Below are positions 1-64,000 of a stretch of 64,000 bases of DNA, piece after piece; position 1 is the stretch's first letter; every line of letters begins with the position of its first letter. The notes under the pieces were generated by a model that had not been told where the DNA came from, did no database searches, and was given only the letters and a program-made list of their open reading frames with translations. The position numbers were made by a program, and so were the translations under genes. Source of the DNA: Collinsella aerofaciens. Lineage in GTDB: Bacteria; Actinomycetota; Coriobacteriia; Coriobacteriales; Coriobacteriaceae. The stretch lies in assembly GCF_015555045.1 (NCBI RefSeq), contig NZ_JADNJQ010000001.1, positions 124,001 to 188,000 of the forward strand, written 5' to 3'.

Positions 1-2
1 TT

Positions 3-122
3 TGGGATAATGCAATGGGTGACGAATCTAATGAATTTCACAGAGAGGTAGTGCGTCCCAAAGTAACGGAACTTCTATCTCCTAATCCTGCGGATTACAT
101 TTTGACGGCGAGCGCCTCGTAG
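3..122 (+). pseudogene. N-terminal fragment of class I SAM-dependent methyltransferase
   Basis: The plus-strand frame from base 3 reads WDNAMGDESNEFHR, then VRPKVTELL and PADYIL. This matches the region just before the SAM-binding glycine motif of a common class I methyltransferase family (usual continuation ILDIACGNG). After ILT the homology stops, because the DNA switches to the antisense of the helicase fragment, and the frame closes at TAG 120-122. The start codon lies left of the window. The SAM pocket is absent, so the fragment is presumably inactive. The family call is from memory of the motif, without a database search. Confidence 0.6.
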
Positions 123-973
123 GTCTTGCCCAGGCCCACCGAGTCGGCGATGATGCAGCCCTTGTACTTCTCCAGCTTGCGGATGGCGCCCACGACGGCG
201 TCCTTCTGGAAGTCGTAGAGCTTGCTCCAGACCACGGACTCCTCGAACTTGAGGCCGGGGCGGATGCCGTTGTCCTCGTCGTCCTCCATGAAGTCGCGGA
301 ACAGGTGGTACAGGGTCAGGAAATAGATGAACTCGGGCGGGTTCTCGCGGTAGAGCGTCTCGACCTGGGCGGCCACCTGCGCGGTGACCTCCTCGACCAT
401 GGCAGGGTTGTCCCAGACCGACTCGAACATCATCTTGAGGCCGACGGCCTCGGTCGCGTTCTCGAAATGGCTCACGCAGGTCACGGTTCCCGGACGGCGC
501 TCGTAGCCGAGGCCCTCCTGCGTGAAGTTCGCGGCGGCGCCCATGAAGGCGTGGTCGTCGCCGGATGGGTTCTCCACCACGTAGGTGCCGCCCGGCTGAA
601 TGGCGCCGGACGTCTTGGCGGACTTGAAGACGCCCTTCTCGCGGATCCACTCGGCGCATTCGCGGGCGAGCGCGCGTTGGTTTAGGTTGTTGCGCAGCGT
701 GAGCTCGAGCCCCGAGCCGCCGACGCCGACCTCGCGCGCGCGGCGGGCTACCTCGAACTCGCGCGGCTCCTTCGAGTCGGCCATGCGCTTGATGAAGGTG
801 GGCTCGCTGAACAGGAAGCGCACCTCGTCGACCTTGGAGAGCTCCTCTTTGAGCTCCCCGTAGGCGAACACGGTGAAATACGAGCTGATTATCGACAACT
901 TCGCGCCGTCGTCGATGGATTCGCCGAGGGCGTCTCCCAGGCGCTCCGCGCCGACGTTGCTTAGCGACTTCAC
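95..973 (-). pseudogene. Truncated PLD-domain/SNF2-type helicase, N-terminal part
   Basis: This 292-residue product starts at GTG 973. Its N-terminal half resembles a phospholipase D-like domain that often precedes SNF2/DEAD-type helicases in phage-defence or restriction-associated proteins (SSYFTVFAYGELKEEL near residue 30, VENPSGDDHAFMGAANF-like segment in the middle). The C-terminus reaches a helicase motif I (ADSVGLGKTYEALAVK) and then ends at once. Intact relatives continue for several hundred residues with motifs Ia-VI, so this is a truncation product without an ATPase core. It lies 4 bp downstream of a ribbon-helix-helix gene and probably shares its promoter. It ends at the junction with the methyltransferase fragment. 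Confidence 0.65.
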
Positions 974-977
974 GCCT

Positions 978-1190
978 CTATGCCCCCTTTTTCGCGAGCT
1001 CTTCGATCATGCAGGTGCGCACGAAGGCGGAGAAGCTCATGCCCCGCAGGGCCGCCTCCTCCTTCGCCGCGTCGCGCAGGGTGTCGGGGATGCGCAGGGT
1101 CACGGAGACCTGGTCGCCGTCCACCAGGAAGCTTCTGATCTCGGTCTCGTCGGGATTGCTCTTGATGAGCTCCTTGTAGCTGTCGGGCAT
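978..1190 (-). CDS. Ribbon-helix-helix (CopG/Arc-type) DNA-binding protein
   Basis: A small protein of about 70 residues. The C-terminal half reads VSVTLRIPDTLRDAAKEEA followed by RGMSFSAFVRTCMIEEL, the strand-helix-helix pattern of RHH repressors and antitoxins. The start at 1190 is preferred because GGGAG lies six bases upstream; an in-frame ATG at 1202 is the alternative. A perfect TATAAT box and a short inverted repeat lie just upstream, which suggests autoregulation. It is followed directly by the truncated helicase and may have been the regulator or antitoxin of that locus. No toxin partner is visible here. Confidence 0.7.
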   Translation of the reverse strand: MPDSYKELIKSNPDETEIRSFLVDGDQVSVTLRIPDTLRDAAKEEAALRGMSFSAFVRTCMIEELAKKGA

Positions 1191-1211
1191 CTGCGCTCCC
1201 ATCGCTCGAAA

Positions 1212-1240
1212 TGCAATACAAATGCGTTTGCAGCATTATA
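1212..1240 (-). promoter_or_regulatory. Promoter/operator of the RHH gene
   Basis: Read on the minus strand, TATAAT occupies 1240-1235. It is followed by the imperfect inverted repeat TGCAAACGCATTTGTATTGC (1232-1213) just upstream of the start codon. The position between the -10 box and the RBS fits an autorepression operator for the RHH protein. No convincing -35 box was identified. Confidence 0.5.
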
Positions 1241-1358
1241 ACGCGACGGCACGCGGCGGCACTGGGAATGCGAGGACAGCCGATGTCCAGGCTTTATATG
1301 AGCGCGGACGGCGATGGACGCCCTGATCGGGCTTGGATGGCCGCTTTCGTTCGGGTCC

Positions 1359-1655
1359 TCATCTCTCGTTTTCGCGAGGTTTGGCGTTTGCCCATTCCTC
1401 GGCGTAGAGAACCTCGTTCTGAGCCTCCAAGATTCGCGCGGCGTCGCCGATGCGCTCGGCGCACCTCTCACTTATCGACTTCAGGGCCAGAATCCCCTCG
1501 ACGTCGAGCGGGTCCAGCTGGTCGGCATGCGCCAGGGACTCGAGCAGCTGGTCCAGGCCCCTCGCCAGCCTCCCGGCATCCGCCACCGCGTCGAGCAGTT
1601 CGAGGCGCTCCACCTTCTCTTCGTAGCCCAACATCAGCTCGTCTCCTTCTCTCAA
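1359..1655 (-). CDS. Small acidic hypothetical protein
   Basis: A 98-codon frame; an alternative start at MLGYEEKVERLELL gives about 91 residues. The sequence is acidic and predicted helical (KVERLELLDAVADAGRLARGLDQLLESL), with heptad-like leucines consistent with a short coiled coil. No family is recognised. It is the only frame in this stretch with plausible protein composition, as the overlapping plus-strand frames are Arg/Pro/Ser-rich shadows. It is on the same strand as the RHH gene but separated by that gene's promoter. Confidence 0.4.
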   Translation of the reverse strand: MREGDELMLGYEEKVERLELLDAVADAGRLARGLDQLLESLAHADQLDPLDVEGILALKSISERCAERIGDAARILEAQNEVLYAEEWANAKPRENER

Positions 1656-2180
1656 CGGACGTGTCGCGCAGCACCGTAGCCGTTCCGCGCAACGAAAGCC
1701 TCACCGCCAGCGATCTTGTGCGCACATCGGCCGCAAGCGGCACGGGAAAGCCGTCCGTCCCGACTCATGCCGCGGCGCCGCGACTCGGGAACCCGCCTCC
1801 GTCCCCGCCACGACGTCGTCGTCAATCCCCGCGGGAGCCCAGCAACCGCCGATGGGCCGCATCCCATGCCCGGAGGGTCTCGGCGCCCACGCCGGATTCC
1901 ATGCCGCACGCCTGCGCCCCTTTGATCCGAATACCCGCCCCGGCGCTCCTTGGACGCGCAGGGTCGCACGCCGGCAGGCGGCCAGCAAGGGCCGCGACAC
2001 TTTTTCGGGTTCTTCGCCCCATGCGCTCCGCGCGCGAACAACGCGAAAAACTGCCGTCGGGAGACTTCTATTTCCATGCCCGACTTCGCTTCCTCCCTTG
2101 CAGGCACGCCCGCGCTGCATGCGACTCACGCGGCGCAAGGCACGCCACAGGGGCGGGCCTCAGAGTCTAAGGAGCAAGAC
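1656..2180. other. GC-rich stretch without a convincing gene
   Basis: About 525 bases. All long open frames here are Arg/Pro/Ser-rich, with no recognisable domain and no good ribosome-binding site. The last bases, AAGGAG near 2170, are the RBS of the following YraN-like gene. Nothing else can be supported. Confidence 0.4.
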
Positions 2181-2552
2181 ATGAACGACATGAAGGAAAA
2201 GGCGATGGGCGCGGTCAAGGCCTTCCTCGAGCGCAAGGGCTACGAGATCGTCGACGAGGCCTGGCAGGGACCCGAGGGCATCGGCGGGATCGACCTCGTG
2301 GCGGTGGACGAGGACGGGACCCTGGTCTTCGTCGACGCCACGGTCCGGATCGGGACGGACGGCTTCCCCGAGGCCCACAGGGCGCGCGGGCTGCGCGAGG
2401 CGCTGGCGGCGAGGTGGCTCGCCGGCAACGGCGACGACTACGCCGACACCCCGGTCCGCTTCGACGAGGTGGCGATGGTGGTCGTCAAGGAGAACCGCGC
2501 ACTCCTTCGCCACCACATCAACTGCTTCGGCGAGATGGAGCCGCTCTCCTAG
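2181..2552 (+). CDS. YraN/UPF0102-like nuclease-fold protein with altered active site
   Basis: A 123-residue protein starting at ATG 2181, eight bases after AAGGAG. An upstream extension of the frame has no RBS. The pattern AVKAFLERKGYEIV...GIDLVAVDEDGTLVFVDATVR follows the YraN family (usual core GEIDLVARDGxxLVFVEVKxR), a PD-(D/E)xK nuclease fold. The second acidic residue is Asp instead of Glu and the catalytic Lys position is Thr (VDATVR), so catalysis may be lost. It stands alone upstream of parA and is followed by a terminator. Similar solitary YraN-like proteins are known on actinobacterial mobile elements, and a structural or DNA-binding role is possible. Confidence 0.65.
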   Translation: MNDMKEKAMGAVKAFLERKGYEIVDEAWQGPEGIGGIDLVAVDEDGTLVFVDATVRIGTDGFPEAHRARGLREALAARWLAGNGDDYADTPVRFDEVAMVVVKENRALLRHHINCFGEMEPLS

Positions 2553-2559
2553 GCGGCGC

Positions 2560-2590
2560 GCCCGGCCCTGGGCTCCCGGGGCCGGGCTTT
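2560..2590 (+). terminator. Rho-independent terminator after the YraN-like gene
   Basis: GCCCGGCCC (2560-2568) pairs with GGGCCGGGC (2579-2587) and is followed by TTT. It separates the YraN-like gene from the parAB unit. Confidence 0.6.
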
Positions 2591-2608
2591 CCCCCGAAAC
2601 CGGCCCCT

Positions 2609-2648
2609 GTACCACGAAAACGTACATATACGTACGTTTTCGTGGTAC
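2609..2648. repeat. Perfect 17-bp inverted repeat upstream of parA
   Basis: Arm GTACCACGAAAACGTAC (2609-2625) and its exact complement (2632-2648) are separated by six bases. The arms are AT-richer than the surroundings and lack a T tract, so a terminator is unlikely. The position just ahead of parAB suggests a partition (parS-like) site or an operator. Confidence 0.6.
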
Positions 2649-2660
2649 ACTCCGCTTGTC

Positions 2661-2684
2661 GGACAAATCCGTACGGTTTTGTCC
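2661..2684. promoter_or_regulatory. Second palindrome/operator upstream of parA
   Basis: A 24-bp palindrome with one mismatched pair, centred on CCGTACGG and flanked by GGACAAA and TTTGTCC half-sites. The half-sites resemble those of the 15-bp palindromes found three times in the transfer operon. It lies 75-100 bp ahead of the parA start, where an autoregulatory ParA or ParB operator would be expected. Confidence 0.5.
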
Positions 2685-2757
2685 CGACGCTCCGAGACTC
2701 GGGGCGCGCCGGACCGGATGCGGCGAGGCGCGCCCCACGCTAGAGAGGACGCGACCC

Positions 2758-3522
2758 ATGCGCACGATAGCCATTTCCAACTACAAGGGCGGCGTCGGCA
2801 AGACGACGACCGCCGTCAACCTGGCGGCCATCTTCGCCGCCAGGGGCCTTCGGACCCTGCTCGTCGACCTCGACCCGCAGGCGTCTGCCACCGACTTCTT
2901 CGGCCTCTACGACCGCGCCGCCTCCGAGCGCCGCACCTCGGTCGAGCTGCTCTACGGCGGCGCGCCCGTGGAAGAGGTCGCTTACGCCGCCGGGGAGGGC
3001 CTCGACGTGGTGGCCTCGACCATCGACCTCGTCGACCAGAACGAGATGCTCCTGCGCGAGCAGCGCCTCAAGTTCGCCCTCGACGACGCCTCGGGCTCCT
3101 ACGACGTCTGCCTCATCGACTGCAGCCCCGTGATGCGCAGGCTCGCCTTCAACGCCTACCTCGCCGCAACGGAGGGCGGCATGGTCGTCATCCCCGTGAA
3201 GCTCGACTCCACCGTGATGCGCGGCACGGCGCTCACCGTGGAGGCGACGCGCTCCATCGCGGACGCTCTGCGCATGCCCACGCCCAGATGGAAGATACTG
3301 CGCACCTGCGTGCCCGGCCGCATGACCAACGCCGAGGCCACGGGCGCGGCCGTGCTCGACGGGTTCTTCCCGGGCGAGCAGTTCGAGACGGTCATCCACG
3401 CGAGCAGCAAGGTCTGCGAGGGCAGCTGGCAATGGAAGCCGGTGGCGGCCTTCGAGCCAGGGAGCCGCCCCGCACGCGACTACGAAGCTCTCGCCGACGA
3501 GGTGTCCCGTGAGCTCGCCTAG
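2758..3522 (+). CDS. parA: ParA-family partition ATPase
   Basis: A 254-residue Walker-type ATPase. The deviant Walker A KGGVGKTT is at residues 10-17, followed by LLVDLDPQASATDFF (A' motif) and CLIDCSPVMRRLAFNA (Walker B region). It uses ATP-driven dimerisation on nucleoid DNA to move or retain the element during an extrachromosomal phase. The ATG at 2758 follows a GAGAGGA-type RBS. The gene overlaps parB by 14 bases, indicating translational coupling. Two palindromes upstream probably serve as operator or partition site. Size and motifs are typical of plasmid and ICE ParA proteins without an N-terminal HTH. Confidence 0.9.
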   Translation: MRTIAISNYKGGVGKTTTAVNLAAIFAARGLRTLLVDLDPQASATDFFGLYDRAASERRTSVELLYGGAPVEEVAYAAGEGLDVVASTIDLVDQNEMLLREQRLKFALDDASGSYDVCLIDCSPVMRRLAFNAYLAATEGGMVVIPVKLDSTVMRGTALTVEATRSIADALRMPTPRWKILRTCVPGRMTNAEATGAAVLDGFFPGEQFETVIHASSKVCEGSWQWKPVAAFEPGSRPARDYEALADEVSRELA

Positions 3523-4465
3523 CCAGGTGGCCGCGGGCTTCACCATCACGGGGCTTCTCGACGGCGCGTCGCGCACCCGCGGGCGCTACCCGGTGTCCGA
3601 GATAGCGGTGGCCGACATCGCCGACCACCCGGCGAACGCCGCCTACTCCATGGACCCAACGGGGATAGCCGAGCTCGCCGAGTCCATACGCGAGGACGGC
3701 CTCACCGACCTGCCGCTCGTGCGCAAGGTCGGCGACGGCTCGTGGCAGATGGTCTCCGGGCACCGGCGCAAGGCCGCCTACGCGCTGCTCGCCAAGGACG
3801 ACCCCGCCTACGAGAAGATGCCCTGCCGCGTGATAGAGGGCATCGACGACGAGCGGGCGGTGACGCTGCTCCACGCCGCGAACTACTTCACCCGCGCGCT
3901 CACCGTGACCGAGCGCGCCGCAGCGACCGAGGCGCTCAGAGGCGACGCCGTGCGCCTGCGCTCCGAGGACCCGTCACTTTCCGGCATGCGCGTCGACGAC
4001 GTGAAGGCCGCCATCATTGAGCGACAGACGGGCCGCAAGGTCTCCGGCAAGACCATCGCGCGCGAGGAGAGGCTGGCCCGCCGTATCGCCGAGGACCTCT
4101 CGCCCGAGTGGGCCGCCGAGGCCGACCGCGGCAACCTCAGCGCCGAGGCGGTGCGCTCGCTCGCGGGCATGCCGAAGGAGCGCCAAGCGGAGATGCACGC
4201 CGCCATGGAGCCCTGGCGGCGCACCAAGCGGGAGCTCTCCGACTACGTGAGGAGCGAGAGCAAAACGCAGGCCGGCCCCGACGGGCGCATCGCGAAGGCC
4301 GCGAGGCTCGTCGCCGACTTCCTGGAGAGCCCGCCCGATAACCCGAGCGCGGCCGACCTCACACTGCTGCGCGAGATGGCGCTCATGACCGCCCCGTACG
4401 CGGATGCGGGCAGCGATGTCCGAAAGCGCCGCAGAAGGGCTTCAGGTTCGAAATCCAGCAAGTAG
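3509..4465 (+). CDS. parB: ParB-family centromere-binding protein
   Basis: A 318-residue protein starting at GTG 3509 inside the parA end. The N-terminal ParB/Srx-like domain shows AELAESIREDGL and the hallmark MVSGHRRKAAY (GHRR at 84-87). It is followed by a helix-turn-helix region around residues 150-210 (TGRKVSGKTIAREERLARRI) and a basic C-terminal tail (KRRRRASGSKSSK). It should bind a parS-like site and stimulate ParA. The candidate sites are the palindromes at 2609-2684 and possibly the 15-bp palindromes in the transfer genes. The HTH after the GHRR domain supports ParB rather than a stand-alone nuclease or sulfiredoxin. Confidence 0.88.
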   Translation: MSSPSQVAAGFTITGLLDGASRTRGRYPVSEIAVADIADHPANAAYSMDPTGIAELAESIREDGLTDLPLVRKVGDGSWQMVSGHRRKAAYALLAKDDPAYEKMPCRVIEGIDDERAVTLLHAANYFTRALTVTERAAATEALRGDAVRLRSEDPSLSGMRVDDVKAAIIERQTGRKVSGKTIAREERLARRIAEDLSPEWAAEADRGNLSAEAVRSLAGMPKERQAEMHAAMEPWRRTKRELSDYVRSESKTQAGPDGRIAKAARLVADFLESPPDNPSAADLTLLREMALMTAPYADAGSDVRKRRRRASGSKSSK

Positions 4466-4466
4466 C

Positions 4467-4576
4467 CTATGGCGTCCGACATCGCGTCGGGCGTCCATAG
4501 CACTTGGGGACCGGGCGGCCTCGGACCCGTCATGCCGCGGGCCGTTCGGGAGCCCGCTTTCGCGAGGCCCGGTCCC
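4467..4576 (+). other. Structured region, candidate origin of transfer
   Basis: The 210-bp gap between parB and the MobC-like gene has three inverted repeats. One is CTATGGCGTCCGAC (4467-4480) with a near-complement ending at 4500. The second is GGGACCGGGC (4507-4516) paired with GCCCGGTCCC (4567-4576). Nested inside the second is GCGGGC (4537-4542) with GCCCGC (4552-4557). A structured intergenic region directly ahead of mobC and relaxase genes is the usual place for oriT. The nick site was not identified. The first hairpin may also terminate parAB transcription. Confidence 0.45.
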
Positions 4577-4675
4577 AGAGGCGGCGCCCGAGCCGGGCCG
4601 CCGCCTGCGGGGGATCCCCCGCGCCCCTAGAGAGACGCGCCCGCCGCGCGGCGGGCCCGAGGAAAGGAATCCGCC

Positions 4676-5122
4676 ATGGAAGAGGAAGCCGGCGCCGCCA
4701 AGAGCAAGGAGCGCCGCGTCACGTTCCGCATGGAGGGAGGCGACTACGGCGCGCTCTGCGAGCGGTGCGAGCGCGCCGGCCTCAGCAAGTCGGAGTACCT
4801 GCGCTACCTCGTGCGCATACCGCTGTCGACGGAGGCCAACGCGGGAGACGAGCACCGCATACTCGTGGACCGCAGGGCCCTGTGGGCGATGTCGCGAGAG
4901 CTCACGAAGTGGGGCTACCACTACAACCAGGCCGTGCACGCGATGAACCTCATCAACTTCCACGCCCGCCACGGGCACGTCGACCGGGACCTCGTCGCGG
5001 ATAGCATCCCGACGATCGAGCGCGAGCTCGCCGACGTGAACGCCGCGGCCCGAGAGATGGCGGCGGAGCTCGGTCGCATCGGCGCCGACTCGCTCGTGGA
5101 GGGCTCGCCATGCCGATCCTGA
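4676..5122 (+). CDS. MobC-like relaxosome accessory protein
   Basis: A 148-residue protein after a strong GGAAAGGAATCC leader. The N-terminal part reads RRVTFRMEGGDYGALCERCERAGLSKSEYLRYLV, an RHH-like fold typical of MobC proteins. It continues with a helical region containing the conserved-looking LTKWGYHYNQAVHAMNLI and a helical tail (IPTIERELADVNAAAREMAAEL). MobC proteins bind oriT and help the relaxase open the strands. The gene overlaps the relaxase gene by 13 bases. The signature GxNxNQ appears here as GYHYNQ. Confidence 0.8.
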   Translation: MEEEAGAAKSKERRVTFRMEGGDYGALCERCERAGLSKSEYLRYLVRIPLSTEANAGDEHRILVDRRALWAMSRELTKWGYHYNQAVHAMNLINFHARHGHVDRDLVADSIPTIERELADVNAAAREMAAELGRIGADSLVEGSPCRS

Positions 5123-6381
5123 AGCCGATAAGCGGCCACGGCTCGACGGGCGGCATCCGCCGCTACCTCGAGAAGGGAGGCCGCGCCCTGGCGCGCGACC
5201 TGTTCAACCTGAGCTACGACGAGCGCGACGCCGGCGCGCTGGGGGAAGACGCCAAGGAGGCCTGCGCCTGGGACGCCGAGATGGACGCCACGCGCGCCGC
5301 GTTCGGCACGGACGCACCCTGGAGGGGCAAGCCCGCGCGCACGTTCAAGCACTTCGTGCTCTCGCCGGACCCCGGCGACGACATCGACCTGGTGACGCTG
5401 CGCGAGCTCGCGTGCTCGTGGGCGCTCAGGCACTTCGACGACCACGAGATCGCCATCGTCTACCACGACGACAACGCCCGCGGCATACCGCACGCGCACA
5501 TCGTCGTGAACAACGCCAACCTCCGCACCGGCTACCGCATGCAGACCCAGCACCCCGAGGACCTCAACCGAGACCTGCAGGACATGGCGCGCGAGCGCGG
5601 GCTGTCGGGGCTCTCCAACGACCGGGCGCCCGAATCTCCGTCGAAGGCGCGCGGGCGGGCAGGTGCGGGCGGGCCCAGGAGCCGCAGGAGCGTCTACCTG
5701 GGCCGGGCCGAGAAGGAGATCATGCGCTCGGGCGGCTACTCGTGGGTCGGCGACATCCGCGCCCGCGTCGCGCTCGCCAAGACCACGGCGCGCGACGAGG
5801 CGGAGTTCTTCGGCATCCTCGACGCCCTGGGCGTGCACGTCGCCGACAACTCGGCCAAGGCGCGGCGGGACGACTGGGTGTTCAGCCTGGCGGAGGAACC
5901 GTCCAAGAAGGTAACCGGCGAGCGCCTGGGGTTCGTCTACGGCAAGGAGATGCTGCGCCGGCGCTTCGAGCGCGAAGGCGCCTACCGCCCCACGGACGCG
6001 AGCGCCGCGCGGATCCGCGAGGCCGCCGAGCGAGCCCTCGAGCTCAACGACCTCTCGGAGCTGAGCAGGCTCTCCTCGGCGCTCGAGACGTGCGCGAAGT
6101 TCGACGTCGAGTCCATCGAGGAGTTCGGGCTCAGGATGGCGACGCTCGAGCGGCGCGGCCAGGCGGGCGGCGAGGGATACCGTCGCCTCGAGGCCGCCCG
6201 CGCCTACATGGCCGAGAACGGGCTCATGCCGCTCAAGACCCGCTACGGGGACGGTGAAGGGCGCGACGATGCCAGCGGCAATTCGCGCCAGTGCCACCGA
6301 GCGGACGAGCAACAGCGCATCCTCGCCGCCGAGCGGCAGCGGGCCCAGCAGGACCAGCGCAGGGAGAGGGGCCGGAGATGA
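5110..6381 (+). CDS. MOB-type relaxase
   Basis: A 423-residue relaxase. The N-terminal nuclease domain contains FKHFVLSPDP (His81), HDDNARGIPHAHIVVNN (119-134; His128 and His130 form the metal-binding pair with the upstream His), and an early SGHGSTGGIRRYLEK segment. The catalytic Tyr is not certain; Tyr19 is a candidate. The C-terminal half is helical and charged. It should nick oriT and pilot the transferred strand to the VirD4 coupling protein encoded on the opposite strand. Its stop codon overlaps the next start (ATGA). It lacks a helicase or primase domain, so unwinding must come from another protein. Confidence 0.85.
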   Translation: MPILKPISGHGSTGGIRRYLEKGGRALARDLFNLSYDERDAGALGEDAKEACAWDAEMDATRAAFGTDAPWRGKPARTFKHFVLSPDPGDDIDLVTLRELACSWALRHFDDHEIAIVYHDDNARGIPHAHIVVNNANLRTGYRMQTQHPEDLNRDLQDMARERGLSGLSNDRAPESPSKARGRAGAGGPRSRRSVYLGRAEKEIMRSGGYSWVGDIRARVALAKTTARDEAEFFGILDALGVHVADNSAKARRDDWVFSLAEEPSKKVTGERLGFVYGKEMLRRRFEREGAYRPTDASAARIREAAERALELNDLSELSRLSSALETCAKFDVESIEEFGLRMATLERRGQAGGEGYRRLEAARAYMAENGLMPLKTRYGDGEGRDDASGNSRQCHRADEQQRILAAERQRAQQDQRRERGRR

Positions 6382-6932
6382 TGGTGAGGATAGAGTACGA
6401 GGGCGGCAGGACGACGCTGTTCGACACGCTCTCGTTCACGGAGGGGTCGCCGTTCTCCGGCGCGAACATGCTCACGGAGTTCGAGCTCGAGATGCGGGAG
6501 GAGCCCGAGAAGGGGCTCTGGCTCACGGCGAACTGGCACCAGGTGCGCGACGACTGGCGCGCCGACGCGCCCGCGGACGGGATACCGGCCGCGCGCAGGT
6601 CCCGTGGCTGGCGCTTCATGCTGGCCTCGGAGGCCGAGCTGGGGCGAGCCCGCCGCGTCCTGCTCGACGGCGACGAGGCGTTCGCCCGGGTGCGGGGCTT
6701 CCTGTGCGACGCGGCCGCGATCGGCGCCTGCTACCGCGAGCACGTGGGCCCTCCCTCAAAACCGCTGAAATCGCAGATAAGGGACCTGCAGCGCGCTCTG
6801 GGGAGGGCAGAGGTCCCGGGCGTGCCCGACGAGCTGGCGAGGCTGCTCGCGCAAGAGAAGGAGGAGGGCGCCGACGAGGGCGCCCGCAAGGTCAAGGAAG
6901 ATTGGGGTGACGTCGATGAAGAGGCTTGGTAG
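6378..6932 (+). CDS. Hypothetical protein coupled to the relaxase
   Basis: A 184-residue protein starting at ATG 6378 in an ATGATG context that overlaps the relaxase stop; 6381 is an equivalent start. The N-terminal half is rich in aromatic and acidic residues (VRIEYEGGRTTLFDTLSFTEG, WRFMLASEAELGRA). The C-terminal half is helical (KSQIRDLQRALGRAE, LAQEKEEGADEGARKVKEDW). No family is recognised. Coupling to mobC and the relaxase suggests a role in DNA processing or its regulation. It overlaps the start of the miniprotein gene that follows. Confidence 0.7.
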   Translation: MMVRIEYEGGRTTLFDTLSFTEGSPFSGANMLTEFELEMREEPEKGLWLTANWHQVRDDWRADAPADGIPAARRSRGWRFMLASEAELGRARRVLLDGDEAFARVRGFLCDAAAIGACYREHVGPPSKPLKSQIRDLQRALGRAEVPGVPDELARLLAQEKEEGADEGARKVKEDWGDVDEEAW

Positions 6933-7011
6933 GTTCCTCATGGCGGCGCTTAAGGTCACGCTGGGCTTTTTCGTCTGGCTGTTCCGTGCCGTGTTCAAGT
7001 GGGTGATGTGA
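6907..7011 (+). CDS. Membrane miniprotein, about 34 residues
   Basis: Starting at GTG 6907, six bases after AAGGAAG, the product is MTSMKRLGRFL followed by a single hydrophobic segment MAALKVTLGFFVWLF and a basic tail ending VFKWVM. An in-frame ATG at 6916 would give 31 residues. The amphipathic basic N-terminus with one transmembrane helix resembles small membrane-anchored regulators or leaderless peptides. It is the last gene of the parAB-mob unit and is followed after two bases by a bidirectional terminator. Its function is unknown. Confidence 0.55.
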   Translation: MTSMKRLGRFLMAALKVTLGFFVWLFRAVFKWVM

Positions 7012-7012
7012 G

Positions 7013-7038
7013 AAGAGGCGGGCAATTGCCCGCCTCTT
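7013..7038. terminator. Perfect 26-bp palindromic terminator between convergent operons
   Basis: AAGAGGCGGGCAA is followed immediately by its exact complement, with T-rich ends on both strands. It sits between the plus-strand mobilisation unit and the minus-strand transfer operon and can terminate both. Confidence 0.75.
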
Positions 7039-7066
7039 TCCGTTGTGCGATTTCGATTTCCCACGG

Positions 7067-7162
7067 CTAGTCCCGGTCGTCGTCGCCGGCTGCGCAGCAG
7101 GCGTAGGCCGTGAGCGTGAGGAGCCCCATGAGGAGCCCTATTCCGAAGGGCGCGAATCCCAT
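7067..7162 (-). CDS. Membrane miniprotein, 31 residues, 3' end of transfer operon
   Basis: This frame encodes MGFAPFGIGLLMGLLTLTAY followed by ACCAAGDDDRD. It is a single glycine-rich hydrophobic helix with a Cys pair and an acidic tail. A very strong RBS (AAGGAGGTGGAAGG) precedes the ATG at 7162. The gene overlaps the end of the sortase gene by 25 bases, which supports translation as part of the same operon. It faces the 34-residue miniprotein gene across the terminator. The family is unknown; a role at the cell envelope is possible. Confidence 0.55.
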   Translation of the reverse strand: MGFAPFGIGLLMGLLTLTAYACCAAGDDDRD

Positions 7163-7869
7163 CCTTCCACCTCCTTCGCGTAGACGACGGTGCGCGAGTT
7201 GCTCGTCTGGTAGCTGCACGTCACGAAGGCCCAGGCCTGCGCGACGTCCGAAGGCTCTTCCAGGACGACCTCGCACCGGGACAATTTGTCCCCGAGGTAG
7301 GCGGCGAGCTCCGCCGCGTCGGCGAAGTCGGTCCGCTTGCCCTCCGAGCTCGCGTCGACCACGTCGGCCGCGAAGACCTTGAGCTCGATCGCCTTCTCGC
7401 GGGTGTAGACCCGGATGGTGCGGTGCCCCTCGGCGAAGTCGCGCGACGAGTACTGCGCGAGCGGCGCGAACATGGTGCCGTCGGACATGTGGTGCCCGTA
7501 GACGATGACGAGCGGGCTCTCGGCACCCTGCGCGCACCCGGCATCTATGTAGGGAGCGCCCCACGCGGATCTTTCGCCGCCGGCGTCGTGCGTGAGGTAG
7601 AAGTCGGGCGATTCGGGCCGGCCCTGGACGATCGGGTAGTCGACGGTCGTGCCCGGCACGCGCACCCAAGCGACGACGGAGGCGGGAAGGGCGTCCCAGT
7701 CGATGCCGCCTCCCGTCTCTTGAGCCTCCATTGTCGCGTCCTCTTCCGCAGTAGGCACCTCGTGCACCTCGTAAGGGTTCCTCTCGGACAGCGGCAGGAC
7801 GGCGAGCGCCCCCATCGCCAGCAACGCCACGGCAATGGCGAGCGCCGTGGCGGCTTTCCCTTTGTTCAT
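7138..7869 (-). CDS. Class B sortase
   Basis: A 243-residue protein with an N-terminal signal anchor (about residues 7-27) and a sortase domain. The catalytic triad is visible: His126/127 in VIVYGHHMSD, Cys218 in FVTCSYQ and Arg226 in SNSRTVVY. The TLxTC-like FVTCSY motif, the inserted helix and the WVRVPGTTVDYPIVQG segment fit class B. It should join the LPxTG-like signal of the neighbouring VaFE protein to peptidoglycan or polymerise it. It is the penultimate gene of the transfer operon, so the element probably brings its own surface adhesin system to assist mating contact. A 15-bp palindrome lies within the gene at 7278-7292. Confidence 0.87.
   Translation of the reverse strand: MNKGKAATALAIAVALLAMGALAVLPLSERNPYEVHEVPTAEEDATMEAQETGGGIDWDALPASVVAWVRVPGTTVDYPIVQGRPESPDFYLTHDAGGERSAWGAPYIDAGCAQGAESPLVIVYGHHMSDGTMFAPLAQYSSRDFAEGHRTIRVYTREKAIELKVFAADVVDASSEGKRTDFADAAELAAYLGDKLSRCEVVLEEPSDVAQAWAFVTCSYQTSNSRTVVYAKEVEGWDSRPSE
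7278..7292. repeat. 15-bp palindrome GGGACAATTTGTCCC, copy 1
   Basis: An odd-length palindrome (7+1+7) inside the sortase gene. Identical sites occur at 14364-14378 and 16370-16384 in two other transfer genes. In each case the minus-strand protein reads DKLS at the site. Confidence 0.6.
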
Positions 7870-7941
7870 GTCCTCCCCCGTTCGCAGGGGAGGCCCCGGG
7901 CGAGCGCCCAGGGCCTCCGGTTCGGTATCGATGCGGCGCCG

Positions 7942-10671
7942 CTACTCTTCCGGCTCTTCGTCTGCCGCGTCCTTGCTTGCGCCGGCCGTCTTGCGCTTGC
8001 GGTACGCGAGCGCCCCGCCCGCACCCGCCGCAGCTGCCAGAGCGATGCCCGCGGCCACGGCGTAGCCGGTGCCGTCGGGGGCGTCGGCCCCGGTCTTGGC
8101 GTAGGGCTCCTCGGGGACCTCGGGCGTGCCGGGGTTGTCCACGACGACGCTCTGCTCGGCGGAGTCGATGTCCTCGTGGGCCGCCACGACGTTGCCGGCG
8201 GAGTCCAGGACCTTCTCGAAGACGACGAGCTCGTCTCCCTCGGCCAGGCCCTCGGTATCGAACTCGAAGGTCACCTCGACGGTGCCGGAGGGCGCCTCGG
8301 GCTCGAAGGGCGTGCGCGCGGTCACCTCGTTGCCGTCCTTGTCGAGGAACGGCTCTCCGGTGCCCTTGTCCATGAGCGTGCCCACGGCGATGTAGGTCTC
8401 GCCGGGGACGAGGCCCTTGTAGGCCACCGTGTCGATGACCTTGGCCTTGCCGGCCTCGATGACCTGGTCGCCGTCGGCGGCGTCGGCCGCCTGCGTGCCC
8501 ACCTCGACGGCGACGTGGACTGTCTGGCCCTCGTCGGAGAGGTCCGCGTGCGACGCCACCTCGGCCTCGTCCTTGCGTAGGCTCTCGAACGCGACCAGGT
8601 CGCGGCCGCCGAGCAGGCTCGCGTCGAAGGCGATCTCGACGTCCTGGCTGCCGGTCGAGAGCGCGGGGGCGAACTCGGCCTTGGCCTCCACGGGCACGCC
8701 CGAGGCGTCGGCCACGGGCTCGCCGGTCGCCTTGTCGACGAGGGTGGCCGAGAGCTCGTACTCCTCGCCGGCCTTCAGGCCCTCGTAGGCGACGGTGTCG
8801 ACGACCTTGGCCTCGGCGTCGGCCGAGACGTCCTTGTCGCCGTCCGCCCCGTCCTTTGCCGTGGTGGAGATGCGCGGGCCCTCCTGGTCGTCGAGGCCCA
8901 TCCACACGGCCTTCGCGACCGTCGAGTCGCGATCGACCCAGAAGCTCCTCGTGATGAGCTCGAGGCCCTCGTTGGCATCGCAGCGCAGCTCGGTCATGGT
9001 GTAGGCGCCGTACGGCAGGGCCGCCAGCGAGTCGTCGACCGGCGCCGAGGAGCCGTCCTCGCCGAGCGAGAACCAGATGCCGGCCTTCGGGTCCATGTCG
9101 GCGGCAGCAATCGGGCCCTCATGGCCAAGCAGGGCGTCGTTGGCGTTGGTGTCCCTCGAGTGCCTGTTCCAGCTGCTCGCGGTCGACGCGTCGCCGTTGC
9201 GGTCCGTGACCAGCACGTGAGTCTCGCCGGTGGCCGCGTTCTCGATGGCGAACGGGACCATGAGGCCGGCGTTGTCGGACTCGCTCTTCTTGGAGAGCTC
9301 GAGGTCGTTGCGCACCACCTGGTCGCGAAACTCGAGCGCGGCGCCGTCCGCGGAGGCGCTCACGACCTCGCCGCCGGTGCGGACCTCGAAGGTGCGGGGC
9401 TCGCCGTCGGTCAGCAGGTAGCTCCCGTTCGTCGCCGTCTCCCGCACGTCGTAGGTCCCGTACGGCAGTGCGTCGGCCGCGGTCTGCGCGGTGTAGGCGC
9501 CGGCCTCGTCGTTCCATGCGGTGGTCAGCGTGGCCACGGCCTCGCCCGGCTCGCGCCATTCGCCGTCAACGAGGACCTTGTGCGCCGAGCGGTTCGTGAC
9601 GGTGAACTCGATCCCGTCGAGGCCGGGGTGCTCGCCAGGCGCCTCCCTGTGGCCGCTGCCCGCGAGCGCCTCGGACGCCTGCAGCTCCTTGTCGGACTTG
9701 GTCACCTGCACGCCGCCGCGGAAGACCTCGTCGGTCACGGGGTCGCCCGTGAGGTCGCGCACCTCGTCGGCCTTCACGGCGAACGCGACGGAGGCGTCGC
9801 TGGCGTCGTAGCCCTCGGGCGCGCCGGACTCGACGATGCGGTAATTGCCCGCGGGGAGGGTGTCGGCGCCGGTCGCGGCGACGTGCGACCCGTCCTCGGG
9901 CGCGGTCTTTATCGTGGCGCATACCTCGCCGTCGGCGTAGTACTTGCCGCCGACCAGCACGTAGCGGCCGGTCTCGTTAACGACGGAGAAGCTCGCGCCG
10001 TCGAGCGAGGCGTCGCCCTGGGGCTCCGCGCCCGCCTCGGAGTCCGTTTTGGCGACCTTGACTCCGCCTGCGGACCAGCTGAAGCTCACGAGCGTCTGAG
10101 AGCCGCCGCCGGTCCTGACGCAGAACGCCTCGAACCCGGCGGATACCTTGCCGGCGCCCGCCTTCATCTTGGCGAAGGTCCCGCCGATCAGCTCGGATTT
10201 CGCCCAGGAGGCGAACTCGGCGCTCGTGCCGTGCGTGGCAGCCGACTCGGACCCAGAGTAGGCGTAGGCGATGAGCACATGGCTCGCCGCGGCGTACTTC
10301 GCGTCGTCCCAGCCGCCGCCGTCGTACCAGCTGCCCGGGAACATCGACGCGTCGAAGCCGGGAGAGCCGAACGAGTACCAGATCGCCGCTGTCACGTCGC
10401 CGCTCGGCACGGGGCTCGTCGAGTAGGAGCCCGCCGCGGGCGTCGGGGACGAGGGCTCGGCGCAGTAGGCGATGTTCCCGTCGGCGCTCATCCACGTGGT
10501 GGCGAAGCCGCCGTAGGGGATCTTGCCGCCGATGGACACGTCTACCGTGCTCGGCGCGGCGTAGGCGGGCGAGGCCGCCACGGAGGCGAGCAGAGCCCCC
10601 GCCGCCAGGATGAGCGCCATGGCGCATCGGAGGAGCTTTTCCTGCAGGGTGCAGTCTTTCGCTGCGTTCAT
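7942..10671 (-). CDS. VaFE-repeat, SpaA-like cell-wall-anchored surface protein
   Basis: A 909-residue protein with a Sec signal peptide (about 1-39, cleaved near AYA-AP). An N-terminal Cys-containing domain (NIAYCAEPSS, possibly thioester-type) is followed by several Cna-B/SpaA-like repeats. Two C-terminal repeats carry DLVAFESL and ELVVFEKV, the signature of VaFE-repeat proteins. The sorting signal is YAKTG (857-861), then a hydrophobic helix and a basic tail (RKRK). The deviation from LPxTG fits a dedicated partner, the class B sortase encoded 72 bases downstream. It is probably an isopeptide-stabilised adhesin or pilin used in mating-pair contact. The start at 10671 has GGGAGGCGG upstream. 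Confidence 0.87.
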   Translation of the reverse strand: MNAAKDCTLQEKLLRCAMALILAAGALLASVAASPAYAAPSTVDVSIGGKIPYGGFATTWMSADGNIAYCAEPSSPTPAAGSYSTSPVPSGDVTAAIWYSFGSPGFDASMFPGSWYDGGGWDDAKYAAASHVLIAYAYSGSESAATHGTSAEFASWAKSELIGGTFAKMKAGAGKVSAGFEAFCVRTGGGSQTLVSFSWSAGGVKVAKTDSEAGAEPQGDASLDGASFSVVNETGRYVLVGGKYYADGEVCATIKTAPEDGSHVAATGADTLPAGNYRIVESGAPEGYDASDASVAFAVKADEVRDLTGDPVTDEVFRGGVQVTKSDKELQASEALAGSGHREAPGEHPGLDGIEFTVTNRSAHKVLVDGEWREPGEAVATLTTAWNDEAGAYTAQTAADALPYGTYDVRETATNGSYLLTDGEPRTFEVRTGGEVVSASADGAALEFRDQVVRNDLELSKKSESDNAGLMVPFAIENAATGETHVLVTDRNGDASTASSWNRHSRDTNANDALLGHEGPIAAADMDPKAGIWFSLGEDGSSAPVDDSLAALPYGAYTMTELRCDANEGLELITRSFWVDRDSTVAKAVWMGLDDQEGPRISTTAKDGADGDKDVSADAEAKVVDTVAYEGLKAGEEYELSATLVDKATGEPVADASGVPVEAKAEFAPALSTGSQDVEIAFDASLLGGRDLVAFESLRKDEAEVASHADLSDEGQTVHVAVEVGTQAADAADGDQVIEAGKAKVIDTVAYKGLVPGETYIAVGTLMDKGTGEPFLDKDGNEVTARTPFEPEAPSGTVEVTFEFDTEGLAEGDELVVFEKVLDSAGNVVAAHEDIDSAEQSVVVDNPGTPEVPEEPYAKTGADAPDGTGYAVAAGIALAAAAGAGGALAYRKRKTAGASKDAADEEPEE

Positions 10672-10683
10672 CTTTCCGCCTCC

Positions 10684-11142
10684 CTATCTCTCGACGCTTC
10701 GCTGTGCGCGGGGCGCCTCGTGCTCGGCAGCGCGGCTCGCCTGGCGGGCGTGCTCGGCGCGCTCCGCGAGGTAGCGCGAGCGCCCTGCGTCAACGGCCTC
10801 CTTGAGCTGCGCGGGCATGACCTTCACGGTGTCCTTGACCGCGCGGCCGCCCTCGTCGAGCTCGGGCTGGCCGTCCGGGCCCATCACCGTCTTCCTCAGC
10901 CACACCTCGCGGTTCGCGAGCAGCGGTATGTCCCGGAAGTCGGCCCCCTTGAAGCGGCTCTCGTTCACGAACATGGGGCTGAACTCGTAGCCTCCCACGT
11001 CCACGCCGTCGACGACGGTGCCCTTGGGAAGGGTCGCCGAGTTGAAGGTCCTGGCCTCGCCGGTCGCGCGGTCGGTGTACTCGATGCCCTCGCGCACGAA
11101 GCTCTTGTGCAGCGAGAGGTACACGTTCTTCCTCTCTTCCAT
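10684..11142 (-). CDS. Conserved transfer-operon hypothetical protein
   Basis: A 152-residue protein. The start at 11142 (MEERKNVYLSLHKS) follows AAGGAGGAAAGAC. The N-terminal two-thirds look globular (GIEYTDRATGEARTFNSATL, GGYEFSPMFVNESRFKGADF, REVWLRKTVMGPDG). The C-terminus is a charged helix rich in Ala, Arg and Glu (AERAEHARQASRAAEHE), a tail style shared with the PcfB-like and 177-residue proteins of this operon. There is no signal peptide. The family is not recognised. The position between the VirB6-like gene and the surface-protein gene suggests a cytoplasmic role in transfer. Confidence 0.65.
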   Translation of the reverse strand: MEERKNVYLSLHKSFVREGIEYTDRATGEARTFNSATLPKGTVVDGVDVGGYEFSPMFVNESRFKGADFRDIPLLANREVWLRKTVMGPDGQPELDEGGRAVKDTVKVMPAQLKEAVDAGRSRYLAERAEHARQASRAAEHEAPRAQRSVER

Positions 11143-11251
11143 GTCTTTCCTCCTTTTCGTTTTCAATCGGTCCTTGTCTTCATCCGCCGGGACGCGTGCC
11201 CCGGCGCGGTGCCCCTATCTCATGGCGACCGCCCCCTTCCTCGCTTTTCCG

Positions 11252-12253
11252 CTAGAAGCCGCTCACGATGTCGCGCGCCCAGGAGCCGCTCTTCACGAGG
11301 GCCAGGATGAGCAGCACGCACATGGCCAGGTACTGCAGCGCGTAGGTGAGCCCGTTCGCGACCGCGTCGGCCGGGGTGCCCGTCCCGGGGTTCGCCCCGG
11401 TGAGCCCGCCGAGCACGAGCGGGAACGATATGAGCAGCACGAGGATGATGACGCCGGCGATGCAGACCGCCCCGAAGCTCTTCAGGTAGCCAAGGCCTAT
11501 CTGGCGCGTGGCGTCCATGCCGAGGAACGCCAGCGGGATCGGGGCGAACGCGGCCATGATGTAGAGCTGGAGCGCGCGGGCCCAGCAGACCACGAGGGCG
11601 ACGACGTAGGCCGCCAGCACCACGACCCAGCTGATGAGGCTCACGACGAGCATGGCGATGAGCGACGGGATGTCGTCGTCGGTGGTGACGACGGACACCT
11701 CGGGCAGGTCGAGCGCGCCTCCGGCGCCGAAGAGCGCCTCGACTCGGTCGATGGCGAGCCCGCAGACCTCGTAGATCGACGCCATCAGGTCGAAGCTGTT
11801 CTGTATGAGGAACAGGAACACGGCGAAGAACACGAGAAGGAAAACGACCTCCTTGACGCCGGGAAGGCTCTGGCTGCCGTCCATGCGCTGGGAGATCTCG
11901 ATGAGCTTCAGGGTGAAGACCAGGCCGAGCACCCCGCACCCGATCGGCAGGATGGCAACCTGCCATACGCCCCGGGCGACGTCGTGCATGGTCAGGTCGC
12001 TCGAGCTCGTGAGCATGTGCGCGAAGTCGGCCGAGAGGATCCCGTTCGCGCCGATCGACCCGAGCACGCCCGTCTGAGCCTTGAACATCCAGTTGCAGCA
12101 GTCGCGCAGAAGGCCGCACAGCCAATCGTTGACGTCCCCGGCTATGTCGGCGTATGCCGGCTGCGCGGGGACGAGCAGGAGCGCGCAGAGGGCGAACGCC
12201 GCCGCGGCGGAGATGGCGAACGCCCTGCGGCGCTGCGCCTTGAGCGCCCCCAT
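11252..12253 (-). CDS. VirB6/TrbL-like polytopic membrane protein
   Basis: A 333-residue protein with a signal peptide (residues 10-35, ending AYA-DI) and about six further hydrophobic segments, for example VWQVAILPIGCGVLGLVF, VVFLLVFFAVFLFLI and LIAMLVVSLISWVVVLAAYV. The motif WARALQLYIMAAFAPIPLAFL is typical of TrbL/VirB6-like channel components. It would form the inner-membrane channel of the mating apparatus. Two Cys after the signal peptide (LCGLLRDCCNWMF) may form disulfides. It starts three bases after the stop of the upstream exported protein, so the two are co-transcribed. Confidence 0.8.
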   Translation of the reverse strand: MGALKAQRRRAFAISAAAAFALCALLLVPAQPAYADIAGDVNDWLCGLLRDCCNWMFKAQTGVLGSIGANGILSADFAHMLTSSSDLTMHDVARGVWQVAILPIGCGVLGLVFTLKLIEISQRMDGSQSLPGVKEVVFLLVFFAVFLFLIQNSFDLMASIYEVCGLAIDRVEALFGAGGALDLPEVSVVTTDDDIPSLIAMLVVSLISWVVVLAAYVVALVVCWARALQLYIMAAFAPIPLAFLGMDATRQIGLGYLKSFGAVCIAGVIILVLLISFPLVLGGLTGANPGTGTPADAVANGLTYALQYLAMCVLLILALVKSGSWARDIVSGF

Positions 12254-12255
12254 GG

Positions 12256-12975
12256 CTACATCGCCTCCAGCGAGCCGCCGCGCGAGACCACGGTGACCAC
12301 CGTCGAGGCGGGGTCGTCGAGCGTGAAGGTCGTCGACGCGACGTTCCCGGCGTAGTCGAGCCACACCTCCTTGTCCCAGGTGGCTCCCGTCGCCCGCGGG
12401 GACACCTCCGCCGCCTTTTTGGCGACGATGTCCTTGATGTCGGCCGAGTCGGCGCCCAGCGCCTTGGAGAGGCGGTCGTCGGTGCCGGTCACGGAGAACG
12501 CTCCGTCTTGCGCCTTCTGGGGCACGTAGGCCTGCGTCAGGAGGTCGCATGCCAGGGTGCGGGCGTCCCCGCTGCCCGAGACCTGGATGAGCGAGAGCCC
12601 TCCCGCCTTGTCGCCGGTTCCCTTGACCTCGATGGGCACGCTGAGCACGCCGCCGGCCTCGGAGGGCTCCTCGGCCGAGAAGAACCAGGCGCGCTCGGTG
12701 CCGCCCGCGCTCTCCACCATGGCGCCCTCGACGATCCGCAGCGTGGCTGTCGGGTCGTCGGCGCCCGTCCATGCGGTGTTCCAGAGCGCCTCGGCGCCCG
12801 AGGCGGCCTTCCCGGTCGCCGCGTCGGCGCCTGCAGCCGCGGGCTGCTCTTGCTCCTGGGGACTATCCTGCGCGCCTTCCTGCGGGGCGATGGCGCAGCG
12901 CGCCGCGCCCGCGCCGAGCGCCACGGTGAGCGCGCCTGCCGCGACGGCGGCCATGACCCTTGACTTTCCCTGCAT
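12256..12975 (-). CDS. Exported hypothetical protein of the transfer apparatus
   Basis: A 239-residue protein with an N-terminal hydrophobic signal or anchor (residues 7-28, with a Cys at 27 that lacks a good lipobox). A Glu/Gln/Ala-rich linker follows, then a compact domain (TLRIVEGAMVESAGGTERAWFF...LIQVSGSGDARTLACDLL...EVWLDYAGNVASTTFTLDD). The layout of anchor, linker and beta-rich extracellular domain resembles TcpC/VirB8-like proteins of Gram-positive conjugation systems, but no motif proves this. It lies between the peptidoglycan hydrolase and the VirB6-like genes in a tight operon. Confidence 0.6.
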   Translation of the reverse strand: MQGKSRVMAAVAAGALTVALGAGAARCAIAPQEGAQDSPQEQEQPAAAGADAATGKAASGAEALWNTAWTGADDPTATLRIVEGAMVESAGGTERAWFFSAEEPSEAGGVLSVPIEVKGTGDKAGGLSLIQVSGSGDARTLACDLLTQAYVPQKAQDGAFSVTGTDDRLSKALGADSADIKDIVAKKAAEVSPRATGATWDKEVWLDYAGNVASTTFTLDDPASTVVTVVSRGGSLEAM

Positions 12976-12984
12976 TGGTTTCTC

Positions 12985-14586
12985 CTATCTCGCGGTGAGC
13001 GCGCAGCTGAAGCTGCCGATGCCGCTCGCTATGCGGCACACGTCGCCCGTTCGCGGCTCGTGTATGTACCTGTCGTCGCCGATGTAGATGGCCACGTGGC
13101 CCGAGCGGTAGAGGATGTCGCCGGGCTTCGCCTCCGAGAGCGGTATGCGCCTGAGCTCCTCGTACTGGGAACCCGTGTAGTGGCTTATGCGGATGCCCGC
13201 CTGCGCGTAGCAGTACTGCGTGAGCCCGCTGCAGTCGAGCGCCTTGCCGGGGGTCGAGCCTCCCCACACGTAGGGCACGCCGAGCTGGCTGTACGCCGCC
13301 TCGACGATCGCGTTCCCGTTCGCGGTCGAGTCCTTCAGGTCCTCGACCGTCATGGAGTCGAGCCGGTAGAGGCCCCATTGCGCCATGATCGACTTCAAGG
13401 ACTCGACGTAGGACGAGTCGGTCGCCCAGCCGGCGTCCTTGAGCCCCTCGGCCATCCTGTCCGAGTCGTGCCTCTCGATCGCCTCCTGGATGAGGGCGTT
13501 GCCCGAGTAGCGCTCCGCCTGCAGGAAGACCCTGCTGCGGAAGCGGATGCACTCGGCGTCGCCGGTGAAGCGGATGAAGCTCGCCGTGATCTGGGTGTGC
13601 TCGCCTGGCACGTACTCCTCGCTGGTGGCCCAGTTCGCCTTGCCGGCCACCTCGGGGCAGCCCGCGTAGCCCGACCACCACTTCATGCCGAAGAGGTTGT
13701 GGTCGCGCTCTGCGAGCTGGCTCATGCGGTCCCCCTGGCCGGACTCCTGGATGATCTGCGCTATGGTGCAGCCCGCCGGGTGCCCGTACTCCTCCTGGCA
13801 CTCGACCGCCGCCTCGACCATCTCGTAGGTGATGTAGGGAGGCAGCCCCTCGAGGCCCTGTTTGGAGGCCGCGTCGTCCCAGAAGCCGAACAGCGCGCTC
13901 AGCAGCTGCGCGACGGCGAGCGCGCACGCGACGAAGGCCACGATGCCGGCCGCCGCCCCGAGCAGGGCGGGCGCCGCGCCCGAGACCGCGCCCGCGATCG
14001 CGGAGGCTGCGCCCTTCGACCCCGCGGCTCGGGCCGCCTCGCCCGACGCCTGCGCCGCCGCCTGGGCCGCCTGGTGCTTGGCCGGGGCGGTCGCGCCGGC
14101 TGCCTCGGGGCCGCGCACGCCTCCCTTTGGGGCGCCGAGCGCGGTCGCCGCCTTGCGGCTGCCTTGGGCTGCTTTCTTCGCCTTCCTCCGCCGCAGCCCT
14201 CCCGCGGCCTTCTTGGCCGCATGCCCCGCGTCGTACATGCCCGAGGCGCCCTCGAGCTCTTCCGAGTCGTCGAATTGGGAGACTGCCTCCCGGGCGATCG
14301 CCAGCTTCGCCGCCTCGACGCGCGAGCGCATCGCTACCGCCGCGCGCCGGTCTCCGGCGGGTTGGGACAATTTGTCCCCGAGTCCGCCTTCCGGCGCGTC
14401 GGGCCTGGAAGGGCGTCCCTTCGCCGTTGCGGCGGGGCCTCCCGCCTCGTCGAGCGGGCCGGCTCCCTCCGAGACGTTTCCCAGGGCGTCGCGCTCGGTC
14501 TCCGCGACGTCGCCCGCGGTGAGCACGTCGCGGCGCCGCGCCCCTACCACCTCGAGCATCCCGCCGCCCTCGCTCGGGCCGGCCAT
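12985..14586 (-). CDS. Two-domain peptidoglycan hydrolase (glucosaminidase + NlpC/P60)
   Basis: A 533-residue protein. A long Ala/Gly-rich cytoplasmic region (1-200) is followed by a transmembrane helix (about 205-235). Next comes a GH73-like glucosaminidase or lysozyme-like domain (Glu281 in IIQESGQGD; HNLFGMKWWSGYAGC). The C-terminal NlpC/P60 domain has Cys452 in DCSGL, His497 in RSGHVAIYIG and His509 in YIHEP. It opens the cell wall for the mating channel, a VirB1-like role. It starts three bases after the VirB4 stop. A 15-bp palindrome lies in its 5' part. Both catalytic sets look intact. Confidence 0.88.
   Translation of the reverse strand: MAGPSEGGGMLEVVGARRRDVLTAGDVAETERDALGNVSEGAGPLDEAGGPAATAKGRPSRPDAPEGGLGDKLSQPAGDRRAAVAMRSRVEAAKLAIAREAVSQFDDSEELEGASGMYDAGHAAKKAAGGLRRRKAKKAAQGSRKAATALGAPKGGVRGPEAAGATAPAKHQAAQAAAQASGEAARAAGSKGAASAIAGAVSGAAPALLGAAAGIVAFVACALAVAQLLSALFGFWDDAASKQGLEGLPPYITYEMVEAAVECQEEYGHPAGCTIAQIIQESGQGDRMSQLAERDHNLFGMKWWSGYAGCPEVAGKANWATSEEYVPGEHTQITASFIRFTGDAECIRFRSRVFLQAERYSGNALIQEAIERHDSDRMAEGLKDAGWATDSSYVESLKSIMAQWGLYRLDSMTVEDLKDSTANGNAIVEAAYSQLGVPYVWGGSTPGKALDCSGLTQYCYAQAGIRISHYTGSQYEELRRIPLSEAKPGDILYRSGHVAIYIGDDRYIHEPRTGDVCRIASGIGSFSCALTAR
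14364..14378. repeat. 15-bp palindrome GGGACAATTTGTCCC, copy 2
   Basis: Identical to the copies at 7278 and 16370. It lies inside the peptidoglycan hydrolase gene. Confidence 0.6.
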
Positions 14587-14588
14587 TC

Positions 14589-17066
14589 CTATTCCTCCGC
14601 CTCTCGCGCCGCCCGGCGCATCTCGCGCTCGGCGACCTCTGCGGGCTTGGTGTTCCACAGGTCGTAGAGCGAGCCCCTCGGGAAGTCGTCGGTGATGGGC
14701 ACGCGGATCCCGGCGCTGATGAGCAGGCCCTCGCCGGGCTTGACGGCGTCGCCGATGTAGCCGCGCTCCGTGGCGGAGAGCTGGAGCATCTCCGCCCATG
14801 CGTCGAGGTCGGCGGTGGACTGCTTGTGCAGCAGGAAGAACTCGGAGTTGAGCACCATGTCGCGGGCCTCGGCGTTGGCCAGCATGTGGCTCGTGTTCTG
14901 GCTGATGCCGGTGCAGATGAGGCCGAACTTGCGCCCCTCGCGCCACAGGCGGGCGAAGTACTCGACCACCGTCGGATGCGCGAAGAGGCTCTGCACCTCG
15001 TCGATGTAGAGCCACGTGTAGTTGGGGCGCGGCGGCGTGACCATCACGCGGTTGCGCACCATCTCGAGCGCCGTGATCATGCCGAACACGCGCATGTTCT
15101 GGCCGAGGCCGTGCATGTCGATGTTGGTGATGCGGTTGTCGAGCGCCACGTTGCTCTGGCCGTTGAAGAAGGAGAACGCGCCCTTCACGTAGCGTTCGTA
15201 GCGCAGCGCGATGTCGGCGGCCTCGGGCTCGGGCTGAGCGAGCAGCGCCGCGTGGAAGTCGCCGAGCGTGGGCAGGCGGCCGTCCCTCGCGCACTCCCGG
15301 TACGCCTCGCCGACGCAGCGGGCGATGATCGAGCGGTCGCGCTCCGGCAGGCCCTCGCGGCCCTCGGCCATGAGCGCGCTCGAGAGCGCGAGCGCCGCGT
15401 CGGTCTTGTACGCGAGCTTGGCGGCGTCGGCGCGGTCCGCGACGTCGGCGGTGTCGAGGGGGTTGAGCACCGCCGAGCATCCCGGGGCGAGCTCGACGTT
15501 CGCGCCGCCGAGCGCGCCGACGAGGTTGCCGTACTCGCCGGCCGGGTCGAAGATCACGACCTCGTCCTCGGGGTGCGCGAGCACGGTGTTGGTTATCTCG
15601 CGCTTGACCGAGAAGCTCTTGCCCGAGCCGGGCTTGCCGCACACGAAGCCCATGGGGCTCGCCAGGCGCTTGCGGTCGCACAGCACCAGGTTCCCGCTCT
15701 CCTTGGACTGCCCGTAGTAGCCTCCGCCCGCCTCGTCGAGGCTCTGGCTGGCGAAGGGCATCTGCATGGCCACCTGCCCCGTGGTGAGGTAGCGGCTCAC
15801 GGTGACGTGGTTGTCCCCGAGCGGGAGCACCGAATTGAGCGCCTGGCGCTGGCGGAAGTGGAGCGGCTCGAGGCCGATCGTGCAGCCCTGCGCGACGCTC
15901 GTCACCTGCTGGACGCGGCGGTCGAGCTCCTCGAGGCTGTCGGCCCAGGTGTAGACGAGGCCCGTGTAGACGAACAGGCGCTCGGACTTGTTGCGCAGGA
16001 AGTCGAGCAGCTCCTCGGCCTCCTCCTTCGAGAAGCGCAGCTCGGGCGGCAGGATCTGGTAGTCGTAGCCCTTCTTCACGGCGCTCATCTGCTCGTCGAT
16101 GATCTCCTTGTCCATCCAGTCGATCTGGCGCTTCACGAGCGCGAGCGCCTCGCTCTGCGCGATGGGCTGCACGTGCAGCGTCACGTTGAGCGGCAGCGGC
16201 AGGTCGATGATGGAGGCGAGGTAGGTCTCCTCGATGACCGACCCGAAGCTGCGCACCGCGAGCACCGCGCCGTAGCGCCCGTCGCTGCGGAAGCAGTCGG
16301 ACCTGCCTTCGGGCTTGAAGTCGAGCGTGGAGGGCATGACGAAATCCTTCGTGCGCGCTCCCGACGTCGGGGACAATTTGTCCCAGGAGAACTCGAAGCG
16401 CGACCCCGGGCGCAGCTGCCCCTGCAGAAGCTCGAGCCTCTCGACGCCGTCGAGGGCGCGCGACGAGCAGCGTATGCGCGCGAGCGTCTGTTCCACGTCG
16501 CCCCGGATGCGCGCGAGCTTGGGCACCGCGGCGTCGACGTCGTCGGCGCCCACGGCGTAGGTCAGGTAGCGGTGGCGCACGAGGTTCGAGACGCCCTCGC
16601 GCATCTTGTCGTTGAGGATCCGGTTGTACTCTTCGGCGAGCCCGGCGGTGGCGCGCTCCCCGGGCTCGAAGAAGACCTTGCGGCCGACCTCGTCGGCGGG
16701 GATGGGCGCGTTCACTACCTGGAGCTGCACGTGGGAGTCCGCCGGGAAGTAGTTGAACAGCGAGCTCATCACGGTGAAGGCCGTCTCGCGCGCCTCCTTG
16801 CGCGCGGACTGGTAGCTGATGTCGGAGAACTCGACCGTCTGGCTGAACACCCCGGGCATCACCTGGGCGATTCCGTCCCTGTACATGGCGTCGTAGCCGA
16901 CGTAGGCGGCCATATCGCGCGAGCGGTCGCGCTCCCGGCGGCGCCTCTGCCGCTCGGCCTCCGCGCCCTTCGAGGCGTCCTTGCGCCCGCCCGTGCCGCC
17001 GAGGAGCAGCCCGAGGGTGCTCGGGCGCTTCGGCCTATTCTCCTTGTTGCTTCTTGCTCGGCTCAT
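14589..17066 (-). CDS. virB4: VirB4-family conjugation ATPase
   Basis: An 825-residue ATPase. The basic N-terminal 50 residues are followed by a VirB4 N-terminal domain (residues about 60-440). The RecA-like motor domain has Walker A GKPGSGKS near 476-484 and Walker B WLYIDEVQ near 684. A conserved ATPase segment LICTGISQN follows. It powers assembly of and transport through the type IV secretion channel. It overlaps the preceding PrgI gene by 32 bases. Size and order (PrgI, VirB4, peptidoglycan hydrolase) are standard for Gram-positive conjugative elements. A 15-bp palindrome lies within the gene at 16370. Confidence 0.92.
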   Translation of the reverse strand: MSRARSNKENRPKRPSTLGLLLGGTGGRKDASKGAEAERQRRRRERDRSRDMAAYVGYDAMYRDGIAQVMPGVFSQTVEFSDISYQSARKEARETAFTVMSSLFNYFPADSHVQLQVVNAPIPADEVGRKVFFEPGERATAGLAEEYNRILNDKMREGVSNLVRHRYLTYAVGADDVDAAVPKLARIRGDVEQTLARIRCSSRALDGVERLELLQGQLRPGSRFEFSWDKLSPTSGARTKDFVMPSTLDFKPEGRSDCFRSDGRYGAVLAVRSFGSVIEETYLASIIDLPLPLNVTLHVQPIAQSEALALVKRQIDWMDKEIIDEQMSAVKKGYDYQILPPELRFSKEEAEELLDFLRNKSERLFVYTGLVYTWADSLEELDRRVQQVTSVAQGCTIGLEPLHFRQRQALNSVLPLGDNHVTVSRYLTTGQVAMQMPFASQSLDEAGGGYYGQSKESGNLVLCDRKRLASPMGFVCGKPGSGKSFSVKREITNTVLAHPEDEVVIFDPAGEYGNLVGALGGANVELAPGCSAVLNPLDTADVADRADAAKLAYKTDAALALSSALMAEGREGLPERDRSIIARCVGEAYRECARDGRLPTLGDFHAALLAQPEPEAADIALRYERYVKGAFSFFNGQSNVALDNRITNIDMHGLGQNMRVFGMITALEMVRNRVMVTPPRPNYTWLYIDEVQSLFAHPTVVEYFARLWREGRKFGLICTGISQNTSHMLANAEARDMVLNSEFFLLHKQSTADLDAWAEMLQLSATERGYIGDAVKPGEGLLISAGIRVPITDDFPRGSLYDLWNTKPAEVAEREMRRAAREAEE
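16370..16384. repeat. 15-bp palindrome GGGACAATTTGTCCC, copy 3
   Basis: Identical to the copies at 7278 and 14364. It lies inside the virB4 gene. Confidence 0.6.
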
Positions 17067-17460
17067 AGAGCTCGGCTCCTTTCTTCCTTGCCCTGCGCCT
17101 CGCGCGACGTCCCGGGCGGCCCGGGCGCGGCGAGCCCTCGGGGAGGCTCCCGGCGAGGCAGGGCTCGTACGCGAGCAGCTGTGGGGAGAGCTCGTGTGCC
17201 GCCAAAAGCGGCAGCAGCTCCTCGGCGCGCATGCCGAAGGGCCGCCAGAACCCGGCGAGCCAGAACGGCATGCTGCAGAGCATGATCGGGAAGGCCGCGT
17301 CCGCGACGTCGGCGTGCAGGCCCAGGTGGACGAAGGCCGCCGCCCCGACCGCGCTGCCGAAGCCGAGCGACACGCATGCGAGCGTGCGCAGGCTCATCTT
17401 CCCGACGATCTTCTCCTCGTACTCGCCGATGTCCTTCTGCACCGGTATCCTGAGCGCCAT
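17035..17460 (-). CDS. PrgI-family protein (VirB3-like)
   Basis: A 141-residue protein with the N-terminal signature RIPVQKDIGEYEEKIVGKMSLR of PrgI-family proteins. Two membrane helices follow (about 27-47 and 52-72), then a cytoplasmic basic tail (RPGRRARRRARKK). PrgI/VirB3-type proteins sit next to the VirB4 ATPase in the inner-membrane complex, and here the two genes overlap by 32 bases. The sequence between the helices (HADVADAAFPIMLCSMPFW) is family-typical. Confidence 0.85.
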   Translation of the reverse strand: MALRIPVQKDIGEYEEKIVGKMSLRTLACVSLGFGSAVGAAAFVHLGLHADVADAAFPIMLCSMPFWLAGFWRPFGMRAEELLPLLAAHELSPQLLAYEPCLAGSLPEGSPRPGRPGRRARRRARKKGAELYEPSKKQQGE

Positions 17461-17472
17461 CCGCGACGCCCC

Positions 17473-17688
17473 CTATGCCGGCAGCCAGGACGTGTCCAGC
17501 TGACCGAAGTAGACCGACGCGGCGATGATGATCGCGCCGCCGGCGATGGTGGATATGGCGGTCGCGATCTGCGGGCCGCCCTGCTGCTCCCTGATGGCCA
17601 GGCCGAGCGAGACCGCTCCCCACACGACCAGGAAGCCGCCGAGGAAGGTCACGCAGCCCGACACGAGCTTGATGACGTTTGCGAGCAT
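17473..17688 (-). CDS. Small two-helix membrane protein, Maff2/VirB2-like
   Basis: A 71-residue protein with two hydrophobic helices (FLGGFLVVWGAVSLGLAI and ISTIAGGAIIIAASVYFG) separated by a short polar loop. Size, topology and position between virD4 and prgI match the Maff2 family and the VirB2/TrbC-like pilin-type subunits of Gram-positive conjugation operons. The start at 17688 has GGAGAGC upstream. Confidence 0.75.
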   Translation of the reverse strand: MLANVIKLVSGCVTFLGGFLVVWGAVSLGLAIREQQGGPQIATAISTIAGGAIIIAASVYFGQLDTSWLPA

Positions 17689-17772
17689 GCTGCTCTCCTT
17701 TGCTTTCGGTTGACGATGTTCCTTGCTGTTCCTCCCCCGCGGCGGGGGAGGCCCGCGCCCGCCGCGGCCCCG

Positions 17773-19590
17773 TCACGAGTTGCCTTCCTTCTGCCTGCGG
17801 TACTCCGCGAAGTCGAACGGGCCGCGGCGCGCGGCCTCCTCGAGCAGGCGCGAGCGCGGGTGGCGCTCGAGCCGGTACTTCCGGTCCATGAGCGGCATGC
17901 ACCCGTTCACGAGCACGAGCGCGTCCTCGCGCGGCATGCGCGCCACCTCGGCGGGCTGTATGAGGTCGCGCTCGGAGATGCCGCGGTTCACGGTCCGGGT
18001 CCAGCCGGCGCCCCGCGAGTCGCTCTGCGTCTCGCTCGCCACCGTCTGCTTGCCGGCCATCTTGCTGATCTCCTCGTTGGTCTCGTTCGCCTTGCCACCC
18101 AGGTAGAGCAGCGTGTCGCAGGCGTTCACGATGGTCTCGGCGTTGTTGTCGCCGTAGGTCTCCTTCAGCTGCGAGAGAGACTGGGCGATCATCGAGACGG
18201 CGATGTTCCGGCTGCGGGTGACGGCGATGGTCCGCTCGAAGTCGGGTATGCGCCCGATGTTGGCGAACTCGTCGAAGACGAAGTGCACCGTCGTGGGCAG
18301 CGAGCCGCCGTGCGCCTCGAGCGCCTCGGCGCAAAGCGCGCTCACGGCCGTGTCCATGAGCAGGGCGAACAGGAAGTCGAAGGTCGAGTCGGTGTCGCTC
18401 ATCGACGCGAAGAGCGCGACCTTGGCGCCCTCGTCGCCCATGTGGGCGAGGTCGAGCTCGTCTTTGGAGGTGAGGTCGCGGACGGCACGGATGGACAGCG
18501 GCTTCAGGCGGACGTTGCAGCTCGAGAGCATCGACTTCATGGTGTCGCCGGCGGCGACGCGGAACTCGCGGTAGCTCGCGAGCGCGAAGTCGTCGGGCGG
18601 CGCCGGCTCGCGGACCTTGACCCACTCCCACGCGCCGTCCTCCTCGGCGAAGCCGCGCAGCGATCCGCCCTCCGCCGAGGCGCCGCCGCGCCTGACGTAG
18701 CGCTCGCCGGTCTCCAGCTCGCGGAACACCATGTCGAGCGGGCTCATGTAGCCCGGGTCGTCGCGGGCGTCGGCGAGCGAGAGCAGCGTGAGCAGCCCGT
18801 CGAGGTTTCGGTCGGCGGGCTCGCAGTGCATGACGAGGTAGGCCGTGAGCGCGGTGTAGACCAGGCGCTCGGCCTTCTCCCAGTAGGGGTCGCCCTTGTG
18901 GTCGGCCTCGCCCTCGGTGTTGGCGACGATGCCGCGGGCGAAGCGGATGACGCCCGCCTCGTCGCGTATGTAGGCTATGGGGTTGAAGCGCATGGAGCGC
19001 GTGAAGTCGATGGTGTCGAACGCGCGGATCTCGTAGCCGAGCTCCGCCAGCGCGCCGCCCATCTCGCGGATGAGCGTGCCCTTCGGGTCGGTCACGAAGA
19101 AGCTGGCGTTGGCCTGCAGGAGGTTCGGCTTGACGTAGTAGCGCGTCTTGCCGGTGCCGGGTCCTCCAACCACGAGCACGTTGTCGTTGGTGTCGGTGGA
19201 GAGGTCGAACCTGCGGCTCACGAGGCGGATGCGCGCGTTGTCGGTGAGGATGATGTTGTTGTCGGGGTCCTTGGGGTCGCCGAAGGGCGCGATGTCCTTG
19301 CGCGTGGCCCACCTGGAGCTCCCGTGCTCCTCGCCGTCGCGCCGGGCCCCCTTGGTCCCCAGTGAGCGGGCCCAGGCGAGGAGCGCGCCGCACGCGCAGG
19401 CGGTCCCGGCGCACAGGGGAAGCGCCTCCGCGGAGAAGACGCGCCCCGCGCGGAGCGCTGCCGGGATCGCCGCCATGGCGGCCTCCGGGTCGAGGATCGG
19501 GTTCGCGCCCGACGCCGCTATTGCCGCGGCCGCTGCATCTCCCATGGCGAACGCGGCTGCGGCCAGCGCGGCCGCCGCCTGCCACCTCAT
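17773..19590 (-). CDS. virD4: VirD4/TcpA-type coupling protein
   Basis: A 605-residue ATPase that links relaxase-bound DNA to the channel. Two N-terminal hydrophobic segments (1-25 and 55-75) precede Walker A VVGGPGTGKTRYY (about 142-150). FFVTDPKGTLIREMG, Walker B HFVFDEFANIGRIPDF (about 435-450) and ISMIAQ-like SMIAQSLSQL follow. The start at 19590 overlaps the PcfB gene by four bases (ATGA). The C-terminal region reads PREDALVLVNGCMPLMDRKY, typical of TraG/VirD4 family members in Bacillota and Coriobacteriia elements. Confidence 0.92.
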   Translation of the reverse strand: MRWQAAAALAAAAFAMGDAAAAAIAASGANPILDPEAAMAAIPAALRAGRVFSAEALPLCAGTACACGALLAWARSLGTKGARRDGEEHGSSRWATRKDIAPFGDPKDPDNNIILTDNARIRLVSRRFDLSTDTNDNVLVVGGPGTGKTRYYVKPNLLQANASFFVTDPKGTLIREMGGALAELGYEIRAFDTIDFTRSMRFNPIAYIRDEAGVIRFARGIVANTEGEADHKGDPYWEKAERLVYTALTAYLVMHCEPADRNLDGLLTLLSLADARDDPGYMSPLDMVFRELETGERYVRRGGASAEGGSLRGFAEEDGAWEWVKVREPAPPDDFALASYREFRVAAGDTMKSMLSSCNVRLKPLSIRAVRDLTSKDELDLAHMGDEGAKVALFASMSDTDSTFDFLFALLMDTAVSALCAEALEAHGGSLPTTVHFVFDEFANIGRIPDFERTIAVTRSRNIAVSMIAQSLSQLKETYGDNNAETIVNACDTLLYLGGKANETNEEISKMAGKQTVASETQSDSRGAGWTRTVNRGISERDLIQPAEVARMPREDALVLVNGCMPLMDRKYRLERHPRSRLLEEAARRGPFDFAEYRRQKEGNS

Positions 19591-20138
19591 CTCTCGGGCC
19601 CCTCGATCTGGCGCGGGCCGCGCTCCCGGCCGATGTCCTGGCTGTGGGCCCTCGACGCCTCGCGCGCACGCTCCGCGCGCTCCGCCAGCCGCTCGGGCTC
19701 CTGGCGCCTCTCGGCTATCTCGGAGAGCCGCTCCCTTGCGCGATCGGCGGCCTTGCCCGTCTCTTGCTCCAGCTGGCGGAAGGCCTCGTCGACCTCGGGG
19801 GCGTCCTCCACCTTGAAGAGCAGCCAGTCGCGGCCCTCGCCGGGGATGATGTGGTGCTCGACCGACGCGGCGCGCAGCTTGTCGGAGACGACCTCCTTGA
19901 TCGTCGCGTACTCGGGAAGCCCAGAGAGCTCCTCGAGGCTGAGCTTCGCGTAGGTCGGCGCGCCGTCGGCCGCGATGGCCTCGGCGCGCCCGCCGGCGAT
20001 GGTCCCGCGGATCCCTGCGAGGCGCTCTGAGAGCTCCCTCGCGCTGCGCGCCATTGCCTCGGCGCCGGCCTCCTGGCCGATTCTCAGCATCCAGTCGAGC
20101 AGCTTGCCGCCCGCCTCGTCCCCGTAGTCGCTCGCCAT
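19587..20138 (-). CDS. PcfB-family protein
   Basis: A 183-residue protein. The N-terminal region (DYGDEAGGKLLDWMLRIGQEAGAEAM) and central segment (KLSLEELSGLPEYATIKEVV, VEHHIIPGEGRDWLLFKVEDA) fit the PcfB/DUF3801 family, which accompanies VirD4 in Gram-positive conjugation operons. It may assist substrate recruitment. The C-terminal third is a charged helix (ERLAERAERAREASRAH). Overlap with virD4 by ATGA indicates coupling. Confidence 0.8.
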   Translation of the reverse strand: MASDYGDEAGGKLLDWMLRIGQEAGAEAMARSARELSERLAGIRGTIAGGRAEAIAADGAPTYAKLSLEELSGLPEYATIKEVVSDKLRAASVEHHIIPGEGRDWLLFKVEDAPEVDEAFRQLEQETGKAADRARERLSEIAERRQEPERLAERAERAREASRAHSQDIGRERGPRQIEGPER

Positions 20139-20195
20139 CCCGCGCCTCCCTTCCAGTCGAGATGAAAAAGGGGCGCCTTCGCGCCCCGGTCGTCC

Positions 20196-20729
20196 CTATT
20201 CGGCCCCGACGGCCCTCTCGCGCGCCATTGGGGCGCGGGCTTCCTGCCCGGCGTGCGCGCGGCTCGCCTCGCGGGCGGACGCGGCGCGCTGCGCCAGCGG
20301 CTCGGGAGCCTTCTCGTGCAGATGGGCCCACTCGCCGCTGCGGCACTGCTCCGGCGTCGCCTCGCACATGTCGCGCATGGCGCGCTCGAACCGCTCGGGC
20401 TCCTGGGCGATGGCGCCGAAGCTCCAGCTCTCGAAGCCGGTCCACGCGTCGCCGTCGCGCTTGAGCGTCCACCACTCGTCGCCGCCGTTCACCTGCTGGA
20501 TGAACGCGAGGTCGCGGTAGCAGAACCCCTGGCGTATGGCCCAGTTGCCCGAGCCCAGCGCCTCGCGGAGCCTGTCGACGCTCTCCGTGCGGGAGAACTC
20601 GTAGGGGTACTCCTCGAGGAACGGGTCGTCCTGCCAGTCGAAGCCGCCGACCTTGAGCCAGCCGTTCTCCTGGCACTTCTCCACGAGCTCTTCGTGCTCG
20701 CGGCCGGTTATCCTCTCGAAGCCGTCCAT
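20196..20729 (-). CDS. Hypothetical protein with aromatic-rich N-terminal domain
   Basis: A 177-residue protein starting at 20729 after CGGAGGGCC. The domain is rich in Trp and acidic residues (NGWLKVGGFDWQDDPFLEEYPYEF, GGDEWWTLKRDGDAWTGFESWSF), followed by a helical Ala/Arg/Glu tail (AQRAASAREASRAHAGQEARAP). The tail repeats the EASRAH motif of the PcfB-like protein, so the two may share an interaction mode. The family is not recognised. It is the first gene after the internal promoter at 20.85-20.9 kb and leads the coupling-protein block. Confidence 0.65.
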   Translation of the reverse strand: MDGFERITGREHEELVEKCQENGWLKVGGFDWQDDPFLEEYPYEFSRTESVDRLREALGSGNWAIRQGFCYRDLAFIQQVNGGDEWWTLKRDGDAWTGFESWSFGAIAQEPERFERAMRDMCEATPEQCRSGEWAHLHEKAPEPLAQRAASAREASRAHAGQEARAPMARERAVGAE

Positions 20730-20849
20730 GGGCCCTCCGTCTTTCGTTTGTTGCTTGGCGGGCGGCGTCCTCGCGATGGGGGCACGGTGCGAGTCGGAGC
20801 AGGCGTGCGTGCCGGCGCGTCGGCGCCGCCCAAGACGTGTATAGCGATT

Positions 20850-20901
20850 TCGATTGCGGCAGAGAGCAGGGCCGCCCGCGATGGGTCGAGCTGGGTCGAG
20901 C
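20850..20901 (-). promoter_or_regulatory. Internal promoter with tandem 10-bp repeats
   Basis: The 200-bp gap between the DnaC-like gene and the 177-residue gene holds the direct repeat GGGTCGAGCTGGGTCGAGC (20883-20901, plus-strand text). A TATACA-like box lies downstream on the minus strand. The same repeat with flanking GCCTCCAC recurs at 22921, ahead of the operon head, so one regulator may control both promoters. Confidence 0.45.
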
Positions 20902-20930
20902 CGTCCGCGCCTCCACGGGAAGCGCACAAG

Positions 20931-21719
20931 CTAGCTGCGCCGGCGCCTGTCCCTCTCGCCCAGGTAGACGGGCCTGCAGGTCTGGGAGATCCTGCTCGCG
21001 ATCGCCTCTGCCGTTACGCGCTCGCCGCGCCTGGCGAGCCTGTCCGCAAGCGCGCCGGGCGCGTAGTTCGACGTGACGATGGTCGGGCGCATGTCCTCGT
21101 AGCGCGCGTCGAGCACGCTGAACACGGTGCCGACGGACCACTCGGTCGCGTCCTCCTTGCCGAGGTCGTCGAGCACGAGGACGTCGCACTTGGCGTACCG
21201 CGCGACGGCCGCCTCGGTGCCGCCCTCGTCGAACGTGGCCTTCACGCGCTCGAGCATGCCCTTGGCCGTCGTGAAGGCGACGTCGTAGCCGGCCTCGGCG
21301 AACAGCCTGGCCATGGCGGAGGCGGCGTGCGTCTTTCCGGCGCCGACGCCCCCGTGTATGTAGAGCCCGGCGCCTCCGTTGCCGGCGAACGAGGCGATGT
21401 ACTCGGCGAACTCGGGGCGGTCGGCCTCGGCGGCCCAGTAGCGCCTGGGGATGCCCGCGCGCGCGAGCGCCTTCTCCCGGCGGGCGGCCTCCTCCTTGGC
21501 GGCGAGGGCCGCGCGCCTTCGCGCCTCGGCCTCCCGCTCGCTGGTTGCGCCCTCGCACGGGCAGGGGGCGCTGGAGACCCAGGTGACCCTGCCCGCCAGC
21601 GCTGCGCCGAGCGGTTCGAGGGCGGCGCCGCAGTGCGGGCACGCCCTCGGCTCCGGCTCGTCGAAGGAGAGCCCGGCGGCCCGGGCCTGCTCCAGGGTGA
21701 TGAGTCCCGCTCGGTCCAT
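20931..21719 (-). CDS. DnaC/IstB-like AAA+ ATPase
   Basis: A 262-residue protein with an N-terminal Cys cluster (Cys27, Cys30, Cys53, Cys55) that probably binds zinc. A helical linker follows, then an AAA+ core with Walker A IHGGVGAGKT (121-130), Walker B VLVLDDLG (180-187) and sensor-1 region TIVTSNY. It resembles DnaC/DnaI helicase loaders. With the winged-helix gene just upstream it forms a typical replication pair of an ICE that replicates after excision. The start at 21719 has AAGGAAGGGG upstream; a longer in-frame start at 21779 would overlap the previous gene. Confidence 0.82.
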   Translation of the reverse strand: MDRAGLITLEQARAAGLSFDEPEPRACPHCGAALEPLGAALAGRVTWVSSAPCPCEGATSEREAEARRRAALAAKEEAARREKALARAGIPRRYWAAEADRPEFAEYIASFAGNGGAGLYIHGGVGAGKTHAASAMARLFAEAGYDVAFTTAKGMLERVKATFDEGGTEAAVARYAKCDVLVLDDLGKEDATEWSVGTVFSVLDARYEDMRPTIVTSNYAPGALADRLARRGERVTAEAIASRISQTCRPVYLGERDRRRRS

Positions 21720-21733
21720 CGGGCGCCCCTTCC

Positions 21734-22249
21734 TTATCTTCTGAAGTCCTTGTTGTCCCTTTTGCTTATTGGGTGGCATATCGTCAGGGGTTTCCCTGTC
21801 ATTTCGTCAGGGGTTCGGGCTGCGAGCCCTGACGGTTCGTCATCCTTGTTCGCGGCGAACCCTGTCATTTCGTCACCCTTTCGCGCCGGGAACCCTGACG
21901 AATCGTCAGGGGTTGCCAACGCTCCGGGCGGCAGCCTCTCGCGCACGATGCGGTATCGCTTGGTGGCATGCCCGCGCGCCGGGGCGTGCACGCCGCACTC
22001 CTCGATGAGGCCCCGGTCGAGCAGGTCGCGGATGGCGCGGTGGACGCTGCGCTCCTGCACGTTGAGGAATCGGGCCAGGCCGCCCTTGCTCTCGAAGTAG
22101 CCGCACCCGGCGTCGCAGAAGCCGAAGATGCGCGCGTAGACGAGCAGGGGAAGGCCTGAGAGGCCGAGGTCCGCCATCATGAAGTGCCGTACCGTCGCGA
22201 ACTCGCGCGGGGAGGGGCCGTCGCGCCCCCTCGGGCCTGCGGCCGCCAT
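21734..22249 (-). CDS. Winged-helix replication-initiator-like protein with 11-residue repeats
   Basis: A 171-residue protein. The N-terminal domain (FATVRHFMMADLGLSGLPLL, YFESKGGLARFLNVQERSVH and IRDLLDRGLIEECG) is a helix-turn-helix or winged-helix module of the replication-initiator/DnaD type found on plasmids and ICEs. The C-terminal part has four 11-residue repeats, each containing a DE or DD pair and a following [MS]xG or SSG (PDDSSGF, GDEMTGF, DDEPSGL, PDEMTGK). The corresponding DNA is four exact-period 33-bp units. It precedes the DnaC-like gene by 14 bases. The N-terminal fold call is confident; the initiator role is inferred. Confidence 0.7.
   Translation of the reverse strand: MAAAGPRGRDGPSPREFATVRHFMMADLGLSGLPLLVYARIFGFCDAGCGYFESKGGLARFLNVQERSVHRAIRDLLDRGLIEECGVHAPARGHATKRYRIVRERLPPGALATPDDSSGFPARKGDEMTGFAANKDDEPSGLAARTPDEMTGKPLTICHPISKRDNKDFRR
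21794..21912. repeat. Four 33-bp direct repeats with embedded palindromes (iteron-like)
   Basis: Units begin at 21794, 21827, 21860 and 21893, exactly 33 bp apart, each starting CCCTG[TA]C and continuing to TCGTCA. The last unit is a complete palindrome, CCCTGACGAATCGTCAGGG. A right half-unit (ATCGTCAGGGG) lies at about 21779-21790. They sit inside the 3' part of the winged-helix gene. Iterons within or beside the initiator gene are a known layout for replication origins. Confidence 0.7.
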
Positions 22250-22253
22250 GGCG

Positions 22254-22502
22254 CTAGCCCCTTCTTGGCGAGCCGACGACGCTGTTGCGCTCGACCCATG
22301 CGACGAGCTCGTCGTGCAGCACGATGCCGTCGCGCGTCTTGCCGCCGATGTAGCGGATCGGGAACGGGTCGTCGCGGTCCTTGGCGAGCCGGTACATGGC
22401 GTCGCGGCTGATGCGCAGCATCGCGCACGCCTCGTCGGCGCCGAATATCGCGTTTGTCGATGCGATGAGCCTCACCTGGCTCCTGCTAGTGCTCTTGGTC
22501 AT
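22254..22502 (-). CDS. Helix-turn-helix excisionase-like protein
   Basis: An 82-residue protein with a MerR/AlpA-type HTH: ADEACAMLRISRDAMYRLAKD (HTH), then PFPIRYIGGKTRDGIVLHDEL and VAWVE. These proteins act as excisionases or directionality factors, or as regulators. It starts two genes upstream of the DnaC-like gene, and the next start lies four bases after its stop. A second excisionase-type gene lies upstream. No integrase is present within the window for it to serve. Confidence 0.75.
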   Translation of the reverse strand: MTKSTSRSQVRLIASTNAIFGADEACAMLRISRDAMYRLAKDRDDPFPIRYIGGKTRDGIVLHDELVAWVERNSVVGSPRRG

Positions 22503-22580
22503 GGTCGTCCTCGAGCTCCTTTCGTCTCGAGGCTCCCTCGCGTGCCCGGCCGCGGGCGGCTCCCGGGGCGGTCGCCGCCG

Positions 22581-22799
22581 TCATTTCCTGCCGCTCCTCG
22601 ACTCGATGTAGGCGTCCACTGACGCCCTCGAAACCAGGAGCTTCCTGCCGAGCCTGTACGAGTCGATCTCTCCCGACCAGATGAGGTCGTACGCCTTGTT
22701 TCGGCTCGCCCTCATGTACTGCTGCATCTCGATCACCGTCATCCATTCGTCGCGGCCCTGGTTGTTCTCGGGCGCGGCGCATTCGGCTGTGCGTGCCAT
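22581..22799 (-). CDS. Second excisionase-family HTH protein
   Basis: A 72-residue protein; the ATG at 22799 follows GGAGGAAC. The sequence DEWMTVIEMQQYMRASRNKAYDLIWSGEIDSYRLGRKLLVS is a standard excisionase DNA-binding fold (MerR-like with wing). It ends RASVDAYIESRSGRK. It is the first gene of the minus-strand operon, directly downstream of the operator region at 22.9 kb, so it may act as directionality factor, regulator, or both. Confidence 0.78.
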   Translation of the reverse strand: MARTAECAAPENNQGRDEWMTVIEMQQYMRASRNKAYDLIWSGEIDSYRLGRKLLVSRASVDAYIESRSGRK

Positions 22800-22920
22800 G
22801 GTTCCTCCAATCTTCCCGTGCGGCACCGTGCGGGCACACCGCGCGGCACAGTGTCCCTTTTCGTCTGCGCGACGATTGAACCGCCTGCTGGCGCATCGCG
22901 CGCATGACGGGAACGGAGAC

Positions 22921-22955
22921 GGGTCGAGGTGGGTCGAGCTGGTCGGGCCTCCACG
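22921..22955 (-). promoter_or_regulatory. Operon-head operator with tandem repeats
   Basis: GGGTCGAGGTGGGTCGAGCT starts at 22921, followed by a GCCTCCAC block. This is the same arrangement as at 20883 with GCCTCCAC. It lies about 120-150 bp upstream of the first transfer-operon gene on the minus strand. A degenerate relative (TTCGATCTAGGTCAAGCCGG) occurs near 24143. Confidence 0.45.
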
Positions 22956-22999
22956 AAACGGCCATGAGCCGCGTGGCTTAGCTCTCAGCTAAGTCCCTG

Positions 23000-23027
23000 A
23001 AAAGTAAAAGGCGCCCATGCGGGCGCC
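23000..23027 (-). terminator. Minus-strand terminator
   Basis: On the minus strand, GGCGCCC and its complement (23021-23027 with 23010-23016; loop of four) are followed by TTTTACTTTTC. It would shield the transfer operon from transcription entering from the YjdF/Abi cargo. Confidence 0.6.
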
Positions 23028-23480
23028 TGCCTAGGAGCGATGTTCGTTCGGTTGTGGTTGGAATGCTTCTCTTCCGCGGTGCTGTCGTCCGGGGTCCGGC
23101 ATCTGTCGTTCGCCTCTTCTGTCGTGTTTGATGTTGCGTGTTATGCGAGCGACCTTGCGCGGGCCTGCCGGCCCGTTGCCCCAGGTGCACCCTGATAAAT
23201 GGTACCCATCTGTTGGGACACGGACATTGCGGGAGGGCTTTCTGGGCAAGCTGGGATGGACGAGCGGCGGGGTTCTAAATGCAATAATTCGAGCTAGAGG
23301 GCCTTGTACTCTCTTTTGTAAAACGCGAGGGTGCAATAAACTCGACGATCCCCCTGAACCTTTTCTGAACGAATCAGCTCTTAGGCGGTATGACGCGACA
23401 CGCATCGGTAGTGCTCGGACTGGGTTAGTCATCGAGTGGGTATAGAACATACGTTCTGTATAACGTTATAGCACCAGGTG
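23028..23480. other. Gene-poor end of the conjugative element
   Basis: About 450 bases without a convincing gene. The long minus-strand frame (23031-23450) has a basic low-complexity product with no domain. Base composition drops from about 23.2 kb onwards, consistent with the edge of the GC-rich element. A GAGTGGGTATA motif at 23434 recurs four more times in the window. No attachment-site duplication could be matched to the left junction. Confidence 0.4.
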
Positions 23481-23512
23481 GCAGGCGTAGTTTCAATCGA
23501 AGCTACGCCTGC
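23481..23512 (-). terminator. Hairpin at the 3' end of yjdF copy 1
   Basis: GCAGGCGTAG (23481-23490) pairs with CTACGCCTGC (23503-23512), 26 bp beyond the yjdF stop. A related hairpin follows yjdF copy 2 near 37750. Confidence 0.5.
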
Positions 23513-23537
23513 TGCTATATATGGGTTGATGGTGGTA

Positions 23538-23957
23538 TCAATGACCGCGATGCTTCTGTTTGCGCTTCAGTTTTCGCTGCTCGAAGCGCGCCTCCGCCTC
23601 ATCCGCGCGACGCTGGCTTCTTGCTTGAGCCGATTCCCGCTTCATCGTCTCCCGCTGATTCGCGAGCGCCTGCTGCGCCTTGGTGCTCATCGCCGGCTGC
23701 TTGAGGGCTTTCGCCGCCTCGCGGGCGCGTCTCTTGGGGTTCTTCGCGGGCTCGCTCGCCTCGGACGGATCGTCACCGAAGAACGCGAGCTTCGCCCATT
23801 TGCTTGTAACGAATCGCAGGATCTCCTCATCGGACGGTTCTGCGCCGAAGACGATGCGGGCGACGCCGTACCTGCCGTCCTCGACATGCTCCGCCAGCCC
23901 GACCCAGAATTGGCCGTCGTGATATACGGTCAGGGTGGACGACACGCTGATCTGCAT
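23538..23957 (-). CDS. yjdF: YjdF-family protein, intact copy
   Basis: A 139-residue protein, start 23957 after AGGAGGAACC. The N-terminal beta-rich part (ISVSSTLTVYHDGQFWVGLAE, YGVARIVFGAEPSDEEILRFV) and the highly basic C-terminal helix (KKNPKRRAREAAKAL to QRKLKRKQKHRGH) match the YjdF/DUF2992 family. The family's function is unclear; in Bacillota it is often controlled by the azaaromatic-sensing yjdF riboswitch. Here it has its own promoter and a long structured leader. A second, 5'-truncated copy lies at 37.8-38.2 kb and a short C-terminal relic at 26.04 kb. Confidence 0.85.
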   Translation of the reverse strand: MQISVSSTLTVYHDGQFWVGLAEHVEDGRYGVARIVFGAEPSDEEILRFVTSKWAKLAFFGDDPSEASEPAKNPKRRAREAAKALKQPAMSTKAQQALANQRETMKRESAQARSQRRADEAEARFEQRKLKRKQKHRGH

Positions 23958-24092
23958 GGCTGGTTCCTCCTTTATGTAGATGACCATGCAGAGAAGGGAC
24001 AACCAAGGAGGCAGGTTACTGATGCGGACTCCCGCACGCCCACGACTACCCGACGGGGACTGTGTTTTCATCTCTGGTGCCCGCATTGTAGC
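23958..24092 (-). ncRNA. Structured yjdF leader, possible yjdF-type riboswitch
   Basis: A -10 box TACAAT (24092-24087 on the minus strand) is followed by about 125 bases before the yjdF start. The leader has GATGAAAACACAG, then CCCCGTCGGG and GTGCGGGAGTCCGCAT hairpins, and a purine-rich segment before the RBS. Position and GC-rich hairpins fit a cis-regulatory RNA. Identity with the known yjdF motif was not verified by alignment. Confidence 0.4.
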
Positions 24093-24268
24093 ACGCGCGG
24101 ATTCACGATGTTGATTGCCGGCGCCTAGACGGAGATGAAGGCGGTTCGATCTAGGTCAAGCCGGTCGCTCGTTCATGAAGCGGCCGATTCCCTGAAAATA
24201 AAAGGCGCCCACGAGGACACCTACAGGCTATCTTCGAACTACTTTGTTGGGGCAGACGGAGGAAAAAA

Positions 24269-24322
24269 ATAGGGCAGAATCGCTCTCACGATCCCGCCCC
24301 GCAAACCCGAGGGTTTCTAACT
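24269..24322 (-). terminator. Tandem structured unit 2 downstream of the Abi gene
   Basis: On the minus strand this has a small hairpin (AAACCC TCG GGTTT), then a longer one pairing GGGGCGGGATCG with its partner ending CTGCCC, then TATTTTTTT. It has the same architecture as the unit at 24400, 131 bp away. It can serve as a second terminator, or the pair may be a duplicated small RNA. Confidence 0.55.
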
Positions 24323-24399
24323 GGCTCCATTATTCCGGGCTTCTCAGTTCTGTCATTGACCCAGGTATCATCCGTCTCCTATAGCGAGTGAATATAAAA

Positions 24400-24455
24400 A
24401 TAGGGCAGAGTCGCTTGCGCAAGTCCGCCCCTAAAACCGTGAAGGTTTTGCTATC
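24400..24455 (-). terminator. Tandem structured unit 1 downstream of the Abi gene
   Basis: On the minus strand, seven bases after the Abi stop: hairpin AAAACC TTCAC GGTTTT, then GGGGCGGACTTGCGCAAG continuing to CTCTGCCC, then TATTTTTA. It is sequence-related to the unit at 24269. The paired hairpin design beside an Abi_2 gene makes a functional RNA worth considering as well as simple termination. Confidence 0.6.
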
Positions 24456-24461
24456 TGCAGG

Positions 24462-25424
24462 CTATTCTACCAACCCGAGCGATTCTGTCAACCTGCGAAG
24501 GAACTCGAGCGCGGAGCGAGCTGCGGCGTCGGGCCCCTTGTCGGGCAGCGCCTCGGTTTCGCCGTCGGCCCTGGCGAACATCTCGGCGAGCTCGGATGCG
24601 GCGCGCGAGCGCGAGGAGCCCTCGGGTACCAAGCCGGAGTGCGCCACGAGCACGGTCGCGACCTCCTGCATGGCCGTATTCCCCATCCACTTCCTCCTGG
24701 TCGCCTTGGGAATCCCCACGGCGGCGACCCTTCGGGAGACGCCGCTGGACGCCGAGCCCCGGGCGGCGCCCCTCTCGGCGAAGCAGTTGATCAGGCACGA
24801 GCCGTGCGCGGCGCAGTTGCGGACGGACTTCACGCGCTTGAGGTCGTAGTGGGAGGCCTCGAGGCGCCTGTCGCCCCATCGCCTGGCGCAGAAGCGCACG
24901 AAGTCGATGAGGGTGCCGAACGAGGTGAGCTCAAGGAAGGCCCAGGCAGGCATGTCGCCGGAGTACTTCGCGTAGAGGCTCGAGCTGTAGGGGCTGCGGC
25001 CGCTCATCTTGAGCTCGCGCAGGCGGTACTCCCTGTTTGCAGTGGTAAGCGATGCCATGTAGTCGGCCACGATGGCGTAGCCGTCCTCTCCACGGTCCTC
25101 CATCTCGCGAAGCAGTGTCACCTTCTGGAAGTGCTCGATGTCGAGCGTCATGCCGAGCAGGGCGTGGCGCAGCTCCTGGTCGAGCGCCGCGAGCAGGCGC
25201 AGCTGGCCGAAGTCGAGGTCTACGTAGCGGCCGTCGCGCGGGCCTCCCTCGTATTTCGAGAAGAGTTTGCGGTAGGATGCGAGCTTGAAGAAGTTGCACT
25301 TGTCGCGCAGGTAGTCCGCGGCCTCTTCCTCGGAACACAGTTCGAAGGCTACGCCCTTCTGCTTGAGGTGCTCTATCTGCCGCTCGATCGTGAGGATCGG
25401 CTTCCTATCGTGGGGTTCGGCCAT
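24462..25424 (-). CDS. Abi_2-family abortive-infection protein with HEPN-type RNase motif
   Basis: A 320-residue protein. Family features are the N-terminal TIERQIEHLKQKGVAF, CNFFKLASYRKLF (residues 43-55), LDIEHFQKVTLL (near 95) and RNCAAHGSC with Arg202 and His207, the R-x4-H motif of HEPN ribonucleases. Abi_2 proteins (AbiD/AbiF group) block phage growth, probably by RNA cleavage. After residue 235 the tail is basic and of low conservation. A TAGAAT -10 box and AGGAG lie upstream of the start at 25424. It is cargo beside the conjugative element; the tandem structured units lie directly downstream. Confidence 0.85.
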   Translation of the reverse strand: MAEPHDRKPILTIERQIEHLKQKGVAFELCSEEEAADYLRDKCNFFKLASYRKLFSKYEGGPRDGRYVDLDFGQLRLLAALDQELRHALLGMTLDIEHFQKVTLLREMEDRGEDGYAIVADYMASLTTANREYRLRELKMSGRSPYSSSLYAKYSGDMPAWAFLELTSFGTLIDFVRFCARRWGDRRLEASHYDLKRVKSVRNCAAHGSCLINCFAERGAARGSASSGVSRRVAAVGIPKATRRKWMGNTAMQEVATVLVAHSGLVPEGSSRSRAASELAEMFARADGETEALPDKGPDAAARSALEFLRRLTESLGLVE

Positions 25425-26039
25425 GCTCGGTCTCCTGTCATTGATTTGAGAATCCTATTCTACCAGCATGTTTGCCCTGAATCCTGAAGGCCCGTTCGCC
25501 AACTCATAAGCAAGCCACCTGAGACTACTCACTTTGTTCACGAATGGCGAAGACCTGCGACCTGGGGTTTTGCAAATGGCGCGCAAGCCACCCGCGTTAA
25601 TTCACTTGCGATTGCAGCTGGCGGCTTGCGGGCAAAAGGGCGGTTGAGTTTCAAAACGGGCGTTTTCGGCGCCATCGAGCCTCCAAAGGCGACCCGCCGC
25701 GCACTTTGGGACAAAAACAAAAACTCAAAGCCCTGAGTTTGAAAAAAGTTTTTGAGGTTGTCCCAGCTTTTGTCCCCGAAGCCGACGAAACGCGACATCG
25801 CGTCATTCGGCGGCACGCGTTCCGTGTCGATGCCGAAAACTGGGTGTAACTGGAGTGACGGGACGGCAGAACCGACGCCATCGAGTGGGAGTAAACGATA
25901 TTCGTTGATTTCAAGCCTCTGACCTGCGAAAACAGGTCGGGGGCTTCTTATTTTGCAACCTCTGTGCAACCTTTGCGGTTTCGCGCCCCGTGAACAGGGG
26001 ACGTAGCACTGTTCACGTCTGGGCCCATATCGGCACCGA
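25425..26039. other. Intergenic stretch with hairpins, no convincing gene
   Basis: About 600 bases. The minus-strand 143-codon frame across 25538-25969 has no recognisable domain and an implausible leader, so it is not called. The stretch holds nested inverted repeats around 25706-25762 (GGGACAA on one side, TTGTCCC on the other, with AACTCA/TGAGTT inside). It also has a GAGTGGGAGTA motif at 25883 and a plus-strand terminator at 25916-25953. It may be a degraded or repetitive intergenic element. Confidence 0.35.
25916..25953 (+). terminator. Rho-independent terminator
   Basis: CCTCTGACCTG pairs with CAGGTCGGGGG across the loop CGAAAA and is followed by CTTCTTATTTT. No intact plus-strand gene lies immediately upstream; it may belong to a lost gene. 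Confidence 0.55.
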
Positions 26040-26105
26040 TCATTGCCCGCGCTGCTTCTGCTTGCGCTTCAGCTTCCGCTGCTTGAGGCACGTCGCCCGG
26101 TGTTC
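26040..26105 (-). pseudogene. C-terminal relic of a third yjdF copy
   Basis: The minus strand reads LKQRKLKRKQKQRGQ and then stops at 26040. This nearly repeats the C-terminus of the two other YjdF copies (EQRKLKRKQKHRGH). The homology covers only about 50-65 bases; upstream sequence is unrelated. It suggests repeated turnover of yjdF cassettes in this region. Confidence 0.55.
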
Positions 26106-26151
26106 CTCGCCAGAGGAGAGCTGGCCGTTCCTTGCGAAACCGCTAGGCCAC

Positions 26152-26367
26152 CTATATCCGCTTGCTGCGGGCTTGCTTGAACCAGTTCCTTTTGAAAGAG
26201 CCTATACCTCCGAAGAACTTGTTGTACGTCTCGCCGTCCTCCTTGGCCTCGTACTTGACCAAGGCAAGTTCGATAGTGCAGAGGTAATCCGCCACTTGTT
26301 CGAGGCGGTAGTCGGTCATCGAGGTCTTGCGGCATCGGACGACCCCTTTTGAGAGGACCTTGCCCAC
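26152..26367 (-). pseudogene. Small fragmentary hypothetical protein
   Basis: A frame of about 71 codons with a protein-like composition: MTDYRLEQVADYLCTIELALV, then YEAKEDGETYNKFFGGIGSFKRNW. The start is uncertain; the ATG at 26319 would give 55 residues, and the 5' end runs into the MTA/SAH nucleosidase remnant on the other strand. No family is recognised. It is probably a gene truncated by the same rearrangement that removed the nucleosidase N-terminus. Confidence 0.35.
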
Positions 26368-26607
26368 CGAGTCGTCTCGCCCGCGGAACAGAAGGAGCGC
26401 ATCCTCGCGACCTTCGGCGACCTGTGCTGCGAGATGGAGGGCTGCACCATCGCGCAGGCCGCCTATCTCAACGGCGTGCCCCTCGTCGTCGTGCGCGCCA
26501 TCAGCGACAAGCCCTGCGCCGAGGGCCAGGTCGTCGACTACAACACCTTCGAGAAGAAGGCCGCCTGCGACTGCGCCCGCATCGCCGCGCGCATGGTTAA
26601 GCTTTAG
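26355..26607 (+). pseudogene. C-terminal fragment of MTA/SAH nucleosidase
   Basis: The plus-strand frame ending TAG 26605-26607 reads VSPAEQKERIL, GDLCCEMEGCTIAQAAYL, VPLVVVRAISDKPC and FEKKAACDCARI. This is the C-terminal third of 5'-methylthioadenosine/S-adenosylhomocysteine nucleosidase, including the EMEG substrate-binding motif and the RAISDK motif with the catalytic Asp. There is no start codon with an RBS and the N-terminal two-thirds are absent from the window. It marks the right edge of the island. Confidence 0.75.
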
Positions 26608-26665
26608 GCCCTGCGCGCCGGGGCTCTTCTTTATGTTGGGACCCCGGCGCGCAGGGCCCTTTCCA
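26607..26665 (+). terminator. Long hairpin terminator after the nucleosidase fragment
   Basis: Perfect 17-bp arms GGCCCTGCGCGCCGGGG (26607-26623) and complement (26642-26658) with an 18-base loop. It is the native terminator of the truncated nucleosidase gene. The 26.66-26.83 kb remainder holds only the leader of the regulator gene. Confidence 0.75.
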
Positions 26666-26833
26666 AAGCGAAGTGTCGAGTCGAAGTGTTGAGCGTCGGC
26701 CCTGAATGTTCAATGGCCGTTGTTTTCTGCCCCTCAAGTGGTGAACTTCTCCTCGGGGCTGTTGATTCCCCCACGCGCCCCCTTCCGTTCTCTGTGTTCC
26801 CCTTATACTCCTTGTACAAGGAGGTAAGAAGTC

Positions 26834-29575
26834 ATGGACAAGACCGCACAGGACAGCTTGGCAAAGAAGCCCGTCGACATGAGGGACAGGATTCTCGAGC
26901 ATCTCGAGGCCCTTACCTCTGCCGTCTCGCTCGACGACCTTGCCCGTCTGTCCACCTCCGACATCGCCGAGACGCTCATCATCTCCAGGAGTCTGGCGAG
27001 CCAGTACCTCAACGACCTTGTTCGCGCCGGCCTTGTGGTTAAGGTGGCGGGCAGGCCTGTCCGTTATTTTCATCGCCGCGCGTTCCAGAAGCGTTTTCAG
27101 GTAAAGCTCTCTGCAAGCGAGTACGCCTCGCTCGCCGACCTCATCCAGGCGACGGGAATCGCCGATCACCGTGACTTCGCGCGTGCCGTGGGCTTTGACC
27201 TGAGCCTCAGCTCCGTTGTCGAGCAGTGCAAGGCTGCGGTTCAGTACCCTCCGTTTGGCCTGCCCATCCTCTTGAGCGGCGGCGTGGGTGTCGGCAAGTC
27301 TTTCCTTTCTCGTCTTGTGTACGAGTACGGCAAGAACCAGGGCTTGCTGTCCCGCGACTCCTCCTATGTGCGCATCGACTGCGCCGGGGTCCCGGACGCC
27401 GCCTCGTTCAACGGGCTTCTTGACGAGTCGATCGCGAAATCGCGCGGGGGTGTGGTTTTTGTCAACGGCATCGAGGCACTCTCTCCCTCTGCGATGGAGC
27501 ACTGCCTTGCGACGGCCCTCGGGCTCGATGCCTCCCAGGATGCGCCGCGCGCTCGCCTCGTTCTTTCGACGACGCTTTCCGCCGATGACCTGAAGGTTTC
27601 CTCGGCCTACAGCAAAATGCCCATCTGTGCCCGCGTCCCCTCACTCAAGGAGCGGACCCCCGAGGAGCGCGAGGATCTCATCTTGAGCTTCCTGCGCAGC
27701 GAGGGGTGCCGAATCGGTTCTGATGTGAAGATTAGCCGCGGCGCATACCGTTGCCTCGTGAACGCGGACTTTTCCGATAACATCGCCGGCTTGCGCGCCT
27801 GCGTGACGAACTGCTGCGCCAAAGCGTTTCTCAATCGCGAGGGCGACTACGTCGTCGTTCGCCCGTATCTTCTTCCCAGCGGGCTCCTCTCCTCCGCACA
27901 GATCGATCAACAGCCCGACGATGGCGTTCTGATCGATGCGTCCCTGGATGCCGCCGAGAGCACAGGGCCGGTCGAGCAGGCGCTCGATGCCCTGTGCTCT
28001 CTCGATGAGCGATTCTGCGCCGGGGAGCTCTCTGTCTCCGAGCTCGTCTCGCAAGCTGTCTCCGCTGTGCGCGGCGTTGAGGATCACTTGATCTTCGGCT
28101 GCGGCGTTACCTCCTCGAGGTCGCGCGCCTTCGAGCGCATCGTGGGCGCGGTCCTTGCCGACGCAGGCTCTTCTTATGGCATCGAGCTTTCGAGGAAGGT
28201 CGCTTTTCTACTGGCCCAGGAGATTTGCCTGCAGTTGTGGCCGGGTATCGGCCTGGCTAAGCGAAAGTCTGCCTGTGCGGAGCAAATCTCCCATCTCCTC
28301 GGTGCCGTGACCTCCGAATTGCCGTTTGCCTCGAGTGTCTCCGATCAGGTCGCCGCAGACGTGGAAGGGGCGCTCGGAATCTCGCTCGATCACTTCACGA
28401 AGACGCTTCTGACGCTGTGCGTCGCATCGGAGTCTCGCGATGCGAAGGCCCCTCGGACGCTCTGCGTCATCTTGTCCCACGGCTACTCAACGGCGACGAG
28501 CATCGCCGACGCGGCGAACCGTATGCTCGGCATGCATGTGTACGAGGCGGTCGACATGCCCTACGACCAGCAGCTGAAGGACATCGTCGGTCCGCTCCAG
28601 CGCCTCGTCGACCGCCATTCCTACTGCACCGGGGTCGTGTTCCTCGTCGACATGGGCTCCTTGGAGGAGGCCTATAAGGCCCTCGAGAACGTTACCGACT
28701 CCACTATCGGCGTGGTGAACAACGTCTCTACCGGTCTTGCGCTCGAGATCGGGGTCGGGCTGCTCGGCGGCAAGTCCATCGCCGAGGTTCTTGGCGACGC
28801 GACCGCCGCGTGCGTGACGCACTGCAAGGTGATCGAGCGCGTCAACCGTGAGGACGCCATCGTCTTCTGCTCCGAGTCCGGGGTCGACGCCGCGGAAAGG
28901 ATACGCCTGCTCGTCTCGCAGAGCCTCCCGCGCACCATAGGCGCGCGCCTGCTCACGAGGCCCTTCAAGCAGCTCGTCGCGAACGGGTCGAACGACGCCG
29001 TTTTCTCCGAGCACCGCGTCTGCGCCGTCATCGGCACGGGAGACCCCGGGGTCGCCTCCGTTCCCTTCGTCGCCCTCGAGGACATCATGTCGACGGCGTC
29101 CGCCTCTAAGGTCGATGCCGTGTTCGGCAGGTGGCTTGACGCTTCCGAGCTCTCTTCTTTCCACGAGAAGCTGCTCTCGAACATGACGCTGCAGAACGTC
29201 ATCCGCTCCATCACCATCCTCGACCCGGAGCGGCTATTCCACGAGATCGAGAGCGCCGTGCACGAGCTTCAGCGCAGGACAGGCGAGAAGATCGGCAGCA
29301 ACGCCATCATTGGGCTCTACGTCCACCTCTGCTGTCTCGTCGAGCGCCTTGTTACCAGAAACCCCATTGAGACCTACGTTGGCCAGGACCGCTTCGAGGA
29401 GGAACGCGCCGATTTCATCGAGTCCTTCAGGCAGAGCTTCTCGAGCATCTCGACGCGCTATCGCGTAGAGGTTCCCGTAAGCGAGATCGCATATGTCTTC
29501 GACTACATAAGCGTGAGCGCCGCCCCGGCGCGAGAAGAGCGCCTCGGCTCCTCGGACCTCCTGCTCGACGAGTGA
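26834..29575 (+). CDS. LevR-like PRD transcriptional regulator with degenerate AAA+ core
   Basis: A 913-residue protein, start after AAGGAGGTAAGAAGTC. The N-terminal wHTH (about 20-80) is followed by an AAA+ region with Walker A GGVGVGKS (149-156). PRD-like helical domains flank an EIIA-mannose-type domain (ILSHGYSTATSIADAANRML, His near 546), and a C-terminal PRD has GLYVHLCCLVERL. It should sense phosphorylation by the PTS and control the downstream IIB-IIC-IID-IIA operon. The GAFTGA loop that contacts sigma-54 is missing, and the Walker B position reads VVFVNGIEAL instead of a DE pair, so it probably does not work as a classical sigma-54 activator. Confidence 0.85.
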   Translation: MDKTAQDSLAKKPVDMRDRILEHLEALTSAVSLDDLARLSTSDIAETLIISRSLASQYLNDLVRAGLVVKVAGRPVRYFHRRAFQKRFQVKLSASEYASLADLIQATGIADHRDFARAVGFDLSLSSVVEQCKAAVQYPPFGLPILLSGGVGVGKSFLSRLVYEYGKNQGLLSRDSSYVRIDCAGVPDAASFNGLLDESIAKSRGGVVFVNGIEALSPSAMEHCLATALGLDASQDAPRARLVLSTTLSADDLKVSSAYSKMPICARVPSLKERTPEEREDLILSFLRSEGCRIGSDVKISRGAYRCLVNADFSDNIAGLRACVTNCCAKAFLNREGDYVVVRPYLLPSGLLSSAQIDQQPDDGVLIDASLDAAESTGPVEQALDALCSLDERFCAGELSVSELVSQAVSAVRGVEDHLIFGCGVTSSRSRAFERIVGAVLADAGSSYGIELSRKVAFLLAQEICLQLWPGIGLAKRKSACAEQISHLLGAVTSELPFASSVSDQVAADVEGALGISLDHFTKTLLTLCVASESRDAKAPRTLCVILSHGYSTATSIADAANRMLGMHVYEAVDMPYDQQLKDIVGPLQRLVDRHSYCTGVVFLVDMGSLEEAYKALENVTDSTIGVVNNVSTGLALEIGVGLLGGKSIAEVLGDATAACVTHCKVIERVNREDAIVFCSESGVDAAERIRLLVSQSLPRTIGARLLTRPFKQLVANGSNDAVFSEHRVCAVIGTGDPGVASVPFVALEDIMSTASASKVDAVFGRWLDASELSSFHEKLLSNMTLQNVIRSITILDPERLFHEIESAVHELQRRTGEKIGSNAIIGLYVHLCCLVERLVTRNPIETYVGQDRFEEERADFIESFRQSFSSISTRYRVEVPVSEIAYVFDYISVSAAPAREERLGSSDLLLDE

Positions 29576-29698
29576 CCTTCCCCGCGCCGCCGCGAGCTGA
29601 CCGCGCGTCCTCAATAATCCGATAACCCCTTGCCCGGCGCGAATCCGGATAGCGCCGAGGCAGTACCGAACGTAAAACTTCATTTGATAGGAGCAAAC

Positions 29699-30172
29699 AT
29701 GAGTGTTGTTATGGCACGAATCGACAATCGCCTGCTTCACGGCATCATCGTGACGCAGTGGGCCCCGGTGTCGGGCGCGACCCGAGTCATGGTCATCGAC
29801 GACAAGGTCGCCGGCGACGAGGTCCTGAAGTCCACCATGAGGATGGCGCGCCCCGCGGGCATGGCCGTCTCGATCATCTCCGAGCAGACCGCGCTCAAGA
29901 ACTTCGCGGCGGGCAAGTACGACCGCGAGAAGGTCTTTGTCATCGCCAAGGAGCCCGAGACGATCCTTCACCTGGTCGAGTCGGGCATCGAGCTCCCGTC
30001 GCTGATCGTCGGCGGCTCTCTTGTCAAGGAGGGCGGCGTCCAGCTCACCCAGCGCGCCTATGCCTCCGCCGAGAACGTCCAGAGCTACAAGGCGCTCATC
30101 GCCCGCGGCGTCAAGGTGACGGCACAGTTCGTGCCCGCCGACAAGCCCGTCTCCGTCGCCGACCTCATCTAA
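29699..30172 (+). CDS. PTS IIB component, mannose/fructose/sorbose family
   Basis: A 157-residue protein. The phospho-acceptor His14 lies in ARIDNRLLHGIIVTQW. TRVMVIDDKVAGDEVLKSTM and PSLIVGGSLVKEGG are typical of mannose-family IIB proteins. The start at 29699 follows ATAGGAGCAAAC; the upstream in-frame extension lacks an RBS. It transfers phosphate from IIA to the sugar bound by IIC/IID. It is the first gene of the transport operon, 124 bases after the regulator. Confidence 0.92.
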   Translation: MSVVMARIDNRLLHGIIVTQWAPVSGATRVMVIDDKVAGDEVLKSTMRMARPAGMAVSIISEQTALKNFAAGKYDREKVFVIAKEPETILHLVESGIELPSLIVGGSLVKEGGVQLTQRAYASAENVQSYKALIARGVKVTAQFVPADKPVSVADLI

Positions 30173-30181
30173 GGAGGGATC

Positions 30182-30967
30182 ATGGTCAACTTCACTATCC
30201 TGCAAGTCGTCCTTTTGACCCTGCTGGCCTTCATCAAGCACGTGGACTACTACGGCATCCCGATGATCTTCGTCAACTATGCCGTCTTCTGGGGCCTTAT
30301 CACCGGCGTCGTCATGGGCGACTGGCAGACCGGCCTCGTCATCGGCGGCACCATCCAGCTCATGCAGCTCGGCGTCGCGGGCTTCGGCGGCTCGTCGATT
30401 CCCGACTACGGCACGATGGCCATCATTGCCACCGCCTACGGCGTGACCCTGGGCTCCGACACGGGCCTCGCCATCGGCCTGCCGGTCGGCATGCTCGGCA
30501 TCCAGCTCGACGTCATCGTCAAGATCCTCAACGGCTTCGTCGTCGAGAAGTCCCAGAAGTTCTGCGACGAGGGCAAGTTCAAGCAGATGAACGCCATCCT
30601 GTGGGTCTGCCCCGTGCTCTTCGGCCTGTGCGCCGCCCTGCCCGTCTTTGTCTCCGTGACCCTCGGCCAGCCCGCCGTCAACTGGCTCCTCGAGGTTATG
30701 CCCCAGTGGTTCCTCTCCGGCCTCACCCTCGCCGGCAAGATGCTCCCGGCCGTCGGCATCGCGATGCTGCTGCGTTACATGCCCACCGGCAAGTACTTCC
30801 AGTACCTGCTCGCTGGCTTCTTCCTCTCGGCCTTCCTGAACGTGCCCATCATCGGCGCCGCCATCGTCGGCGTTGCCCTCGCGATCGCGTTCTACCAGCG
30901 TGCCGAGAGGGACACCGAGCTCGCCGCCCACGCTTCCGCAGACGCCTTCATCGGAGAGGATGAGTAA
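30182..30967 (+). CDS. PTS IIC component, mannose family
   Basis: A 261-residue membrane permease with about seven hydrophobic segments. Typical patterns are GLITGVVMGDWQTGLVIGGT, MQLGVAGFGGSSIPDYGTMA and LAIGLPVGMLGIQL. It forms the sugar channel with IID. AAGGAGG lies five bases ahead of the ATG. It is separated from IIB by nine bases and from IID by two, showing tight coupling. The name ManY/AgaC-like is possible but the substrate cannot be read from sequence. Confidence 0.92.
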   Translation: MVNFTILQVVLLTLLAFIKHVDYYGIPMIFVNYAVFWGLITGVVMGDWQTGLVIGGTIQLMQLGVAGFGGSSIPDYGTMAIIATAYGVTLGSDTGLAIGLPVGMLGIQLDVIVKILNGFVVEKSQKFCDEGKFKQMNAILWVCPVLFGLCAALPVFVSVTLGQPAVNWLLEVMPQWFLSGLTLAGKMLPAVGIAMLLRYMPTGKYFQYLLAGFFLSAFLNVPIIGAAIVGVALAIAFYQRAERDTELAAHASADAFIGEDE

Positions 30968-30969
30968 CC

Positions 30970-31803
30970 ATGGAAAACGAGAACATCACCGCCGTCGCCG
31001 AGGGCAAGCCCTCCGGCTACAAGGTCACCAAGAAGGACCTGCGCAACGCGAACTGGCGCTGGCTCATGAGCGTGTGCACCTTCAACTACCAGACCCAGCA
31101 GGGCGCCTCAGTCGCCTACGCCCTCTCGCCGGTCCTGAGGAAGATCTACACGAACGACGAGGACTATAAGCAAGCGCTCAACAACCACTTCCGCTACTAC
31201 AACACCCAGCCTTGGCTCGCCGCCATCATCCTTGGCGCCTGCGTGGCCATGGAGGAACGCGACGGCCTAGCGGCGGCGGACGCCGTCCAAGACCTGAAGA
31301 TTGGCACCATGGGACCGCTCGCCGGCGTCGGCGACTCCCCGCTCATGACCATGATCCCGACCATCATGGGCTCCATCGCCGCCTACATGGCCATCGAGGG
31401 CAACCCCGTGGGAGCCGGCATCTGGTTCGCGCTCATCCTGGCCATCTTCTGGGTCCGCATGCACGCCCTCGAGTTCGGCTACAAGCAGGGCGTGAAGCTC
31501 GTCACCGACTTCAGCGAGAAGCTTCCCAACCTCACTGCCGCCGCCTCCGTGCTCGGCCTCACCGTGGTCGGCTGCCTCATCGCCTCGGTCATCGGCGTCA
31601 CCTGCCCGATTAGCTTCAGCTTCGGCGACGTCTCGATGGAGATTCAGCCGCTGCTCGACAAGATCCTGCCTGCCATGATCCCCACCGCCATCACGGGAAG
31701 CGCGTATTACCTTCTTACCAAGAAGAACGCGAGCATGACGGCCCTCATCCTCGTGGTGATCGTCCTCGCGATGGTCGCCTCCGCCGCCGGCATCCTTGCC
31801 TAG
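30970..31803 (+). CDS. PTS IID component, mannose family
   Basis: A 277-residue protein starting with a cytoplasmic N-terminus (KVTKKDLRNANWRWLMS), then FNYQTQQGASVAYALSPVL, MGPLAGVGDSPLMTMIPTI and two or three C-terminal hydrophobic helices. These are hallmark segments of IID subunits. It works with IIC in transport. It begins two bases after the IIC stop, inside the same operon. Confidence 0.92.
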   Translation: MENENITAVAEGKPSGYKVTKKDLRNANWRWLMSVCTFNYQTQQGASVAYALSPVLRKIYTNDEDYKQALNNHFRYYNTQPWLAAIILGACVAMEERDGLAAADAVQDLKIGTMGPLAGVGDSPLMTMIPTIMGSIAAYMAIEGNPVGAGIWFALILAIFWVRMHALEFGYKQGVKLVTDFSEKLPNLTAAASVLGLTVVGCLIASVIGVTCPISFSFGDVSMEIQPLLDKILPAMIPTAITGSAYYLLTKKNASMTALILVVIVLAMVASAAGILA

Positions 31804-31829
31804 CTTCGACCCAAGAGATTGGTGAATCA

Positions 31830-32228
31830 ATGAGAAAGATAGTTGTGGCGAGCCATTCCCTTCTCGCCCAGGGCTTCAAGGACACCCTCGAGTTCCTTAC
31901 GGGTAAGAGCGACGCCGTCAACGCCGTGTGCGCCTACGTGAACGACAACGGCGAGGGGCTCGACGCGGCGGTCGAGGCGGCTCTTTCGGGCACTGACGAG
32001 GTCGTCGTCCTCACCGACGCGCTCGGCGGCAGCGTGAACCAGCGCTTCTCCCGCTTCGCCTCCGACCGGATCCACGTGATCGCGGGTGTCAACCTCCCGC
32101 TCGCCATGACGGTCGCGCTCGCGCGCCCCGACGAGAAACTCGACTTCGACGCCCTCGTCGACGAGGCGCGCCAGCAGATCGTCTACGTGAACGGTGCCAG
32201 TTCCGCCGAGTGCGAAGACGACGAATAG
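31830..32228 (+). CDS. PTS IIA component, mannose family
   Basis: A 132-residue protein with the phosphorylated His9 in IVVASHSLLAQGF, then VVVLTDALGGSVNQRF and IHVIAGVNLPLAM, all typical of IIA-mannose domains. It receives phosphate from HPr. It also probably reports substrate status to the PRD regulator, which itself carries a IIA-like domain. The 26-base gap from IID contains GAGATTGGTG as RBS. Confidence 0.92.
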   Translation: MRKIVVASHSLLAQGFKDTLEFLTGKSDAVNAVCAYVNDNGEGLDAAVEAALSGTDEVVVLTDALGGSVNQRFSRFASDRIHVIAGVNLPLAMTVALARPDEKLDFDALVDEARQQIVYVNGASSAECEDDE

Positions 32229-32240
32229 AGGAGGTCGACG

Positions 32241-33365
32241 ATGAGAGAGTTCCTTAAGGACGTGTGGATGCACGGCGGTGAGGAAAGCCGCGCCATCACC
32301 CCCGAGAACATCACGGGCGAGAAGGGCCGTGCCGCCATGTCGGCCAGCCACCTCGGCGTCGGCCGCAAGGGCTCGTGCTGCGTGCCCCTTGAGTCCGGCG
32401 AGACCATCACGCTCGCGGACATCGAGGGCCCCGGCATCATCCGCCACATCTGGATGACCGTCCCCGACAAGACCGCCGCCGGCAGCTTCGTCATGCGCGA
32501 CCTCGTGCTGCGCTTCTACTGGGACGACGAGGAGACCCCCTCGGTCGAGTGCCCTGTCGGCGACTTCTTCTGCAACGGCTTTGGTGAGCGCGCCATCGTC
32601 AACTCGATGCCCATCTGCGTGAACCCGACGGGCGGCATGAACTGCTACTTCGAGATGCCTTTCAGGAAGCACGCCAAGGTCACGCTTACGAGCGAGCACC
32701 CCGGGTTCATTAAGTACATCTTCTACACGTTCAACTACGCGCTCACCGACGTGCCGGACGACGCCATGTACTTCCACGCCCGTTTTAACCGCGAGCGCAG
32801 CACCCGCAGGGGCGTCGACTACACCGTGCTCGACGGCGTGCGCGGCAAGGGCTACTACGTCGGCACCTACATGGCCCTGTGCGCCCTGGAGCGCTATTGG
32901 TGGGGCGAGGGCGAGATGAAGTTCTTCCTCGACGGCGACGAGGAGTTCCCCACGGTCACCTCGACGGGAGCCGAGGACTACTTCGGCGGTGCCTGGGCCT
33001 TCCTCGACAGGCCGCCCCACGCGCTGCCCGAGGCGCAGTGCTTCAACACGCTGTTCGCCGGCTACCCGTACCGCTCGACGCGCGACGCCACGCGCGACCG
33101 CTTCAGCGCGGGCAAGCCGAACCCGAACCCGATGCTCGCGACCAACGACGACGCGCTGCCCAGGCACGGCCTCTACAGGTGGCACCTTCCCGACCCGATC
33201 TCGTTCAAGGAGGACCTGCGCGTGACGTTCCAGGACCTCGGCAACGACGACATCAAGCTCTACGAGCGCGAGGACGACATCTCCACCGTCGCCTACTGGT
33301 ACCAAAGCGAGCCGCACGCCGTGCTCGCCCCGTTTGCCGCAAGGCAGGACCGCGTGCCCAGGTAG
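32241..33365 (+). CDS. DUF2961 / GH172-family glycoside hydrolase
   Basis: A 374-residue cytoplasmic enzyme without signal peptide. Conserved family segments are ITLADIEGPGIIRHIWMT, LRFYWDDEETPSVECPVGDFF, NCYFEMPF and STGAEDYFGGAWAF. GH172 (formerly DUF2961) enzymes act on fructofuranose or arabinofuranose linkages; described members include a difructose dianhydride enzyme and D-arabinan hydrolases. The Glu in TGAEDYF fits an acidic catalytic residue. Co-location with a PTS and a fructokinase-like kinase points to intracellular breakdown of an imported fructose- or arabinofuranose-containing disaccharide phosphate. Confidence 0.85.
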   Translation: MREFLKDVWMHGGEESRAITPENITGEKGRAAMSASHLGVGRKGSCCVPLESGETITLADIEGPGIIRHIWMTVPDKTAAGSFVMRDLVLRFYWDDEETPSVECPVGDFFCNGFGERAIVNSMPICVNPTGGMNCYFEMPFRKHAKVTLTSEHPGFIKYIFYTFNYALTDVPDDAMYFHARFNRERSTRRGVDYTVLDGVRGKGYYVGTYMALCALERYWWGEGEMKFFLDGDEEFPTVTSTGAEDYFGGAWAFLDRPPHALPEAQCFNTLFAGYPYRSTRDATRDRFSAGKPNPNPMLATNDDALPRHGLYRWHLPDPISFKEDLRVTFQDLGNDDIKLYEREDDISTVAYWYQSEPHAVLAPFAARQDRVPR

Positions 33366-33393
33366 GGTCGCCTCGAAACAAGCCAACGTTATG

Positions 33394-33431
33394 GGCGCCC
33401 GCGGTTGACCATGACTGCGGGCGTCCCTTTG
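33394..33431 (+). terminator. Intra-operon hairpin before the kinase gene
   Basis: GGGCGCCCGC (33394-33403) pairs with GCGGGCGTCCC (33418-33428), followed by TTTGT. It may reduce read-through into the ROK kinase gene or act as an attenuator. Confidence 0.55.
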
Positions 33432-33444
33432 TAAGGAGGATCAC

Positions 33445-34329
33445 ATGAGCGAAAAGCAAATGAGGCTCGGCGCCCTCGAGGCCGGCGGGACCAAGATGGT
33501 CTGTGCCGTGGTGTCCGGCGACGGCGAGGTCCTCGACCGTATGGAGACCCCGACGCTTACGCCCGCCGAGACCGTCCCGCAGATGATCGAGTGGTTCACC
33601 GTCCGTGATGTGGACGCGTTGGGCATCGGCGCCTTCGGCCCGACCTGCGTCGACCCCAACGACGAGCGCTACGGCTCCATCCTCCAGACGCCCAAGCTCG
33701 CGTGGCGAGGCCATGGTCTTCGCGCCGCGTTCGCCGACGCCCTCGGGATTCCGGTGGCCTACGACACGGACGTGAACGTTGCCTGCCTCGGCGAAGTGGT
33801 CTTCGGCTGCTGCAAGGGGCTCGAGGACGCCGTCTACGTGACCATCGGCACCGGTGTGGGCGCGGGCGTCATGTGCGCGGGCAGGCTCCTTCACGGCATG
33901 CTGCACCCCGAGGCCGGCCACATGCTGGTAAGGACCCGTCCCACCGAGGAGGGACGCTGCGTCTGCCCGAGCCACGCGAGCTGTCTCGAGGGCCTCGCCT
34001 CCGGCCCCGCCATTGCCGCGCGCTGGGGAAAGCCCGCGGCCGAGCTCGCGGACAACGATGAGGTGTGGGCGCTCGAGGGGGATTATCTGGGGCAGATGTG
34101 CGCGAACCTCGTGCTCATGTACTCGCCTCGCCGCATCGTCCTCGGCGGCGGCGTGATGCACCAGGAGCAGCTCTACGGCATCGTCCGCAAGAAAACCCTC
34201 GAATATCTGGGTGGCTACATCCAGACCGCCGAGCTTAAGGACATGGAGCGCTACATCTGCGCCCCGGGCTGCGGCGGCGACCAAGGAATCCTCGGCGCGG
34301 CCGAGCTGGCAAGAAGGGCGCTCGCGTAA
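33445..34329 (+). CDS. ROK-family sugar kinase, fructokinase-like
   Basis: A 294-residue kinase. The N-terminal GALEAGGTKMVCAVVSGDG is the ATP-binding phosphate-1 motif in the fructokinase-type variant. VYVTIGTGVGAGVMCAGR follows, then HPEAGHMLV, and the zinc motif CVCPSHASC directly before LEGLASGPAI. The C-terminal VLGGGVM closes the fold. It phosphorylates the free sugar released by the GH172 enzyme, most likely fructose to fructose 6-phosphate. It has a strong RBS (AAGGAGG). Confidence 0.88.
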   Translation: MSEKQMRLGALEAGGTKMVCAVVSGDGEVLDRMETPTLTPAETVPQMIEWFTVRDVDALGIGAFGPTCVDPNDERYGSILQTPKLAWRGHGLRAAFADALGIPVAYDTDVNVACLGEVVFGCCKGLEDAVYVTIGTGVGAGVMCAGRLLHGMLHPEAGHMLVRTRPTEEGRCVCPSHASCLEGLASGPAIAARWGKPAAELADNDEVWALEGDYLGQMCANLVLMYSPRRIVLGGGVMHQEQLYGIVRKKTLEYLGGYIQTAELKDMERYICAPGCGGDQGILGAAELARRALA

Positions 34330-34361
34330 CTTGCGCTCTCTCCGCCATACAACGCGTTAAG

Positions 34362-34415
34362 AAAAGACGAGCGCTTCTTGCCAATTGAGCGGCAAGAAGT
34401 GCCCGTCTTTTGCAT
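34362..34415. terminator. Bidirectional terminator ending the PTS operon
   Basis: AAAAGACGAGCGCTTCTTGCC (34362-34382) pairs, with two mismatches, with the segment 34391-34411 ending GTCTTTT. It serves the plus-strand kinase gene and the convergent minus-strand methyltransferase gene. Confidence 0.75.
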
Positions 34416-34424
34416 TTTTGTCTC

Positions 34425-35255
34425 TCAAAATCTTATTTTCACGATTTGCATTTTCATCCCGTTGTCACCGACCCTTGCGAGAAACCGGAAAAAGCCGCTG
34501 ACAGAAGGGTCTCTCAAATCGTTATAACCCAGCATATAGCCGCGACTTGTGACCTGCAGACGGCTGTCCCACGTGCCGATTTCCTTGGCGGCATCCGAAA
34601 CCGCAAAATATGCCCCCACATCCTTGATTTTTGCAGTCTTAAGCCATGTTTTTGCGATCATCTTTACTGCTGTCCGATTGGCAGCATCAAAGACCAGCAC
34701 ACCGCCGGGGAAAGCGTCCGCCATCTCCCGCACCAGTTCCCGGACCTGCTGGGTCAGAAAGTAATAGAACACCCCGGAGGCAAAGAACACCGCCCCGCCG
34801 GAGGCATCGATTTTGCCAAACCATGCGGTGTCTTTCAGGTCGCAGGGGATATTTTGTTCCCGATCCCCGGCGGGCAGTAGCTGCTGCCGCAAGGCAATCA
34901 CATCCGGGAAGTCCAGATTGTAGATCTTGCATCTACCGTTGTCGCAGGTTCTGCCGGTGTTGTCCAACCCGCAGCCCAGATTGACCACCGCCGCATTGGG
35001 ATGGCCTTCCAGGTAATCCCGCACCTCGAAAGCAAGGTCACTCTGCCGCATGGCCACCTCCAGCGCACCAAAGCGCTGCATCAGGCTGCGGGAGTTTTTC
35101 TCTGCCTCTGAAAAGTCGTAGTCGATCTGGTCGAGCAGGCGAACCGCTGTTTCATCCCTGTAAAGGTTCGGGTACAGCTCCGTACACAGCTTTCGGGAAT
35201 ACAGCGGGAGGATCAGCGTCTCTTGCACGGTGTTTTTCTCAATTTTACATTTCAT
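34425..35255 (-). CDS. LCM-type class I methyltransferase
   Basis: A 276-residue protein. RLLDQIDYDFSEAEKNSRSL, then VVNLGCGLDNTGRTCDNG (SAM site near residue 90) and KIYNLDFPDVIALRQQLL match the leucine-carboxyl-methyltransferase-like family, which also contains natural-product O-methyltransferases. GCGLDN replaces the usual GxGxG as in that family. Codon use is visibly less GC-rich than in the flanking operons, which suggests transfer from a Bacillota relative. It is the third gene of an apparent minus-strand operon with the two methyltransferases upstream; an iron-box-like operator heads the unit. Confidence 0.8.
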   Translation of the reverse strand: MKCKIEKNTVQETLILPLYSRKLCTELYPNLYRDETAVRLLDQIDYDFSEAEKNSRSLMQRFGALEVAMRQSDLAFEVRDYLEGHPNAAVVNLGCGLDNTGRTCDNGRCKIYNLDFPDVIALRQQLLPAGDREQNIPCDLKDTAWFGKIDASGGAVFFASGVFYYFLTQQVRELVREMADAFPGGVLVFDAANRTAVKMIAKTWLKTAKIKDVGAYFAVSDAAKEIGTWDSRLQVTSRGYMLGYNDLRDPSVSGFFRFLARVGDNGMKMQIVKIRF

Positions 35256-35266
35256 AGGTTTCTTCC

Positions 35267-35452
35267 TCAGTGAATAAAAACTGTCATAAGTGCCGCCGCC
35301 AGCACAGCCGCTATGACCGTCATGCCTATCGCCATGTGCAGGGTGGATGCAAAAACGCCCGTGCTTGATACCCTTACTTCCGCGCCGTGACGCAGAGCCA
35401 CCTTTTCTTTTTGCGTATCTGCACCTCGTGAAAACCCGCCTGCTCCAGACAC
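35267..35452 (-). CDS. Possible small membrane protein
   Basis: The C-terminal 30 residues read HMAIGMTVIAAVLAAALMTV, a clear transmembrane helix preceded by a short polar region (RVSSTGVFASTL). The start is unclear: the long version (61 codons, 35452) overlaps the upstream methyltransferase by 79 bases, and the only later ATG gives 22 residues. It sits between two methyltransferase genes in the same direction. Function unknown. Confidence 0.3.
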   Translation of the reverse strand: MSGAGGFSRGADTQKEKVALRHGAEVRVSSTGVFASTLHMAIGMTVIAAVLAAALMTVFIH

Positions 35453-35979
35453 GCCTTTAATTCAATGTCCTTGTAGATGGTCATGCCGCCGATGATCTGC
35501 GTCCACCTCTCGTCCTTGTCCGTATCGCCATTGCTCTCGTTGCAGATAAGAATTGTCCCGCCTGGCTTCAGCGTCCGCCAGACCTCACGGAGGCATCGGG
35601 GCAAATCGGGCCAAAAATAGACGGTCTCAAAGGCCGTGGCGGCATCGAAGTAGCTATCCTCAAACGCCATATCTGCCACACTGCCTTGCAGAACGGCGCA
35701 ACGCCCCTCCTGAATTGCAATTCGGTTGAGCTTTCTAGTCTTCTCCACGCTGACGGGTGAATAGTCGATGCCCTTGACGACGCCATGCGGGCATTTTTTC
35801 AGCAGCCGTTTTATGTTCGTCCCGCCGCCGCAGCCGCAATCCAGCACCTTGGCATTTGGCGCAAGTCGTAGAAATCGAAGTCCCCACCGCGCCACAGGGC
35901 TGTGGCCCAGATTCATCATGGCAACCATAAGTTTTCCGCCGAGGCCCACGGGCTTGCGGGTGTTTTCAAAGAACGACAT
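35374..35979 (-). CDS. Class I SAM-dependent methyltransferase (Methyltransf_11 type)
   Basis: A 201-residue protein, start 35979 after GGAGGGACCAG; its first bases overlap the preceding methyltransferase gene by 14. Motif I is AKVLDCGCGGGTNIKRLL. GVVKGIDYSPVSVEKTRKL (motif Post I), AVLQGSVADMAFEDSYFD and LREVWRTLKPGGTILICNE follow. The substrate is unknown. The C-terminus ends in a basic motif (KKKRWLCVTARK). It forms a translationally coupled pair with the next gene upstream. Confidence 0.82.
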   Translation of the reverse strand: MSFFENTRKPVGLGGKLMVAMMNLGHSPVARWGLRFLRLAPNAKVLDCGCGGGTNIKRLLKKCPHGVVKGIDYSPVSVEKTRKLNRIAIQEGRCAVLQGSVADMAFEDSYFDAATAFETVYFWPDLPRCLREVWRTLKPGGTILICNESNGDTDKDERWTQIIGGMTIYKDIELKACLEQAGFHEVQIRKKKRWLCVTARK

Positions 35980-36595
35980 CTGGTCCCTCCGATTTCGTGC
36001 ATTCCGCATAGGTCAACGGGAACGAAGCCTTCAGCACCGCGCTTTTCTGCACCGCCCAGCCGTTTTGACGCAGGAAACACAGGTATTCCTCGCTTGTCCA
36101 CCTGCTGTGGAGGGGGAATCCTGCCATACTCATGAAAAAGGCTTTTACCTTGCCGGAAACCGAGTTTCCCGCGTGGGTGAAGGTTGGCGCGATGAGCACG
36201 CCGTCGTCCTTCAGCACCCGCCTGATTTCTTGCAGGGCCTTTTCTGGATGCGGCACTATGTGAAGCGCGTTGGACGCGATCACCACTTCGAAGGACTTCT
36301 GTGCATAGGGCAGGCGGAACATATCTTGTACGGAAAAGTGCAGCTTTGCGGATTGATTGTCCCGCTTTGCTTCAAGGATCATCTGTGCAGAAGCGTCTGT
36401 AGCCTCGATGTGTGCCGCCGCATTCACGATGCTCTTTGCGATAAGCCCCGTGCCGGTGGCAACCTCCAGTACGGTTTTTGCTTTCACTACCGGCCTGATC
36501 AGTCCATACATCTTCTCATACGCCGCCCGGTCGTTTCGCATGAAACGGTCGTATCGACCGGCATTCTTGTCCCAGAAGCCCTTGCGTTCGTGCAT
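35966..36595 (-). CDS. Class I SAM-dependent methyltransferase
   Basis: A 209-residue protein, ATG 36595 with GGGGGCG upstream (a TTG at 36610 is the alternative). GFWDKNAGRYDRFMRNDRAAY, VLEVATGTGLIAKSIV (motif I), IEATDASAQMILEAK and FEVVIASNALHIVPHPEKAL define a UbiE/small-molecule methyltransferase fold. It is the first gene of the methyltransferase operon. An iron-box-like palindrome lies 40-70 bp upstream, suggesting iron-dependent control; relatives in gut Bacillota are often encoded near siderophore or iron ABC transporters (from memory). Confidence 0.82.
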   Translation of the reverse strand: MHERKGFWDKNAGRYDRFMRNDRAAYEKMYGLIRPVVKAKTVLEVATGTGLIAKSIVNAAAHIEATDASAQMILEAKRDNQSAKLHFSVQDMFRLPYAQKSFEVVIASNALHIVPHPEKALQEIRRVLKDDGVLIAPTFTHAGNSVSGKVKAFFMSMAGFPLHSRWTSEEYLCFLRQNGWAVQKSAVLKASFPLTYAECTKSEGPDVVL

Positions 36596-36642
36596 GGCTA
36601 TCGCCCCCAAACAGTTAGAGCCATCTAACTATAACACACGAA

Positions 36643-36671
36643 TCATACAGTAAAATAAGGCTAACCTTATT
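36643..36671 (-). promoter_or_regulatory. DtxR/IdeR-like operator and promoter
   Basis: On the minus strand AATAAGGTTAGCCTTATT is a palindrome whose core AGGTTAGCCT equals the centre of the DtxR-family iron box (consensus TTAGGTTAGCCTAACCTAA). A TATAGT -10-like box lies about 35 bases downstream. It lies directly upstream of the methyltransferase operon. Confidence 0.55.
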
Positions 36672-37004
36672 TCTTGGCTAAGATGCATCTCTTCGGTTTT
36701 CGCTTATAACGGCGCGAGTCAGATACTAGGCTGGAGCTGAAGAAGGAGCTTGGCGGACAGGTAGGTCGATACCGGTTCCCGGAACGGTGATCCAGCCAAT
36801 TACACCAGGGCTCTAGTCATTGAGTGGGAATAGAAAATTCCTTAGTTATGGGGGTATAAATTTGATTTCCTTCAGGATAAACCCCCATGACTATATGAAT
36901 TGACCTGCTGACTTCAATGAAGATTGGAGGGTAACGGTCAGGGGTGACGGCCCAACGAGTGTTATTTTGCGAGCTATGCGCATTGAAAGCGACCTTTCGT
37001 GGTA
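36672..37004. other. Remnant-rich intergenic stretch
   Basis: No intact gene. A short plus-strand frame (36711-36788) reads RLELKKELGGQVGRYRFPER and stops, probably the tail of a lost gene. A GAGTGGGAATA motif lies at 36822. A hairpin follows: TTAGTTATGGGGGT (36853-36866) with ACCCCCATGACTA downstream. The last part carries a possible promoter for the structured leader at 37.0 kb (TTGAAA and TATAAA spaced 14 bases). Confidence 0.4.
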
Positions 37005-37135
37005 TAAACTACTTGCCGGAAGCCGCGGCTTTCAGAGTACGGCTTACGTGTACGTTTAACCTCCGTGGGCGACGGGGTGCCGCAAGGCGTAGAATATCGC
37101 CCACCTGTAGGGGCCTGCAGCGATGCGGGCCCCGC
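37005..37135 (+). ncRNA. Structured leader of the ToxN-like gene, candidate antitoxin RNA
   Basis: Downstream of TATAAA (about 37000) come a 12-bp palindrome AAGCCGCGGCTT, a hairpin GTGGGCGA (37065-37072) / TCGCCCAC (37097-37104), and a terminator-like GGGGCC / GGCCCC hairpin (37110-37133) just ahead of the toxin gene. A promoter, structured RNA, weak terminator, toxin order is typical of type III systems. Clear tandem repeats, the hallmark of type III antitoxins, were not seen beyond two similar 12-base segments (AGTACGGCTTAC and GTGTACGTTTAA). Confidence 0.35.
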
Positions 37136-37158
37136 TTCGTATGAAGGGGGCGTAACCG

Positions 37159-37608
37159 ATGAAGATCGTATCCATCTCTCAGGATTTCTTCGACCTCGTC
37201 GAGGGCGACCGCGAGCTCATGCTTAAGCACAATCGCCCCTGCATCGTGGTGGTGAGGCTGCGTTTCCGCGGGAAGCGCAGGGACTTCGCCGTGCCGCTGC
37301 GTTCCAACATCGCCCCTAACGTGCCCAAAGACCAGTACTTTGCGTTGCCACCCCGCCCCACGACGCGCCCCGGCTGCCGCCACGGCATCCACTACATCAA
37401 GATGTTCCCCATAACCAAGGCCTACCAGCGCCGCTTTAGGACCGAGGGCTCGGCCTACTACGAGACGCTCCAGCGCATCATCGACGGCAACACCAAGCGC
37501 ATTGTCTCCGAGTGCCAGGCATACCTCGACCGCTACGAGCGCGAGGGAAGGCCTCGCTTTGCCGTCGACATCGACCGTATCGTGGGGCTGCTGGAGGGCG
37601 AGAAGTAG
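37159..37608 (+). CDS. ToxN/AbiQ-family endoribonuclease toxin (type III TA-like)
   Basis: A 149-residue protein. MKIVSISQDFFDLVEGDREL, then RPCIVVVRLRFRGKRRDFAV with PLRSNI, and HGIHYIKMFPITKAY match the compact fold signature of type III TA toxins (CptN/TenpN/ToxN-like, with conserved xAxPLRSN and a following basic helix). These toxins cleave RNA and are inhibited by a repetitive antitoxin RNA encoded upstream. The gene has GAAGGGGGCG upstream and a strong terminator after it. The family call is from motif memory. Confidence 0.6.
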   Translation: MKIVSISQDFFDLVEGDRELMLKHNRPCIVVVRLRFRGKRRDFAVPLRSNIAPNVPKDQYFALPPRPTTRPGCRHGIHYIKMFPITKAYQRRFRTEGSAYYETLQRIIDGNTKRIVSECQAYLDRYEREGRPRFAVDIDRIVGLLEGEK

Positions 37609-37632
37609 GGCACCTCGGCTCAGTCTCGAGCC

Positions 37633-37655
37633 ATGCGGAGTCGCTCCGCATTTTT
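37633..37655 (+). terminator. Terminator after the ToxN-like gene
   Basis: ATGCGGAG TCG CTCCGCAT followed by TTTTT-type tract. Confidence 0.75.
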
Positions 37656-37816
37656 GAACGCCGCGTGTGCGTCCCAAATACTTGAGAAACAAGCTGTGAA
37701 GTGCGGTGGCGCGACCGTGCCCGTGCATAGCCGTCACCATTAGCGTCTGCGCGGCGTCGGCTTCAAGTGGAACTGGCGCCGCTGCTGTATATGGTTTGCC
37801 TTGCTGCAAATGGCGA

Positions 37817-38206
37817 TCAGTGCCCGCGATGTTTCTGCTTGCGCTTCAACTTCCGCTGCTCGAAGCGCGCCTCCGCCTCATCCGCGCGACGCTGACTTCT
37901 TGCTTGAGCCGACTCCCGCTTCATCGCTTCCCGCTGTGCCGCGAGCGCCTGTTGTGCCTTGGTGCTCACAGCGGGCCGTTTAAGGGCCTTCGCCGCCTCG
38001 CGAGCGCGCCGCTTGGGGTTCTTCGCGGGCTTGCTTGTTTCAGTGGCCTTGTCGCCGAAGAACGAGAGCTTCTCCCATTCGCTTGTAACGAATCGCAGAA
38101 TCTCCTCATCGGACGGCTCCGCGCCGAAGACGATGCGGGCGACGCCGTACCTTCCGTCCTCGACGTGCTCCGCCAGCCCGACCCAGAATTGGCCGTCGTG
38201 ATATGA
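37817..38206 (-). pseudogene. yjdF copy 2, 5'-truncated
   Basis: From YHDGQFWVGLAEHVEDGRYG to the basic C-terminus the product is almost the same as the copy at 23.5 kb (changes such as SEWEKLSFFGDKATE). Homology includes the hairpin after the stop and ends abruptly at about 38206, inside codon 11 of the intact gene. The start codon, RBS and structured leader are gone; the open frame continues to 38308 with unrelated residues. It is either a pseudogene or expressed from a fortuitous start. Confidence 0.75.
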
Positions 38207-38243
38207 CGATGAGCAGCAAGTCGCTGATAGCCGCCCTGCGAAG

Positions 38244-38705
38244 CTAGTTGCCTTGTTCGCAGCCGGGCCGCAGGCCGCACCTACGCTCGAGCTCCGCCAC
38301 GAGGGCATCGTTGTCGGTCACCGAGACGATGGCGTCGTCGTCGTAGGGCGCCTCGATGTAGACGCGGTCGAGCGAGTTGGCCGTCCCCGCCCAGAGCGTC
38401 CTGGTGCGCCGGACGCCCCGCACGTGGGCGTAGGGTATCACCGAACGCGTCCCAGCGTACACGACGACGAGGCGGTCGCCGTAGAGCTCGAGGCGGTTGC
38501 TGCGGACGGGAAGGGCGGCCAGGGCCACGAGGGCCGGGACGGGCACCAGCGCGAGCCAGCCCCATAGGAGCGCGGGACTTGAGCTCAGGAAACACGCGAT
38601 ACACGCTGCGGATAAACCGCCCGCCACAATCACCATGGCCGCTATGAACCACGGGTCTGTCCTGCCGGGGAACACCCGCTCCGGCCGCTCGCCCTTCTCA
38701 CCCAT
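38244..38705 (-). CDS. PH-domain-like membrane protein
   Basis: A 153-residue protein, start after GGGAGGGAGG. Two transmembrane helices (about 20-42 and 46-66) are followed by a soluble domain NRLELYGDRLVVVYAGTRSV, IPYAHVRGVRRTRTLWA and VYIEAPYDDDAIVSVTDNDAL, resembling bacterial PH-domain (YdbS/DUF304-like) proteins. It stands alone. Function unknown; such proteins are often envelope-associated. Confidence 0.65.
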   Translation of the reverse strand: MGEKGERPERVFPGRTDPWFIAAMVIVAGGLSAACIACFLSSSPALLWGWLALVPVPALVALAALPVRSNRLELYGDRLVVVYAGTRSVIPYAHVRGVRRTRTLWAGTANSLDRVYIEAPYDDDAIVSVTDNDALVAELERRCGLRPGCEQGN

Positions 38706-39084
38706 TACGGCCTCCCTCCCGACGCCCTCCCTGGCGGCGCGTGGGGCCGGAGAGTGCCTTGAACCCGTCGCCGACCATCTCGCCCCCCGTTCCGTGGGCC
38801 TTCTGTAGTGGTGTGTACCCCCGACTGTTCGACGGATGTCGTACGATTGAACGTTTTTCGAACTTTTTTAAGATGGGTGCGGCAGGATCGAGCAGATTGT
38901 TCGCGCGAGAGGCTCCCCGCCGCCGCGCCCGGTCTCGGGTTCGATGCATCGACATCCGTCCCAGGTGGTGTCTCCGCTGCGCGACATTGCAGGGGGCAAA
39001 GCCGAGATGCCATGGGGCGCGCCGAGGCTTTGCCCGCGGGGCGAAGATTCTAGGGGTCCGACGTGGCCTGGAGGGGAGACGGAC
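38706..39084. other. Intergenic stretch, nothing supported
   Basis: About 380 bases. Overlapping frames in both directions lack domains and RBS. There is an A/T-rich patch (38835-38870: CGTTTTTCGAACTTTTTT) that could carry promoter elements for either side, and the RBS (GGAGGGGAGAC) of the next, frameshifted gene. Confidence 0.35.
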
Positions 39085-39480
39085 ATGCAAGCGCTTATGA
39101 CTGAGGAGCTGGCCGAGTGCCTGCCGCCGCTGTACGCGACCGAGGGAGGGGCACTCGCCCTCGACCTCATAAACCCGGAAGGCGAGGACTACCTTGACCT
39201 CTGGTGCTCGCTTACCATCAACCTTTCGGGTGGCCCCTTCGCCTCCACGTGGCGCATTCACACTTGTGCCCGGCATCATGGACATGGGCGTCGCCAAGTC
39301 GGCCGACGGGGCGCAAGTCCCTGTTGACTCAACGTTCGACGAGATAAACCGCATGTTCTCAAAGCTCGGCTTTATCGATTACAATTCACGCCTCGCGCAA
39401 GGGTCGTTCTACTCCCCAAACCTAATCTGCCTGTCGCACGCATCGAGGCGACGGGGCGGCGCCTTCTCGCGTGAGTTAAT
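39085..39480 (+). pseudogene. Frameshifted hypothetical gene
   Basis: Starts well (ATG 39085 after GAGGGGAGAC): MQALMTEELAECLPPLYATE, DYLDLWCSLTINLSGGPFAS and TWRIHT. Near 39262 the reading shifts by one base; the continuation LVPGIMDMGVAKSADGAQVP, VDSTFDEINRMFSKLGFID lies in another frame. The combined product looks like a small phage- or element-type hypothetical protein of about 125 residues. The family is not recognised. Confidence 0.5.
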
Positions 39481-39630
39481 TCCTGTTTTACTGGTGCGGA
39501 TCCCAACATGCCCTTATGCATGGTGCTCTGCCGCTTTCGAAACTTCAAAACCATTCGATTTTCGAAACTGAGTGGGAATAAGTTATCGGTACGCTTTTTT
39601 ATAAAATGTAAAAAAGTACCCCCATAACTG

Positions 39631-39969
39631 ATGAAATGGACGCTGAGAAAAAGGGGTGCATCTTGCGTATATACCGACGTGAAGATCTACCTCTATCTTG
39701 CATCGCGCGGGTACGAGCTTTCTGTGGGCCGTATTGGGAAGCTCGAGTGTGACTTCATCGCTCGTAGGCGCAATGCTTACGCCTACATCCAGGTCTCTAT
39801 GTCGATTGCCGACAGAGGCGTCGAGGAGCGCGAGTACAGGCCGTTCGGCCACATCCGGGATGGGTATCCGCGCTACTTGTTCACGCTTGATCCTCTATTG
39901 CAGGAGAGGGATGGCGTCAGGCACCTTAACATGGCGTCGTTTATGCAAGATGGCGGTGATCTTATTTGA
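39631..39969 (+). pseudogene. C-terminal fragment of a DUF4143-type AAA ATPase
   Basis: A 112-codon frame: VYTDVKIYLYLASRGYELSV, GRIGKLECDFIARRRNAYAY, IQVSMSI then YRPFGHIRDGYPRYLFTLD. This is the nuclease-like DUF4143 C-terminal part of the widespread ATPase family (usual form SVGRIGxKExDFI...YxQV). The N-terminal AAA+ domain is missing, and MKWTLRKRGASC at the start is unrelated. It is a relic rather than a functional gene. Confidence 0.6.
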
Positions 39970-40205
39970 GCGGCGGCCAGATTCCTTTGCTCCCTAGTGC
40001 GCAAACAGCGCGGGTATCAAATGAGGACCATTGCCTCACGTAGAATCGATAGATTGAAAACTTGTTTTGATGTTGACAGGCTTTTGGCCAGTGGCTCCTA
40101 TTGTCGAGTGGGAGTAGCTGAAACGAGGCGATTGAATAACTCCATACGTTTTGGTTAAAACAAAAAATATGCCGTGCGCCTGCGGCATGAAGAAGGGAGA
40201 TTCTT
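39970..40205. other. Boundary of the acquired patchwork
   Basis: About 235 bases without a gene. It contains the last GAGTGGGAGTA motif (40106-40116) and the leader of the oxidoreductase gene with AAGAAGGGAG as RBS. Downstream the composition is that of the chromosomal backbone. Confidence 0.4.
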
Positions 40206-40736
40206 ATGAATATCGTTGTATTGAGCGGCAGCCCGCGCAAGGGCGCCAATACCGACACCATGGTCGAGGCGTTTGCCGAGACCGCGCGCGAGGGCGGCAA
40301 TACGGTCGAGGTCATCCGCGTTGCCGGCAAAAAGATCGCCGGCTGCCTGGGATGCCAGTACTGCTTTGCCCATGAGGGCACCTGCGTGCAAAAGGACGAC
40401 ATGGCCGGCGTGATCGAGTCGCTGAAAGACGCCGACATGGTTGTCTTCGCTTCGCCCATCTACTGGTTTGATATCACTGCGCAGGAGAAAGCTGCCATTG
40501 ACCGCCTGTACGCCTTCGGTGCTACAGGCTTCCCGTTCACCAAGACGGCCCTTTTACTCGATAGTCACAGTGAGGGCGTCTATGATGCGGCGATCGCTAT
40601 GTACAAGTCAACCTGCGCGTACTGCAAGTGGGAGGACCTGGGCATTGTCACCATCAGCGGTATGACCGAGCGCGATAGCATGGCATCGTCGCCCAAGTTG
40701 GAAGAGGTGCGAGAGCTCGCTCGCAAGCTTGCCTAG
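40206..40736 (+). CDS. Flavodoxin-fold NAD(P)H-dependent FMN oxidoreductase
   Basis: A 176-residue protein. The N-terminal VLSGSPRKGANTDTM binds the FMN phosphate. GCLGCQYCFAHEGTCVQKDD is a Cys-rich loop typical of the family, and VVFASPIYWFDITAQEKAAIDR follows. Members reduce flavins, quinones or iron-sulfur targets with NAD(P)H. The Cys-rich loop hints at a metal or redox function seen in anaerobe iron-sulfur flavoproteins, although the exact Isf spacing was not checked. It is followed by a bidirectional terminator. Confidence 0.82.
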   Translation: MNIVVLSGSPRKGANTDTMVEAFAETAREGGNTVEVIRVAGKKIAGCLGCQYCFAHEGTCVQKDDMAGVIESLKDADMVVFASPIYWFDITAQEKAAIDRLYAFGATGFPFTKTALLLDSHSEGVYDAAIAMYKSTCAYCKWEDLGIVTISGMTERDSMASSPKLEEVRELARKLA

Positions 40737-40756
40737 CGCGCATTTCCAATAACGAA

Positions 40757-40794
40757 CAAGGCCCGAAAGGTTCATTTGAACCATTCGGGCCTTG
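40757..40794. terminator. Bidirectional terminator
   Basis: CAAGGCCCGAA (40757-40767) pairs with TTCGGGCCTTG (40784-40794), with inner GGTTCA/TGAACC-like pairing. It lies between the convergent oxidoreductase and topoisomerase A genes. Confidence 0.75.
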
Positions 40795-40839
40795 CTGCGT
40801 TTCAAGGGAGCTGGGCTGTCGAAACCGGCCAGACGGCTG

Positions 40840-43080
40840 TTAATCAAACAGGCTCGGCATGTCGTTTTCCTTCATGAGGGCACCGGCGGAGGGCAGACTC
40901 TGCGCGGTGAACTTCTCGGCCGAGACGCCGGCGCCAAGGATCTCTTCGGTTGTGCCGACGGTGGTGACCGAGCGGCCCTTCTTGGCGGTAAAGGCCTGGA
41001 CGCCCTGCGTGTTGGTAGTCGTCTTGGTCTTGAGCAACGACGTGTTGAAGTTCATCAAACGATAGTCGCTCGAGACCAGTGCGATGTCGCGGTCTTCCTT
41101 GAGCACCTGGGCATACAGCAGCTTGCTGCCGCCGTAGATGGCGTTCTTGAGGCGCTTGCGGTTGGTCTTGGTGACGTATCCAGAAAGTGCGACACGCACC
41201 ACGCGGCCGTTCTCAAAGACAAACAGCACGTCGGCCTTATAGTCCTCGGGGTCGATGACCCAGATGACGCTCTCGTCGGGTTCCATCTCAAGATCGGTCG
41301 GCAGGTACGAGCCCAGCTGGGCCGACTTGGTGTCCTCAAACGCCGCAACCTTGCATTTGTACACCTGGCTCTTGTTGGTAAAGACCAGCAGCTCGTGGGT
41401 GTTGGAGGACGGGAACTCGATAAAGGGTTTGTCGCCGTCCTTGTACTTGAGCGTGGTCGCCTTCTTGAGCACGCGGTCCGTCATCTTCTTAAGGTAGCCA
41501 TCGCGCGAGAGCATGATGGTCACCGGGTACTCCTCGACCTCGGGCTCCAAGCTTACCTCGATAACCTCATGGGGCTCGATCCTGCCCGTGCGACGCGGCA
41601 TCACATATTTCTTGTTGACCGCGGCCAGCTCGTCGCTGATGACCTTCTTGATGTTCTCCTCGCTGGAGAGGATCTCCTCAAGCTCGGCAATCTCGCCCTC
41701 GAGCTTGGCGATGTCCTTGGTGCGGTTGAGGATGTACTCTTCGTTAATGTTGCGGAGCTTGAGCTCGGCAACAAACTCGGCTTGGGTCTCGTCGATGTCG
41801 AAACCCTTCATAAGGTTGGGCACGACCTCGGCTTCAAGCTTGGTGCCACGGATGATGGCGATGGCCTTGTCGATGTCGAGCAAGATTGCCTCGAGGCCGT
41901 GCAGCAGGTGCAGGCGCTCGGACTTTTTGCCCAGGTCAAAGTTAATGCGGCGACGCGTGGACTCAATACGCCATTTGACCCACTCGTGCAGAATCTGGCG
42001 CACGCCCATAACACGGGGATAGCCGTCGACGAGCACGTTGAAGTTGCACGAGAACGAATCCTGCAGCGTGGTCGAGCGATAGAGCTTGGCCATGAGTTTG
42101 TCGGGGTCGACACCGCGCTTAAGGTCGATGGCGATGCGCAAGCCCGAGAGGTCGGTTTCGTCGCGGATGTCAGCGATCTCCTTGACCTTGCCCTCCTTGG
42201 AGAGCTTGACGATGCGCTCGATGATGACATCGGTCTTGGTGGTGTAGGGGATCTCGTAGACCTCGATAATGCGCTCTTCGGGAATCCAGCGCCAGCGGGA
42301 GCGGATCTGGAAGCTGCCAAGGCCGGTCTCGATAATCTTTTCCATCTCCTCGCGGCGGTAGATTATCTCGCCGCCGGTCGAGAAGTCGGGCATGGGCATG
42401 TACTCGAGCAGATCGCAGTCGGGATCCTTGAGGTAATGCATCGTGGCAGTACAGACCTCGTTGAGGTTGAAACCGCAGATGTCGGACGCCATAGCGACGC
42501 CGATGCCCTTGTTGGCCGAGACAAGGATGTTGGGAAACGTGGTGGGCAGCAGGCGCGGCTCCTTCATGGCGCCGTCGTAGCTGTCGACGAAGTCGACCGG
42601 GTCCTTGTCGATGTCCTTGAAAATCTCGGCGCTGATGGGGGAGAGCTTGGCCTCGGTATAACGTGAGGCGGCGTAGCTCAGGTCGCCCGAATAGTACTTG
42701 CCAAAGTTGCCCTTCGACTCCACGAAGGGAGCGAGCAGTGCCTCGTTGCCGGTGGCCAGACGCACCATCGTTTCGTAGATCGCGGCGTCACCGTGCGGAT
42801 TGAGCTTCATAGTCTGGCCCACAATGTTGGCGCTCTTCTGGCGCTCGCCCTTGAGCAGGCCCATCTTGTACATGGTGTAGAGCAGCTTACGGTGCGAGGG
42901 CTTAAAGCCATCAATCTCGGGGAACGCACGCGAGACGTTGACGCTCATGGCGTAGGGCATGTAGTTGACCTCGAGCGTCTGCGTGATCGGCTGGTCGGTG
43001 ACCTCGGAGTGCAGGCCGATGACGTTCTCGGCGTTGACCTGCTTTTTCTTTGGCTGGTTTTTCGTCTTCTTCTTTGCCAC
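40840..43080 (-). CDS. Type II topoisomerase subunit A (ParC/GyrA2-like)
   Basis: A 746-residue protein with a Lys-rich N-terminal tail. The DNA-cleavage domain has the catalytic Tyr141 in [12 protein letters not shown], and [14 protein letters not shown] is the quinolone-contact helix. The C-terminal part is a short beta-pinwheel-like domain ([31 protein letters not shown]). The residue equivalent to GyrA Ser83 is Ala99. It lacks the GyrA box, so decatenation rather than supercoiling is likely. It lies 45 bases after the B-subunit gene in one operon. It is a second pair beside the standard gyrase expected elsewhere. Confidence 0.85.
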
Positions 43081-43125
43081 GATTTCCTCTTGAACTTCTT
43101 ATGGGCCGTCGTTGTCGATTTACTG

Positions 43126-45123
43126 CTATTGCAGGTCCAGCTGGTCCAGGTATTCCTTGCCGTGCTCAGAGATATGGCGCTTGCGGCCTGCCTCGTCGTT
43201 GCCCAGCAACAGATTGAACATGGTCTCCATCTTGGTGACGTCCTCGGGCTCCACCTTGATCAGGCGGCGCGTCTCGGGGTTCATGGTGGTGAGCCACATC
43301 ATGTCCGGGTCGTTCTCACCAAGACCCTTGGAGCGGTTGATGGAGCACTTTTGGTCGCCAATCTCCTTGAGGATGCCGTTCTTCTCGAGCTCGGTGTAGG
43401 CAAAGTAGGTCTTCTCTTTGCAGTTGATCTCGTAGAGCGGCGACTCGGCGATATACACGTAACCCTCGTCGATAAGCGTGGGCACCAGGCGGTAGAGCAT
43501 GGTGAGCACAAGCGTGCGGATGTGATAACCGTCGACGTCGGCGTCCGTACAGATGATGACTTTGTTCCAGTTGAGGTTGTCCAGGTCAAAGGCGCCAAGG
43601 TTCTTGATGCGCTTGTCCTTGATCTCCACGCCGCAGCCCAGCACGCGCATGAGGTCCATGATGATGTCGGACTTAAAGATGCGCGGATAGTCTTCCTTCA
43701 GGCAGTTGAGGATCTTGCCGCGGACGGGCATAACACCCTGGAACTCGGCATCGCGCGACGTGCGGATGGCGCCTGCTGCCGAGTCGCCCTCTACGATGTA
43801 GATCTCGCGGCGGCTCTTGTCCTTGGAGCGGCAGTCGATGAACTTCTGCACGCGGTTGGCCATGTCGGTCTTCTGCTGTAGGTTGGTCTTGATGCTCTGG
43901 CGCGTCTTTTCGGCGTTCTCGCGCGAGCGCTTGTTGATGAGCACCTGCTCCATGATCTTGTTGGCGGCATCTTTGTTCTCGATCAAGTAGGTCGAGAGGC
44001 GCTCCTTAAAGAATGCCGTCATGGCCTGCTGGATAAAGCGGTTGTTGATGGCCTTCTTAGTCTGGTTTTCATAGGACGTCTGGGTGGAGAAGCAGTTGGT
44101 CACCAGCACCAGGCAGTCCTGGACGTCCTGCCATTTGATGCCGCTCTCGTTTTTGTTGTACTTGCCCTGTTGCTTAATGTAAGCATCGATGGCACTGGTC
44201 AGAGCACTGCGGGCGGCCTTCTCGGGTGAGCCACCGTTCTCGAGCCACGATGAGTTGTGGTAGTACTCCTGCATCATGAAGGTGCGCGAGAAGCACATGC
44301 ACGCGGTGATTTTTACGTTGTAATCGGGCAGGTCCTCGCGGTCGCGACCGCGACGGTCGGCCTCGATAGAGAAGGGCTCGGTAAGGTAGTCGGTACCGAC
44401 CTTCTCGAGCACGTAGTCCTCGATGCCCTTGGGATAGCAAAAATCCTCTTCGGTAAACTCACCATTGTCGCCCTCAATACGCAGGCGGAAGGTCACGTTG
44501 GCGTTGACCACGGCCTGGCGGCGCATGGTCTCGCGATACCAATCGTGGGGGATGCTGATCGAGGTAAAGACCTCAAGATCGGGGCGCCACTTGATGGTGG
44601 TGCCGGTGCGGTTCTCGTCGCTGGGCTCAATCTCGAGTGCCTTCTTTTTCGGACCGACGACCTTGCCCTTCTTAAAGTGCAGGGAGTACTTGTTACCGTC
44701 ACGCCAGACGGTAACGTTCATGTATTCGGAGGCGTACTGGGTTGCGCATGAGCCCAGGCCGTTGGTACCGAGCGAGAAGTCGTAGTCGCCGCCCTGGTTA
44801 TTGTTGTATTTGCCGCCGGCGTAGAGCTCGCAAAAGACGAGTTCCCAGTTAAAGCGCTTCTCGGAGGGGTTCCAGTCGAGCGGGCAGCCGCGGCCGTTGT
44901 CCTCTACCTGAATGGAACCATCGCGAAAGGCGGTAAGGGTGATGAGCTTGCCGTAGCCCTGGCGCGCCTCGTCAACGGCGTTGGACAGGATCTCGAAGGC
45001 GGCATGCGCGCAGCCGTCGAGTCCGTCCGAGCCAAAGATGACGGCGGGACGCAGGCGTACGCGCTCCTCGTCCTTGAGCTGGCGGATACTGTCGTTACCA
45101 TAGTTTGCGGTGTTTTTTGCCAT
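43126..45123 (-). CDS. Type II topoisomerase subunit B (ParE/GyrB2-like)
   Basis: A 665-residue ATPase subunit. The GHKL part has HAAFEILSNAVDEARQGYG, VEDNGRGCPLD and SLGTNGLGSCATQYAS. The TOPRIM part has IVEGDSAAGAIRTSRDAEFQ (near 441) and IICTDADVDGYHIRTLVL (near 525), and the tail ends in SKGLGENDPDMMW. All Mg-binding residues appear intact. Several insertions relative to standard GyrB (QQGKYNKNESGIKWQDVQDC) mark it as a divergent subgroup. It is paired with subunit A downstream. Confidence 0.88.
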   Translation of the reverse strand: MAKNTANYGNDSIRQLKDEERVRLRPAVIFGSDGLDGCAHAAFEILSNAVDEARQGYGKLITLTAFRDGSIQVEDNGRGCPLDWNPSEKRFNWELVFCELYAGGKYNNNQGGDYDFSLGTNGLGSCATQYASEYMNVTVWRDGNKYSLHFKKGKVVGPKKKALEIEPSDENRTGTTIKWRPDLEVFTSISIPHDWYRETMRRQAVVNANVTFRLRIEGDNGEFTEEDFCYPKGIEDYVLEKVGTDYLTEPFSIEADRRGRDREDLPDYNVKITACMCFSRTFMMQEYYHNSSWLENGGSPEKAARSALTSAIDAYIKQQGKYNKNESGIKWQDVQDCLVLVTNCFSTQTSYENQTKKAINNRFIQQAMTAFFKERLSTYLIENKDAANKIMEQVLINKRSRENAEKTRQSIKTNLQQKTDMANRVQKFIDCRSKDKSRREIYIVEGDSAAGAIRTSRDAEFQGVMPVRGKILNCLKEDYPRIFKSDIIMDLMRVLGCGVEIKDKRIKNLGAFDLDNLNWNKVIICTDADVDGYHIRTLVLTMLYRLVPTLIDEGYVYIAESPLYEINCKEKTYFAYTELEKNGILKEIGDQKCSINRSKGLGENDPDMMWLTTMNPETRRLIKVEPEDVTKMETMFNLLLGNDEAGRKRHISEHGKEYLDQLDLQ

Positions 45124-45515
45124 ACTCGCTCTCTCGGTGCTCCTTTGCTGCGTTTAAGTCATATAGATAGTCAAGGTAGCATAGCCCAGCCCATAGGCGA
45201 TTCCAACCAACACGAAATCCATCGAACAATCGTTCGGAGTTCGATGGAGATTCGTTTACTCGGACAAAACCGAGTCGGCTCTGTCCGAGTAAGTTTGAAG
45301 ACGGCCGAATGCGTCCTGCTGCGTTTGCGGTTGGATACGCTGTCGAAGACATGTCGTGCGGATTGTTGGCGAAAAGACGCCGTGCCAAGCTCGAGGCAGA
45401 ACTCGACTCCCCTGATGATATCTAATGCGAAATGGGCTGGCTCTGGGTATCCAGAACCAGCCCCTTTTGGTGTTCGATGAGCCGAGTCGGCGTCTCTCAC
45501 AAAAGTAACTAGGAG
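45124..45515. other. Intergenic region with nested inverted repeats
   Basis: No gene. TCCATCGAAC (45218-45227) pairs with GTTCGATGGA (45239-45248). Directly after, TTACTCGGACA (45256-45266) pairs with TGTCCGAGTAA (45282-45292). A terminator hairpin GGGCTGG/CCAGCCC at 45434-45463 with TTTT on the plus strand follows; it is also a possible 3' end for the surface-protein gene. The paired hairpins lie 100-170 bp upstream of the topoisomerase operon and may be regulatory. Confidence 0.45.
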
Positions 45516-48500
45516 CTAGCGAGGCCTATCCGAATTGACCTCATCAGCGGTGTCGGTTTCGAGCGCCGTGCGGCGGGCGCTGTAGGCGACGAGGCCGGCG
45601 CCTGCTGCGGCGAGTGCTGCTGCGGCTGCCGTAAGGGGAGCGTTGACATCGCCCGTGCCCGCAAGCGCGCCCGCTTTTCCGGGGCGCTTGTTATTGCCGT
45701 GATCCTTGCCGCTGCCAGAGCCACTGCCGCTACCGGAGCTGCTTCCGCCGGAGCCGCCACTGCCGTCCGCCGTCATCGGTGCATCGTGAAGCCCCGTCGT
45801 ATCCGCGTTGTCGCATACGCCGACCTGAACTTCTGAGCGTTCGCATGCCGCGTCGGGCACATGAAGCTCGTGCAGTACGGCACCCAGCGCCGAGTTTGCG
45901 CCCAGTCGAATTTCCTCGAGCGTTACGGGATCGAGCGCCACCAGATTACGCGCCTTCGCATACAGCGTTACACGTTTGCCCACCTCGTCGCTCCAACTCT
46001 CGGGGATGGCGAAGCTCATGCGGAACTGTGCCGTGCAACCCGGTGCCAGCACGGCGTTGCCACTGTCGGCTACCAGCGGGTGCGTTGCAAAATGTGCGCC
46101 CAGCGTCTCGAGCGTGTACTTCACGTGTGTCATGTCGTTGGCCGAAGCGTCCTCGGCAAGCTCTGGATCGTAGATCGATGCCATGCGTGCGTTCACTCCG
46201 AACCCGATGGATGCGCTGGAGAACGGCTGACTGGAGCCCTCTCGGTACAGATCGATCGTGCCGGCGGTCAGCAAGGTGTTGCCGTCGTTTCGCACCGTGA
46301 CCATGAAGGATTCGCCTGCTGCTCCGGGCACCACCGCGCCCGAGGTAGCGACTGCGCCCGTCGGAGTGGCACACGCCACCAAGGGCACTTCGATGCCGTG
46401 TAGTTCTGCCTCGCTCTTCTCCGCGCTCACAATGTGCGTGGCGAGCGCGGAGAGCATGCTCCCCGACGTCAAAAATGTCGTTATCTGATCGACGGGATGG
46501 TCCAGCTCGCACATCACGAACGGCTCCGTGAACAGATCGCCTGCCAAGGTGCTGGCGAAGATGCGGAAGTGCTTGCCCATCACTGCTACCGGGTTGCCTT
46601 CTTCGTCGTAGGTTTGTCCCACCTTGCCATCGGTGTTCTCTACATAGAGCACGCACCTGCCGTTGTTGCTTACGCTAAACGATGCCGGGCCGCAGCCTGC
46701 GGCACCCACGGGCTGCGTTGCAAATACCGATGCGCCTCGCGTCCAAGTAATATGCTGCAGTTGCTCGTTGACGGTAGCCAAAAAGCCCGTGTGCTGCGGC
46801 CACGGCACCGCGTGGGGTACTGTGGCATCTGGCGACATAACGCCCCAGCCCGCAATGGACTGGCCGATCACGGCGTACGATGCACAGCCACAACCGCCTG
46901 CGGTCTCGTATGCAACGGGCACCACCATTTTGCCGTTGATATTCTCGGGCGCGCCGAGCTCGATGCTCGACGGTGCCTGCGGAAAACGGAGAACTTGGCG
47001 GAACGTCAGGCTGTCGCCCGAAACGTCCGACCACAGGGTAAAGCACTCCAGCGCAACCTCGGCCTCGCTGCCGAGCGCCTTTTCTGCGGTGGTTCCGCGG
47101 CGGTGGAGGTAGGCGCCCGACAGGCGCCCGTTGACAAGTGTCTTGCCCACCGTGATGCGTGGGCACTGCAGGCAATGGTAGCCATCCTCCTGAAGGCGGC
47201 CGCGCGAGATGCTGCGCCACGACGTGTGCGATACCACGCGAACTCCGTCGCTGCTTATGCGCAGGCGCACAACGGACAGTATGCCGGCTGTGCTTGCCAT
47301 ATCGAAAAGGGTGTCGTCGCCGGCGGGGCGCTCGCCCGAGACCAGCAGCACGTAGGCGTCCTGGTTTCCTCTTCCGTCCGTATATTCCACTACGTCGAAG
47401 TCGTAATCGTATATGCTGTCGCGCTCCACGTCGCCCTCGCCAAACCCAAGGGGAAAGTCCACAGGCGTGGGAGCGGACCACGTTCCGTTTGCCTTTGTGT
47501 GTACCACCAGGCGCGAGCGACCATTGTCGCCGTAGCGCACCGAGGCGATACGGAACAGGCATTCTACGCCGGCAATCATTGCCAGCTTCATGTGGGCTTC
47601 GCTGAGCACGCCAGCAAACAGCACGTTGTCGCTCGAGGGCTTGATGCCGCCACGCTCGTCCTCCGACACGCCGGCAGAATCGGCGTTCGGGTCGGCAGCG
47701 GTGTTCGTTGCCTGACCGATGTAGGTGTACTCATACATCGGCGCGGCGTTTTCGTCGTTCTCCATCAGCACGTGGACGAAATGCTCGATCTGTCCCGTGT
47801 CGTCGCTTTCTGCATCCGCCTCGAGCTCAATGCGCGTGACCGCTTGATCCCAATCGCGCACGACAGGCGCGGCGTTTACGGCAGTGGCCTTAACCTCGGC
47901 GCGTGCGAGCAGTTCGGCGTTGGTGACGATGGTGGCCGATGCGATAAATTGCGGCACGCCGCCCGCCTCAATGTTGCCGGCCGAGCCGAAGCAGGCATCC
48001 AGCGTATAAGGCGTATCTCCACCCAATGCGAGCTCAGAGCGCTGGAGCACATACTGGTCGCCATTGTTCACCGACATATTCCACGAATCGATGAGCGTGG
48101 GCCACGACCCCGACCAAGCCTTGGTGGTCCACTTGAACATTACGAATTGGAGTATCACATCGACATCGACGTCTGCACCTACGCGCAGTCGCGGAAGCTG
48201 GTGTCCATCTGCCTTCTCGTACCCAATGAACAGCGTGAGGGATGCGGCGCCGCGCACGGCAGACGAAGCGACGCCTGCAACGCCGGCGCCAAAGGTGACG
48301 GCAAGCCCGATCTGGATGGTGAACGAGCCCGACGTGTTTGAATAGTCGAGCGAAATGTTTTTAAAAAACGCCGCGCCGCTGCCGTGCGTGTGGGCACCCA
48401 CGGCGAGCGCCAGTTTTGCCAGCACCCAGGGGTTGACGTTTAGGAAAAATGGCACCGGTCCTAGGGTAAACTGCTCGGTCCAATTGAGGTCGGTTCTTAC

Positions 48501-49868
48501 CTGGAAGAGGGCCTTAATATTGCCGTATGCGGGGTCGTTGTTGTTACCCCAGGTTTTGCCCACCCAATCGTAGGCGAGCGAGCCGTACAGCTGTGTGGCG
48601 ATATCCATCGTGAACAGCGGCGTGCAATGGTGGCGAAGGAGCTTGGTGTTTCTTGGATCGGTGCCCGAACCGGCACTCATCCTCTTGTACTGATTCCACT
48701 TCCCCTCCATCTCGTCGAGGTAGCGGTTTGCCTGCTTGGCGCCCGACTCGCGCGGCGATTTCTTCCAGTATTCCGGATCAGGGTTGCCCGAATCGTTCAT
48801 GTAGCCGACCGGCTTGTATCCTCCGCCAAACAGTACGTACCCGGCAAACGAGAAATCGAACAGAATGGGGAACGAGGGCATCCAGCAGGTGAACTTGTTG
48901 CCGCCGATGCCGGGAAACGCCGCTGGGAAATCAAACGGAGTGATCTCTTGGTCCATAGTGGTGGGAATGATGGTGGTCGAGCCCGATTCCGCCTTTGCGG
49001 CCGGCGCGGTGACAACGGCCATGGGGGAGGAGAGTGTATAGGTTTTGCCCTGATAGTCGAGGACAAAGCGCAGCTTGCATCCTTCTTCCAGAAGGCCCGA
49101 GGCTGCATCGAGGAACGTGTCTTCGAGCGTGAACGTCGCCAGATTATCCGCGCCCGATGCGCTGGCCTTGACTTGGCCAACCTGCGTGACGGTTTCGGGC
49201 GAGCTGCCCGTGGCGGGCATTACCTTGTTGATGCGCAGCGTTGCCCGCCCGCCCTGCGGCAGATGAGCCTGTACAGTAAAGGCGTGCGTATCGGGCTGTT
49301 CGTTTGCCGTGTCGTCCTTCGGCAATGTCATGAACGTGGCTTCAGCGTACTGGATGTCCCATTCGTCAAACGTGAGCTGGCGAAAGTACGGCTCGCCGTC
49401 AGAAAGCGGACGCGTTGGCGCGGTAATGGCGGTGCCACCCTGGATACGCGCAAGGGGAATCTCGACATCACGGTAGCCTGCCATGCTAATGGAGATGCCG
49501 CCGTTAAAGTCGTACGCGTCGAGAAGCGTTGTCTCGTCCACGTAGCCTTCCGAAAGCGGCGCGACCTCAAAGATGGCCGTGCCTTCGTCATCGGTCGTGG
49601 CGGTGAGCTGCTTGCCTGCGGCATAGCGCGATGTGAGCGTGACCTGGGCACCCGTGATGGGCGTATTCTTGTTGGCGACGTCGACTACGACCACGCCAAA
49701 CATGGTGCGCGAGAGCACCAAGACCTTGAAGGGATCATCTTCATCGGCGTATGCCTCGGTGGGCGCGAACGGCAATATGAAGGCGTTTGCGCTTCCCGGC
49801 ACGCGCGGCAACATAATGCTCGCCAGCGAGGACGCTCCGGCAACAAGTAACGAACGGCGATCAAGCAT
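45516..49868 (-). CDS. Very large exported, cell-wall-anchored protein
   Basis: A 1450-residue protein, start 49868 (GGGAGCC upstream). The N-terminus MLDRRSLLVAGASSLASIML has a twin-arginine-like signal ending near ANA. An early Ig/carboxypeptidase-like domain (PITGAQVTLTSRYAAGKQLT, then TDDEGTAIFEV) is followed by long beta-rich regions and C-terminal immunoglobulin-like domains (SFMVTVRNDGNTLLTAGTID). A Ser/Gly-rich linker precedes LAGTG (1402-1406), a hydrophobic helix and SARR. LAGTG is a plausible LPxTG variant. Its function is unknown, perhaps adhesion or glycan binding. A frameshifted LuxR gene follows on the same strand upstream. Confidence 0.75.
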   Translation of the reverse strand: MLDRRSLLVAGASSLASIMLPRVPGSANAFILPFAPTEAYADEDDPFKVLVLSRTMFGVVVVDVANKNTPITGAQVTLTSRYAAGKQLTATTDDEGTAIFEVAPLSEGYVDETTLLDAYDFNGGISISMAGYRDVEIPLARIQGGTAITAPTRPLSDGEPYFRQLTFDEWDIQYAEATFMTLPKDDTANEQPDTHAFTVQAHLPQGGRATLRINKVMPATGSSPETVTQVGQVKASASGADNLATFTLEDTFLDAASGLLEEGCKLRFVLDYQGKTYTLSSPMAVVTAPAAKAESGSTTIIPTTMDQEITPFDFPAAFPGIGGNKFTCWMPSFPILFDFSFAGYVLFGGGYKPVGYMNDSGNPDPEYWKKSPRESGAKQANRYLDEMEGKWNQYKRMSAGSGTDPRNTKLLRHHCTPLFTMDIATQLYGSLAYDWVGKTWGNNNDPAYGNIKALFQVRTDLNWTEQFTLGPVPFFLNVNPWVLAKLALAVGAHTHGSGAAFFKNISLDYSNTSGSFTIQIGLAVTFGAGVAGVASSAVRGAASLTLFIGYEKADGHQLPRLRVGADVDVDVILQFVMFKWTTKAWSGSWPTLIDSWNMSVNNGDQYVLQRSELALGGDTPYTLDACFGSAGNIEAGGVPQFIASATIVTNAELLARAEVKATAVNAAPVVRDWDQAVTRIELEADAESDDTGQIEHFVHVLMENDENAAPMYEYTYIGQATNTAADPNADSAGVSEDERGGIKPSSDNVLFAGVLSEAHMKLAMIAGVECLFRIASVRYGDNGRSRLVVHTKANGTWSAPTPVDFPLGFGEGDVERDSIYDYDFDVVEYTDGRGNQDAYVLLVSGERPAGDDTLFDMASTAGILSVVRLRISSDGVRVVSHTSWRSISRGRLQEDGYHCLQCPRITVGKTLVNGRLSGAYLHRRGTTAEKALGSEAEVALECFTLWSDVSGDSLTFRQVLRFPQAPSSIELGAPENINGKMVVPVAYETAGGCGCASYAVIGQSIAGWGVMSPDATVPHAVPWPQHTGFLATVNEQLQHITWTRGASVFATQPVGAAGCGPASFSVSNNGRCVLYVENTDGKVGQTYDEEGNPVAVMGKHFRIFASTLAGDLFTEPFVMCELDHPVDQITTFLTSGSMLSALATHIVSAEKSEAELHGIEVPLVACATPTGAVATSGAVVPGAAGESFMVTVRNDGNTLLTAGTIDLYREGSSQPFSSASIGFGVNARMASIYDPELAEDASANDMTHVKYTLETLGAHFATHPLVADSGNAVLAPGCTAQFRMSFAIPESWSDEVGKRVTLYAKARNLVALDPVTLEEIRLGANSALGAVLHELHVPDAACERSEVQVGVCDNADTTGLHDAPMTADGSGGSGGSSSGSGSGSGSGKDHGNNKRPGKAGALAGTGDVNAPLTAAAAALAAAGAGLVAYSARRTALETDTADEVNSDRPR

Positions 49869-50024
49869 CTTTGGCTCCCATCCCGCAGGTATCGGTGGAA
49901 ATAATCCAATTTTGCGAGAAGGCGCCACGTGGCGGTAGTGCCATTCAAGGGTCAAAATGTCCAAATTGATTGAGCGAAGCGCCGGGGTTCCGAAACGCGT
50001 TCGATGCGCTCGGCAGCTCGGTCG

Positions 50025-51028
50025 CTAACGCAACATATGCGCGACTAGCTCGGCGCGTGTGCCGATGCCAAGCTTTGCGTATACGCCGGATAGGCGGTTT
50101 TTAACGGTGCCCGGCGACACACCCATATGACGAGCGATTTCGGCGTTGGTCCATCCACGGCAGGCGAGCATGGCCATGGTGAACTCTGTGGTCGTTAGAT
50201 CGTCGGCCACGTCCTCGCCCGAATCGGGGTTGTGGATGCGCCGCCAGCCGTAGCTGAAGCGGTACGTGATCTCGATGATGCGCGCGAAGTCGTCAGGGTA
50301 TTGCGTTTTAGGCATGCCTCGATAAGCCCCTGTAAAAGGCCGTGATGCTCGCCAATGAGCTCAATAAGGCCGTCGGGACGCGCAATGTTCCAAGCAACTC
50401 CGAAGTGCGTTTTTGCGGCGTCGATGTCCTTGAGGCTCATGCATGCCATGGAAGCTGCCAGGTGCAGGAACAGTTCCGAGATGGGATAACTCCCCTGTTT
50501 CATGATCAGGGCGTTTTCCGCCATGCCCAGACTGCGGCCATATTCGCCGCGCAGGTACAGGGCATGCGCCATCACGTAGCTGGCGAACAGGCGCAGGCCT
50601 TCGGGCAGATGCGCCGCAAGCGGATAAAACTCTTCGGCAGAATACGGGGAAGACAAGTGCAGCAGGACGCTTGCGGCCGAGGCGAACAGGATATGCGTGG
50701 CGTGGACGGCGGGTGATTCCTCGTCAGTTGGCGTATCGAGGATGCCCGCAAGACAACGGCGGGCGTCGGCGATACGGTTGAGCGACAGACTGGCGTATCC
50801 GCAGATAAAGCATGCGGAATAGCGCAGTGCGGAATCGGTGGCGTCAAGATAGGGGCGCGCCGTCTTGGCAGCGAGGGCGGCCTGTCCGCGAAAGTACAGC
50901 GCTTCTGCCATGGCGATGGTGCGTGAATCGGGGTCGGAAATGCCTGCAACCGCAGCGTCAATCTGCCCCGGCACAAAGGCGGTGCACATCAACGGCATGG
51001 GAACGCATGGGTAGCCATCGCAGTCCAT
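50025..51028 (-). pseudogene. LuxR-family regulator split by a frameshift
   Basis: The first frame (start 51028 after GGGAGATGGAAG) gives an alpha-helical repeat domain (AVAGISDPDSRTIAMAEALYF, RGQAALAAKTARPYLDAT, ADARRCLAGIL) ending GLLQGLIEACLK. The second frame (50315-50025) continues with TQYPDDFARIIEITYRFSYG and the HTH NAEIARHMGVSPGTVKNRL. The join is a run of four A (50310-50313, minus-strand CCTAAAACGC); one added A would restore EACLKTQYPDDF. This is either a true frameshift, a phase-variable switch or a base-calling error. The intact protein would be about 334 residues. Confidence 0.7.
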
Positions 51029-51095
51029 CTTCCATCTCCCAACAGCTGGCAACAATGCAGCAATTGTACTCCTGTTGCTCGGGACCCCTTTCGTT

Positions 51096-52247
51096 TTACT
51101 GTTCGGTTAACGCTACGGATCGTTTTGGAAGGCTTACGAGCATGGTGGTCCCGCTCTCGGAACTTGCTTCGACCTCTACCGCGCCACCGTGAAGCGCTGC
51201 AATCTCCCAAACAAGCGCTAGCCCGAGTCCTGCGCCGCCGTATGCCCTGCTGCGGGATTTGTCTAGACGAAAGAACGGCTGGAAGATGCTCTCACGGTAC
51301 TGCTTGGGTATTCCCGGGCCCTGGTCCTCGACTCTCAGGAACACGTGGCTGTCGTTGTCGCAGATGGAGACGTTGACAGTCGAGCCGGGGCGGCTGTAAT
51401 GGATGGCATTTTCGACCAGGTTAAACACCAGCCGATAGAGGAGCGTGTCGCTCCCGATTACTAAAGCGTCTCCAGCACAATTGAGGGCTATGCCCTTATT
51501 TTCGGCAAGTGGCGCAAGGTCGGTGAGGACCTCTTCGGACAAGGGACCAAGTTCAACATCGTCCTCGCAAGGAACGCTGTGGAGCTCACTCATCTCGAGC
51601 AATACCTTGGTCATCCGCGACATGCGCTCGGTTTGTTCTTGTAGCAGGCCGAGCAGCTCGGCTGTTTCGGGTTGCAAACCGGAGTGCTCGGAGATGAATA
51701 GTTCAATCTGTGCTTGCATAAGGGCGAGCGGGGTGCGCAGCTCGTGTGCGGCGTTGCCGGTAAACTGACGCTGTGCAGAGAACCCTTCGCCAAGACGGGC
51801 GATCATGTCGTTGAAAGAGGCGCTGCATCGTTGTAACTCGGTGGGCACATCCTCACTGAGCCTGATTTCGCTTAGGTTGTCAGGCTGCACACGCTCAACC
51901 TGGGCTGCAAAAGCCCGTAGCGGTTTGAGTGCACGGCCGCTCACAAAGTATGCCAGCACGCCGCCAAGGAGTGTGATTCCAGCCGTGATGCACCAGGCTG
52001 TCGTGCCAAAAGACTCCTGTGCGTCGTTTACGACGATCGTAACCTCGTTATCGAGGGTCGCTTTCGTTGGGTCGAACGCCTGGGGCGAATCTTCGCCGGT
52101 TGCGGTAAAGGCCGAGATGTCACTGCCGATGGCATCCATGTAGCGCATGCCCGTATAGCCGACCAGGCAGTTCGTCAGCACGCATGCCGCACACGTGAGC
52201 AGTGCCGTCATAATCGTTATGCGCCATTGCAGCGAAAGCCTTTTCAT
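51096..52247 (-). CDS. Sensor histidine kinase
   Basis: A 383-residue kinase. TM1 (12-32), a short extracytoplasmic domain, TM2 (83-105), HAMP-like segment, H-box FTGNAAHELRTPLAL (His near 166), N-box LVFNLVENAIHYSRPGS, G1 VEDQGPGIPKQYRESIFQPF and G2 GGAGLGLALV. It overlaps the response regulator gene by four bases, forming one operon. It lies divergently from the CD1871A, 4Fe-4S and TlpA genes, whose expression it probably controls; the signal may be envelope redox state. Confidence 0.88.
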   Translation of the reverse strand: MKRLSLQWRITIMTALLTCAACVLTNCLVGYTGMRYMDAIGSDISAFTATGEDSPQAFDPTKATLDNEVTIVVNDAQESFGTTAWCITAGITLLGGVLAYFVSGRALKPLRAFAAQVERVQPDNLSEIRLSEDVPTELQRCSASFNDMIARLGEGFSAQRQFTGNAAHELRTPLALMQAQIELFISEHSGLQPETAELLGLLQEQTERMSRMTKVLLEMSELHSVPCEDDVELGPLSEEVLTDLAPLAENKGIALNCAGDALVIGSDTLLYRLVFNLVENAIHYSRPGSTVNVSICDNDSHVFLRVEDQGPGIPKQYRESIFQPFFRLDKSRSRAYGGAGLGLALVWEIAALHGGAVEVEASSESGTTMLVSLPKRSVALTEQ

Positions 52248-52918
52248 TCACTGTCCTCCATAACGTAGCCCTCTCCAATCCGATTGCGAATCGGGTCGTA
52301 TCCCAAAGCGCTGCGCAACTTTTTTCGGAGCGACGAGATATGAACGCGGGTTGCGTTGCTAAAGCTGTTCACGCTGCTATCCCAAACGTGCTCGATAAGC
52401 TCCTCTTGGCTTACCGGTCGCCCCTGATTAAGCATCAGGTATTCCAAGATTCCCGTTTCCTTGCGTGTAAGAGATAGAGCTTCACTGTCCACGGAAGCGA
52501 TGCGCGCCTTGGTGTCAAAGCTGAGCTTTCTGCAGGTTAATACTATGTCGCTTTGTGCGAAGCGCCTGAGGGTAAGGCTGCGGATCCTTGCCGCAAGTTC
52601 GTCCAGATGAAACGGCTTGGTAAGGTAATCGTTGGCGCCGGCATCGAGTCCGGCGACTTTATCGGATACTTCGCCACGCGCGGACAGAATCAGTACCTTG
52701 GTCTCGCAATCGGTTTTCCTAAGTTCCCTGAGCACGGTCATGCCGTCGACATGGGGAAGATTGAGGTCGAGTACCACGAGGTCAAAGACTTCGATGCCCA
52801 GCAGGTCGAGCGCCTCCCGTCCATCGTGACAGCAGTCGACGCTGTACGCCAAGTTTCGCAAGCTGCGCGCGATTGCATCGCACAGTGCTCGCTCGTCTTC
52901 GACGATCAAAATACGCAT
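52244..52918 (-). CDS. OmpR/PhoB-family response regulator
   Basis: A 224-residue protein, start 52918 (MRILIVEDERALC). Receiver domain with acidic pair Glu8/Asp9, phospho-acceptor Asp51 in VVLDLNLP and Lys101 in DYLTKPF. C-terminal winged helix has RKETGILEYLMLNQGRPVSQ, TRVHISSLRKKLR and IRNRIGEGYVM. The start codon with AGGGAGAC upstream is preferred over an in-frame one at 52936. It shares a 90-bp divergent promoter region with the CD1871A gene. Confidence 0.9.
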   Translation of the reverse strand: MRILIVEDERALCDAIARSLRNLAYSVDCCHDGREALDLLGIEVFDLVVLDLNLPHVDGMTVLRELRKTDCETKVLILSARGEVSDKVAGLDAGANDYLTKPFHLDELAARIRSLTLRRFAQSDIVLTCRKLSFDTKARIASVDSEALSLTRKETGILEYLMLNQGRPVSQEELIEHVWDSSVNSFSNATRVHISSLRKKLRSALGYDPIRNRIGEGYVMEDSE

Positions 52919-53008
52919 AACAGTCTCCCTGCACATTCCAAATCGCGCTTAACACGGATTTTATAGCCGATATGGTCCAATGGTCGCGTAACGAAAGGAG
53001 TGGTCAGG

Positions 53009-53155
53009 TTGTTCAAAGCGGTAAAACCCGTGGTACAGGTCGCTTTGTTGATCGTCGGAATTGCCATGGTGTGCTTTGGTGTTATGCGTGGCGAGGCGGA
53101 TGCCGTGCTGGCCAAAGCGATTAGGCTGTGCTTGGAGTGTATCGGAATTGGATAA
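53009..53155 (+). CDS. CD1871A-family small CXXC membrane protein
   Basis: A 48-residue protein too short to be found by length filters. TTG at 53009 lies eight bases after AAGGAG; GTG at 53000 would overlap the RBS. A transmembrane helix VAL LIVGIAMVCFGV is followed by RGEADAVLAKAIRLCLECIG, ending with the CLEC motif. CD1871A-like proteins carry a C-terminal CXXC and sit next to 4Fe-4S membrane proteins and thioredoxin-like lipoproteins, as here. It is probably part of an electron relay to the cell exterior. Its stop overlaps the next start. Confidence 0.75.
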   Translation: MFKAVKPVVQVALLIVGIAMVCFGVMRGEADAVLAKAIRLCLECIGIG

Positions 53156-54050
53156 AAGAGAAAACACTGCGTCGCATGTTTTGGCCCGATTTCGCGGATT
53201 CATTCAGGCGGCGGCGACGCTGGTCACCAATATTCACCTGTCAAACTTTGCCAAAGGCGGCATCTATCAGGGCGCGGGGAAAACAGTCTGCGTACCCGGG
53301 CTTAACTGCTATTCGTGCCCCGCGGCATCGGGTGCGTGCCCCATCGGGTCGTTCCAGTCGGTAGTAGGTTCATCCAAGTTCAACTTTTCTTACTATGTTA
53401 CCGGTACGCTCATTTTGCTCGGCGTGCTGCTGGGACGCTTTGTATGCGGCTTTCTGTGCCCGTTTGGCTGGCTGCAGGAGCTGCTTCACAAGATTCCCGG
53501 CAAAAAGTTCTCCACGAAAAAGCTCAAGCCGCTCACGTACATCAAGTACGTCGTGCTGCTGTTTGCTGTGGTAGTGCTGCCTGTGCTGGTGGTCAACGAT
53601 CTGGGGATGGGAGATCCGTTCTTTTGCAAATACATCTGTCCCCAGGGCGTGCTCGAGGGCGCCATTCCGCTGGCCATCGCCAACGCCGGCATTCGATCTG
53701 CGCTGGGGCGGCTCTTTACTTGGAAACTTGTCGTTCTCATTGCCGTGGTAGTGCTGAGCGTTTTGTTCTATCGCCCCTTCTGCAAATGGATTTGCCCGCT
53801 CGGCGCATTCTATGCGCTCATGAATAAGGTGTCCTTGTTGGGGATTCAGGTCGACGCGTGCAAATGCGTCTCGTGCGGCAAGTGTTCAAGGGTTTGTCAG
53901 ATGGACGTTGATGTGGTCCGCGCGCCCAATCATGCCGAATGTATCCGGTGCGGAAAGTGCATCGGGGCCTGCCCCGTCGATGCCATCAGCTATCGCTATG
54001 GCCTGGATGTGTCGGCGGAAAAGCTTCCCTTGACTGCCGATAAAAAGTAA
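53148..54050 (+). CDS. NapH/YccM-like 4Fe-4S membrane protein
   Basis: A 300-residue protein, likely start TTG 53148 (GGAG ten bases upstream, overlapping the previous stop). Hydrophobic segments with CxxxCP-type motifs: CYSCPAASGACP, FVCGFLCPFGW, CKYICPQG, CKWICPLG. The C-terminal ferredoxin part has CKCVSCGKCSRVCQ and CIRCGKCIGACP, two 4Fe-4S clusters. It would pass electrons across the membrane to the adjacent TlpA-like lipoprotein or to CD1871A. No ATG fits the homology boundary. Confidence 0.85.
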   Translation: MDKRENTASHVLARFRGFIQAAATLVTNIHLSNFAKGGIYQGAGKTVCVPGLNCYSCPAASGACPIGSFQSVVGSSKFNFSYYVTGTLILLGVLLGRFVCGFLCPFGWLQELLHKIPGKKFSTKKLKPLTYIKYVVLLFAVVVLPVLVVNDLGMGDPFFCKYICPQGVLEGAIPLAIANAGIRSALGRLFTWKLVVLIAVVVLSVLFYRPFCKWICPLGAFYALMNKVSLLGIQVDACKCVSCGKCSRVCQMDVDVVRAPNHAECIRCGKCIGACPVDAISYRYGLDVSAEKLPLTADKK

Positions 54051-54079
54051 ACAAGCTTCGACAAAACGGAGGAACGACT

Positions 54080-55051
54080 ATGAAGCTTTCTAAGATTGCG
54101 GCCCTGTTTATGGTGCCGGTGCTGGCCTTGTGTCTTGTGGCGTGCTCGGCACCTGGCGGCAATGCGAGCGAATCTGCGAGCTCCGATCCTAAGATCGCAG
54201 AACTCACTGCGCAGAAGCCGGCCAATGCCGACGAGGCCGCCGAGCTGTATGCGAAGCTCATGCAGAAGGAGAACGAGATCTTTTCGAGTGATAACGCGCT
54301 GTGGGAAAAGGTATTCAATGCGGCAAATAAAGACTCGGCAATGATTGAGGACGGCAGCAATTACGGCGATTTCCTGCTCAAGACCATCGACGGCGCCAAG
54401 GATGAGCTCACGGCGGATGAGCTCAAGACGCTCAAGGCCGGTGCACAGCAGATCAAGGAGATCGAGGACAAGCTCGAGAGCCTGGAGAAGGAGTTCCCCG
54501 GCTGTGGAAGCACGCCGAGTGCAGGCGAGAGCATCGACGCTTCGACCGCTGGCATGACGGCTGGTGCCAATGCTTCGAGCGAGGCGACGAAGTTCCCCAG
54601 CTTTACGGGCAAGGACCTGGATGGCAACGACGTGAACAGCGACGAGCTGTTCTCTAAGAACAAGGTCACCGTCATGAACTTCTGGTTCACTACTTGCAAG
54701 CCGTGCGTGGGCGAGCTGGGCGATCTTGAGAAGCTGAATCAGGAGCTTGCCGAGAAGGGCGGCCAGGTCGTGGGCGTCAATTCCTTTACGCTCGATGGCA
54801 ACAAGGGCGAGATTGCAGATGCCAAGGACGTGCTGAGCAAGAAGGGCGTGACATATAAGAACATCTGGTTCAAGTCGGATAGCGAGGCCGGTAAGTTCAC
54901 GTCAAATTTGTTCTCGTTCCCGACGACGTATGTCATCGATCAGAACGGCAACATCGTAGGGGATCCAATCGTGGGAGCCATTAGCTCCGCCGAGCAGCGC
55001 GCAGCACTCGACAAGCTTATCGACCAGGCGATTGCGAATAGCGAACAGTAA
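54080..55051 (+). CDS. TlpA/ResA-like thioredoxin lipoprotein
   Basis: A 323-residue lipoprotein: lipobox LVAC with Cys22. A helical N-terminal half (KLMQKENEIFSSDNALWEKV) is followed by a C-terminal thioredoxin domain with FWFTTCKPCVGELGDLEKL (Cys206 and Cys209) and the cis-Pro loop FSFPTTYVID. It should reduce or exchange disulfides outside the membrane, fed by the 4Fe-4S protein. The gene starts 29 bases after the 4Fe-4S stop and is followed by a terminator. The long N-terminal helical extension is unusual for TlpA proteins. Confidence 0.87.
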   Translation: MKLSKIAALFMVPVLALCLVACSAPGGNASESASSDPKIAELTAQKPANADEAAELYAKLMQKENEIFSSDNALWEKVFNAANKDSAMIEDGSNYGDFLLKTIDGAKDELTADELKTLKAGAQQIKEIEDKLESLEKEFPGCGSTPSAGESIDASTAGMTAGANASSEATKFPSFTGKDLDGNDVNSDELFSKNKVTVMNFWFTTCKPCVGELGDLEKLNQELAEKGGQVVGVNSFTLDGNKGEIADAKDVLSKKGVTYKNIWFKSDSEAGKFTSNLFSFPTTYVIDQNGNIVGDPIVGAISSAEQRAALDKLIDQAIANSEQ

Positions 55052-55130
55052 AAAACGCGTAAAGCATGGCGAGGATCGTGCGCCGCTGCGCGGAGTGGTC
55101 CGCTGCCTTTCAAGATAATCTCCACCATAT

Positions 55131-55158
55131 AGAGGTCCCGCTCGGGGCCTCTTCTTTT
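55131..55158 (+). terminator. Terminator after the TlpA gene
   Basis: AGAGGTCCC (55131-55139) pairs with GGGGCCTCT (55144-55152), followed by TTCTTTT. Confidence 0.7.
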
Positions 55159-55305
55159 AGGCGCCGTCCCGTTCGTTTTTTGGCGTGCTTCGTTACATTC
55201 CTCACTGGCGCCGGCAAAAAATGGGGATAGAGTAGGACAAACGCGTCGAATACGAACGGCGGGGGAGAGCGGGCAAGTGCGCCCGCGTGGGAGAGGTTGC
55301 CGTCC

Positions 55306-58300
55306 ATGTTGGAGCTCAAGAGTATTTGCAAAAGGTACGTTACGCAGTCGTTTACGCAGGTGGCGCTCGATAGCGTAAGCCTGTCTTTTCGCGATAACGA
55401 GTTCGTGGCCATTCTGGGTCCCTCGGGCTCGGGCAAAACTACGATGCTCAACGTTATCGGTGGGCTCGATCATTTCGATTCTGGTGACTTGCTGATCGAC
55501 GGCATATCGACCAAGGACTTTCACGATCGCGATTGGGATGCCTATCGCAACAACCGCATCGGCTTTGTGTTCCAGAGCTATAACCTCATTCCGCATCAGA
55601 CCATTTTGGAAAACGTGGAGCTGGCGCTTACGCTCACGGGCGTGGGGCATGCCGAGCGTCGCCAGCGTGCGCGCGAGGCGTTGGAGAAAGTCGGCCTGGG
55701 CGAGCACGTTAACAAGCGCCCGAGCCAGCTTTCGGGCGGGCAGATGCAGCGTGTGGCCATCGCCCGCGCCCTGATTAATGATCCCGAGATTGTGCTGGCA
55801 GACGAGCCGACCGGCGCTTTGGATTCAACGACATCCGTACAGGTCATGGATCTGCTCAAGGACGTGGCGCGCGACCGTCTGGTTATTATGGTCACGCACA
55901 ATCCCGAGCTGGCGTACCAGTACGCCACGCGCATCGTCAACCTGGCGGACGGCAAGATCACCGACGATTCCGACCCCTTTGATGTAGCAAAGGCCGTGCG
56001 TCGCGAGGCTAAGCCTACGCGCAAAACCTCGATGAGCTTTGTGACGGCGTTGGGGCTTTCTGCCCGAAACCTCATGACCAAGAAGGGTCGCACGGCCATG
56101 ACGGCCTTTGCAGGTTCGATTGGCATTATCGGCATTGCGGCGATCCTAGCGCTGTCCAACGGCGTAAACGGCTACATCAAAAAGGTCGAGGAGGATACGC
56201 TCTCGAGTTACCCGCTTACGATCTCCAAGCAGGACTACGACCTGTCGTCCATGATGGGCGGACAGGGGGCTGTGGATGATGAGGCGTCCAACGGCGAGGA
56301 TTTATCCGACGACGGCACCGACGGCAAGGCTCAGGGAACTGATAAGATTCCCGTGGTCACGGCCGTAAAGGATATGTTTGCGAGCGTTAAGTCCAACGAC
56401 ATGACGAGCTTTAAGGCATGGCTCGATGCCGGTGGCGACGGCATCGATAAAGAAGTCAACGCTATCCAGTACGGCTACGGCGTGACGCCGGTTGTCTATC
56501 GTGCGGGCAAGGGTGACGAGAAGCCCGTTCGGCTTGTTCCCAACGCTATGACCGAGGCCATGAGCGGAGGCGCAAGTTCGGCGGCAACGGTGAGCATGGA
56601 ATCCATGGGAACCTCGGTCTTCAACGAGATGATCGACGACCAGAGTCTGCTCGACAGCCAGTACGATGTCGTCGCTGGTCACTGGCCCACGTCCGCCAAC
56701 GAAGCCGTGATGGTGCTTTCGAGCCGCGGTACGGTGGGCGACTACACGCTCTACAGCATCGGCGCGCTGGATATCAATGAGCTCAACGACTTGGTCAACA
56801 GCGCCATGACGGCAGACGGTGGGGTCGAAACGCCCGAGACCGGCGCCGACTTTACCTACGACGATGCGCTGTCCACGACGTTTAAGGTGCTGTCGCCGGC
56901 CGATGCGTATCGCAAAAACGAAGAGACCGGCATGTGGACTGACATGTCTGGCGACGCCGACTTTATGGCCGCCAAGGTTGCCGACGGTATTGACGTGCAC
57001 ATTGTGGGCGTGGTGCAACCTAACGAGACCGCCAACGCGAGCGCGTTGTCTCCGGGCATTGCCTACACGCATGCGCTGACTCGCCAGCTTATGGAGCGCG
57101 CCGCCGATTCGCAGATTGTGCAGGAGCAACTCGCCCACCCCGAGACGGATGTCTTTACGGGCAAGTCTTTCGATGAGCTGCAGGGCGAGGCCAAACAAGG
57201 CGTGGATCTGGGCAGTATGTTCAGCGTGGATGAGGCGGCGCTGAAGAGCGCGTTCTCGTTCGATACGCCTGCGCTCTCGGGCGCTGCCGGTGGTATGGAC
57301 CTTTCTGGCATCGACTTGTCCGGGCTGGACATTGACCTTTCTGGCGTTGGTAAGGACATCGACTTCAGCGACATCATGGCCAAAGCGCCAACCCCAGATT
57401 TCTCGGGTATCTTTGACGGTCTGGAACTCACGCCCGAGCAAATGCAGCAGGTGGGAACGCTGGCCAACCAGCTGTTTGAGGGCTTTTTGCAGTCTGATCA
57501 GTTTAAGGCGCTGACACCCGATGATCTTAAGGACGCGTCAAAGCTTGCCGCCGCGTTCTCGACGTATCTTGAGAGTGATACGGCAGCCCAGCAAATCCTG
57601 GCCCAGCTCAAAGCGCTCGGCGGCGATGCCCTGGCCGAGCGCCTGCAGCAGGCGATGACCGACTATGTGCAAAAGCAGCTGGCTCCGTATCTGCAGCAGG
57701 CTATGGATCAGGTGATGAAGGCGATCAGCGAGCAGATAGCGTCGACGGTATCGTCCCAGCTTAAAGCAGGCGCGGCGGGGCTCATGGGACAGATGGCTAC
57801 GCAGATGTCGTCGAGTATTGCCAACTTGGCGGGCGCCATGCGTGTTGATGCGAGCGCCTTTGCCAATGCCATTCACTTCAACATGGACGTCGAGGACCTG
57901 AGTTCGCTCATGATGAGCTATGCCAAGGCGTCGAAGCTCACCTATGACAACAACCTGACCACACTGGGTTATGCGGACGAGGCGGACCCCATCTCGGTCA
58001 AGATTTTCCCGCGTGACTTTGAGGCCAAGGAGCGCGTACTCGACCATATCGATGCGTACAACAAGCAGGTCAAAGCCGCCGGCCACGACGAGCGGGCAAT
58101 CTCGTACACCGACTACATGGGCATCATCATGGGGTCGGTGACCGACATCGTGAACACCATCAGCTTGGTGCTCATCGCATTCGTGAGTATCAGCCTGGTG
58201 GTGAGCTCCATCATGATCGGTATCATCACCTACATCAGCGTGCTGGAACGCAAAAAGGAGATTGGCATCCTGCGCGCGATCGGCGCGTCAAAGCGCAACG

Positions 58301-58560
58301 TGGCCAACGTATTCAATGCCGAGACCTTTATCGAAGGCCTCATCGCCGGCGTCTTTGCCATCGTCGTCGTGGTGGCTGTGAGCTTTCCGGTTAATGCCTG
58401 GGCGCTTGCGGCCAAACAGGTCCCCAACCTGATGAGTCTGCCCGTGCAGGATGCGCTGGTGCTCATTGCAATTTCGGTGCTGTTGACGGTCGTTGCCGGC
58501 CTGCTGCCCGCTCGCAGCGCGTCCAAAAAGGACCCCGTGGAGGCCCTGCGCTCCGAATAA
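55306..58560 (+). CDS. Fused ABC ATPase-permease, MacB/FtsX type
   Basis: A 1084-residue protein, ATG 55306 with GAGAGG nine bases upstream. The ATPase (1-225) has Walker A GPSGSGKT (38-45), signature QLSGGQMQRVAIAR and Walker B IVLADEPTGAL. The first TM helix (GSIGIIGIAAILALSNGVNG) precedes a very large extracytoplasmic region (about 300-910) with Asp/Gly-rich repeats (GIDLSGLDIDLSGVGKDIDF) and a helical segment rich in Gln/Ala. Three C-terminal FtsX-type helices end in ARSASKKDPVEALRSE. It is likely an exporter or envelope-remodelling machine; the extracellular region is much larger than in standard MacB. Confidence 0.85.
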   Translation: MLELKSICKRYVTQSFTQVALDSVSLSFRDNEFVAILGPSGSGKTTMLNVIGGLDHFDSGDLLIDGISTKDFHDRDWDAYRNNRIGFVFQSYNLIPHQTILENVELALTLTGVGHAERRQRAREALEKVGLGEHVNKRPSQLSGGQMQRVAIARALINDPEIVLADEPTGALDSTTSVQVMDLLKDVARDRLVIMVTHNPELAYQYATRIVNLADGKITDDSDPFDVAKAVRREAKPTRKTSMSFVTALGLSARNLMTKKGRTAMTAFAGSIGIIGIAAILALSNGVNGYIKKVEEDTLSSYPLTISKQDYDLSSMMGGQGAVDDEASNGEDLSDDGTDGKAQGTDKIPVVTAVKDMFASVKSNDMTSFKAWLDAGGDGIDKEVNAIQYGYGVTPVVYRAGKGDEKPVRLVPNAMTEAMSGGASSAATVSMESMGTSVFNEMIDDQSLLDSQYDVVAGHWPTSANEAVMVLSSRGTVGDYTLYSIGALDINELNDLVNSAMTADGGVETPETGADFTYDDALSTTFKVLSPADAYRKNEETGMWTDMSGDADFMAAKVADGIDVHIVGVVQPNETANASALSPGIAYTHALTRQLMERAADSQIVQEQLAHPETDVFTGKSFDELQGEAKQGVDLGSMFSVDEAALKSAFSFDTPALSGAAGGMDLSGIDLSGLDIDLSGVGKDIDFSDIMAKAPTPDFSGIFDGLELTPEQMQQVGTLANQLFEGFLQSDQFKALTPDDLKDASKLAAAFSTYLESDTAAQQILAQLKALGGDALAERLQQAMTDYVQKQLAPYLQQAMDQVMKAISEQIASTVSSQLKAGAAGLMGQMATQMSSSIANLAGAMRVDASAFANAIHFNMDVEDLSSLMMSYAKASKLTYDNNLTTLGYADEADPISVKIFPRDFEAKERVLDHIDAYNKQVKAAGHDERAISYTDYMGIIMGSVTDIVNTISLVLIAFVSISLVVSSIMIGIITYISVLERKKEIGILRAIGASKRNVANVFNAETFIEGLIAGVFAIVVVVAVSFPVNAWALAAKQVPNLMSLPVQDALVLIAISVLLTVVAGLLPARSASKKDPVEALRSE

Positions 58561-58590
58561 TGTGACAAGGGACGGTCCCTTTGTCACATT
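58559..58590. repeat. 32-bp palindrome overlapping the ABC gene stop
   Basis: AATGTGACAAGGGAC and its near-complement GTCCCTTTGTCACATT flank one or two central bases. A degenerate copy lies at 60456-60486. It probably serves as terminator; the conserved TGTGACAAAGGGAC core in two places suggests a genomic repeat. Confidence 0.6.
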
Positions 58591-58606
58591 GAGCGGCTTG
58601 TGAATT

Positions 58607-58788
58607 CGAGGTCTAATACTTTTCCGAGAAGTGAACGAGTCAAAATGGACCCCCGAAGCGTCGACACTTTTGAGATGCAATTTCCTGCGGTTTTGATTGT
58701 TGAATCCTGCGGTTTTGGCGCCAGAAAATGTCGATGCTTCGGGGGTCAAAAAACGGTCGTTCACTTCTTGGAAAAGTATTAGACCTCG
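58607..58788. repeat. 182-bp giant hairpin element, copy 1
   Basis: Outer arms of 32 bp (58607-58638 and 58757-58788) differ at one position; they start CGAGGTCTAATAC and share the inner part TTTTCC...GAAGTGAACGA. A second pair of arms, 58648-58666 and 58729-58747 (GACCCCCGAAGC, TCGACA), lies inside. The loop holds two direct copies of CCTGCGGTTTT (58684 and 58706). Copy 2 lies at 60189 with the same length and layout but inverted. No coding capacity. Confidence 0.8.
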
Positions 58789-58831
58789 AGATATAGACGA
58801 TGTTCGCGAGCGAAAATTAGAGCGTAAGCCT

Positions 58832-59965
58832 TTAGTTCTTCTTTGCAGAGAGCATAAGCCTAATTTCCGGATGGGTGTATTCGTCGAACTCTTCTTTGGG
58901 CTCGGTGTCAAAGGTGTAGTACGACTTGATGGATTCGTCCTCTGCCTTGATGCTGATTTCTTCATATAGGGATCCGGCTAAAAATGCCTGTTTAAATTCA
59001 TCCGACAGGCTGTATGGCGTGAGGAGGTCCGGTGTGGCAACGGAAATGTCCAACCCGTTGAGCGGGGCGCAGAGCGTCGCGATATCCTGCTCGGCGCGGG
59101 CGAGGTTGTCTGCGAGGCTTGCCTCGGGGTCGATCTGACTGGTGTAATCGACGTCCGTGAGCATGCCGTCTGCATCAAAAGAAAGGTAGACATAGGCCGC
59201 TTGAGCGCCGAGGTCATTGTCGCGTAGATAGCCGATAATGCGGTAGCCGTAGTCGTGATACGACTCGTATGGGTCGTCTGCTGCGACGCGTTCGCACGCG
59301 GGCTCCAAGGCATCTTGCGCGATGGCGAGCTGCTCGGCGGCTGCAGCCTTTCTTGCCTGAAGCTCGTTATTTCCCTGGACAAACTGCGGGATGTAGACAC
59401 CAAGCAGCACAATGGCGGGCACTGCGATGAGCGCGATAATCTGTTTCTTGGCGCTCGGAATCGCAACGCCGTATGCAGCCGCCATGGCCTCGGCATTGCT
59501 CGAGGTCTCGGCCAGCACGTCTGCCGCCGTGGTGACTGTCCCCACGGCGCTGGCGACCTCGGCGGCACCGCCCAGGTTGCGCGCGAGATCGTTGTCGCTG
59601 TTCTTGAGCAGGCGGCCGGCAGCTTGCGTGGCAAGTACGCCGGCGACCTCCGCGGAACGGTCCTTGTTGGTCTGGGCTACCGCAAGCCTGCCCTGCAGCT
59701 CCTTCCACTGTTTGCCCTGCATTCCAAAGCGTGGTGCAAGGGCGCAATAGCAAAAGATGACGAGCTCGATTACGGTGAGTGCGATGGCGGTATATATGCC
59801 CGCGGGTTGGAATTCCTTTTGGTGGAACGCGATATCGTTGATCATTTGGAGCGGCAACATCAACAGGCATGCTACGAACGACATGATGAGTGCGGTCGCT
59901 GCGATCTTGGGGTACATGCAGTACCGCTGGATGCGTTTCTTTTCTCGTTCGGTGAGCTGCTGCAT
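58832..59965 (-). CDS. Membrane protein of unknown function
   Basis: A 377-residue protein (start 59965 with GAGG upstream; 59983 is an in-frame alternative). Two TM helices near the N-terminus (ATALIMSFVACLLMLPL, IYTAIALTVIELVIFCYCAL) are followed by a helical cytoplasmic region with GGAAEVASAVGTVTTAADVL. A third TM helix (IIALIAVPAIVLLGVYIPQF) precedes an extracytoplasmic domain ending in LMLSAKKN. No family is recognised. It is flanked on both sides by the 182-bp hairpin elements, which may be coincidental or mark a mobile unit. Confidence 0.65.
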   Translation of the reverse strand: MQQLTEREKKRIQRYCMYPKIAATALIMSFVACLLMLPLQMINDIAFHQKEFQPAGIYTAIALTVIELVIFCYCALAPRFGMQGKQWKELQGRLAVAQTNKDRSAEVAGVLATQAAGRLLKNSDNDLARNLGGAAEVASAVGTVTTAADVLAETSSNAEAMAAAYGVAIPSAKKQIIALIAVPAIVLLGVYIPQFVQGNNELQARKAAAAEQLAIAQDALEPACERVAADDPYESYHDYGYRIIGYLRDNDLGAQAAYVYLSFDADGMLTDVDYTSQIDPEASLADNLARAEQDIATLCAPLNGLDISVATPDLLTPYSLSDEFKQAFLAGSLYEEISIKAEDESIKSYYTFDTEPKEEFDEYTHPEIRLMLSAKKN

Positions 59966-60188
59966 GGGGGCCTCGACTCTCATCGTTTTTGGGCGATGTG
60001 CACGCGCTCTTGAGTATAGATGAGTGGAGGGTGTCTGTTGTTCAGACATAGCGGTCAACAGCATGCTGTTGGCGATCGTTTGATCGCGAACGTCGTCTTT
60101 TGGAGCATGAAGCCGCTGTCATGGGGCAAATGACGCGCAAGGGGGGTGTCGTGGGACAGCCTCTCGCTGTTTGTGAGCGCCAGCAAAT

Positions 60189-60370
60189 CGAAGGTGAATG
60201 GTTTCCCGAGAAGTGAACGACCTAATTTGGACCCCTGAAGCACCCACATTTTTCGACGCTAAAACCGCAGGATTTGAGTGATAAAACCGCAGGAATTGGC
60301 CTTCCAAAAGTGTCGATGCATCGAGGGTCCGATTTCACTCGTTCACTTCGCGGAAAACCATTCACCTTCG
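60189..60370. repeat. 182-bp giant hairpin element, copy 2
   Basis: Outer arms 60189-60220 and 60339-60370 start CGAAGGTGAATGG, different from copy 1, yet pair with each other with only two mismatches. Inner GGACCC arms (60229 and 60325) pair more loosely. The loop contains AAAACCGCAGG twice (60261 and 60283; 22-bp spacing as in copy 1), i.e. copy 1 reversed. Same total length as copy 1. Confidence 0.8.
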
Positions 60371-60420
60371 TTGCATGAGGCGCCGGATGGAAGGGTGATT
60401 ATCGTCAAGCTGCTGCCTCT

Positions 60421-60486
60421 GCCTTGTGAATCATCTGGAGCACAAGGCATAATGCATGTAACAAGGGGGCGGTTCCTTTGTCACAT
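60421..60486. repeat. Two hairpins ahead of the dus gene
   Basis: GCCTTGTG (60421-60428) pairs with CACAAGGC (60441-60448). Then ATGTAACAAGGGG (60456) pairs with CCTTTGTCACAT (ending 60486), a degenerate copy of the palindrome at 58559. Confidence 0.55.
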
Positions 60487-60509
60487 CCGTTGATATGAGA
60501 GAAGAGTAG

Positions 60510-61463
60510 ATGATTCTTTCGCTTGCCCCTATGGAGGGGATTACCGGGCATGTGTTCCGTCGCGTGCATGCGGAGTGCTTCGGCGCACTCGATTGCTATT
60601 ACACGCCGTTTTTGCCGCCGCCGCGGGTGGGCAACCGCTTTGGCGGCAAGGCGTTTAAGGAGATCGATCCTGCCAATAACCAGGGGCTTAACGTAGTGCC
60701 TCAGCTGATGTCCAAGAACGCGGACGAGTTTGTGTGGGCGGCACAGGTGCTCGCCGACATGGGCTATCGCGAGGTCAATCTCAACTTGGGTTGCCCCTCG
60801 GGGACGGTTGTCGCCAAGGGCAAGGGCTCGGGTTTCTTGCGTAATCTCGACGAACTTGAGGTGTTCTTGAGCGACGTGTGCGAACGCTCGCCGTTGCCGG
60901 TATCGGTCAAGACCAGGCTGGGGCTGGAGAGTGACGACGAATACGAGCGCGTGCTCGATCTGTATTGCCGCATACCGTTGGCAGAGCTGATCGTGCACCC
61001 GCGCGTACAAAAGGACCGCTATACGGGCACGCCGCGCAAGGAGTTTTATGGCGAGACGCTGGAGCGCGCGCCGTTTCCGGTCGCCTATAACGGTGACATT
61101 TTTGATCTTGAGGATATGGACGCGCTGGTTGAGGCCTATCCCGGTACACGCCATGTGATGCTGGGGCGTGGCTTGCTTGCGAACCCCGCGTTGGCTCGCA
61201 TGGTCAAGGGCGGCCCTGCTGCAACGGCTGCTGAGCTGCAGCGCTTCCACGACACGCTGTTTGCGGCATATGCAGAAGAGATTGGCGGTAATGCGGTCTT
61301 TCGCATGAAGGAGTGGTGGTTCTACGCCAAATGCGCCTTCGCCGACCCCGCTACCGTCCACAAGCTCGTGCGCAAGACTAAAAAGGTCGACGAATACCGC
61401 GCCGCCGTCGATCGCGTCTTTCGCGAGCAGCCACTTGCGCCCATAGCCCGCTTCCACAGTTAG
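60510..61463 (+). CDS. dus: tRNA-dihydrouridine synthase
   Basis: A 317-residue FMN enzyme: APMEGITGHVFRRV at the N-terminus, NVVPQLMSKNADEF, then NLNLGCPSGTVVAKGKGSGF with catalytic Cys95. SVKTRLGLESDDEY, LIVHPRVQKDRYTG and VAYNGDIFD complete the barrel. HVMLGRGLLANPAL is the phosphate-binding end. It reduces uridines in tRNA. The RBS is weak (GAGAAGAG). The upstream palindromic hairpins lie within 25 bases of the gene. Confidence 0.88.
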   Translation: MILSLAPMEGITGHVFRRVHAECFGALDCYYTPFLPPPRVGNRFGGKAFKEIDPANNQGLNVVPQLMSKNADEFVWAAQVLADMGYREVNLNLGCPSGTVVAKGKGSGFLRNLDELEVFLSDVCERSPLPVSVKTRLGLESDDEYERVLDLYCRIPLAELIVHPRVQKDRYTGTPRKEFYGETLERAPFPVAYNGDIFDLEDMDALVEAYPGTRHVMLGRGLLANPALARMVKGGPAATAAELQRFHDTLFAAYAEEIGGNAVFRMKEWWFYAKCAFADPATVHKLVRKTKKVDEYRAAVDRVFREQPLAPIARFHS

Positions 61464-61470
61464 CTAGTCA

Positions 61471-61514
61471 TTGGGGACGTTCTTTAACGACTAGTCATTT
61501 AAGAACGTCCCCAA
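61471..61514. terminator. Bidirectional terminator
   Basis: TTGGGGACGTTCTT (61471-61484) pairs exactly with AAGAACGTCCCCAA (61501-61514). It lies between the convergent dus and glutaredoxin genes. Confidence 0.7.
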
Positions 61515-61527
61515 CGACTCTGTTGCA

Positions 61528-61773
61528 CTAGAGCAGGTTCTCCTGTGCCCATGCGATGATGTCGCTCGATTCGTAGAGTGGTTTGCCGTCGATGAACAGG
61601 CAGGGAACCTGGCGTTTTCCGCCGATGGAGATGAGTGTCTGTTCGGCATCGGAATCGGTCGAGATATTGCGCTCGGGAATGGTCACGCCGTTATCGGCCA
61701 AAAAGTGCTTGACCTTTATGCAATACGGGCAGCCGGTCATAACGTACAGCTCGAGCTCATGATCAGTAGCCAT
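61528..61773 (-). CDS. Glutaredoxin-like protein
   Basis: An 81-residue protein, ATG 61773 after TTGGAGACCT. LELYVMTGCPYCIKVKHFL carries the CPYC active site (15-18), RQVPCLFIDGKPLYESSDII has the cis-Pro and glutathione-site residues. It reduces disulfides or delivers electrons to partners. It is a standalone gene next to the TipAS-type regulator, possibly in one transcript, since the gap is about 50 bases. Confidence 0.87.
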   Translation of the reverse strand: MATDHELELYVMTGCPYCIKVKHFLADNGVTIPERNISTDSDAEQTLISIGGKRQVPCLFIDGKPLYESSDIIAWAQENLL

Positions 61774-61824
61774 AGGTCTCCAATCGGTTGAGGTTTTGAT
61801 TGAAATACCCAAAGCCGCCGCGGT

Positions 61825-62652
61825 CTATGCGCGCGTCAACGACGACTCGATGGCCTGTACCAGAAACGCCGTGGCTCCGGTGCCGCAGGGCTTGTCGTAG
61901 TAGTCGATAAAGCGCTGATCGGCAAGATAGCCGTGGGCGAGGCCCAGGTGTGCTTCGTCCTGGGGTTCGCGTCCCCAGTTGAGACCAATCCAACGACGAT
62001 GCATCGCGACAAGCTTGCGAGCCTCGCTTCCATCCGCATCGCCGTCGCCCATGGCAATCGAGAGCTGACCCAGAATAGCGCGTTCAAGTTCCTTCATGTC
62101 GTTCCATGTCTCGGGGTCCATGTCCAGCAGCGCTTCGTTTGCCGCATCGATAGCCTCATCGCCATAGCGCGCCCGGGCTTCGGCACCGTGGCGCTCCTCG
62201 TTTTCCTGCACGGTGCGCCAGCGCTCCAGTTGCGGCAGGACGGCGCCCATGAGCGAGACGGCTTCGTCGAGCGACATGCCGGTGTTTTGCGCCAGCCGCG
62301 GGGCACAATCCTCAATCATCGCCTCCATGGTGGTGTCGTAGGTGTACTTGCCGTGGTCGTAGCACCACTTGCAGTAATGGTCGGTCGTGGCGCCCGTGGC
62401 GTCGGTGCCGCAGTCGTCGGGCGTGAGTATCATGCCGCAGCTCTGGCAATAATGCTCGGGCATTTCGAGCAGGTGGGGCAGCGGCTCTCCGGTTACGGCG
62501 GCAATGAGCTTCATCATGTCGATACCCGGGGTGACTTCGCCGCGCTCCCAACGGCTGACGGCTTGGCGTGTGACGAAGAGCTTGGTGGCGAGCTGCTCCT
62601 GGGTAAGGTGATGGGCGCGACGGACAGCGATGAGCTTTTCTGCAAAGGCCAT
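61825..62652 (-). CDS. XRE-type regulator with zinc ribbon and TipAS-like domain
   Basis: A 275-residue protein. HTH (3-57): LIAVRRAHHLTQEQLATKLF, TRQAVSRWERGEVTPGIDMM. A zinc ribbon follows, with Cys69/Cys72 and Cys94/Cys97 (HYCQSCGMIL, HYCKWCYDHG). The C-terminal TipAS-like domain has HLGLAHGYLADQRFIDYYD. TipAS domains bind thiopeptides and other drug-like compounds in streptomycetes. The combination suggests a ligand-sensing repressor; the target is unknown. Confidence 0.8.
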   Translation of the reverse strand: MAFAEKLIAVRRAHHLTQEQLATKLFVTRQAVSRWERGEVTPGIDMMKLIAAVTGEPLPHLLEMPEHYCQSCGMILTPDDCGTDATGATTDHYCKWCYDHGKYTYDTTMEAMIEDCAPRLAQNTGMSLDEAVSLMGAVLPQLERWRTVQENEERHGAEARARYGDEAIDAANEALLDMDPETWNDMKELERAILGQLSIAMGDGDADGSEARKLVAMHRRWIGLNWGREPQDEAHLGLAHGYLADQRFIDYYDKPCGTGATAFLVQAIESSLTRA

Positions 62653-62780
62653 AGCGGCTCCTTTCTGCTGGTTGGCGGCTTAAGCATACGCGGCAGCAGG
62701 TGCCCTTCCAAGCAACCGTTGGTTGCACGACGGGGGACCGCGGCGAAGAATTGCGCGCAACGCCCCACACCTTCATGCCG

Positions 62781-62794
62781 TACAATGGCCGGCA
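62781..62794 (+). promoter_or_regulatory. -10 box suggesting a leaderless trmO transcript
   Basis: TACAAT at 62781-62786 is seven bases before the ATG at 62794, and no Shine-Dalgarno sequence is present. The likely transcription start therefore coincides with the start codon. No good -35 was seen. Confidence 0.45.
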
Positions 62795-63531
62795 TGGAAC
62801 CTATTGCACACATACATACCGATCTGCCGCAGAAGTTCGGCATTCCGCGCAACAGCTTTTTGGCGCCTCATCTACAGGGACGAATCGTCTTTGAGCCGGA
62901 ATTTGCCTCCAACGCGGCGGTTGAGGGTCTGGGCTCCTTCTCTCACCTATGGCTGCTGTGGCGCTTCGAAAACGGAACGCCCGGCGGCACGGCTAAGGAC
63001 ATAGCCGCCGATGCCAAGACGCGGGACAGGTCCGGAACCAACGCAAAATGGTCGAAGACCGTGCGTCCGCCGCGTCTGGGCGGAGCCGAGCGCGTGGGTG
63101 TCTTTGCCACGCGCAGTCCGTTTCGCCCTAATCCCATCGGGCTCACCTGCGTTAAGCTCGACCGCGTGGAGCTTACCGACGACGGCCCCATCATCCATGT
63201 GCTGGGGGCCGATCTGCGCGACGGCACGCCCATCTACGATATCAAGCCCTACATCCCGTTTGCGGACTGCCACCCGGATGCGACCGGCGGCTGGATTGAG
63301 GGTGCTCCGTGGCAAGAGCTCGATGTTGAGTTTCCACAAGCGCTGCAGGATATGGTCCCGCCCGCAAAGCTCCCCGGCTTGGTCGAGGTCCTTTGCCAAG
63401 ATCCGCGCCGCGCGGGCAGCAAGCACGAGCCAAACCGCGTTTACCACTTAGCTTATGCTGGGCTCGACATATCTTTTACGGTCGATAAAACCCAGCTAAC
63501 CGTAGTCGCCGTCAACGACGCGCAAGACTAA
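62794..63531 (+). CDS. trmO: TrmO-family tRNA methyltransferase
   Basis: A 245-residue protein; start ATG 62794, or 62785 in frame (MAG...). HIHTDLPQKFGIPRNSFLAP, then SHLWLLWRFENG, VRPPRLGGAERVGVFATRSP, FRPNPIGLTCVKLDRVE and LRDGTPIYDIKPYIPFAD match TrmO (YaeB), which methylates N6-threonylcarbamoyladenosine-37 of tRNA. The C-terminal part (HEPNRVYHLAYAGLDISFTV) is the YaeB-type extension. The gene is likely translated from a leaderless mRNA. Confidence 0.88.
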   Translation: MEPIAHIHTDLPQKFGIPRNSFLAPHLQGRIVFEPEFASNAAVEGLGSFSHLWLLWRFENGTPGGTAKDIAADAKTRDRSGTNAKWSKTVRPPRLGGAERVGVFATRSPFRPNPIGLTCVKLDRVELTDDGPIIHVLGADLRDGTPIYDIKPYIPFADCHPDATGGWIEGAPWQELDVEFPQALQDMVPPAKLPGLVEVLCQDPRRAGSKHEPNRVYHLAYAGLDISFTVDKTQLTVVAVNDAQD

Positions 63532-63643
63532 CCAGTCATTCGTCTGAACCCGTCAAATTAAGCGCCAAGCCCCATGTCAAAATCGCCCATGCTGGTGGAC
63601 AATAACGCCTACCAAAATAGTCCGCTTTGCATGGGAGCTCAGC

Positions 63644-64000
63644 ATGAAATACGACTTTAGCTCGCTTATCGACCGCCACGGCATGGATGCCATCGCCGTT
63701 GACTCTTGGGGCGAGATCCCCGGTATGGCTCCGAACGCACCCGACGAGGGCTTCGACCGCATTCCCATGTGGGTGGCCGACATGAACTTCGCCACGGTGC
63801 CCACGGCTCAGGAGTACATCATCAAGCGCGCTCAGCACCCCATGTTTGGCTACTTCAATCCGCGTCCCGAGTACTTCGACCGCATCATCGAATGGCAGAG
63901 CCGTCGCAACGGCGTTGAGGACTTGGCGCCGGAGCATATCGGCTACGAAAACGGCGTGCTGGGCGGTGTCGTGTCGACGCTACGCGCGTATGTCCAGCCA
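63644..64000 (+). CDS. MalY/PatB-type aminotransferase, N-terminal part
   Basis: The frame from ATG 63644 (ATGGGAGCTCAGC upstream) is open to the window end. KYDFSSLIDRHGMDAIAVDS then FDRIPMWVADMNFATVPTAQ, FGYFNPRPEYFDRIIEWQS and RRNGVEDLAPEHIGYENGVL are the standard N-terminal signature of PLP-dependent MalY/PatB cystathionine beta-lyases. The Lys-PLP region lies beyond the window. It is likely a C-S lyase in methionine or sulfur metabolism. Confidence 0.85.
   Translation, partial: MKYDFSSLIDRHGMDAIAVDSWGEIPGMAPNAPDEGFDRIPMWVADMNFATVPTAQEYIIKRAQHPMFGYFNPRPEYFDRIIEWQSRRNGVEDLAPEHIGYENGVLGGVVSTLRAYVQP

Follow-up and report, generated by a model that had tools for sequence, protein, structure and literature searches.

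The window, that is, the whole 64,000-nucleotide stretch of Collinsella aerofaciens DNA that was analysed, contains on its minus strand a gene (22249-21734) for a 171-residue protein, in which a winged-helix domain (residues 21-101) is followed by a repeat-encoded tail that is disordered in the predicted model. The next gene (20931-21719, minus strand, with an inferred ATG start at 21719) encodes an IstB/DnaA-type AAA+ protein that matches PHROG 50 with an E-value of 6.6e-49, which agrees with the DnaC-like helicase loader proposed for this place in the initial annotation. Upstream of the winged-helix gene, profile matches identify a small HTH_17 protein (22254-22502) and an excisionase-type HTH_17 protein (22581-22826), both on the minus strand. 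The surrounding element is conjugative: the VirD4/TraG coupling protein (17773-19581, minus strand) and the MobA/VirD2-type relaxase (5110-6381, plus strand) are clear assignments, and a probable VirB4-like ATPase (14592-17066) is read from a weak DUF87/HerA match. A NikA-like protein (4676-5122) and ParA/ParB-like genes (2656-4465) precede the relaxase. The nearest tyrosine recombinase is found at C11:113656, about 10 kb to the left of the window, and no serine recombinase was found near the element.

In a profile search, the winged-helix protein matched PHROG 270, "replication initiation protein", with an E-value of 6.7e-6, and more weakly the O-like families PHROG 678 (E 0.0015) and PHROG 391 (E 0.0087). 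No Pfam family scored above the cut-off, and Pfam RepA_N (PF06970) gave no match up to an E-value of 0.1. The fold search with the predicted model returned a generic winged helix, with MarR-like winged helices common among the matches and no single family standing out; the RepA_N structures 4pql, 4pt7 and 5kbj were found at Z 7.4-8.0, tied with generic unrelated winged helices. It should be mentioned that the E-values of this search are too weak for naming the family of the initiator, be it RepA_N or DnaD. The recognition helix is predicted to comprise residues 66-78.

Five dyads of the form TGAC-N5-GTCA are located at the 3' end of the winged-helix gene on the minus strand, with spacings of 33, 33, 33 and 23 bp. 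Dyad 1 (21896-21908, TGACGATTCGTCA) is exact and forms the core of a perfect palindrome at 21893-21911, and dyad 3 (21830-21842, TGACGAACCGTCA) is also exact. Dyads 2 (21863-21875) and 4 (21797-21809), both TGACGAAATGACA, have one imperfect half-site each, and dyad 5 (21774-21786, TGACGATATGCCA) is degenerate with one imperfect half, so that 1 and 3 are the strong ones among the five and one half is imperfect in each of the other three. The four units of 33-bp period described in the initial annotation start exactly at 21794, 21827, 21860 and 21893, as it had stated, and the period does equal 11 codons, the minus strand encoding four 11-residue repeats (TPDDSSGFPAR, KGDEMTGFAAN, KDDEPSGLAAR, TPDEMTG). 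Its assignment of a palindrome to each unit stands in part: a complete 9+1+9 palindrome is present in the 21893 unit only, in the 21827 unit the 5-bp arms match perfectly, and one half is imperfect in each of the units at 21794 and 21860, the first of which pairs at 6 of 9 arm positions. The half unit said to precede them is the degenerate fifth dyad in a shifted frame. This dyad is translated as LTICHP, in a different reading frame from dyads 1-4, because its 23-bp spacing from dyad 4 is not a multiple of three. Exact TGACGNNNCGTCA sites occur in the window at the array only, no further dyad copies beyond chance were found elsewhere in the window, for example at a promoter, and an Rfam search gave no match.

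The palindromes had been considered stronger than coding needs. Within the window this holds weakly. A 9/9 dyad arises by chance from synonymous codons with p=0.018 when codon usage is followed and p=0.053 when the gene's own codons are permuted, and the array shows no excess of near-dyads over synonymous-codon draws. Codon resampling confined to the window is too weak to decide; the proof comes from comparison, and the claim is borne out by the relatives.

For this comparison, 126 loci were reduced to 83 distinct members and then to 38 non-redundant members at ≤75% domain identity, a sample that is not exhaustive and in which the half-site class of each member is an automatic count. In the 300 nt 3' of the winged helix, 24 of the 38 members have two or more identical dyads, compared to 1.4% of 7,600 dinucleotide shuffles, and 16 of the 38 have three or more, compared to none of the 7,600. 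Three identical dyads never occurred in the control regions, namely the winged-helix domain and the next gene. The half-sites among the members are TGAC, TGAA, GGAC, CGAC, GGAA, GTAC and TGCA. Two reading frames are used in 17 of the 28 arrays and all three in another 3, while four arrays are wholly non-coding, lying past the stop codon and ahead of the next gene, and one is half non-coding. One 13-mer, GGACAAAATGTCC, occurs in all three reading frames at locus L027, and at L095, L106 and L110 the TGA stop codon of the initiator gene doubles as the start of the first dyad. Coding or not, 19 of the 28 arrays end with a spacing of 22-23 bp, and in 15 the penultimate spacing is 33-34 bp. The comparison of homologous genes suggested in the initial annotation has thus been carried out, and the palindromes are kept as DNA while frame and codons change, or when they lie outside the gene. 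Protein repeats conserved without palindromes were not seen among the relatives, and the converse case was. As a separate observation, L094 and L118 have unusually long or nested palindromes 3' of the winged helix, such as CCATGGCAAGGGGGGTACGCCCGCGTACCCCCCTTGCCATGG in L118.

Over the short term, the 16 copies that are nearly identical differ at 2 of 40 dyad-arm positions, compared to 22 of 104 positions in the centres (7/25) and spacers (15/79) combined. A single change in L041 and L054 completes dyad 4 to TGTCA and makes it a perfect dyad. Exactly one 33-bp unit is missing from L043 and from L044, as a change in iteron copy number would produce.

The half-sites also vary together with the protein. 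Every column of the domain was tested against the fourth base of the half-site, and residue 71 (window numbering), which falls in the predicted recognition helix, gave a Fisher probability of 1.4e-6, the next best column giving 0.005. Arginine at this position goes with C in 16 of 16 members, and other residues (Asp, Ser, Ala, Lys) go with A in 8 of 8. On the best tree the residue and the base change five times each, matching in all rows; well-supported branches carry only two independent pairs of changes, and the covariation is hence suggestive rather than proven. It points to the winged-helix gene's own product as the probable binder of the dyads.

Directly beyond the last dyad, on the side of the loader gene, lies a purine-rich stretch (21731-21770, minus strand) that is the least stable 40-mer of positions 19587-22830 and a candidate unwinding element. 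In 23 of 24 members the flank after the last dyad ranks among the 2% of the locus with the lowest stability; its mean GC content is 0.39, compared to 0.67 in the loader gene (p 1e-7). A CCC(A/G)ATA-rich and then purine-rich pattern is kept even in members with non-coding arrays, and part of the purine-rich flank doubles as the ribosome-binding region of the loader. A DnaC-like loader gene comes directly after the initiator gene in 29 of the 38 relatives; the 9 without a loader match are distant members, and in several of them the ORFs are long or the DNA that was fetched stops too early for a loader to be recognised.

Considering the dyads kept as DNA, their 33-23 bp geometry, the low-stability flank and the accompanying loader, the candidate origin proposed in the initial annotation is supported. 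We propose, with a probability of about 0.82, that the repeats are the iterons of an intragenic theta origin of the lambda/SPP1 type on the conjugative element. What was computed directly is the array with its geometry and its conservation at the DNA level, the unstable flank, the loader neighbour and the protein-DNA covariation, and from these we infer binding, melting, loading and replication at the array. The winged-helix protein would use its recognition helix to bind the TGAC-N5-GTCA dyads, probably with one dimer per dyad, and the bound array would strain the adjoining AT- or purine-rich stretch, leading to its melting. The DnaC-like product of the next gene could then load the host replicative helicase at the melted stretch. 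Once excised, the conjugative element would replicate in a plasmid-like manner, which agrees with the presence of ParA/ParB-like genes on it. The 11-residue protein repeats would be a by-product of an array that happens to be in frame, with extra units merely lengthening the disordered tail. The more specific designation as an ICE replication origin stays conditional, since none of the window genes that were scanned was recognised as an integrase and replication is itself a proposal.

The main rival explanation, to which we assign a rather low likelihood, is that the array is purely an operator, the sites of the winged-helix protein serving to regulate transcription of the loader and transfer genes, or to stop or slow the polymerase as it passes through the operon. 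The loader gene does follow closely on the array, the fold matches commonly include MarR-like winged helices, and terminator-like stems are present in the array, though on the plus strand, opposing the genes. However, five spaced sites in a fixed 33-23 bp geometry with an unstable stretch on the loader side resemble an origin, the protein matches phage replication initiators, and a promoter-like site was looked for at the array and none was found. Operator and origin roles could coexist in the same array.

Very little credence is given to selection acting on the protein, in which an acidic, flexible tail of 11-residue repeats would be favoured, for example to hold the loader, and the palindromes would follow from the codons. 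The single frame shared by the four units in the window would suit this explanation, and the codon resampling is compatible with it, but the comparison of sequences already contradicts it: in relatives the DNA is retained in a different frame or beyond the gene while the peptide repeat is lost, relatives with the tail peptide kept and the half-sites decayed were not seen, and the tail is disordered in the predicted model. It is similarly improbable that the array is a site for transfer or recombination of the element, such as oriT, an att site or a resolution site. Inverted repeats are typical of such sites and the element is conjugative, but about 15 kb separate the array from the relaxase gene, the array goes with the loader gene, and the half-site tracks the recognition helix of the protein that the local winged-helix gene encodes.

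The proposed intragenic origin can be compared to several known systems. In lambda-type gene O, inverted-repeat iterons lie within the initiator gene beside an AT-rich unwinding tract, with the loader gene next, and extra iterons make the protein longer (PMC7466680). The Collinsella locus is like this lambda/lambdoid origin (ori-lambda) in its intragenic dyads, the unstable tract beside them and the loader that follows. It differs in DNA motif and host, the similarity to O-like profiles is weak, the protein ends shortly past the array without a further domain, and the array lies outside the gene in some relatives. The oriL of Bacillus phage SPP1 is located within the initiator gene 38 and consists of repeats and an AT-rich unwinding element, with the loader gene 39 next (PMC6316719). 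The order of an intragenic origin and then a helicase loader is shared with the SPP1 gene 38-39-40 region; there, however, the helicase gene 40 follows, whereas here the loader is of the DnaC-type AAA+ kind and no adjacent helicase gene was found. The winged-helix initiators of RepA_N replicons (pSK41, pTZ2162, PLE) bind semi-palindromic iterons (PMC7145576). A winged-helix protein with putative iterons is likewise present here and RepA_N structures are among the fold matches, but the Pfam RepA_N match is absent and the fold match ties with unrelated winged helices. The integrative element SGI1 has an iteron origin of its own beside rep, from which its excised form replicates (PMC7433901), much as is proposed for the present element; the SGI1 origin, in contrast, lies downstream of rep and has a DnaA box, and its initiator is of the RepA_C kind.

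This kind of origin is already known. A survey of replication modules in actinobacterial ICEs reported none in Coriobacteridae (PMC3218068), and no description of such an origin for coriobacterial elements or for this initiator family was found in the literature searched. Going further, we see about an even chance that the members constitute an undescribed replicon family of Coriobacteriia conjugative elements with a frame-independent origin cassette and a specificity switch at residue 71. In this reading, the cassette would consist of the 33-23 bp dyads with the unwinding tract and would drift in and out of the initiator coding sequence, and specificity would lie largely in one residue, Arg71 going with C and other residues with A. 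The family provides a natural experiment, in which a DNA signal is separable from the protein repeat encoded by the same DNA, and it yields a one-residue specificity hypothesis. It also gives a candidate origin that is testable at the sequence level for conjugative elements moving between Coriobacteriia and some Actinomycetes (Arcanobacterium, Varibaculum). If working, this origin could be a vector replicon for hard-to-manipulate gut bacteria.

Near-identical copies of the gene (88-97% best-segment identity, host names taken from record titles) are found in Collinsella, Enorma, Olsenella, Thermophilibacter, Senegalimassilia, Gordonibacter, Paraeggerthella, Slackia, an uncultured Adlercreutzia, Arcanobacterium haemolyticum and Varibaculum vaginae. 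The copies in the records titled with the last two names (L032 and L035), which belong to another class, are 96-97% identical, suggesting recent transfer. Distant members are spread across the class (73 of 396 genomes) and are nearly absent from the wider phylum sample. No relatives were found in viral contigs or on plasmids, and one was found among phages, in the gut phage record MT836321 (L127). At positions 2501-3200 of this unannotated human gut phage contig there are a related initiator, four TGCA-type dyads and an AT-rich run, with a DnaB-like helicase gene downstream of the dyads; these features were judged by eye, and the layout fits the pattern of dyads, AT-rich run and replication gene.

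The same contig contains, 44 kb away, a second conjugative element that has a relaxase, a coupling protein and an initiator (L002, C11:101911-102378) of its own, and its dyads are of the TGAA type in place of TGAC. The idea that co-resident elements need different half-sites against incompatibility was considered and is unsupported, with 11 of 17 genomes observed and 11.4 expected. Other features of the region were noted in passing. On the minus strand at 7138-10671 the element encodes a sortase together with a large surface protein, probably an adhesin, whose domains are of the thioester, T-Q ester and SpaA-like types. An Abi_2-like gene of the abortive-infection type (24462-25424, minus strand) lies between the element and PTS genes. 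Finally, GGGTCGAGNTGGGTCGAG occurs exactly twice in the 64 kb, on the plus strand at 20883-20900 and 22921-22938, where 0.01 occurrences are expected by chance; the two copies flank the initiator and loader genes, one on each side, and are perhaps a regulator or partition site.
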